A stretch of 20,621 nt of DNA from a virus: positions 1-20,621 of IMG/VR virus record IMGVR_UViG_3300005918_000170; one strand, given 5' to 3'. The notes below the pieces were generated by a model. The model was not told the DNA's origin, did not search any database, and saw only the letters and a list, made by a program, of their open reading frames with translations. This document shows, one piece after another, positions 1 to 20,621 of the stretch (positions within the stretch are counted from its first letter, which is position 1; each line of letters begins with the position of its first letter). The position numbers and the translations under genes were made by a program.

Positions 1-690
1 TTGTTTCGCCTCGATTAGTTGGAATCGGAGAAGCAGGCGGCCAATGTCGACGGCCTGATAACCTTCGATACACAAGTCGTGAGCTAACACGGTGCCAGCT
101 ATGCCACACGCGATAAGCTGTAGGTGGCTCTTGGCGTAGCCTTTTGCCTGGCGCATGATTGCGTTGCGTTGTGCCCAGGCATCCACCGGCGGCGATGGTA
201 TGAAATGCACGCGGGTGGCAGAGCTAAGTATGACAGCCGATTGCGTATCGCCGAAACAGTCGGTCGGGTTGCCAATCAGAACAACCTCGCGATTTTCCCA
301 GACTTGTTCCCACTGCGAGCGGTATGCGTCCCAGTCGGCTGGCACCAGATGCCGGTCCGGGTAGCTCACGAATCCGCTGCCGTAGGTCCGCCGGTCGAAG
401 TGCTCTTTGCACCAGCCCTCCCAGCCACGCCAAAACCTGGGGATGGATGGTAGTGCATCGCGGTACGGGTCGATGCCGACAACGCGGGGCACGGCAATCA
501 GCAGGTTGTCCACCCGGCTCTCGAACACTTCTTTCAGGCGTCGAATCAGCCCGCTATTTAGCGGCTGGTGTCGATGCGCCCAGCCACGGTATGCGTAGCC
601 GAGTTCCCCGTCGTTGAATCGGGTCAGGCTCTTGCCCGCCACCACCGCTGCCGTGGTTTCACATTCGTCTAGGACGTGTAAATCACTCAT
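1..690 (-). CDS. GT-D-fold glycosyltransferase (DUF1792-like), 3' end outside window
   Basis: An open frame of 230 codons runs from an ATG at 690 to the window edge without a stop, so the C-terminus is missing. Residues 24-31 read RFNDGELG, matching the RFGDGE signature of GT-D (DUF1792) glycosyltransferases, whose DxE (here Asp27, Glu29) binds metal and nucleotide sugar. A second family-like block, GTVLAHDL followed by GYQAVDIG, lies at residues 199-217. Known GT-D enzymes add sugars to glycan chains on Ser-rich proteins or to polysaccharides. The start overlaps the sulfotransferase stop by 8 bases (ATGAGTGA), so translation is probably coupled; the upstream Shine-Dalgarno is weak. It is the last visible gene of the glycan cassette. 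Family assignment is fairly secure; donor and acceptor are unknown. Confidence 0.75.
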   Translation of the reverse strand, partial: MSDLHVLDECETTAAVVAGKSLTRFNDGELGYAYRGWAHRHQPLNSGLIRRLKEVFESRVDNLLIAVPRVVGIDPYRDALPSIPRFWRGWEGWCKEHFDRRTYGSGFVSYPDRHLVPADWDAYRSQWEQVWENREVVLIGNPTDCFGDTQSAVILSSATRVHFIPSPPVDAWAQRNAIMRQAKGYAKSHLQLIACGIAGTVLAHDLCIEGYQAVDIGRLLLRFQLIEAKQ

Positions 691-1357
691 GGTATGTGTA
701 CCCGTATTCGTCGATTTCTCGTTGATATCGCACGGCAACCAATTGCCGAAGCGTTGCTGTGTAGTAGTCCTTGTATGCCTTGTGCCGTGACTGGTTTGTT
801 TTATCCAGCCCGCCATGTATGCCAAGCGTATCGGCAACTACTTGCCAATCAGTGGCAAGGTTTTCCATCCGGCCGACAAAATCAAACAGGCGGTTGCCGT
901 CGCGGTCGTAGAGCCAGTCTGTCTGGCGGTTTGCGTAGCTCAGCCCCTCCATTGAATAGCGGCCAACCGGTGGAAGATCTCCAGCACAAACAAGCTCGAT
1001 GAAGTGCTTGAACGATAAGTGCAAGGCAGCCATGCGTTGGTCGGGGCGCCCTTGTGCGAGGTGGTGGTAGACAGAGACGAGCCGGTCCCACGGGTTGCGG
1101 ACAAACGCGAATGTGAATTGTTCGTCGAGCCAGTCCTGTGTAATGGTGCCGTCCTCAACCAGCGTCGGAACGTAGACGTGCTGAAACGTGGTGATAGTTT
1201 TCGCCGGGAAAAACTGCCTGTCCAGGTGAGCTATCCGCTGTGCATGGTGGCCAGAGCGGGGGCATACCAGCCGTTGCCAGATACTTGTGCCGGCCGTGCG
1301 TGGTATCCACAAGAATAGGCCGTGCGGTGGCTTTGCTGCGTGGCTGGCAGACTCCAT
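683..1357 (-). CDS. Sulfotransferase (Sulfotransfer_2-like)
   Basis: A 224-residue protein with both PAPS-binding signatures of sulfotransferases. The 5'-phosphosulfate loop is FLWIPRTAGTSIW (residues 15-27) and the 3'-phosphate element is FAFVRNPWDRLVSVY (83-97). GRMENLATDW (162-171) and the C-terminal YQREIDEYGY are also typical. Enzymes of this family transfer sulfate from PAPS to hydroxyls of carbohydrates. The frame is open to 1564, but the upstream 69 codons overlap the previous gene and look non-coding. ATG 1357 has GGAGG seven bases before it and overlaps the previous stop (TGATG), so it is chosen as the start. Lying between two glycosyltransferase genes, its likely substrate is the glycan they build (inference). 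Phage-borne sulfotransferases are uncommon. Confidence 0.85.
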   Translation of the reverse strand: MESASHAAKPPHGLFLWIPRTAGTSIWQRLVCPRSGHHAQRIAHLDRQFFPAKTITTFQHVYVPTLVEDGTITQDWLDEQFTFAFVRNPWDRLVSVYHHLAQGRPDQRMAALHLSFKHFIELVCAGDLPPVGRYSMEGLSYANRQTDWLYDRDGNRLFDFVGRMENLATDWQVVADTLGIHGGLDKTNQSRHKAYKDYYTATLRQLVAVRYQREIDEYGYTYHE

Positions 1358-2340
1358 CACAGCACCTCCGTTAGAATTTCCTTGAGCCGTGCCGCCATTG
1401 CTGCCGGGTTGTTCGCCCGCTTGGCAACGGCAAAGGCTCGTTCTCGCAGTGGACGCATTTGCAGCCAATCGCGCTTGACTTTCGCAATCAGTTCGTGGGC
1501 ATTCTCCCACATTGGCTTGCACGGTAGGTAGGTTTCGCCGGGCGTGAAAGTATCCTCCGGCCACGTAGCGATATGGCTAACGTCTGATTTGATGAGCACG
1601 GCGCCCGTGAGCATTGCCCCGAAGTCCCGGTAAGCAGTTTCGCCCCAGCCCCACGGCGACAACACTGTCCGACTCTTGCGCATGGTGCCATAATACAGCC
1701 CAATCGGCATAACGCGATTGCGGTGTGCGACGACTTCGCCGCCTTGCCAATTGGCTACGGCTTCAAAGGCGGCAATCCGATGTGCCTGAACTTCTGAACG
1801 GCCGTAGCTTGTCGTGCCGGAGAAGTGCGCGTCATGGATGCGAGGTGCATCTAGCTCCGGGTCGTGGCGCAACACCCCCGTCATTTCCTTATGCGAACCG
1901 AACCCGGCCAGCGGATAAACCTTGGCAAGCTCGGCATCAGTTAGGATGATGTCCGGCTTCCCCTGCGAGGTTGGCCGGACGGCTTTGACGCCATGCTGTT
2001 TGAGAATGTGTACATGATACCGGCCCTGTAATTCGTTGTTGCGCGAGGCCGGCGTGAGACACGAGCGTTTCAGGACAGCTTTGATGGACGGCCACTGAAT
2101 AAACTTGCGGTCGCCAAGTTGCGAGCCGTCGAGGTCATCCGTCATAATCAGGGGCGTCTTGCAGTGGGCAAAATCCGGCGTACATTTGGCCATGGCGACA
2201 TCAATGATAATCGCATCGTAGCCGGTTGCCGCAAGCACTTCGTCTGGGAGCATCTTGCGGGCCTCACCCCCAAGCGCCCTCGTGGCGGCTGCATAGCCCC
2301 AGGTCGCGCCGTCCTTGCGAAAGGCGAAGAGCAACCTCAT
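1357..2340 (-). CDS. GT-B-like glycosyltransferase (Glyco_trans_1_2/CgeB-like C-terminus)
   Basis: A 327-residue protein. Its C-terminal part carries SPWGWGETAYRDFGAMLTG (228-246), followed by VLIKSD, which resembles the nucleotide-sugar-binding end of CgeB/exostosin-like GT-B glycosyltransferases (S.wG.GE..yR.fEal.aG.v.i). The N-terminus, RLLFAF with a small-residue-rich segment, is consistent with the first Rossmann domain. A GTG three codons upstream (2349) is possible, but ATG 2340 has AAGGGG eight bases before it and is preferred. The stop overlaps the sulfotransferase start by one base. Context supports glycan synthesis. Sugar and acceptor are unknown, and the exact family is less certain than for the other two transferases. 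Confidence 0.7.
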   Translation of the reverse strand: MRLLFAFRKDGATWGYAAATRALGGEARKMLPDEVLAATGYDAIIIDVAMAKCTPDFAHCKTPLIMTDDLDGSQLGDRKFIQWPSIKAVLKRSCLTPASRNNELQGRYHVHILKQHGVKAVRPTSQGKPDIILTDAELAKVYPLAGFGSHKEMTGVLRHDPELDAPRIHDAHFSGTTSYGRSEVQAHRIAAFEAVANWQGGEVVAHRNRVMPIGLYYGTMRKSRTVLSPWGWGETAYRDFGAMLTGAVLIKSDVSHIATWPEDTFTPGETYLPCKPMWENAHELIAKVKRDWLQMRPLRERAFAVAKRANNPAAMAARLKEILTEVL

Positions 2341-2342
2341 TG

Positions 2343-2393
2343 TCAGCACCCCTTCTTACAGTGGGCACAACGCGGGATAAGAAAACGAATCAT
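2343..2393 (-). CDS. Possible 16-residue Cys-rich mini-ORF
   Basis: An ATG four bases after the DUF1360 gene stop opens a 16-codon frame, MIRFLIPRCAHCKKGC, that ends two bases before the ATG of the next gene. Its CxxCxxxC spacing could bind a metal, and its tight fit between two genes would suit translational coupling. There is no clear Shine-Dalgarno. It may equally be chance in a 57-base spacer that also holds the ribosome binding site of the next gene. Confidence 0.2.
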   Translation of the reverse strand: MIRFLIPRCAHCKKGC

Positions 2394-2397
2394 GCAG

Positions 2398-2679
2398 CTA
2401 CGCATGGAACACCTCCGCTGAATCGAGAAACCAAAGTAATACTAGCGACACCATTGACGCCAGTGCCACCACCGCGAATACATCCACCGGCAACCACCAT
2501 GACGGCCGGTACAGGAGTATGGCCAGCAGGGCTACCCAGTGGCTCAAGCAATAAGGACATTCTAGCAGGGTTCGCAGAAAACCAAAAGTGCGATTGCGTA
2601 CCGGCTCGAAAATCTTGGCTGTGCTGATTGTGATAGACACCACCGAAACAGCCAGGGCAATACGAAATAACTCTAGCAT
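2398..2679 (-). CDS. Small membrane protein, DUF1360-like
   Basis: A 93-residue, very hydrophobic protein with likely membrane segments at about 5-22, 46-58 and 65-86. The motif CPYCLSHWVAL (41-51) is the hallmark of DUF1360, a small membrane family often encoded by phages. Its biochemical role is unknown. The frame extends to 2715, but ATG 2679, inside the end of the upstream transferase gene and preceded by GGGGGA, is the natural start; the two genes overlap by 7 bases. Being enclosed in the cassette, it might anchor the transferases at the membrane or act on a lipid-linked intermediate, but this is inference from position only. Confidence 0.75.
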   Translation of the reverse strand: MLELFRIALAVSVVSITISTAKIFEPVRNRTFGFLRTLLECPYCLSHWVALLAILLYRPSWWLPVDVFAVVALASMVSLVLLWFLDSAEVFHA

Positions 2680-3722
2680 TGCAGTCCCCCCAGCATCTTC
2701 TCCCAGTGCGGCCAAATCTTGGCTGGGTTGGCCAATTCGTCGGCCACGTATGCCCGTGCCCGCTTGGTTATTTTCAGCCGCAGCGTCTCGTCATACCCGA
2801 GCATCGCCGCATAGAAAGCTAGGTCGGCCGGCTCATCGGCGGAGAGATAGCCCGTCTCACCATGCCGAATCATCTCGCGCCAGCCCCACTGATTCTGCGC
2901 AACTATTGGCACACCGGACGCCATGGCCTCCAGCCCGGCGCGGGGCCAGTTCTCGCCAGCCCCGCCGTTGACTTGCAGCAGGCAATGGAGCGAACCCAGG
3001 AATTTCTGCGAGGGCTCGGCGCAGGACGCCAGGCATTCAGCAAAGGCTGGCGGCGTACCGACCTTGTTTTTCACAGCGTCCGACCACGCCATGACGCGCG
3101 CCTTCATTTTGCCGTTGTGCCAACGATGAATCAGCTTGAGGATTGGCCACGTATTCGATGAGTACTTATCTCCCGCCGCACGACTCAAGCGGCCTACGCA
3201 ATACATATCGTTGGGTGTACGCGGCCGGGGATTGTACGGGAACTCATCCACGGAGAATGCACCGCGTATCAAGTGCCCTTGGTCCGGCTTGTAGCCGAGG
3301 GGTGTCAACTTCTCCTCGATTTGCTTGCGCTGCCAATCGGACTGAAACACGTAAGCCTCGAAGGTCTTGTTGTATTTCTTACAGTGTGCGATTTCCGGGC
3401 CGTAACAAAACGTCATGCAGTTCACCCACACTATCGGGCAGCCCATGTCGCGGAATCGGTGAGCTTGTGCAATGAAATTGCTGTTGCACATCGAGATAAC
3501 AACAGCGCCCTTGAGGTCTGGCACCGTTTCGATTTCATCCCAGTTTGCAAGATGGACCTTGCAGCCGATACCCTCTAGCTTTTCTCGCCAGGTCAGATCG
3601 GCACCGCCCATGGGAATGAATGTGAGGTCGACGCCGTTTGCTCGCAGCATCTTCGCCGTGTGCCAGCACTCCGTATTTGCCCCGCCTGAGTTGCCGGGAA
3701 ACCCACTCCAAAAAACCTTCAT
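2673..3722 (-). CDS. Glycosyltransferase, GT4-like (GT-B fold)
   Basis: A 349-residue protein of normal length for GT4. The N-terminal domain begins MKVFWSGFPGNSGGANTECW, with the glycine-rich acceptor loop of GT-B enzymes. A domain boundary near 170 leads into VGRLSRAAGDKYS. The C-terminal domain has ENWPRAGLEAMASGVPIV (257-274), containing the EX7E pair Glu257/Glu265 that contacts the donor sugar nucleotide in retaining GT4 enzymes, then GETGYL. The start ATG has AAGGGG nine bases upstream. It begins 15 bases after the Ser-rich appendage gene stop, so both are probably co-transcribed. No signal peptide is seen, so it should act in the cytoplasm. Sugar specificity cannot be read from sequence. 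Confidence 0.87.
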   Translation of the reverse strand: MKVFWSGFPGNSGGANTECWHTAKMLRANGVDLTFIPMGGADLTWREKLEGIGCKVHLANWDEIETVPDLKGAVVISMCNSNFIAQAHRFRDMGCPIVWVNCMTFCYGPEIAHCKKYNKTFEAYVFQSDWQRKQIEEKLTPLGYKPDQGHLIRGAFSVDEFPYNPRPRTPNDMYCVGRLSRAAGDKYSSNTWPILKLIHRWHNGKMKARVMAWSDAVKNKVGTPPAFAECLASCAEPSQKFLGSLHCLLQVNGGAGENWPRAGLEAMASGVPIVAQNQWGWREMIRHGETGYLSADEPADLAFYAAMLGYDETLRLKITKRARAYVADELANPAKIWPHWEKMLGGLQC

Positions 3723-3737
3723 TTTCTTACCCCTTAG

Positions 3738-5507
3738 TTAGCTGGTTACATTAACGGTTGCTCCGGTCCAATCGCAGCTTGGATCGGAATCAGAATCGTA
3801 AGTAGGCGCACCTATGGCCGTGCAATCTATCGTGCTGCCAGCCTGACTGCCTCCGAATTCCACGGCTTCCGCATTACCCACGAAGTCGACGAATAGGCCG
3901 TAGTAAACAGTCCCGGCCGCCTCTGATACCTCTACCCATATGCGGGTGGCATTGCATGGCAGGTCGGTTGTTTTCTCCCACACGCAGTTGCCGATGTAGT
4001 CCAGTTCCCAGGCTGCATTCCACGCCGTGCAATCCTCGCATTCCGTACCAGAGGAACTGGCCGCCGGGTTCTGTGCCACGCCGGCAATCGTTGCGATGAT
4101 TACGGCTGGTGTCGATTCGACACAGACAACACATTCGCCGGAAGAGGAGCTGCTGGATGATGCCTCGCCGCTGCTGGAGGAACTGCTGGACGAAGACGAA
4201 GACGGTTCGCCACTGCTGGACGATGATGGGCATTGCCCCTCGCTGATAACTACGGTCGGGGTTTGGTCCGGGCAGTAGCCATTGAAGATGTTGTATAGGT
4301 CGTAGGCACCCAGCGGCGGGCAGTCTGGATAGTCGCAAGCGGATATTGGGCGACTCAGCCAACGCGACGGATTACTCACGGCATCCGGGAAATAGTCCAT
4401 ATCGACTTGCATGTACCATGCACAGCCCTCGCCGGACGAACCGCTGCCAGAGCCACTATCGCCGCACTCACACCAAATCATTATGCAGATATTGGCGCAG
4501 AAACCTTCTTCCCAATCATGGGGCACGCAACGAGTCCAATGGCAACTGCCCGGGAATCGCGTTAGATTGATTATCTGATTCGCACACTCGCAGTCGCCAG
4601 TCATGCCGGTGATGGTCGCACACAGCACCTCAGAGCAATCCTCGGCACAGTCAGCGGCATCCGGGCACTCGCACTCACCGCTTGACGAAGACGACGAACT
4701 GGTGACACAAACGCACTGACACTTGATTTCCACTTGCCCGTAATACTGGCCTTCCACTTCCGGCTTGTCGTATCGGTCGGCGCCGATGTCGGATTTATCC
4801 TCCAGATACCACCACATGCCGGGCGGGTTCGGCGAGACGTAAGACTCGGGGCACTCGCCAGAAGACGATGACGACGAGGATGATGGCGTACACTCAGGCG
4901 GCGTACAAGGGCACCACACCCACCAGGCGCAGCCACCGCAGCATTCTTCGCCGGATGATGCCTCCTCGCCACTACTGGAGCCACTAGGGCTACTGGAGCC
5001 ACTAGAGCTACTGGAGCCACTAGAGCTACTGGAGCCACTACTACTGCTTGAGCTGCTCTCGTCGCAACGCTTCTCGGGATGGCCTAGCACCTCCATCCGG
5101 CCGCTTTGTCTATTGAAGGTGACCCAAACACGGTCGCCCTCGACGTAGCCGGCCACCATATCGGGGTCAAGCTCGGCCGTCGGGAAGTACAGGTCGTCCA
5201 TCGTTCCCGGCTCGGCAATATAGCTGTCAGCGCCGATATCGTAAAACACCGCAGCAGCATCCGGGGACATCGGCACGGCAGAGCCACCAGCCGACGAAGA
5301 CACCACGCAGCCCATGTCCTCAGTGAGTTCGTACAGCCAAACGATTGTGGGGATGGGCAGCATCACCGATTCGCCGGGCGTAGAAACCTCGGTCCCGGCA
5401 TGGGGCGCCACGTCGGTTTCCAACCTGCTGTTCATGCCCTCGATCAGCTTATTCTGCTGCGATGCAAAGGGCGGGTCGCGTTTTTTTACTGGGGTTACCC
5501 GTGTCAT
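3738..5507 (-). CDS. Large Ser/Cys-rich virion appendage (fibre-like) protein
   Basis: A 589-residue protein, unrecognised as a whole. Residues 1-148 form an ordinary, mostly globular N-terminus. From 149 on, Cys-rich modules alternate with serine tracts at about 151-180, 209-216, 269-276, 427-432, 436-446 and 450-456, many ending in GE or GEC. Two modules look related: ATITG...DCEC...GSCHW...IMIWCE (about 297-347) and ATIAG...CEDC...GNCVW...IWVEVSE (about 471-527), suggesting a duplicated disulfide-bearing beta domain. The start overlaps the previous stop as ATGA. As the last structural gene after the tape measure and a distal tail gene, it is likely a tail tip, fibre or surface appendage (inference). 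The serine linkers resemble substrates for O-glycosylation, and the glycosyltransferase cassette follows directly. An extended hydrophilic linker role without sugars is the alternative. Confidence 0.75.
   Translation of the reverse strand: MTRVTPVKKRDPPFASQQNKLIEGMNSRLETDVAPHAGTEVSTPGESVMLPIPTIVWLYELTEDMGCVVSSSAGGSAVPMSPDAAAVFYDIGADSYIAEPGTMDDLYFPTAELDPDMVAGYVEGDRVWVTFNRQSGRMEVLGHPEKRCDESSSSSSSGSSSSSGSSSSSGSSSPSGSSSGEEASSGEECCGGCAWWVWCPCTPPECTPSSSSSSSSGECPESYVSPNPPGMWWYLEDKSDIGADRYDKPEVEGQYYGQVEIKCQCVCVTSSSSSSSGECECPDAADCAEDCSEVLCATITGMTGDCECANQIINLTRFPGSCHWTRCVPHDWEEGFCANICIMIWCECGDSGSGSGSSGEGCAWYMQVDMDYFPDAVSNPSRWLSRPISACDYPDCPPLGAYDLYNIFNGYCPDQTPTVVISEGQCPSSSSSGEPSSSSSSSSSSSGEASSSSSSSGECVVCVESTPAVIIATIAGVAQNPAASSSGTECEDCTAWNAAWELDYIGNCVWEKTTDLPCNATRIWVEVSEAAGTVYYGLFVDFVGNAEAVEFGGSQAGSTIDCTAIGAPTYDSDSDPSCDWTGATVNVTS
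4972..5043 (-). repeat. Four 18-bp tandem repeats coding for Ser/Gly
   Basis: Four consecutive 18-bp units begin at 4972, 4990, 5008 and 5026. The two middle units are identical (plus strand ctactggagccactagag) and the outer ones differ by a few bases. Each encodes a Gly-Ser hexapeptide of the GSSSSS kind, using mainly AGY serine codons. The exact unit length of six codons keeps frame, so copy number can vary by slippage without breaking the gene. Confidence 0.9.
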
Positions 5508-6349
5508 GGCGGCACGATGTAGAAGTTAAGCAACGGGGCAAAGGCGATGCTCGGGTACAGCAATTGGCCGGCGACCATAATCGGGAACCAGCCTCTTGCT
5601 CCAGCCGGCACTGTTCGGTATTCGTAATTCCAGCCGCCTACGAGATTGCCGGCACCGTCCCAAATGGCCAGCTCCCGGAATAGATACTCCAGTCGCCAGG
5701 TCGGGGTGAGCACATTCAGTTCGCTGTCGACAACGTATTCAACCTCCAACGATGGCGACTCAAATAGGAGCGTGTGAACTTGAGCCCCCAGGAATATGGC
5801 GTTGTTGAGGTGTCCGATGGACCTCCGTATCGTGACCCATGGCGGCTGTCGGCAAGCGTGCCACGTCAAGCGATGCTCGATGATTGGGTGCCGCTTGACG
5901 ATGGTTCTGTCGTGTTCCTGCGCTGGATCGGCTGCCCCCCATTCCAATGCACGCGAGGGGAAGACGTAGTTTTTCATTGACGTATCGACACGGTACGTGA
6001 GAAACCCGCCGTCCGGCTCGATGTCGGGGTAGCTGTTCAGGAATTCATACGTTGCCGTGACGAGTGCGTAGTTCCGGTAGCCCTGCAAATCCGTCTCGTG
6101 ATTGTCCAGCACTTGCGGCAAGATGTCGTCATGGAAGCGTTGCATCCGAACGCGAACAGCGTAGACGCCGTCATGCTTGGGATACTGCGACGGCCCCTCT
6201 CCACCGAACAGGAATTTATTGCCGAGGAACTCCGTCTTGAATAGGCGCCGCTCATCCCACGGACAGATAAACCGGCGAACCATCGTGATGCCATCAGAGC
6301 TATAATCCTCGTCCGGCGATCCATCGAGCTCTTGAAATGCTACAGCCAT
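5504..6349 (-). CDS. Distal tail / minor tail protein, family not recognised
   Basis: A 281-residue protein rich in aromatic residues and predicted beta strands, without signal peptide or membrane segment. I do not recognise the family. ATG 6349 overlaps the tape measure stop as TAATG and is preceded by a GGGGTGGG stretch; a GTG three codons upstream is less likely. Its stop overlaps the appendage gene (ATGA). In siphophage gene order, the slot right after the tape measure is normally the distal tail (Dit) or baseplate hub protein, so a tail-tip role is inferred from position and length, not from a motif. Confidence 0.6.
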   Translation of the reverse strand: MAVAFQELDGSPDEDYSSDGITMVRRFICPWDERRLFKTEFLGNKFLFGGEGPSQYPKHDGVYAVRVRMQRFHDDILPQVLDNHETDLQGYRNYALVTATYEFLNSYPDIEPDGGFLTYRVDTSMKNYVFPSRALEWGAADPAQEHDRTIVKRHPIIEHRLTWHACRQPPWVTIRRSIGHLNNAIFLGAQVHTLLFESPSLEVEYVVDSELNVLTPTWRLEYLFRELAIWDGAGNLVGGWNYEYRTVPAGARGWFPIMVAGQLLYPSIAFAPLLNFYIVPP

Positions 6350-8268
6350 TAGACCCACCCCGGAGCTAACTTTTTGATATCGTCACCGAGTTCCTTTATC
6401 GCGTCGACCTGCTCCTGGCGTTTCACTTGTGCCTCCCGGTGTATTTTCTCTGCGTTCTGTTTGACCTCCGACTCGCGGCGAAGGTTCTGAAAGACATCAC
6501 GGAGGCCAGCACTGCCCGTCGTTATCATTCCGCCCAGGCGTTCGCCGCCACCCCTGCCGGCCCTTGCTCCAATGCCCGCCGCACCCCCGGCTATTCGTCC
6601 ACCGGCTCCAATGCGACCACCGATTGACTTACCGAGTTGTGCAATCATCCCGCCAATGGCCCCAGCTACACCGCCTTCGCTGCCAACGATATCGGCGATT
6701 CCGCCAACAGCACCGCCAGCCGCACTGATCCCGCGTGCTGCTGCCATCGCCCGGCGTTTCTCCGCGTCCGCTGCTGCCTTCTCCCGGCCCTCTTTGATCT
6801 GCTGTTGTGCCTCGGAGATTGCACCCAGCGAGGGCAGACCGGCCGCTCTTGCCGCCTTCGATATTCGCTCGCGTTCTTTATCCGCCTCTACCATTGCTTC
6901 ACTTGCGGCCTCCTGCTTCTTGGCTTCCGCTGTGATGCGTCTCTGTAGTGCGAGGGCATCGCGTGCCCTATTGCGTGCTACCGCGTGTTGGGTTTCGGCA
7001 TTTTGGAGTGCTTTATCTGTCTTGTCCTTCTCGATTGATCGAAGCACCCCTGCGGGAACTGCTGACCCCATGGGCCCTACGCGACTTCGGCTTACGGCCG
7101 CGTCTGCTTTTGCTGATGCTGCCCGCGCCCGCTTTAGTTTCAATTCTGCCTGTGTCAGCCCCTTCTGGGACGCCTCCACTTCCCGCCTTGCTCCCTCGGT
7201 ATCCGCTTCCCCCGCAATCAGTTTGTTCTGCAAGTCCCCTTGCGGCTCTCCTTTGATACGGCCCATCTCCAGTTTATCAACAGCATCTTTCAGCCCGGTT
7301 AGTGCCTTGATGTCTTCATAGACCACCTGGCCGAACGTCTTGCCTGTTGCTTGGGCTTTTGCAAACTCAATAGCGATGATTGATAGGCCGCCGCCCACTA
7401 CGCCGAGTTTGGCAACCAGCGCGATTATTGCCGCTATCTTTACACTCCATATCGCCCACTCGGCAACGTTCTCTTTCTGTTCAACTGTCATGTTTTGGAG
7501 TGCGCTTGTCATGCGGATAATAGTCTGAAGAGCACTGGCCATCTTGGGCTGTAACGCTGTACCAAACTCCTCAGCCAAGTCGCCCACGTCGTTTTTCATT
7601 TGCTTGAGCTTGCCTATGAAGGTCTTCGCCTCCGCTTCGGCAGCCCCGCCAAATTGCATCCGCAATTCCTTGAGTATCTCCGATTGTGCCCCCGCCATAT
7701 CGCCCACGGCCGCCATTGATTTGATGACTTCAATCTGCGTTTCCGAGAATGTCACGCCGGCACGACTCAAAAACGTGAGGCCACGGATGGGATCATTGAG
7801 GGCCTTGCTGATGAGAATGACGGAGCTTTTCAAGTCCTGCTTCAACACGGTTGACATATCTTGAGCGGCGCGGATGGCAGCGGGAAACGTCTGTTGTCCG
7901 ATGTTGCGGAATGTGGCCTGTACGGCCATGGCGGAAATAGTAGCCTCGTCGCCGAAGGTGGTTACCTTCTGTAGTCCAGCCGCCATCGCCTTCAATTCGT
8001 CCGCCGTGAATCCCGCTGCATGGCCCGTGGCCTTCAGGACGGCCTCAAGCCTTGCCTCGGCTTGTGCCTGTTCGCCGGACAACTTTATCAGCGCCGCCAG
8101 TGCCCCACCAGCAACAAACAGAAAGCGTGTCGCATATCGGCCGGCGGTCTGCAAGTGTACCTTGAGCTGCCTCAGTCGCCTGCTTACACGATCCAAGCCA
8201 CGATTGAACTTGTTGTCACGCAGGTTCAATTCGGCATATGCTGCCGCTAATTCAAACTGTCCGGCCAT
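6349..8268 (-). CDS. Tape measure protein
   Basis: A 639-residue protein with the composition of tail tape measure proteins: Ala-, Lys- and Gln-rich helical sequence throughout. Hydrophobic stretches lie at about 48-64 and 271-302, with a long charged coiled-coil-like part at 340-510 and a Gly/Ala-rich segment at 515-585. The early ALNDPIRGLTFLSRAGVTFS (156-175) is typical of phage tail length proteins. It sets tail length, is chaperoned by the G/GT proteins encoded just upstream, and leaves the tube at DNA ejection. By the usual rule of about 0.15 nm per residue, the tail would be near 95 nm. The start has TGAGG at good spacing and overlaps the end of the frameshifted chaperone by 17 bases, the lambda-like arrangement. 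Confidence 0.9.
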   Translation of the reverse strand: MAGQFELAAAYAELNLRDNKFNRGLDRVSRRLRQLKVHLQTAGRYATRFLFVAGGALAALIKLSGEQAQAEARLEAVLKATGHAAGFTADELKAMAAGLQKVTTFGDEATISAMAVQATFRNIGQQTFPAAIRAAQDMSTVLKQDLKSSVILISKALNDPIRGLTFLSRAGVTFSETQIEVIKSMAAVGDMAGAQSEILKELRMQFGGAAEAEAKTFIGKLKQMKNDVGDLAEEFGTALQPKMASALQTIIRMTSALQNMTVEQKENVAEWAIWSVKIAAIIALVAKLGVVGGGLSIIAIEFAKAQATGKTFGQVVYEDIKALTGLKDAVDKLEMGRIKGEPQGDLQNKLIAGEADTEGARREVEASQKGLTQAELKLKRARAASAKADAAVSRSRVGPMGSAVPAGVLRSIEKDKTDKALQNAETQHAVARNRARDALALQRRITAEAKKQEAASEAMVEADKERERISKAARAAGLPSLGAISEAQQQIKEGREKAAADAEKRRAMAAARGISAAGGAVGGIADIVGSEGGVAGAIGGMIAQLGKSIGGRIGAGGRIAGGAAGIGARAGRGGGERLGGMITTGSAGLRDVFQNLRRESEVKQNAEKIHREAQVKRQEQVDAIKELGDDIKKLAPGWV

Positions 8269-9033
8269 CGAGTTGCCTCATGTGCCACTGAATCCACTCG
8301 CGCTTTTGCGCTTTCCGGTCTTCCATGCGTCCCTGATGTTCCGAAAGCGTCATGCTGCTCTTCTGCGGTGCGGTTATCAGTGAATGTGCCTGCGCGATTG
8401 TCATTCCACTAATGGTGTCGTATGTGTAACGGTATCGCTTTGCGAGGGGGCGGAACCATTGACGCTCCCAATTGATGGGTCGGTCGATGTTGTCCCCAGC
8501 GTCTTCGCCGGGGACGGTAGGTTTCCCACCGGTAATCCCATCAACTCCGTAATGATCTGGCCAAATACGCCATCCTCAGAACTGGCAACCACTGCCGCAA
8601 TCTGCTCAGGCGTTGCGTCGGCCATCGTCTTTTGCATCTCGACAACGATCAGGGCCAGCGTCTCCTCGGCCTTCTTCTCGATCAGTGTCGCCGCCTCGAC
8701 TTCCGTGATATCGGGATGATGCTTTCTGAGTGACAGCCACGTCGCCAATACGTAGCCCTCTCGGGAATTCGTGAAGTCGTCAAACTCCTTCGGCGTCACC
8801 TGCTGGATTCGCGTGCTGTCATCGTATGCCTTGGCAAGAATGTCCTTGCGTTCCGATGGGTCGCAAATCTTTAGCAGGCACGAGGCGACCTCCGTTGGGT
8901 CGCCTCGCTTTGACAGAATCCGTTTGGTAATGGCGGCATGGTCGGCGAACGTGAGTTTGCCTAGCGTGTACGTTTCGCCGTCCAGTTCCCAGGTTTCCGC
9001 ACCTGCGACGAGAGCATCAAGAGATGCGTTCAT
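8252..9033 (-). CDS. Tail assembly chaperone, -1 frameshift form (gpGT-like)
   Basis: The heptamer GGGAAAC stands in the zero frame as G GGA AAC near codon 171 of the chaperone. Slipping back one base leads into a frame that stays open for 89 codons and stops at 8252, giving a fusion of about 260 residues. The added part reads as genuine protein: NWERQWFRPLAKRYRYTYD, then ISGMTIAQAHSLITA, then a charged helix. Tail-assembly T domains often show a similar aromatic/basic stretch followed by a Met-Thr motif. The extension ends 17 bases inside the tape measure gene, just as gpGT does in lambda-type phages. An ATG at 8404 in this frame could alternatively start a separate 50-residue protein. Confidence 0.72.
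8401..9033 (-). CDS. Tail assembly chaperone, short form (gpG-like)
   Basis: A 210-residue acidic, mainly helical protein beginning MNASLDALVAGAETWELDGE, with YTLGKLTFADHAAITKR soon after. Tail chaperone proteins of this type sit between the tube and tape measure genes and coat the tape measure before tube polymerisation. No enzymatic motif is seen. The start is preceded by AAAGGGG. The last 39 residues, after the slippery site at 8521-8527, are low-complexity and Ser/Thr/Pro-rich, as expected for a short tail read in the unshifted frame. Assignment rests on position, length and the frameshift signal rather than on strong sequence similarity. Confidence 0.75.
   Translation of the reverse strand: MNASLDALVAGAETWELDGETYTLGKLTFADHAAITKRILSKRGDPTEVASCLLKICDPSERKDILAKAYDDSTRIQQVTPKEFDDFTNSREGYVLATWLSLRKHHPDITEVEAATLIEKKAEETLALIVVEMQKTMADATPEQIAAVVASSEDGVFGQIITELMGLPVGNLPSPAKTLGTTSTDPSIGSVNGSAPSQSDTVTHTTPLVE
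8521..8527 (-). promoter_or_regulatory. Programmed -1 ribosomal frameshift site GGGAAAC
   Basis: On the minus strand the bases are GGGAAAC, phased X XXY YYZ with the chaperone frame (GTG GGA AAC). This is a canonical -1 slippery heptamer, one base from lambda's GGGAAAG. The -1 frame has a stop at about 8580 upstream and is then open to 8252, so slippage here fuses the chaperone to the downstream extension. Confidence 0.75.
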
Positions 9034-9051
9034 ATCAAGCCCCTTTATTGG

Positions 9052-9477
9052 TTAGCAACCACTCGAAGAACTACCAGAGCCAAGGCAGGTATCATCGAGC
9101 AGTCCGAACAGAACAGGCGCGAGACGGCCTACCCATGTGACGGTGTATTCAATCGGCGCTCCATCGTCGATATCCACCGGGACGCGGATCTCGCTGATCC
9201 TCACGCAACCGTGGATATAATTGAGGAGAGCCGGGCCGATATGGAAGTCGGCCGGATAGGACGCTCCCGCCTGGACGATGAGGCAGCCTGCGTCATCCGC
9301 TCGCAGAAGGAACGTCCCGGACCACCGCTGCGTGCCGGAGAGATTTTCTTTCCACCCGGCGGTCGCGTTGGAGCCGTACTCCTTGAGGTTTCCCTCGATA
9401 CTTGCTTCCCAGTTGCCAACGGGCGCGAGCACACGGCCCCCGACGTACAATGTTCCCCATTTACCTGACATTTCCAT
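9052..9477 (-). CDS. Probable major tail tube protein
   Basis: A 141-residue beta-rich protein beginning MEMSGKWGTLYVGGRVLAPV. The run EYGSNATAGWKENLSGTQRW, followed by SGTFLL, resembles the strand pattern of tail tube proteins (Y.S..T.GW....G...WSG.F), and the gene lies directly before the tail chaperone, the usual place. The start has AAGGAG seven bases upstream. The C-terminus ends in GSGSSSSGC, one of the serine tracts shared by virion proteins here; in a tube such a tail could face outward. The neighbouring 9496-10053 product is the other candidate for the tube. Confidence 0.6.
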   Translation of the reverse strand: MEMSGKWGTLYVGGRVLAPVGNWEASIEGNLKEYGSNATAGWKENLSGTQRWSGTFLLRADDAGCLIVQAGASYPADFHIGPALLNYIHGCVRISEIRVPVDIDDGAPIEYTVTWVGRLAPVLFGLLDDTCLGSGSSSSGC

Positions 9478-9495
9478 AGTATGTCTCCTTGTTTG

Positions 9496-10053
9496 TTAGG
9501 CACCGCTTGAGCTGCTACTACCGGCAACGGGTCGAGCGATCCCAATAATTGCGATTGAATACGTAACGTCGGCCACCTCGGCAGCAATTCGCAACATTCT
9601 GTTGCCGTTGCTCTCACCGGACGATGACGACGAACTGCCCTCGGAACTGACTATCCAGCCCTGCTGGCGATTGGTGAGCAGTAGCGTAGAGTTGGCTGGT
9701 ATCTCCACCTGATGGCTTGCAGCGCGGAACGGTTCCCACCAGCAGTCGTAGTCGGCGTTGCCCATGACGAGATCGCCGGCCGCCGCATTTTCGTTGACGA
9801 TATGGATGGCTTTGATCCACTCGAAATCGACGGTTATGGTGTCTTCCAAAACCTTGCGAGTCATGGCCGTCAAATTGAAAACGTCGGAGGTGCCGTTGAC
9901 TAGGACTCGGTTTTCGGAATGCCAATTGCGATTGGCCTGTGCGATGCCCTGCCCGTCTGCCAGGCTGTTGGCATAGGACAGCTTAGAGTTGTCGACGACA
10001 CTGTCCGTCCAGTTCCAACTCAGCACCGATTCGATTTGTGTCTTTATGCTCAT
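9496..10053 (-). CDS. Tail structural protein with two serine tracts
   Basis: A 185-residue protein. The frame extends to 10110, but the extra codons only overlap the upstream gene; ATG 10053, two bases after that gene's stop and starting MSIKTQIESV, is the real start. The middle part, FEWIKAIHIVNENAAAGDLV followed by IPANSTLLLTNRQQGWIV, looks like a beta-sandwich virion protein. Serine tracts occur at EGSSSSSSGESNG (about 9605-9645) and at the very C-terminus, GSSSSSGA. It lies between tail terminator and tube genes, so it is part of the tail or tail surface. No family name can be given with certainty. Confidence 0.6.
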   Translation of the reverse strand: MSIKTQIESVLSWNWTDSVVDNSKLSYANSLADGQGIAQANRNWHSENRVLVNGTSDVFNLTAMTRKVLEDTITVDFEWIKAIHIVNENAAAGDLVMGNADYDCWWEPFRAASHQVEIPANSTLLLTNRQQGWIVSSEGSSSSSSGESNGNRMLRIAAEVADVTYSIAIIGIARPVAGSSSSSGA

Positions 10054-10055
10054 GG

Positions 10056-10460
10056 TTACCTGCCAGCCACAACGGCTACCTTGGCCTCGAAGTCGATAAC
10101 GAAACGCCAAACGCCGTCCGGCTCCTGTAGTTCAAAATCATTCGTCCGCTGCATGTCGATTACGCCATCGGGCGCAGTCAGCAAAAACGCAACCCGGTCG
10201 AAGGCAATTTTCATTTGGTGGATGATGGCCGCGCCGTCTGCGTTGGATTGGTGAAACAATTGGAATCTGATACTCACGGTGTCCACGGTCTGCGCGTTGT
10301 TGGATCGGATCAGTGGTGAATCGCCGTCCTTATTGACGGCACAGAACGGCAATTCATAGTCCGCGAATTCCAGCCCGGTTTTCAGTCGGCTGGAATCGAG
10401 CAGCGTATTCAGCGCTACCGTTGCCGCCCATCGCGTGTGAATCTGCGCCATGATGTCCAT
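10056..10460 (-). CDS. Tail terminator / tail completion protein (DUF3168-like)
   Basis: A 134-residue protein starting two bases after the gp10-like gene. An N-terminal helix is followed by a beta-rich half ending RTNDFELQEPDGVWRFVIDF, a pattern seen in tail terminator proteins that cap the tube at the neck. Its place after the gp10-like gene and before the tail proteins is the canonical one. ATG 10460 is used; a Met three codons further in is also possible. Confidence comes mainly from gene order and size. Confidence 0.62.
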   Translation of the reverse strand: MDIMAQIHTRWAATVALNTLLDSSRLKTGLEFADYELPFCAVNKDGDSPLIRSNNAQTVDTVSIRFQLFHQSNADGAAIIHQMKIAFDRVAFLLTAPDGVIDMQRTNDFELQEPDGVWRFVIDFEAKVAVVAGR

Positions 10461-10462
10461 GG

Positions 10463-10930
10463 TTATCTGCCCCCCAGTGCGTGCCGCTTGGCTGCGTCCC
10501 TTACGATCATCTGCAATCGCGTAAGGTTGTCGCGTAGTGCCGGGATAATCGTTGGCCGTCGCTGCTTGCCGGAGCGATACCGAATCCCAAGCTCGTGATA
10601 GATCATGTATCTCGCGTTCGCCGTATAGCCGACGCGGGATGCTGGTTTTGCTGGCAGGTAGTTCATCACGATATTTTTTTGGCCGAATCCCGTCCGTCGT
10701 CGAGGTGACTCCCCTTGCCGTGACGAACTGGGATAGACGGTATACTGCGAGCCCTTGGGACCGCGCGAGGTGCTGCGTGTTCGTTGCTTCGGACGGCCGG
10801 CATTCGGGATGCTCGCCTTCTGCCGTGCGATACGCTGCAACTCCAAGCCGGCCGCCTGGAGCCCTTTGCCCATGGCGGCTTTCGTGAATCGCGAGAATTC
10901 AGCGCCTCGCCATCTCAAGCTAGTGGCCAT
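10463..10930 (-). CDS. HK97 gp10-like neck / head-tail joining protein
   Basis: A 155-residue basic protein. The C-terminal half ANARYMIYHELGIRYRSG followed by RRPTIIPAL matches the HK97 gp10-like family signature (YA.y.E.G......p.RP...PAL). The N-terminal helix GKGLQAAGLELQRIARQKAS is also usual. An internal Arg/Ser-rich segment (about 50-80, RTRSTSRGPKGSQYTVYPSS) appears to be an insertion compared with common members. These proteins act in the neck or tail completion. The gene overlaps the upstream one by 16 bases. Confidence 0.72.
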   Translation of the reverse strand: MATSLRWRGAEFSRFTKAAMGKGLQAAGLELQRIARQKASIPNAGRPKQRTRSTSRGPKGSQYTVYPSSSRQGESPRRRTGFGQKNIVMNYLPAKPASRVGYTANARYMIYHELGIRYRSGKQRRPTIIPALRDNLTRLQMIVRDAAKRHALGGR

Positions 10931-11568
10931 GGTGTCACCTCCGCTTCAATGGTCGCCAGTTCGCCAATCCGTTCCGCGCCGCTGTAGCCGGTAACCTTGT
11001 AGACCGTATCGTCGGCACCTCGAATTCTGTCGGTCGTGTTGATGTCCACGTCGCCGGCAACGAAGACGCTTACGCTCTGCACTCGCCGCTTGGCCTCATG
11101 CTCAACTGCCAGGTCGGTCGTCATCGGTTGGATTCGCGCCCGGACCACCTTGAAGATATGCCACGTTGGCTCGTCGGCCCCAGTGGTGCCCTTCGTGTAC
11201 GTCGCCCGCTCGATGGTGACCGTATCGTCCAGGCCGTAGACTACAGCCACGTTGCGGCATATCAGTCGCCACCGATGCTCCAGGGTGCTGTCCTGTCGGT
11301 CCAGGATCGTGTACCGGTTGCCGTTGGCGTCCACGATCTCGTCACCCATCGCCGGTTCATCGACAACCTCGATGTCGGGGAAGTGCCAGCGAACATCACC
11401 TTGCTGGTATTTGCCGTCCGATGCTTCAATCTCCGCGTAGGTAATGGCACGCTGCAAGGCATGGTCAATCGAGGTATTAGGCGTAGACCCACGTCGATCC
11501 AGCGTCACAGCCTCCAGGCCGTCAACGACATCCTCAAAATCGGTGGATGGGCTGAATAGCGACGCCAT
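10915..11568 (-). CDS. Head-tail connector (head closure/stopper-like) protein
   Basis: A 217-residue protein. Segments GDEIVDANGNRYTILDRQD (about 75-93) and TTDRIRGADDTVYKVTGYSG (about 177-196) have the 'GD.I.d..G..Y.V' pattern of beta-barrel head closure (stopper) proteins, and their occurrence twice suggests an internal duplication or a two-barrel arrangement. Stop and start with the upstream 71-residue gene overlap by one base. Position between a gpW-like gene and the gp10-like gene supports a neck role. The family call is tentative. Confidence 0.5.
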   Translation of the reverse strand: MASLFSPSTDFEDVVDGLEAVTLDRRGSTPNTSIDHALQRAITYAEIEASDGKYQQGDVRWHFPDIEVVDEPAMGDEIVDANGNRYTILDRQDSTLEHRWRLICRNVAVVYGLDDTVTIERATYTKGTTGADEPTWHIFKVVRARIQPMTTDLAVEHEAKRRVQSVSVFVAGDVDINTTDRIRGADDTVYKVTGYSGAERIGELATIEAEVTPWPLA

Positions 11569-11783
11569 TAGGTGAACCCCTGGTGGTGAATTTCGTAGGG
11601 GGTGCCAGCGTTAATCAGCTCATCAATGTCTGCCAGCTTTTTTGTCAGGATGTCGAAGTATTCGCCCCATAGCACGTTCTGCCCGTCAAGGTCGTATGTC
11701 GGCTTGGGGCTCGCCGTAATCTCCACCAGGACGGCGAGGATCTGGCTCTTGATCGTTGCGAGTTGTTCGGCGTCTGTAGCCAT
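11568..11783 (-). CDS. Small head-tail joining protein (gpW-like position)
   Basis: A 71-residue, two-helix protein: MATDAEQLATIKSQILAVLV, then YDLDGQNVLWGEYFDILTKK, then a C-terminal PYEIHHQGFT. Short phage proteins with an N-terminal helix, a central D/NGQ.v.W.eY motif and an E.H.QG.T end are common in siphophage head-tail joining regions. The start ATG is preceded by GGAG in the tail of the small ORF before it. Exact function unproven. Confidence 0.62.
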   Translation of the reverse strand: MATDAEQLATIKSQILAVLVEITASPKPTYDLDGQNVLWGEYFDILTKKLADIDELINAGTPYEIHHQGFT

Positions 11784-11785
11784 GG

Positions 11786-11932
11786 CTAGTGCTCCAGCCA
11801 GTTCAGTTCAATGTCAAAGACGTTGGCGTCCGCTTGCGATGTCAGGTGCAACAGGTAGGCCGTATTGACGGCCAGTACCCAATGCCCCGCGGCAATCGAC
11901 CTGCCAGCTACTAAGCACCTTTCGGATAGCAT
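11786..11932 (-). CDS. Possible small ORF (48 residues)
   Basis: Starts ATG directly after an in-frame TAG and ends two bases before the next gene. The C-terminal half, VNTAYLLHLTSQADANVFDI, reads like a natural beta-strand-rich protein and fits snugly against the following gene. It has no Shine-Dalgarno and overlaps the frame at 11814-11969. It may be the second part of one gene split by a frameshift, since the better start lies in the other frame. Confidence 0.35.
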   Translation of the reverse strand: MLSERCLVAGRSIAAGHWVLAVNTAYLLHLTSQADANVFDIELNWLEH

Positions 11933-11969
11933 CTAATTGGGTGAATTCTGATTTAGGCTCACTGCTCAT
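11814..11969 (-). CDS. Possible small ORF (51 residues)
   Basis: ATG 11969 follows the previous gene stop by 10 bases with AGGTG upstream, the best start in this 196-base interval. The protein begins MSSEPKSEFTQLDAIRKVLS, a plausible helix, but the second half is less protein-like. It overlaps the 48-residue ORF in another frame. It could be an independent small gene or the 5' part of a frameshifted gene. Confidence 0.35.
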   Translation of the reverse strand: MSSEPKSEFTQLDAIRKVLSSWQVDCRGALGTGRQYGLPVAPDIASGRQRL

Positions 11970-11979
11970 GGCGCACCTG

Positions 11980-12411
11980 TCAAATGCAATTCAGTTGAAA
12001 CCGGATATAAAGCTCATCCGCCCCAACGGTGATAAGCCGGTACTCGACGAGGTATCGACGGCCGGCAATCGAAAACGCCTCGTCGTCGCAAGTGTCAATC
12101 GTGTGCTTGAAGTTGTAGCCGGTGGTGTCTTTCGTCCACATGCAATCCGTTTGCAATGCGTTGTAAATAATGTCGGTAATCGTCAACGATACGTTGTTGT
12201 GGCCGTCTACTGCCGTGCGGTTGTCTGAATCCTGATCGTCAAGCAGGTAGACGGTATAGGTTGCGGTCACGCCGCACTCGCCAGAAGACGAGCCGCCTGG
12301 GGCGAAGTCGGCTTGCGTGACAGCCACGCAATCGGCACCGATGACTCGGGCCAATAGCGTAGCCGTACCGTTTTTGAAAACGCTGCCGTGTTCATCCCGA
12401 GCGTTCGCCAT
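11980..12411 (-). CDS. Virion-associated protein with GSSSGEC tract, family unknown
   Basis: A 143-residue beta-rich protein, not recognised. It contains PGGSSSGECG at about residues 38-47, the same serine motif found in the capsid and tail proteins, followed by TATYTVYLLDDQDSDNRTAV and a C-terminal RRYLVEYRLI. Start ATG has GAGG upstream. It follows the major capsid gene in the slot of head-tail joining or capsid accessory proteins, so it is probably in the virion; the motif supports this but no function can be assigned. Confidence 0.6.
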   Translation of the reverse strand: MANARDEHGSVFKNGTATLLARVIGADCVAVTQADFAPGGSSSGECGVTATYTVYLLDDQDSDNRTAVDGHNNVSLTITDIIYNALQTDCMWTKDTTGYNFKHTIDTCDDEAFSIAGRRYLVEYRLITVGADELYIRFQLNCI

Positions 12412-12432
12412 GGTGTCCTCTTATCCAGAGCC

Positions 12433-12480
12433 GGAGAAGGTGCCCAGGCGGCGGGGCAACTACCACCCAGGCACCTCTCC
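12433..12480 (-). terminator. Stem-loop after the major capsid gene
   Basis: On the minus strand GGAGAGGTGCC (12480-12470) pairs with GGCACCTTCTCC (12444-12433) with one bulge, and the inner part can add GC pairs. It starts just after the capsid stop codon. No U-run follows, so it is more likely an RNA-processing or 3'-stabilising hairpin, or a weak terminator, that sets capsid mRNA above downstream mRNA. Confidence 0.45.
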
Positions 12481-12492
12481 AGTTCGCTCCAG

Positions 12493-13785
12493 CTAGTGCT
12501 CCGCGTTCGCGTTGATAGCGGGCCAGGCGTCCGGCTCGCAGATGGTTTCGCCGCTCGAACTGTGCCCACAGCTACCGGACGAGATTACCATGTAATGCGG
12601 TCGCTTCACCCAACAGCCGCCGCGTTCCGATGCCTTGAACCTGACAACGATGTCCTGCTCAAATTCCACCGTCGAATTGATCGGCTCCTGTGTCACGGTT
12701 ACCGGCCAGTTCTCGCGGTAGACAAACGCCTTTTTGGGATTGCCCAGCAACCAGACATCGGCCGGATCGCCGAAATCGTTGGTCGCAACCAGCAACTGAT
12801 ACGCCCGGCGGCTCTTCTCCGCGAGGGTGTAGCCAGCCAGCGGATTTCCGCCGATGGTGTTGGAAATCCCGCCACGCGGTCCGGCGTCGACGTCCCCGTG
12901 CCATACGGTCGTGGCGCCGAGAATGCGACGGGCAGTAGCCCATTGCGGCGGCATCACGATAAGCGTCTGGCCGCCGATCTCGATGGACTCCCCGTTGTCC
13001 GGATCGGTCATATCGTCAAACCAGCGTTCGGCGTAATCGATGTCGGTCCAATCCCGCAAGGGGCGGTCATGGATGTTCGCGGGTGCCATCGTGTTGCCGC
13101 CAACTTGCTGATTCGTCGCGTTGTACGTGTTATACGCCGCGCCGTTGTAGTTGAAGTTGTTGGCAATGCCCAAGATGACATTCCAGATGCGCTTGTCCTT
13201 GTTGACCCCGAGCCATTCACCCACGCGGCCTGCCTGGCGCAACATTTCGCCCGACTGCCCGGTGAAGAACAGGGCCTCCTTGGTAAGCCCGACGATCATG
13301 CCGCGCTTGTGGTTGTCGGAGAAGTCTTGGTACTTCTCGCCGATTTCCTGCGCCGGATACGGCATCCCCTCGTGGACGATTTCCCCTTGGTCACCAATCG
13401 ACGTGATGCCCGGTCGCCGTTCGTGGCGTAGCATCACATTGGTTTCCAGGTCGACCAGCGAAGCAGCGATGGCCGATTCCATTAGGAAGGCGTCCATCAC
13501 CTGCTTTGAAATCACCCGTCCGGTGATATTCAGAAACGCGGTGCTGTCCACACCGTCCGCCGCTTCGAGGATTCTCGTTGCGTGGTCGTTCCCGGCTGCG
13601 TTGGGATTGCACGCCTGGCGGAACTCGTGACCGAAAAACGCTTCGGCCAACTCGCAGAAGTCGACATCGGCGGGACGCAACGGCGCGTCCTTGTCTTCCA
13701 TCGCTTCCGCAATGTGCTTGGCCATTCCGGCCGGACCCATTGTCCGGCTAAGTTGTACCAAGTCTCTGTACTTGATTGCTCTCAT
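12493..13785 (-). CDS. Major capsid protein (HK97 fold)
   Basis: A 430-residue protein in the major capsid slot after protease-scaffold and decoration genes. SLVDLETNVMLRHERRPGIT and KRGMIVGLTKEALFFTGQSG match the N-arm and spine of HK97-type capsid proteins, and EQDIVVRFKASERGGCWVKR with PHYMV is the typical C-terminal end. Unusually, 25-30 residues follow the fold: ISSGSCGHSSSGETICEPD and a short tail, adding a serine/cysteine tract to the most abundant virion protein. The N-terminal about 90 residues may be a delta domain or be removed by the protease; no cleavage site is evident. Start ATG 13785 is preceded by an AAAGGACAGCGACC stretch. Confidence 0.85.
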   Translation of the reverse strand: MRAIKYRDLVQLSRTMGPAGMAKHIAEAMEDKDAPLRPADVDFCELAEAFFGHEFRQACNPNAAGNDHATRILEAADGVDSTAFLNITGRVISKQVMDAFLMESAIAASLVDLETNVMLRHERRPGITSIGDQGEIVHEGMPYPAQEIGEKYQDFSDNHKRGMIVGLTKEALFFTGQSGEMLRQAGRVGEWLGVNKDKRIWNVILGIANNFNYNGAAYNTYNATNQQVGGNTMAPANIHDRPLRDWTDIDYAERWFDDMTDPDNGESIEIGGQTLIVMPPQWATARRILGATTVWHGDVDAGPRGGISNTIGGNPLAGYTLAEKSRRAYQLLVATNDFGDPADVWLLGNPKKAFVYRENWPVTVTQEPINSTVEFEQDIVVRFKASERGGCWVKRPHYMVISSGSCGHSSSGETICEPDAWPAINANAEH

Positions 13786-13805
13786 GGTCGCTGTCCTTTC
13801 TCGGG

Positions 13806-14345
13806 CTATTCGCCGGAACTCGACGAGCCAGAGCAGGTGTCGCCCTCATACCCGGCTTCCATAAGCTCGGATGTGATTCTTACGTACACCGTCGTGGCGG
13901 CCACGTTGACTTGTTTTTGAACGATACCGATGGATCGTTGGTCTATCTCGGCATCGCCGAGGGGAACCTCGATTACGGTCTGGTTCAACAATGCGTTCCC
14001 TGCCGCATTCTCCGCAACGCCAACGCGGTCGGCGATATCAAAGAGTGCCGACGCACAGTCAAATTCAAACGTGCCCTTGGTGGCAACGCGAATCGACGTA
14101 ACGTCGAGGGGATCGTGACTCGGCCTATGCTGTTGCATGGCCACGCCGAGGAACTTGCACTTAAACCATTTTTGGTTAATTGCAATCGTCCCTTGGTCGT
14201 TTACTTCCGACGCCGGCAGGGTGTAAAGCCCAGCAGCATCTCGTTCGCCGTACACCAGGTCACCGATTTCGATGGTGTGTACGTTGCGGACAAAAGCGAC
14301 CACCGGGTAGGTGTCGCCGTACCGCCATAGCATCCTATTTGCCAT
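13806..14345 (-). CDS. Putative capsid decoration / accessory protein
   Basis: A 179-residue beta-rich protein between the protease-scaffold and major capsid genes, the usual slot for decoration (cement) proteins. It begins MANRMLWRYGDTYPVVAFVR and has VGVAENAAGNALLNQTVIEV in the middle. It ends in DTCSGSSSSGE, another of the shared serine tracts. Start is well supported by AAGGAGG upstream. Decoration is inferred from position and size; I recognise no family motif. Confidence 0.55.
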   Translation of the reverse strand: MANRMLWRYGDTYPVVAFVRNVHTIEIGDLVYGERDAAGLYTLPASEVNDQGTIAINQKWFKCKFLGVAMQQHRPSHDPLDVTSIRVATKGTFEFDCASALFDIADRVGVAENAAGNALLNQTVIEVPLGDAEIDQRSIGIVQKQVNVAATTVYVRITSELMEAGYEGDTCSGSSSSGE

Positions 14346-14356
14346 GTGTGTGTTCC

Positions 14357-14376
14357 TCCTTAGTGAGGGTTGTATT
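14357..14376 (-). promoter_or_regulatory. Sequence resembling a T3/T7-type RNA polymerase promoter
   Basis: On the minus strand, 14376-14357 read AATACAACCCTCACTAAGGA. Twelve bases, AACCCTCACTAA, are identical to the core of the phage T3 promoter (known sequence AATTAACCCTCACTAAAGGG). It stands just before the decoration and capsid genes, but its 3' part doubles as the Shine-Dalgarno AAGGAGG, and I saw no second copy in the window. A chance match is likely. Confidence 0.15.
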
Positions 14377-14391
14377 GGATGGACGCGCGGC

Positions 14392-14841
14392 CTACGTAAT
14401 GGCCGACATCACGTCCTTGGTGCTCATGGTCGCCGCCTGCCCCTCGGCCAGCCGTTGCTCCGTGGAGACTGGCTGCCCGGCGTCCTTGAGTTTGGCGATG
14501 GTCTGCCGATCCTCGATCAGCTTTTTGCGACCATCATCGTCGGCGCCATACATGGAATCGCGGAATACTTCCGTCACCAACGCCTTGGGCAACTTCGCGT
14601 CCTCGATTTCCTTGTCTACCGCCTTTTGCGTTTCGACCAGCGCGGCGGCCGCTTCGTGGCGGTCCACCTTTTCGGTCAGTGTCTTGTTGGCCTCTTTCAG
14701 TTCGGCCAGCTCTTTCTCCGTCGCGGCTGTCTCGGCCTTCCGTTCGGCGGACTCCGAAACTGCCTTGACGGCACCTTCACGAATTCGCTGAACGAGGTCG
14801 GGCCGGTCGGCCTGGAGTTGATCCATTGTCAGGTCTGCCAT
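14392..14841 (-). CDS. Scaffold protein from internal start (Nu3-like)
   Basis: Met180 of the protease-scaffold gene is preceded by a perfect AGGAGG (14850-14855) at eight bases, one of the strongest ribosome binding sites in the window. It lies just after the acidic linker ISQEEEDAD joining the two domains. Initiation here would give a 149-residue scaffold beginning MADLTMDQLQADRPDLVQRI, as Nu3 is made from within the lambda C gene, allowing far more scaffold than protease. Confidence 0.65.
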   Translation of the reverse strand: MADLTMDQLQADRPDLVQRIREGAVKAVSESAERKAETAATEKELAELKEANKTLTEKVDRHEAAAALVETQKAVDKEIEDAKLPKALVTEVFRDSMYGADDDGRKKLIEDRQTIAKLKDAGQPVSTEQRLAEGQAATMSTKDVMSAIT

Positions 14842-15378
14842 ATCGGCATCCTCCTCTTCTTGGGAAATGGTTTCTTCAAAAAGCCCGCCAGTCGTTGCTG
14901 GATCCGCTACCAGGTCGACCGACTGCACGCGGCTGATTTCCTCGACTATTACCGAGGTGCCTCGCCGCGCAATGCGAGCTTGTACGTTATGCGAAAGCCC
15001 CACGTTTTCGGGCGCGTGCTCTGCGTCCCATTCCAGTTGCTTGGCAACTGAGTGGTTCGGGTTGTAATACAGATCGCCGTACAGCCCATCCTCGCGGACT
15101 ACAACGCCACGGATAATGCCCATGCGGTCCTGATAGGCACGCGGCTGGGATGGATCGCCTACCGGATGGTTGACGTTTACCTTCGCGTCCTCGTACAGCG
15201 GAGACGCACGCTTGAGCGTATCGAGCGGATACGTCCGGCCGTTCTTGGATTCGAGCCCCAGGATCTTGACGCCGCGGATCAGACCGCCGCCATTGTCCAC
15301 TGCCAGTTCAGCGCCCCGGCTGGTGACGTATTCCTGTAGCGTCTCGATCGCCCCGGCGTCGTGTGTCGTGGTAGGCAT
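14392..15378 (-). CDS. Capsid maturation protease fused to scaffold
   Basis: A 328-residue fusion. Residues about 30-170 resemble phage prohead proteases of the herpesvirus-assemblin-like fold: GVKILGLESKNGRTY (36-50), VNVNHPVGD with candidate catalytic His71, NVGLSHNVQAR with candidate Ser129, and SVDLVADPATTGGLFE (153-168). From about 180 on the protein is charged and coiled-coil-like (KELAELKEANKTLTEKVDRH), the typical scaffold. The protease frees the scaffold and trims capsid proteins. Start ATG 15378 has GGAGG seven bases upstream and is preferred over the ATG at 15396. Triad residues are inferred by pattern, not alignment. Confidence 0.82.
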   Translation of the reverse strand: MPTTTHDAGAIETLQEYVTSRGAELAVDNGGGLIRGVKILGLESKNGRTYPLDTLKRASPLYEDAKVNVNHPVGDPSQPRAYQDRMGIIRGVVVREDGLYGDLYYNPNHSVAKQLEWDAEHAPENVGLSHNVQARIARRGTSVIVEEISRVQSVDLVADPATTGGLFEETISQEEEDADMADLTMDQLQADRPDLVQRIREGAVKAVSESAERKAETAATEKELAELKEANKTLTEKVDRHEAAAALVETQKAVDKEIEDAKLPKALVTEVFRDSMYGADDDGRKKLIEDRQTIAKLKDAGQPVSTEQRLAEGQAATMSTKDVMSAIT

Positions 15379-15404
15379 TTGCGGGCCTCCGTACATGCAA
15401 GAAC

Positions 15405-15445
15405 AAAAAAAGCCCGCACTCCCCCGTAATGGGGAAATGCGGGCT
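15405..15445 (-). terminator. Intrinsic terminator upstream of protease-scaffold gene
   Basis: The arms at 15411-15418 and 15438-15445 (AGCCCGCA / TGCGGGCT) pair perfectly, with an additional CCCC/GGGG pairing inside. On the minus strand the hairpin is followed by seven T residues (15411-15405), a good Rho-independent terminator. It lies only 27 bases before the protease ATG, so capsid expression needs read-through or antitermination. The plus strand lacks a T-run. Confidence 0.75.
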
Positions 15446-15481
15446 CGGGTTGTTCCCTCTGCCGCGTCGTTGTCGAATTGT

Positions 15482-15661
15482 CTACTTGTCAGTACCCTCG
15501 ATCATCCGCCGGACGTGTCTGGCGTGACCGTGTTGATACGTGATTTCAACTGTTACTTTCCCATGAAGTTGCTCCTGTTTGGCTCTGTCTGCTAGCTCTG
15601 ATAGCCGAGCATGGGCTCGATTTTCCATCACGTCGTTTATTCTAGCAGTGTTTTCTGACAT
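15482..15661 (-). CDS. Small protein of 59 residues, unknown
   Basis: A short open frame starting MSENTARINDVMENRAHARL eleven bases from the stop of the previous gene and ending GHARHVRRMIEGTDK. The helical, charged first half and a strand KVTVEITY in the second half look natural. It fills most of the interval between the 71-residue gene and the terminator. No Shine-Dalgarno precedes ATG 15661; an internal ATG at 15628 lies close to the start point expected from the promoter at 15639-15668, so a near-leaderless shorter product is possible. Function unknown. Confidence 0.5.
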   Translation of the reverse strand: MSENTARINDVMENRAHARLSELADRAKQEQLHGKVTVEITYQHGHARHVRRMIEGTDK

Positions 15662-15668
15662 TTGTCAA
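15639..15668 (-). promoter_or_regulatory. Sigma70-like promoter TTGACA-18-TAGAAT
   Basis: On the minus strand a perfect -35 TTGACA (15668-15663) and a near-consensus -10 TAGAAT (15644-15639) are separated by 18 bases, the only such pair I noticed. Transcription would start near 15632, within the 59-residue ORF, and meet the terminator about 190 bases later. It could drive the capsid operon if the terminator is passed. Confidence 0.5.
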
Positions 15669-15669
15669 G

Positions 15670-15885
15670 TCATTCTGGTTCGGGTGTTGTGCTCTCAATG
15701 TACGCAAGGCGGACTGACAGCACATGCTCACGCGATGCAAGGGCGGTCATCATCTCCAGGGCCTTGTCTCGTTCCATGTTATCGAATGGCCCCCAGCGAT
15801 AGGTTTCCGGCTGGGTGCTGGAACCGCCTACTATACCGGGAAACCTGGCGCATTCGCCATCAAATACAACAACAAGCTCAAACAT
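15670..15885 (-). CDS. Small protein of 71 residues, unknown
   Basis: Starts MFELVVVFDGECARFPGIVG and ends in a Pro/Glu tail; the middle helix ERDKALEMMTALASREH is followed by a strand. The start overlaps the upstream stop by 8 bases and has GGGGGTAAACG before the ATG, the same kind of ribosome binding site as other real genes here. A compact alpha/beta fold is likely. No function can be assigned. Confidence 0.6.
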   Translation of the reverse strand: MFELVVVFDGECARFPGIVGGSSTQPETYRWGPFDNMERDKALEMMTALASREHVLSVRLAYIESTTPEPE

Positions 15886-16108
15886 CGTTTACCCCCTTAC
15901 GAGGCTCGCTATCGGGTACTGGCTGGAATTCTCCGCAGCTTCGATAACTGAAGACAACTGTCGGCGTGGACCAGAAACTTGCACGACGCAATTGCTTCGG
16001 CGTTGCTCCCGCGATTGGCTGCGGCGGAAATCGCAGGCAAAGGCCCTCCTCTAGTTCGTCCTCGCGCAACTTGAAGAATCTGCATTTGCCGCAATGGCTG
16101 TTTTTCAT
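15878..16108 (-). CDS. Four-cysteine small protein, probably zinc-binding
   Basis: A 76-residue protein with Cys6, Cys9, Cys24 and Cys58 in the pattern CxxCxFF...GLCLRFPP...SCGEF. Small phage and bacterial proteins with CxxC, C.R.pP and a final CGEf/w share this layout, and the four cysteines suggest one zinc site. The start has AAGGGGTAAACG before ATG. It follows the MuF gene by 27 bases. Role unknown; DNA or protein binding is possible. Confidence 0.7.
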   Translation of the reverse strand: MKNSHCGKCRFFKLREDELEEGLCLRFPPQPIAGATPKQLRRASFWSTPTVVFSYRSCGEFQPVPDSEPRKGVNDV

Positions 16109-16135
16109 CGTTTACCCCTTTTGGTTAGGATTTCG

Positions 16136-17782
16136 TTACTGGCTGGAAATTGCATGGCGACTGTACTGGAATCCATTGCCTTTCGCAAACTTGGCTAGAT
16201 CATCGTGCATAAGGTCGGCAAACTTCTTGTCACGTGCCATCGCTGTCACTTTCCTTCCCGCCCGAATCTCGCCGGCCTCCCATTTCTGGAGCTTGACATT
16301 GAATACCACACTGCGATTGTCCCATTGTTTTGCTAAGTCTGCCGCCTTTGCTTTGGGTAACGCCTTATTGAACTTCACCCCATACACGTAATCTGGATCA
16401 ATTGCATAGTGGCGACCGCCTGCGCCTGAATACATGCCAATATCCCGTCCTGACGGAGCGGACGGCGTTGGATGATTGTGTAGCGTAACAAGCCGACCAT
16501 CGCTTGCGGCCAAGGCATCGCGGCCAACCTGCGGAATTGCCACCTCGCTTGCCTTCCCGTCAAACTGATGTACGACTTTTCCGTTATCTATCAAGAGCAT
16601 CCGCTCATTGCCCGCTGCTTGTGGGGCCTTGAGTGTTTCTATCTGCTGTTGTGTAATTCCCGCCGGGGCGGTTGCCCCTTCCTGCTGCTTCCATAGGGGC
16701 GCATCCTGCGGCTTTACTGTCCTTGCTTTTGTTGCCTTGGGCTTGGGCTTTTTCTTCGCGGCCTTTTTCGCTGCCGCTGCTGCCTTCTCCCGCTCACGCC
16801 GTGCGGCTCCAGCCCGATACGGCGCGCCCAATTCTACCGGTGGCAGATCCTTGATGAGCGTATCGTAATCTTGCAGCACGGGGGTAGTCCAGCAGAGACA
16901 ATTCGGCGCCAGTGGAATGGGCGGCAATACTTCCCCATCCTCAGCGATGAAATCCCCGCCGCTTGTCCGGTAGTATATTTTGCCATGCAGTGCGGCATGG
17001 GATTCCCTGGTACGCTCAGTCAGTGCCGAGTGCCACTGAATGCCCGACACCAGGTCGCCGGCCTCTTGCCACGTCTTGTCCAGCCCAGCCTGTGCAATAC
17101 GCACGCCCTCGGTCCTGGCTATCCTGGCAGCCTTGTAGTGAACGTTGCCCACGTACTTCTGTATGGCTGCCGTCATCTTCGCTTGTGCGGCGCCCTCGCT
17201 GTATAGATTGGTCACCGTCCGAAGCAGGTCGCTCTTGTCGCCGGCCTCCACCGTCTTGATCCGCTGCATGGCCGACATACCGTCGGGGGCCGTGGTGTCA
17301 GTCAGAATCGTCGTTACCTCTGCTTCCGTCGGGGGCGGAAATTCAATCTCCCGGACGATCTCCCTAGCCCGCTCATCGCTCACCTTGCCGTTGATGATGT
17401 CGTCCAGTTCGCTCGTAATCTCCGGGCCGAATTCCGCCTCGGTTGCCAGTAGCTCAATCGGGATGTTCCGGGCCACCCAGAACTTGAGCGGATAGGCTGA
17501 TACGAAATCCAGCGTGGCCGTGTCCCAGGACCAACGCCACATGGACGTTAGAAACTTCTCTAGAATGGCGGACCCATCGGGGCCTACCTCGTCGGCGATC
17601 ACATCAAGTCGCCTCCGAAGTGCGGCTGCCGTCCCCCGATGGGTCGCTGCCACCCCAGCAAGACGTTCCTCCACGCGGGCCAACCATTGATCCAGTGTGT
17701 GCCCAAATCCCACAATCCTACCGTTCCGGGCTGCCGTTCGCCGGTCGGTTGTCTTTCGGATTGTGCGGGTGGCTGTTGGCAT
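16136..17782 (-). CDS. MuF-type head morphogenesis protein with C-terminal JAMM-like domain
   Basis: A 548-residue protein. Residues about 200-300 form the Mu gpF/SPP1 gp7 minor head domain: ARIARTEGVRIAQAGLDKTW, then WHSALTERTRESHAALHGK and APNCLCW. A Lys/Ala-rich linker (about 327-353) leads to a second domain. Its LHNHPTPSAPSGRDI (434-448) carries the H-x-H-P...S-x-x-D signature of JAMM/MPN+ (RadC-like) metalloenzymes (His435, His437, Ser444, Asp447), with Glu413 a candidate catalytic acid; the His-Ser spacing is one residue shorter than in RadC. MuF proteins are packaged and may be ejected, and such C-terminal domains are often effectors. The start is chosen because it lies 4 bases after the preceding stop. 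MuF call secure; JAMM call by motif only. Confidence 0.82.
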   Translation of the reverse strand: MPTATRTIRKTTDRRTAARNGRIVGFGHTLDQWLARVEERLAGVAATHRGTAAALRRRLDVIADEVGPDGSAILEKFLTSMWRWSWDTATLDFVSAYPLKFWVARNIPIELLATEAEFGPEITSELDDIINGKVSDERAREIVREIEFPPPTEAEVTTILTDTTAPDGMSAMQRIKTVEAGDKSDLLRTVTNLYSEGAAQAKMTAAIQKYVGNVHYKAARIARTEGVRIAQAGLDKTWQEAGDLVSGIQWHSALTERTRESHAALHGKIYYRTSGGDFIAEDGEVLPPIPLAPNCLCWTTPVLQDYDTLIKDLPPVELGAPYRAGAARREREKAAAAAKKAAKKKPKPKATKARTVKPQDAPLWKQQEGATAPAGITQQQIETLKAPQAAGNERMLLIDNGKVVHQFDGKASEVAIPQVGRDALAASDGRLVTLHNHPTPSAPSGRDIGMYSGAGGRHYAIDPDYVYGVKFNKALPKAKAADLAKQWDNRSVVFNVKLQKWEAGEIRAGRKVTAMARDKKFADLMHDDLAKFAKGNGFQYSRHAISSQ

Positions 17783-17786
17783 GGTC

Positions 17787-18281
17787 TTAGCTCAGCTTCC
17801 ATTCTTCCAGTAAACCGTGACTATCCATTATTCGATCCACTTCCTTGAGCCCTGAATCTGCAATGCCCCGCATTTGTTCGATCCCTGAGCGTGTAAATCG
17901 GAGCATATCGTCGATTGTCCTAGGTCTATCAACAAATGGGGTGTAGCCGACTGCTGCTCGCGTAAATGCGTTTCTGACTCGGATTGATACACTATCCCAC
18001 GGAAAGCGTGGTGATACAGGCGGGGTGGTCGGCTTATCATCTTTGCCTTCCAAAAAGCTAGCCAGCTTGCCCATCACCCAGCGGGCTTGGCTGGCTGACA
18101 AGTGAACCGTAACGCAGGCATCATGGTCGTCGTTCTCGCCTTCCGTGGACTCGAAAAACGTCATGGCCATGCCCTTGTCTGTTTGCTTGCAGTGAAAAAT
18201 GCCCAGCGAGCCCAATTCCACCGAGGCCAATCGCCCGTGTCTGTGGCATAATGCTATGCCGTTCGTAGACTCATTCGTCAT
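17787..18281 (-). CDS. Small protein with RNA polymerase alpha-CTD-like domain
   Basis: A 164-residue protein. The N-terminal part has CHRHGRLASVELGSLGIFHC (12-31), a possible Cys/His metal site, then acidic sequence and HLSASQARWVMGKLASFL. Residues 97-157 resemble the helix-hairpin-helix C-terminal domain of RNA polymerase alpha: VSIRVRNAFTRA, then RTIDDMLRFTRSGIEQMRGI and SGLKEVDRIMDSHGL, matching 'LSVR..N.L', 'TI.DLL..T...L..i' and 'SL.EI...L...GL', with a small insertion between helices. This domain binds DNA and activators in bacterial polymerase. ATG 18281 with GAGGG upstream is chosen; the gene overlaps the portal gene end by 11 bases. Lying between portal and MuF genes it is unusual. 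A regulatory role is inferred. Confidence 0.65.
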   Translation of the reverse strand: MTNESTNGIALCHRHGRLASVELGSLGIFHCKQTDKGMAMTFFESTEGENDDHDACVTVHLSASQARWVMGKLASFLEGKDDKPTTPPVSPRFPWDSVSIRVRNAFTRAAVGYTPFVDRPRTIDDMLRFTRSGIEQMRGIADSGLKEVDRIMDSHGLLEEWKLS

Positions 18282-19752
18282 CGTCTTTGCCCTCATCGTC
18301 TACATTGCCCTGCTGCCCTTTAGCGAACAGCGGATTTTCCATACCCGCAAACGGGTCGCGGGCTTCCCTCTCCTCTTCGATCTGCTCTTCTTCCACGTCC
18401 GGGTCAAGCTCGTTGCGAATCCTGGCCGAGCGTAGACTCATTATGAATTCCCGCACTAGCAATACATCGGCGTCGACTTCCTCTTTCCGGTTCCGTGTTA
18501 TCAGCCGTGGCGGCTCCACGTCGATCCGCACAACGTCTCGTGTGTTTGCGTCCAGTTCGCCGCTCACCACGGCCAAGTCAAGCACGCGGTTTAGAATCGC
18601 CTTGTCGTCCTCAACCATATCCCATTGGATGCGTTGGAACTGCTTGACTGCCGGCCCTTCCGCTACCATCGTGCTGGAGTAGTTCGCGTTGCTGGCATCG
18701 CTGGTGAGCATGAATTCCGGCATAACCAACCGGCTGGCGATTGCCCGAAGCTCTGCCTGCAATATAAGCACGTACCGGCTGGCGTCAATCCCGGCTGCAG
18801 GGAATTCGTGGCTCATGTTTTCCGGGGCGTCCAGGATCGTGCCCGGGGCATACTGCCGGAGATACCGCGTTTGATTGCTGCCGAGCCCAGTGGTACGTGT
18901 AACCGAAGCATCGGCGTTGCCCTCCACCATACTCTGTATGGCAGCCTGCCCACTGGGGTGCTTGCGAATCATGGCAATGGCCGTTTGTATCTCCGCCGTG
19001 ATACTCATGTTTCGCAGCAGCTTGCCGGCCCGCTTGAGATTCTTCCGCACTGGAAAATACAGCGGTAGGCCACGCTTGACACCCATATCCACGTTTGCCT
19101 TGCGGTGCTGGATGTCGTCGGCTGGGACTAGCACACCATCGACATAGTAGCCCTCCACCGTCTCCACGTCCTCTAGGCTGGTGATAATCCCGAAGCTGTG
19201 ATTTGGCAGCATGACAGCCTCGGCCGGCGTTGCCACCTGGCCGGGCTCGACGAATCGTACTTTAATGGTGTCGCCTGCAAAAAAGAACCTCAGGAAGCAC
19301 TCGCCGTCCCGGTCCTTGCGCCGGATAATTTCCTGCTGCCGCTTTGGCCATTTATTCACCTCCGTGAACCGATCCAACACGTCCTGGGCTGCGCTAATTT
19401 TGTCGTCCGCTACCTCGTCGCCCTTGTCGGCAACAACCGTATAGACGTGGCCCGTGCCGACAACGTAGTTTATACGGTTCTCGTGGCCGTTGATGGCGAA
19501 CTCATTCTCCACCGCCAGCCGGCGGCATTCCTGTCGGATTTTCTGGAGTCCCCCTTCGTCGAGTACAGTCGAGTAGGCATCACCCACGCCGCCTACCACT
19601 CGCCACAGTTCGCCCGTATCATCGTCACGCAGGGCGTCCAGCGGATCAATGTAATCGTCGTAGTATCTGGCAACGGACTCCACTAGCCGAGCCTGTGCCG
19701 CTTCGAGTGGAATGGCCTCGCCGAATTCGCCAACCATGTATGTGTTTAGCAT
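18271..19752 (-). CDS. Portal protein
   Basis: A 493-residue protein of usual portal length. Supporting blocks: LDRFTEVNKWPKRQQEIIRR in the wing/stem region, ECFLRFFF, and QAELRAIASRLVMPEFMLTS followed by SNANYSSTMVAEGPAVKQFQ (about 350-372), typical of the portal 'iA..lg.P...L.....NySS.r.a' signature. The C-terminus is very acidic. Twelve copies form the ring at the vertex through which DNA is packaged. The start has AAAAGGGATAACTC before ATG and lies three bases after the previous stop. Confidence 0.9.
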   Translation of the reverse strand: MLNTYMVGEFGEAIPLEAAQARLVESVARYYDDYIDPLDALRDDDTGELWRVVGGVGDAYSTVLDEGGLQKIRQECRRLAVENEFAINGHENRINYVVGTGHVYTVVADKGDEVADDKISAAQDVLDRFTEVNKWPKRQQEIIRRKDRDGECFLRFFFAGDTIKVRFVEPGQVATPAEAVMLPNHSFGIITSLEDVETVEGYYVDGVLVPADDIQHRKANVDMGVKRGLPLYFPVRKNLKRAGKLLRNMSITAEIQTAIAMIRKHPSGQAAIQSMVEGNADASVTRTTGLGSNQTRYLRQYAPGTILDAPENMSHEFPAAGIDASRYVLILQAELRAIASRLVMPEFMLTSDASNANYSSTMVAEGPAVKQFQRIQWDMVEDDKAILNRVLDLAVVSGELDANTRDVVRIDVEPPRLITRNRKEEVDADVLLVREFIMSLRSARIRNELDPDVEEEQIEEEREARDPFAGMENPLFAKGQQGNVDDEGKDDDE

Positions 19753-19755
19753 GAG

Positions 19756-20094
19756 TTATCCCTTTTCGCAAAAAGAACAGCCTTCCAAATGGCATCGCCT
19801 TACAGGACCGTGGGAATAGAGGAAAGATTCGAACCCCCTCGCTTGTCCGTCCCGGTCGGGGCGTGGCGTCATGTGCAATGCCTGAGCAACCGCCACTACC
19901 ACAGCGGAAAAGCCGATCCCAACGCGATGCGATAGAAAATCGAACATTGGCAATAGTGCCTCCGCCTCTTCTTCTGACACGTTCAGCACATTGTAAATCA
20001 GTTCCGGGCCACACGTACCGAGCATATCCCTGTCGAAATCGTCGATACTACAACTCGGGCTTGGGCGCCACTTATTGCAGGCTGGATCTGGCAT
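19756..20094 (-). CDS. Small Cys-containing protein, unknown
   Basis: A 112-residue protein with a helical middle (EEEAEALLPMFDFLSHRVGI) and cysteines near both ends, the last in RRCHLEGCSFCEKG. AGGAG precedes ATG 20094, and the stop is three bases before the portal start. The cysteine ends could form a metal site. Not recognised; position between two small genes and the portal gene does not define a role. Confidence 0.6.
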   Translation of the reverse strand: MPDPACNKWRPSPSCSIDDFDRDMLGTCGPELIYNVLNVSEEEAEALLPMFDFLSHRVGIGFSAVVVAVAQALHMTPRPDRDGQARGFESFLYSHGPVRRCHLEGCSFCEKG

Positions 20095-20097
20095 CGC

Positions 20098-20322
20098 TTA
20101 TTCTCCTCGTTCGCAACCGGGCATTTCAGTCCAACAACCCATCCCCGGGGGCCCTTTAACCTCGCCCACGGCTTCAATCTTGGATATCTCCAGGCGTGAA
20201 TAGGTCTCGCTACCATTTATCGCCTGCTCTAACTCGGCGAGCGAATCGTACTTTGTCATCGCGGGCACTTTTACCCAGCCAATGCCGGGCAGTTTCCCGT
20301 ATACTATCCACAGGTTACACAT
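20098..20322 (-). CDS. Small protein, paralogue of 20336-20554
   Basis: A 74-residue protein (MCNLWIVYGKLPGIGWVKVP, then MTKYDSLAELEQAINGSE) with GGAGG before the ATG. It aligns along its length with the product of the next gene upstream: both have a W-containing first strand, a G(K/R)(L/V)P motif, a Met-Thr, a SL.E.E..IN helix, and a final strand with GE. The predicted fold is a compact alpha/beta domain. Function unknown. Confidence 0.65.
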   Translation of the reverse strand: MCNLWIVYGKLPGIGWVKVPAMTKYDSLAELEQAINGSETYSRLEISKIEAVGEVKGPPGMGCWTEMPGCERGE

Positions 20323-20335
20323 CGCTATCCTCCGG

Positions 20336-20554
20336 TTATTGGGGGGTCCCGATCCAGCGTCCTGTACTTATTTCTGGTTCGCCGGATAATATCTCACCCA
20401 AAAACTCTAGGCTTACTACTTTCGCGTGGTGAAATTCATCGTCATTATTGATTAAATGCTCTACTTCGGAAAGCGAATTTTTAGTGGTCATCACAGACAC
20501 TTGCAGGTAGCCATCTATGGCCGGTACGCGACCAATCAATTTCCAGACAAACAT
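20336..20554 (-). CDS. Small protein, paralogue of 20098-20322
   Basis: A 72-residue protein (MFVWKLIGRVPAIDGYLQVS, then MTTKNSLSEVEHLINNDDEF) with GGGGGATAAGCG before ATG. It is related to its downstream neighbour, so the two are a diverged tandem duplication. It starts three bases after the stop of the gene that enters the window from the right. Function unknown. Confidence 0.65.
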   Translation of the reverse strand: MFVWKLIGRVPAIDGYLQVSVMTTKNSLSEVEHLINNDDEFHHAKVVSLEFLGEILSGEPEISTGRWIGTPQ

Positions 20555-20557
20555 CGC

Positions 20558-20620
20558 TTATCCCCCTGTTCTGCCAGTCACCCGCTCCGCAGGCCCCTGG
20601 ACGTATTCAGCCAATACCCG
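20558..20620 (-). CDS. C-terminal 20 residues of a gene entering from the right
   Basis: An open frame running in from the right edge ends ...RVLAEYVQGPAERVTGRTGG then TAA, three bases before the next ATG, the spacing seen between other genes here. In siphophages the gene before the portal region is often the large terminase, but 20 residues cannot show that. Confidence 0.4.
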   Translation of the reverse strand, partial: RVLAEYVQGPAERVTGRTGG

Positions 20621-20621
20621 G

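Follow-up and report, generated by a model that had tools for sequence, protein, structure and literature searches.

Gene content of the tail-end cassette

The window (the entire 20,621-base IMG/VR record IMGVR_UViG_3300005918_000170) carries five closely packed ORFs on the minus strand of positions 1–3722, as originally noted along with their common direction and their overlaps or short spacers, and this operon-like cassette adjoins a gene for a Ser/Gly-rich virion protein. The genes are:

1–690, minus strand: GT-D (DUF1792) glycosyltransferase, truncated at its 3′ end where the contig stops (PF08759; PDB 4phr/4pfx and 5v4a)
683–1357, minus strand: sulfotransferase of the PAPS-dependent type (Sulfotransfer_2; PF03567, phrog_3347, relative in locus L005)
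1357–2340, minus strand: GT-B-like glycosyltransferase, of the Glyco_trans_1_2 kind through relatives only (L140–L142 match PF13524)
2398–2679, minus strand: small DUF1360-like membrane protein (PF07098, borderline)
2673–3722, minus strand: GT4-family glycosyltransferase, the constant cassette member (PF00534; viral and genome loci; adjacency counts)
3738–5507, minus strand: Ser/Gly-rich virion protein, proposed main acceptor (Ser content; N-terminal match to L005)

The contig also carries portal, MuF-type head and tape-measure genes, and an origin from host rather than phage DNA was therefore rejected; related phages likewise keep the cassette behind tail genes, which agrees with its description as a phage cassette.

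Profile searches (Pfam) bore out the predicted GT4, GT-D, sulfotransferase and DUF1360 genes. The GT4 scored 36.7 bits against PF00534 (Glycos_transf_1; cut-off 26.4) and has the EX7E motif of GT4 enzymes, with a glutamate pair, E257..E265, that is invariant across four aligned sequences; its closest matches are generic GT4 enzymes, none of them named as a protein-Ser transferase. The GT-D ORF, which runs off the contig end, reached 86.8 bits against PF08759 (cut-off 27) and contains RFNDGE, which aligns with RFGDGE of 4phr and includes the DGE motif of GT-D enzymes. Its nearest PDB structures were 4phr/4pfx (‘GalT1’, E=1.6e-16), which represent dGT1 of the Fap1 pathway, and also 5v4a. The GT-D was found in 0 of 50 related records, in a search whose control matched nowhere either, and single-sequence scans with the GT-D, the sulfotransferase and the GT-B-like enzyme recovered no viral relative of any of the three.

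The sulfotransferase exceeded the PF03567 (Sulfotransfer_2) cut-off of 22 with 43.4 bits, belongs to phrog_3347 (‘Galactose-3-O-sulfotransferase’, 71.7 bits) and displays PRTAGTS and RNPWDR, the PAPS-binding 5′ and 3′ motifs, which are partly retained in a relative (30% identical) at the same position in L005; a comparison with PDB gave no match. A profile of two sulfotransferase sequences found 14 distant viral relatives, all on lower-GC contigs (0.32–0.44) and at loci without Ser-rich proteins; with GC so different, they make an imperfect control. Sulfotransferases occur in 7 of 50 related records and in none of six Ser-negative loci, a difference that is not significant (p=0.58). The DUF1360-like protein passed its cut-off narrowly (21.6 versus 21 bits), with 49 of 102 profile positions covered. 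The second, GT-B-like glycosyltransferase of the original prediction holds indirectly: the enzyme itself matches no Pfam family, but its relatives in three genomes of one Planctomycetota sample (33–41% identity) match Glyco_trans_1_2 at 26.2, 39.6 and 36.4 bits (cut-off 25). Alignment of this family with GT4 by hhalign gave nothing, and a single-sequence AlphaFold2 model was unusable (pLDDT 37).

Enzymes of this kind might act on the bases of phage DNA, by glucosylation or another modification, as phage glycosyltransferases can modify DNA (stated in passages of PMC12619734). The cassette, however, lies behind tail genes, not with replication genes, and the scan of window proteins revealed no base-modification gene. 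Sulfotransferases and GT-D enzymes are also not known to take part in DNA base modification, and we consider such a role very improbable.

Serine-rich virion protein and C-terminal tags

The original prediction left the acceptor of the cassette unnamed and missed the adjoining protein encoded at 3738–5507, which is the likely acceptor. This protein contains 101 Ser among 589 residues, with Ser runs of up to 11 and long Ser/Gly tracts, and its N-terminal part matches the L005 counterpart (27%; an AlphaFold2 model of the N terminus was unusable, pLDDT 41). The Ser codons of the window tracts are mixed (60 TCN and 41 AGY), and simple DNA slippage was therefore rejected as their source. Because only 19 of 57 neighbouring Ser-codon pairs switch between the TCN and AGY boxes, somewhat fewer than the 27.4 expected from shuffles, local duplication may have contributed to the tracts; identical neighbouring codons number 11, against 9.8 expected. 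Further Ser stretches lie in the virion region of the window:

9052–9477, minus strand: putative tail tube (by position), ends GSGSSSSGC
9496–10053, minus strand: virion-region protein (phrog_22694), ends AGSSSSSGA, internal GSSSSSSGE
11980–12411, minus strand: virion-region protein, internal GGSSSGE
12493–13785, minus strand: putative major capsid protein (position and synteny only), HSSSGETI near the C terminus
13806–14345, minus strand: virion-region protein, ends CSGSSSSGE

Homologues of the putative capsid protein in L005 and L024 (35–40% identical) each have their own SSS tag near the C terminus, and such tags occur on different proteins in different phages. SSS was present within the last 15 residues of 16 of 159 virion-region ORFs in phages with the GT4, compared with 1 of 294 in GT4-less relatives. 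The best indication of the target of the cassette comes from the adjoining Ser-rich protein together with the SSSG tags at C termini, which point to the virion, not the host surface.

Pairing of GT4 with serine-rich proteins among relatives

A GT4 profile search found 52 loci, 32 of them viral and 20 in genomes; every one of the 18 with a named taxon belongs to Planctomycetota, which are the hosts of the relatives and the likely hosts of the window virus, and the GT4 had no match among 50,697 GenBank phage records. Dereplication at 90% GT4 identity left 41 loci including the window, 33 of them with at least 2.5 kb upstream. A Ser-run protein lay within 3 kb in 25 of these 33 (within 300 nt in 19), and across 24 dereplicated viral loci, 18 of the 23 ORFs that adjoin the GT4 upstream were Ser-rich, compared with 3 of 218 other same-strand ORFs; kinship among loci inflates these and all other association counts given here. 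The other eight of the 33 loci (L023, L024, L025, L026, L029, L040, L048 and L049) lacked a Ser-run protein that qualified over the same 3 kb; the Ser-rich protein of L023 contains just two runs, short SSS(S)G stretches occur in L024 and L029, and DSSAP repeats in L026. The adjacency recurs in MAG RI_54 (two loci) and Alienimonas chondri, in which the same GT4 lies 0.5–2.7 kb from a Ser-rich protein of 2000–2200 amino acids (RHS-type in the two scanned, and on the opposite strand in RI_54).

Tract and tag style covaries with the type of transferase: the share of Ser in runs of at least three has a median of 0.77 at loci with GT4 (n=22) versus 0.02 at those with Mannosyl_trans3 (n=6), which have SSG repeats. 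In a set of loci chosen independently of GT4, a transferase above cut-off was present in 22 of 31 Ser-positive loci and in 0 of 7 Ser-negative loci, and nine Ser-positive loci had no more than a methyltransferase and an MptE-like protein below threshold. GT4 alone was associated with Ser state at only p=0.07 in the A3 set (for the A3 family, 80 of 384 loci were among the matches listed). In the A3 and A7 lineages, the tail genes that immediately precede the Ser-rich gene are no more than distantly related (probability 63%).

Proteins commonly contain Ser/Gly-rich linkers, and most GT4 loci have synteny and ancestry in common, as expected if the tracts were unmodified flexible linkers or stalks whose genes travel with GT4 as tail-end neighbours in one phage lineage. 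That account seems unlikely to us: tags on genes distant from the cassette also follow GT4, tract style shifts with transferase type, the pairing is seen again with RHS-type proteins encoded on the opposite strand, and Ser-negative relatives lack transferases.

Conservation of the cassette beside tail genes was a check set by the original prediction. The cassette is not conserved in full; what is constant is the GT4 and its Ser-rich neighbour, whereas the other transferases vary between phages. Cassette neighbours in relatives include GT2, GT64-like, FkbM, pyruvyl-transferase, LicD and radical SAM genes, which resemble polysaccharide genes and would suit part of an exopolysaccharide or capsule locus taken from a host and acting on free polysaccharide, not protein. 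We find this origin improbable, as the 17 families matched by the 60 ORFs scanned do not include a polymerase, a flippase or an initiating phosphoglycosyltransferase, and the GT4 is sporadic within the phylum (5 of 392 genomes).

Variable content would also suit a moron placed last in the late operon that alters host surface polysaccharide in lysogeny or infection (serotype conversion or superinfection exclusion), an activity reported for phage glycosyltransferases in passages of PMC12619734. The cassette also includes a small membrane protein, and at least one relative is prophage-like, inside a 6.96 Mb contig. Cassette proteins gave no match to a GtrA-type flippase or GtrB-type bactoprenol transferase, as found in serotype-conversion cassettes. 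Surface alteration would, moreover, leave unexplained why Ser-rich proteins adjoin the GT4 in both viral and RHS settings and why the C-terminal tags track GT4, and we give it little credence.

Proposed glycosylation of the virion

We consider it probable, with appreciable room for doubt, that a swappable cassette O-glycosylates Ser tracts of the phage’s own virion and, here and in a minority of relatives, sulfates the glycan. The same pairing in dozens of related viruses suggests that they decorate their own particles with sugar chains that are sometimes sulfated. The GT4 would add the first sugar to Ser of the S-runs in the 3738–5507 protein and of the short SSS(S)G tags that lie C-terminally in the putative capsid protein, the putative tail tube and further virion proteins. 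Chain extension would then fall to the Glyco_trans_1_2-like enzyme together with the GT-D, and the Sulfotransfer_2 enzyme would cap the chain with sulfate from host PAPS. Ser glycosylation, this order of steps, virion sulfation and, as originally proposed, the building and sulfating of a short glycan by the cassette are what we infer. Related phages would retain acceptor and GT4 while exchanging the extending and capping enzymes, and their virions would therefore bear different coats. The glycan would presumably serve adsorption or shielding.

A bolder and rather doubtful extension is that Planctomycetota phages make a virion-borne, proteoglycan-like coat, in which a long Ser-tract stalk and portable C-terminal SSSG tags form an acceptor code, its style (S-runs or SSG repeats) co-evolving with the starter glycosyltransferase linked to it, and the glycan is added and sulfated by interchangeable cassettes. 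As a guess, adsorption might be aided by a sulfated coat that mimics the sulfated polysaccharides eaten by Planctomycetota.

If correct, the proposal would describe a protein O-glycosylation system that is encoded by a phage and acts at a recognisable acceptor sequence, extend glycosylation of the Ser-rich repeat protein (SRRP) type beyond cell-wall adhesins to virions, and make sulfate a further component of known phage-particle coats. Tail-end cassettes would mark Planctomycetota phages, given the unmatched GT4 in GenBank phage records, and the way in which Ser-tract style follows transferase type would be a ready source of enzyme–acceptor pairs.

Comparison with known systems

A literature search, with subscription papers and preprints mostly outside its scope, found no published match. 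Animal proteoglycans such as serglycin have Ser-Gly tracts and a PF03567-type sulfotransferase, as here, and relatives of the cassette include GT64, GT7C and weak CHGN matches; in contrast, a xylosyltransferase and PAPS synthase were not found in the cassette, and there was no sign of a long repeating chain. Among phage sulfotransferases of phrog_3347, to which the window enzyme belongs, the 14 viral loci noted above lack a Ser-rich protein; three GenBank phage records match, and the one viewed in context has no transferase annotated nearby.

SRRP loci (for example fap1 of Streptococcus parasanguinis) likewise place transferase genes beside a Ser-rich protein gene, as at 3738–5507. The window GT-D resembles dGT1 of this pathway, whose DUF1792 domain (the N-terminal domain, related to the GT-D) adds glucose to the Ser-linked glycan of Fap1, as described in passages of PMC5207161 and PMC5063993. 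The acceptor there is a wall adhesin, whereas here it would be a phage virion protein; the two-protein, GT4-type Gtf1–Gtf2 starter contrasts with a single GT4 among the proteins of a cassette cut by the contig end; and a sulfotransferase is present in the window cassette. Accessory Sec export and a wall anchor, not expected for a virion protein, were not seen among the scanned window proteins.

Mycobacteriophage virions are glycosylated by phage-encoded glycosyltransferases, with glycans reported at the C termini of capsid and tail-tube proteins (Freeman 2023, as cited in a passage of PMC12619734); the window likewise has phage-borne glycosyltransferases beside structural genes, and SSSG tags at such C-terminal positions. 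The system proposed here differs in its dedicated long Ser-rich protein, swappable cassettes, sulfotransferases and other host phylum.

Organization of the cassette

The complete 20,621-base IMG/VR record encodes a tailed phage whose genes read on the minus strand, in the order portal, MuF-type head protein, protease-like gene, putative capsid, connectors, tape measure and one more tail gene. The names capsid and tail tube are putative, given from position and synteny, and profile searches of these proteins yielded no confirming match. The MuF-type head protein (16136–17782, minus strand) has a weak C-terminal Prok-JAB match (17 bits; cut-off, 25). The last tail gene is followed by a Ser/Gly-rich protein and then by the five cassette genes.

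3738–5507, minus strand, Ser/Gly-rich protein (589 aa)

The original prediction of five overlapping or tightly spaced genes after the structural genes was borne out by this layout: the 3′ end of GT4 overlaps the start of DUF1360, base 1357 is common to the GT-B-like and sulfotransferase genes, and the latter overlaps GT-D, so that the genes overlap or are closely packed as in one operon. The cassette is incomplete in the window because GT-D runs off the contig.

GT4, GT-D and Sulfotransfer_2 clearly passed their Pfam cut-offs, as anticipated, and DUF1360 was barely above its own. Glyco_trans_1_2, expected for the GT-B-like transferase, was matched by its relatives in 3 of 294 genomes (Planctomycetota sample; two of the three also match RXYLT1_C weakly) and not by the window protein, which had no Pfam match of its own. 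The sulfotransferase fits phrog_3347. The PDB entry closest to GT-D was 'GalT1' (4phr/4pfx; E = 1.6e-16), which we take to be the N-terminal domain of dGT1 from Streptococcus parasanguinis. Two papers describe the N-terminal (DUF1792) domain of dGT1 as the enzyme that adds a glucose to the glycan carried on Ser by Fap1 (PMC5207161, PMC5063993).

A GT4 profile search returned 32 viral loci and 20 loci in GTDB genomes. Eighteen of the latter are titled as Planctomycetota taxa, including the isolate Alienimonas chondri (taxonomy of the titles checked for two names), and the remaining two belong to one MAG, RI_54, titled only 'bacterium'. When 392 Planctomycetota genomes were sampled evenly, five contained GT4, so the gene is sporadic in this group, as expected for a mobile gene; one copy lies within a prophage-like region of a 6.96-Mb contig. 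No GT4 match was found among 50,697 GenBank phage records.

A Ser-rich protein accompanies GT4

Of the 32 viral loci, 28 have an ORF upstream of GT4 that lies on the same strand and is Ser-rich, defined as 14 or more Ser per 30 residues. The window and an extra prophage-like locus brought the viral and genome loci to 54, which dereplication at a GT4 identity of 90% reduced to 41 clusters, 33 of which have at least 2.5 kb of upstream sequence; a Ser-run protein lies within 3 kb of GT4 in 25 of these 33 and within 300 nt in 19. Across 24 dereplicated viral loci, the ORF directly upstream of GT4 was Ser-rich in 18 of 23 cases, whereas among the remaining ORFs on that strand the figure was 3 of 218 (Fisher p = 7e-20, uncorrected for relatedness). 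Two of those three (loci L003 and L023) are Ser-rich proteins approximately 1.5–2 kb from GT4. At locus L026 (8774–9967, plus strand), the Ser-rich protein preceding GT4 has a DSSAP repeat, not S-runs.

The pairing also recurs outside phages: GT4 lies 502–545 nt from an opposite-strand Ser-rich protein of 2126–2200 aa in RI_54, and 2.6 kb upstream of one of 2029 aa in A. chondri. A domain scan covered the A. chondri protein and one of those from RI_54, and both carry RHS repeats.

Very long chromosomal Ser-rich proteins (2006–2200 aa) beside GT4
L043, 3076–9453, minus strand
L044, 2897–9499, minus strand, RHS repeats
L045, 5891–11911, plus strand, RHS repeats

The RI_54 locus L044 also encodes Sulfotransfer_3, a pyruvyl transferase and GT2. 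L002, a viral contig, resembles the chromosomal loci in encoding an RHS-repeat protein (9709–11499, plus strand), here downstream of its transferases.

Transferases vary beside the Ser tract

For loci chosen without regard to GT4, we used a profile of A3, the tail protein directly upstream of the Ser-rich gene. It matched 384 viral loci, 80 of which were examined; 38 of these have at least 3.5 kb downstream. Thirteen carry a Ser tract and GT4, 18 a Ser tract without GT4, seven neither, and none GT4 without a tract. Another transferase occurs in nine of the 18 (Mannosyl_trans3, six; GT25, two; Gly_transf_sug, one, L121), one GT25 being fused to Sulfotransfer_3 in a single protein (L067, 10247–11719, plus strand); the other nine have no more than a methyltransferase and an MptE-like protein that scored below threshold. 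The seven tract-less loci yielded no glycosyltransferase among 34 ORFs scanned (one of two near-duplicate loci omitted), and one FkbM methyltransferase. An above-cut-off transferase, GT4 or other, is thus present in 22 of 31 loci with a tract versus 0 of 7 without (p = 0.0009), or 21 of 30 versus 0 of 6 with two duplicates removed (p = 0.003); for GT4 alone in this set, p = 0.07. ORFs downstream of GT4 in L002–L032 included radical SAM proteins (6/60) and GT64 (exostosin-like) matches (4/60).

Three distinct sulfotransferase families were found, in 7 of 50 related records searched.

PF17784: L003, L020, L022, L023
PF13469: L028, L067
PF03567: L005

Sulfate capping would therefore be a recurrent but minority feature, and virions may carry the sulfate. 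All seven records have Ser-rich proteins, versus no sulfotransferase in six records without a tract, a difference that is not significant (p = 0.58). Many of the records searched are fragments.

Tract styles and C-terminal tags

Ser tracts in GT4 phages consist of runs (median share of Ser in runs of at least three, 0.77; n = 22, four of them on genome contigs and a fifth in a genome). A second cassette type (L070, L078, L085, L088, L095 and L108) has Mannosyl_trans3, in most cases with an FkbM methyltransferase, beside SSG-repeat proteins (median, 0.02; n = 6). The MptE-like group is intermediate (0.30; n = 10), and GT25 loci reach 0.49 (n = 2). GT4 differs from Mannosyl_trans3 and MptE combined (p = 3e-7), although the groups compared are lineages.

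Short Ser tags also occur on other virion proteins. Three in the window have the C termini GSGSSSSGC, AGSSSSSGA and CSGSSSSGE; HSSSGE lies 19 residues before the end of the putative capsid. No S-run of three was found in the cassette enzymes or the portal, MuF and tape-measure proteins. Automatically called ORFs before the cassette were scored for SSS within their final 15 residues (one of two near-duplicate GT4 loci omitted), and tags occurred in 10/46 and 6/113 ORFs of two GT4 groups, and in 0/92, 0/65, 1/115 and 0/22 of four groups without GT4. The tags move between proteins from phage to phage; the tail gene preceding the Ser-rich gene is tagged in L005 and L023 but lacks a tag in the window, and for one connector the tag is confined to L023 and L024. 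Mycobacteriophage glycans are reported on the C termini of capsid and tail-tube subunits (PMC12619734, citing Freeman 2023). Does the style of tract and tag constitute an acceptor code?

The simplest account of the cassette is that GT4 would glycosylate the Ser-rich virion protein and the Ser tags, swappable transferases would extend the glycan, and sulfation would be optional. Modification of the host surface, or of DNA, by the cassette enzymes, a stray polysaccharide locus, and Ser tracts serving as unmodified linkers are less probable alternatives, each less able to account for adjacency, tags and tract styles together.

Comparison with known systems

Judged by titles and abstract openings, we found no paper describing such a system. 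Because the two-protein starter and accessory secretion of SRRP loci were not seen among the window proteins scanned, we do not class the system as an SRRP member, although the two are alike in logic.

What the first reader, a model, noticed from the sequence alone, without database searches (positions are those of the whole stretch)
3738..14345. A shared Ser-Gly-Glu(-Cys) tract in at least six virion proteins
The major capsid protein, putative decoration protein, the 11980-12411 protein, both tail proteins (9052-9477, 9496-10053) and the large appendage all carry SSS(S)G, often SSSSGE and often beside a cysteine. The tracts sit at C-termini or in apparent loops. They are encoded partly by TCN and partly by AGY codons, which cannot be converted by a single base change, so spread of one DNA repeat is a poor explanation and selection at protein level is likely. 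I know of no described phage in which capsid, neck, tail and fibre all bear the same serine tag. Candidate roles are common sites for O-linked modification, an exposed linker, or a recognition tag for one partner.
Basis: partly seen in the sequence, partly recalled or inferred. Interest (0 to 1): 0.78.

Follow-up and report, generated by a model that had tools for sequence, protein, structure and literature searches.

The report
Serine-tagged, probably sugar-coated phage particle
In a family of viruses that infect planctomycete bacteria, several unrelated particle proteins have each acquired the same kind of short serine/glycine tag, and the genomes with tags usually carry sugar-attaching enzymes beside the particle genes, so the tags are most likely anchor points for a sugar coat on the virus.

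Summary
Six virion proteins of the window carry SSS(+)G tracts: five plus the Ser-rich appendage; composition shuffles give 0.09 such proteins instead of 5. The rate in planctomycete ORFs is 1/288. Portal relatives (about 160 loci, nearly all Planctomycetota) let me test it. Every tract in the five non-appendage proteins is an insertion or C-terminal extension absent from most homologues. In other genomes of the clade different sets of virion proteins carry such tails, in a style shared within a genome, while others have none. Ser codons differ where the residues agree. AlphaFold puts the MCP tract in a disordered tail of an HK97-fold protein. Directly downstream the window encodes a GT4 glycosyltransferase, a second transferase and a sulfotransferase. 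The same GT4 family occurs in 15 genomes, 14 with tails (the 15th borderline), and in none of 47 others without tails; other cassettes add GT2, GT25/PLOD-type GTs and methyltransferases. Best reading: the tags are acceptor sites for phage-encoded virion glycosylation, as in mycobacteriophages Che8/Corndog but in an unrelated lineage. Glycans were not observed, and the tail-GT link is partly phylogenetic.

The parts
13806..14345 (-). decoration-like protein (upstream of MCP); tract CSGSSSSGE at 13809-13835, C-terminal
   Evidence: homologues in 87 genomes, tail is an extension; L004 homologue is 45% identical yet ends in the same CSGSSSSGE with different Ser codons
12493..13785 (-). major capsid protein, HK97 fold; tract HSSSGE at about 12547-12564 in a C-terminal extension
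   Evidence: residues 408-430 pLDDT under 50; Foldseek PDB E 9e-9 to HK97-fold capsids
11980..12411 (-). virion protein of unknown position; SSSGEC at 12274-12291 inside an 11-residue insertion absent from all 16 aligned homologues
9496..10053 (-). jelly-roll virion protein; internal SSSSSSGE 9613-9636 (12-residue insertion) and C-terminal SSSSSGA 9499-9519
   Evidence: (loop pLDDT about 59); PHROG 22694
9052..9477 (-). probable tail tube protein; C-terminal GSGSSSSGC, SSSSGC at 9055-9072
   Evidence: identity inferred from place before chaperone-like 8401-9033 and tape measure
3738..5507 (-). Ser-rich appendage/fibre, 11 SSS+ tracts (main blocks 4968-5057, 4854-4883, 4674-4700, 4134-4226, 4047-4058)
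   Evidence: fibres at the same place in L110, L115 and L069 are also Ser-rich
2673..3722 (-). GT4-type glycosyltransferase (GGANTExWHT family), 15 nt after the appendage gene
   Evidence: Pfam Glycos_transf_1 3.9e-9; EX7E residues E257 and E265 invariant in A3; PDB relatives are GT-B/GT4 enzymes
1357..2349 (-). second putative glycosyltransferase
   Evidence: 37% identical to L168:14582-15619, which has a weak Glyco_trans_1_2/RXYLT1_C match and lies in the corresponding cassette
683..1357 (-). sulfotransferase (listed ORF 683-1564; ATG at 1357 overlaps the stop of the gene before it)
   Evidence: Pfam Sulfotransfer_2 1.5e-10, PHROG 3347 Gal-3-O-sulfotransferase 3.7e-19; PAPS-type motifs IPRTAGTS and VRNPWDRLVSVYHH read from the sequence
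2398..2715 (-). small DUF1360 membrane-type protein inside the cassette, role unknown
   Evidence: Pfam DUF1360 3.2e-4, score 21.1 against cut-off 21

Best explanation
The tracts are flexible, solvent-exposed Ser/Gly acceptor tags on the particle surface. During late expression the phage's own glycosyltransferase cassette, encoded right after the appendage gene, attaches glycans to their Ser hydroxyls (first step probably by the conserved GT4, inferred); further enzymes extend and cap the glycan, in this phage with sulfate, in relatives with methyl groups or other sugars. The result would be one shared, phage-specific sugar coat on capsid, decoration, jelly-roll, tail and fibre proteins. Shown: the tags, their status as insertions or extensions, disorder in the two models made, genome-wise clustering, and the adjacent conserved GT cassette. 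Inferred: that the GTs act on the tags, the order of steps, and the purpose (shielding, receptor binding, or adhesion in biofilm or mucus).
For: Tags are insertions or extensions in several unrelated folds and disordered in the MCP and jelly-roll models. The same genome puts tails on different proteins in one style: L115 deco SSSSSSG, MCP GSSSSS, jelly roll ESSSSS, fibre 13 blocks; L069 deco, MCP, connector NSSSSGS, 5504-6358 homologue CCSSSSSSGS, fibre. The GT4 family (A3) gives E under 1e-100 in 8 of 50 planctomycete genomes with such prophages and nothing else under 1e-20; tail+GT+/tail-GT+/tail+GT-/tail-GT- = 7/1/6/24, Fisher 9e-4; viral records 7/0/11/23, 1.4e-3. With at least 2.5 kb in hand beyond the 5504-6358 homologue: 10 of 10 tailed have the GT, 0 of 5 untailed. 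A tailed element without the GT4 (L129) has an unrelated GT25 in the same slot. Cassettes differ: methyltransferases and PLOD-type GT, GT2/GT92, GT2-GT4 fusion, sulfotransferase. Precedent: capsid and tail-tube C-termini glycosylated in mycobacteriophages by GTs encoded beside an O-methyltransferase.
Against: No glycan was observed. On the portal tree one clade of 30 without tails or GT carries much of the association; independent contrasts agree (about 2:0) but are too few for significance. Rumen elements L158/L162/L164 have Ser tails and no GT4; for L158 no GT was seen just downstream. Records were partly fetched because they held the GT. Some GT-positive phages have only short SGSG tails, and no strict sequon is shared. 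The GT could instead act on host surface or DNA. The sulfotransferase was found in the window only.
Confidence: 0.62

Rival explanations
1. The tags are plain flexible Ser/Gly linkers or solubility tails, tolerated or favoured at exposed termini and loops with no modification; the neighbouring GTs do something else.
For: Tails vary in sequence and length, occur at termini and loops, and some tailed elements (L158) show no GT nearby.
Against: Independent acquisition by several virion proteins in the same genomes, near absence from host ORFs, and GT co-occurrence including a non-homologous GT25 in the same slot.
Confidence: 0.2
2. The GT/sulfotransferase genes are morons that alter host surface polysaccharide (superinfection exclusion or serotype conversion), and the tags are unrelated to them.
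For: Phage GTs with that role are well known (general knowledge); NCBIfam best partial matches of the GT4 are exopolysaccharide GTs.
Against: GTs lie co-directional and tightly spaced at the end of the structural operon, follow the tags across genomes, and no GT of this family was found outside genomes with such phage-like elements; all but one of the untailed genomes lack it.
Confidence: 0.1
3. The tags are a docking motif for one common partner (a cross-linking or coat protein, or a host lectin), perhaps using the flanking cysteines for disulfides, without sugar.
For: Cys within 6 residues of 4 of 6 tracts in the window; CSGSSSSGE identical in the distant homologue L004.
Against: Cys and Glu are not kept in most relatives, where tails are SGSGA, SPSGV or SSSSS, so no sequence-specific motif is conserved.
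Confidence: 0.06

Closest known systems
Virion glycosylation of mycobacteriophages (Che8 cluster F1, cluster O phages such as Corndog; Freeman et al. 2023)
   Same: Capsid and tail subunit C-termini are the modified sites; phage-encoded GT genes, in cluster O beside an O-methyltransferase; in Che8 both proteins end in -GS.
   Different: Unrelated phage lineage and host phylum; longer poly-Ser tags, also as internal insertions and on decoration, jelly-roll and fibre proteins; sulfotransferase; the window GT4 has no tblastn match in 50,697 phage records, mycobacteriophages included; glycan unproven here.
Ser-rich repeat linkers of phage fibres and bacterial adhesins
   Same: Poly-Ser low-complexity stretches in an elongated surface appendage (general knowledge).
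   Different: Here short tags are also on capsid, decoration and other virion proteins of the same particle.
Eukaryotic glycosaminoglycan attachment (Ser-Gly with acidic neighbours, sulfotransferases)
   Same: Ser-Gly next to Glu, with a sulfotransferase encoded nearby; a resemblance recalled, not tested.
   Different: No GAG polymerase or xylosyltransferase identified; most relatives lack the acidic residue.

Membership tests
Phage virion glycosylation system (mycobacteriophage type) | Phage-encoded glycosyltransferase genes | tested here: met
   Window 2673-3722 (Pfam 3.9e-9), same family in 14 further genomes
Phage virion glycosylation system (mycobacteriophage type) | Shared Ser/Gly acceptor segment on both capsid and tail proteins | tested here: met
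   Extensions or insertions in deco, MCP, jelly roll, probable tube and others; that they are acceptors is inferred
Phage virion glycosylation system (mycobacteriophage type) | Glycans on the virion proteins shown by mass | not testable with these tools
   Needs virions or expressed protein
Phage virion glycosylation system (mycobacteriophage type) | GT homologous to the known mycobacteriophage GTs | tested here: inconclusive
   No tblastn hit of the window GT4 in the phage collection, which holds Che8; general GT-B kinship is not excluded
GT4-type glycosyltransferase | C-terminal Glycos_transf_1 domain with EX7E residues | tested here: met
   Pfam over cut-off, E257 and E265 invariant, GT4 structures by profile
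HK97-fold major capsid protein | HK97 fold | tested here: met
   Foldseek to HK97 and many phage capsids, E 9e-9, prob 1.00; model mean pLDDT 75.8
PAPS sulfotransferase (Sulfotransfer_2) | Family profile over curated cut-off | tested here: met
   42.1 bits against 22

The most novel reading that the evidence does not exclude
A phage-encoded, proteoglycan-like coat: planctomycete phages build a sulfated (or methylated) glycan on Ser-Gly tags spread over nearly all surface proteins of the particle, with fast exchange of decorating enzymes and independent gain of tags by unrelated folds.
Probability: 0.2. Interest if true: 0.85.

Novelty: new variant of a known kind. Interest (0 to 1): 0.62.

Why it matters
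If true, it extends virion glycosylation from a few actinobacteriophages to a widespread lineage of planctomycete phages and prophages, shows convergent evolution of acceptor tags on unrelated capsid, decoration, jelly-roll and tail proteins, and gives a genomic signature (Ser/Gly tails plus a GT cassette after the fibre gene) for predicting glycosylated phages. It would also supply portable short acceptor tags and matching transferases.

Tried and rejected
DNA repeat spread: rejected by codon mix and different codons in homologues. Host-wide habit of Ser tracts: rejected, 1/288 ORFs (simple ORF calls, partial genomes). Strict SSSSGE-Cys motif: not conserved in relatives. Sulfotransferase as general partner: PF03567 rang in 0 of 50 relatives, but also in no control genome, and phmmer with the window protein found none in the loci. 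INPHARED protein searches with MCP, portal, jelly roll, appendage and GT gave nothing. Rank correlation of Ser counts between MCP and decoration tails was weak (rho 0.25), since different genomes tag different proteins. Independent-pair test on the tree: too few pairs. Jelly-roll model against PDB: best Z 7.8, below the trust level, no specific homologue.

Full report
What is there. All virion genes of the window are on the minus strand. Translation confirms SSS+G tracts in MCP, decoration-like protein, 11980-12411, 9496-10053 (two tracts), 9052-9477 and, many times, the appendage 3738-5507; portal, MuF, protease, tape measure, connectors and the enzymes have none. Shuffling each protein gives 0.09 non-appendage proteins with SSSG against 5 observed; planctomycete ORFs give 1 of 288 for SSSG and 0 for SSSSG. 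A near-identical contig adds a seventh protein upstream of the terminase.

Relatives. A portal alignment found 80 viral and 80 genomic loci, nearly all Planctomycetota, mostly Pirellulales and Thermoguttaceae, so the host is most likely a planctomycete (inference). Homologues show that every tract in the five non-appendage proteins is an add-on: an 11-residue insertion in 11980-12411, a 12-residue insertion and a C-terminal extension in 9496-10053, and C-terminal extensions in 9052-9477, MCP and decoration protein. The decoration protein of L004 is 45% identical and ends in the identical CSGSSSSGE, with all four tract Ser codons different.

Clustering by genome. Tails occur on 24 of 87 decoration proteins, 8 of 82 MCPs and 19 of 37 jelly-roll proteins, against 5 of 152 portals, 1 of 94 proteases and 0 of 38 and 0 of 70 for two small connector-type families. 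Within a genome they share a style: L110 and L115 have poly-Ser on decoration, MCP, jelly roll and fibre; L020, L023 and L026 have Ser/Gly tails such as SPSGV, GSGSGA and GSSSGA; L069 also tags its connector and 5504-6358 homologues. Other genomes have none. Per-protein correlations are weak because different genomes tag different proteins.

The enzyme cassette. Fifteen nucleotides after the appendage the window encodes a GT4-type glycosyltransferase, then a small DUF1360 protein, a second putative GT and a sulfotransferase whose ATG overlaps the stop of the gene before it. The same GT4 family, with an N-terminal GGANTExWHT motif, lies just after the 5504-6358 homologue and fibre in relatives. 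It occurs in 8 of 50 planctomycete genomes at E under 1e-100, with nothing else under 1e-20, and in 6 of 50 viral records. Tailed versus untailed against GT presence gives Fisher p 9e-4 and 1.4e-3; among records with enough DNA downstream, 10 of 10 tailed have it and 0 of 5 untailed (with ascertainment bias). Neighbouring enzymes vary: methyltransferases with a PLOD-type GT in L168, GT2/GT92-type in L174, a GT2-GT4 fusion in L188. L129, tailed but without GT4, has a GT25 in the slot.

Structure. The MCP model has the HK97 fold with residues 408-430, which hold the tract, disordered. The 9496-10053 model (pLDDT 90.8) is a jelly roll with the internal tract in a low-confidence loop; matches include phage cement and turret proteins but at Z under 8. 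Placement on the outer surface is an inference.

Reading. Exposed Ser/Gly add-ons on several unrelated folds of one particle, selected as protein, travelling with adjacent sugar-transferring and sugar-capping enzymes, fit virion glycosylation. The precedent is in mycobacteriophages, where capsid and tail-tube C-termini bear glycans (PMC12619734) and cluster O phages carry three GTs beside an O-methyltransferase (PMC11600133); in Che8 both proteins end in -GS. Weak points: no chemistry, phylogenetic confounding, and tailed rumen elements without a GT nearby.

Noticed in passing
L110/L188 and L115/L193: Two Thermoguttaceae genomes have the phage GT next to the same three host-type genes, so the element sits at one conserved chromosomal site in two species: possibly an old, domesticated or GTA-like element.
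   Followed up: no
L189, L190, L194, L195, L197; also L219, L222-L224: Structural clusters run straight from the jelly-roll gene to the 5504-6358 homologue without a tape measure gene; in rumen Thermoguttaceae the cluster ends there and host genes follow: podovirus-like or GTA-like elements.
   Followed up: partly
L005:3324-4652: LamG-like protein with long SSSSSAPES repeats and SSSSGE upstream of the terminase of a nearly identical virus.
   Followed up: partly
window 16136-17782: MuF-type protein with a weak C-terminal Prok-JAB match (E 0.0055, below cut-off).
   Followed up: no
L188:6356-8131 and L191:3553-5856: The phage GT4 is fused to a GT2 domain in L188 and extended at its N-terminus in L191.
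   Followed up: partly
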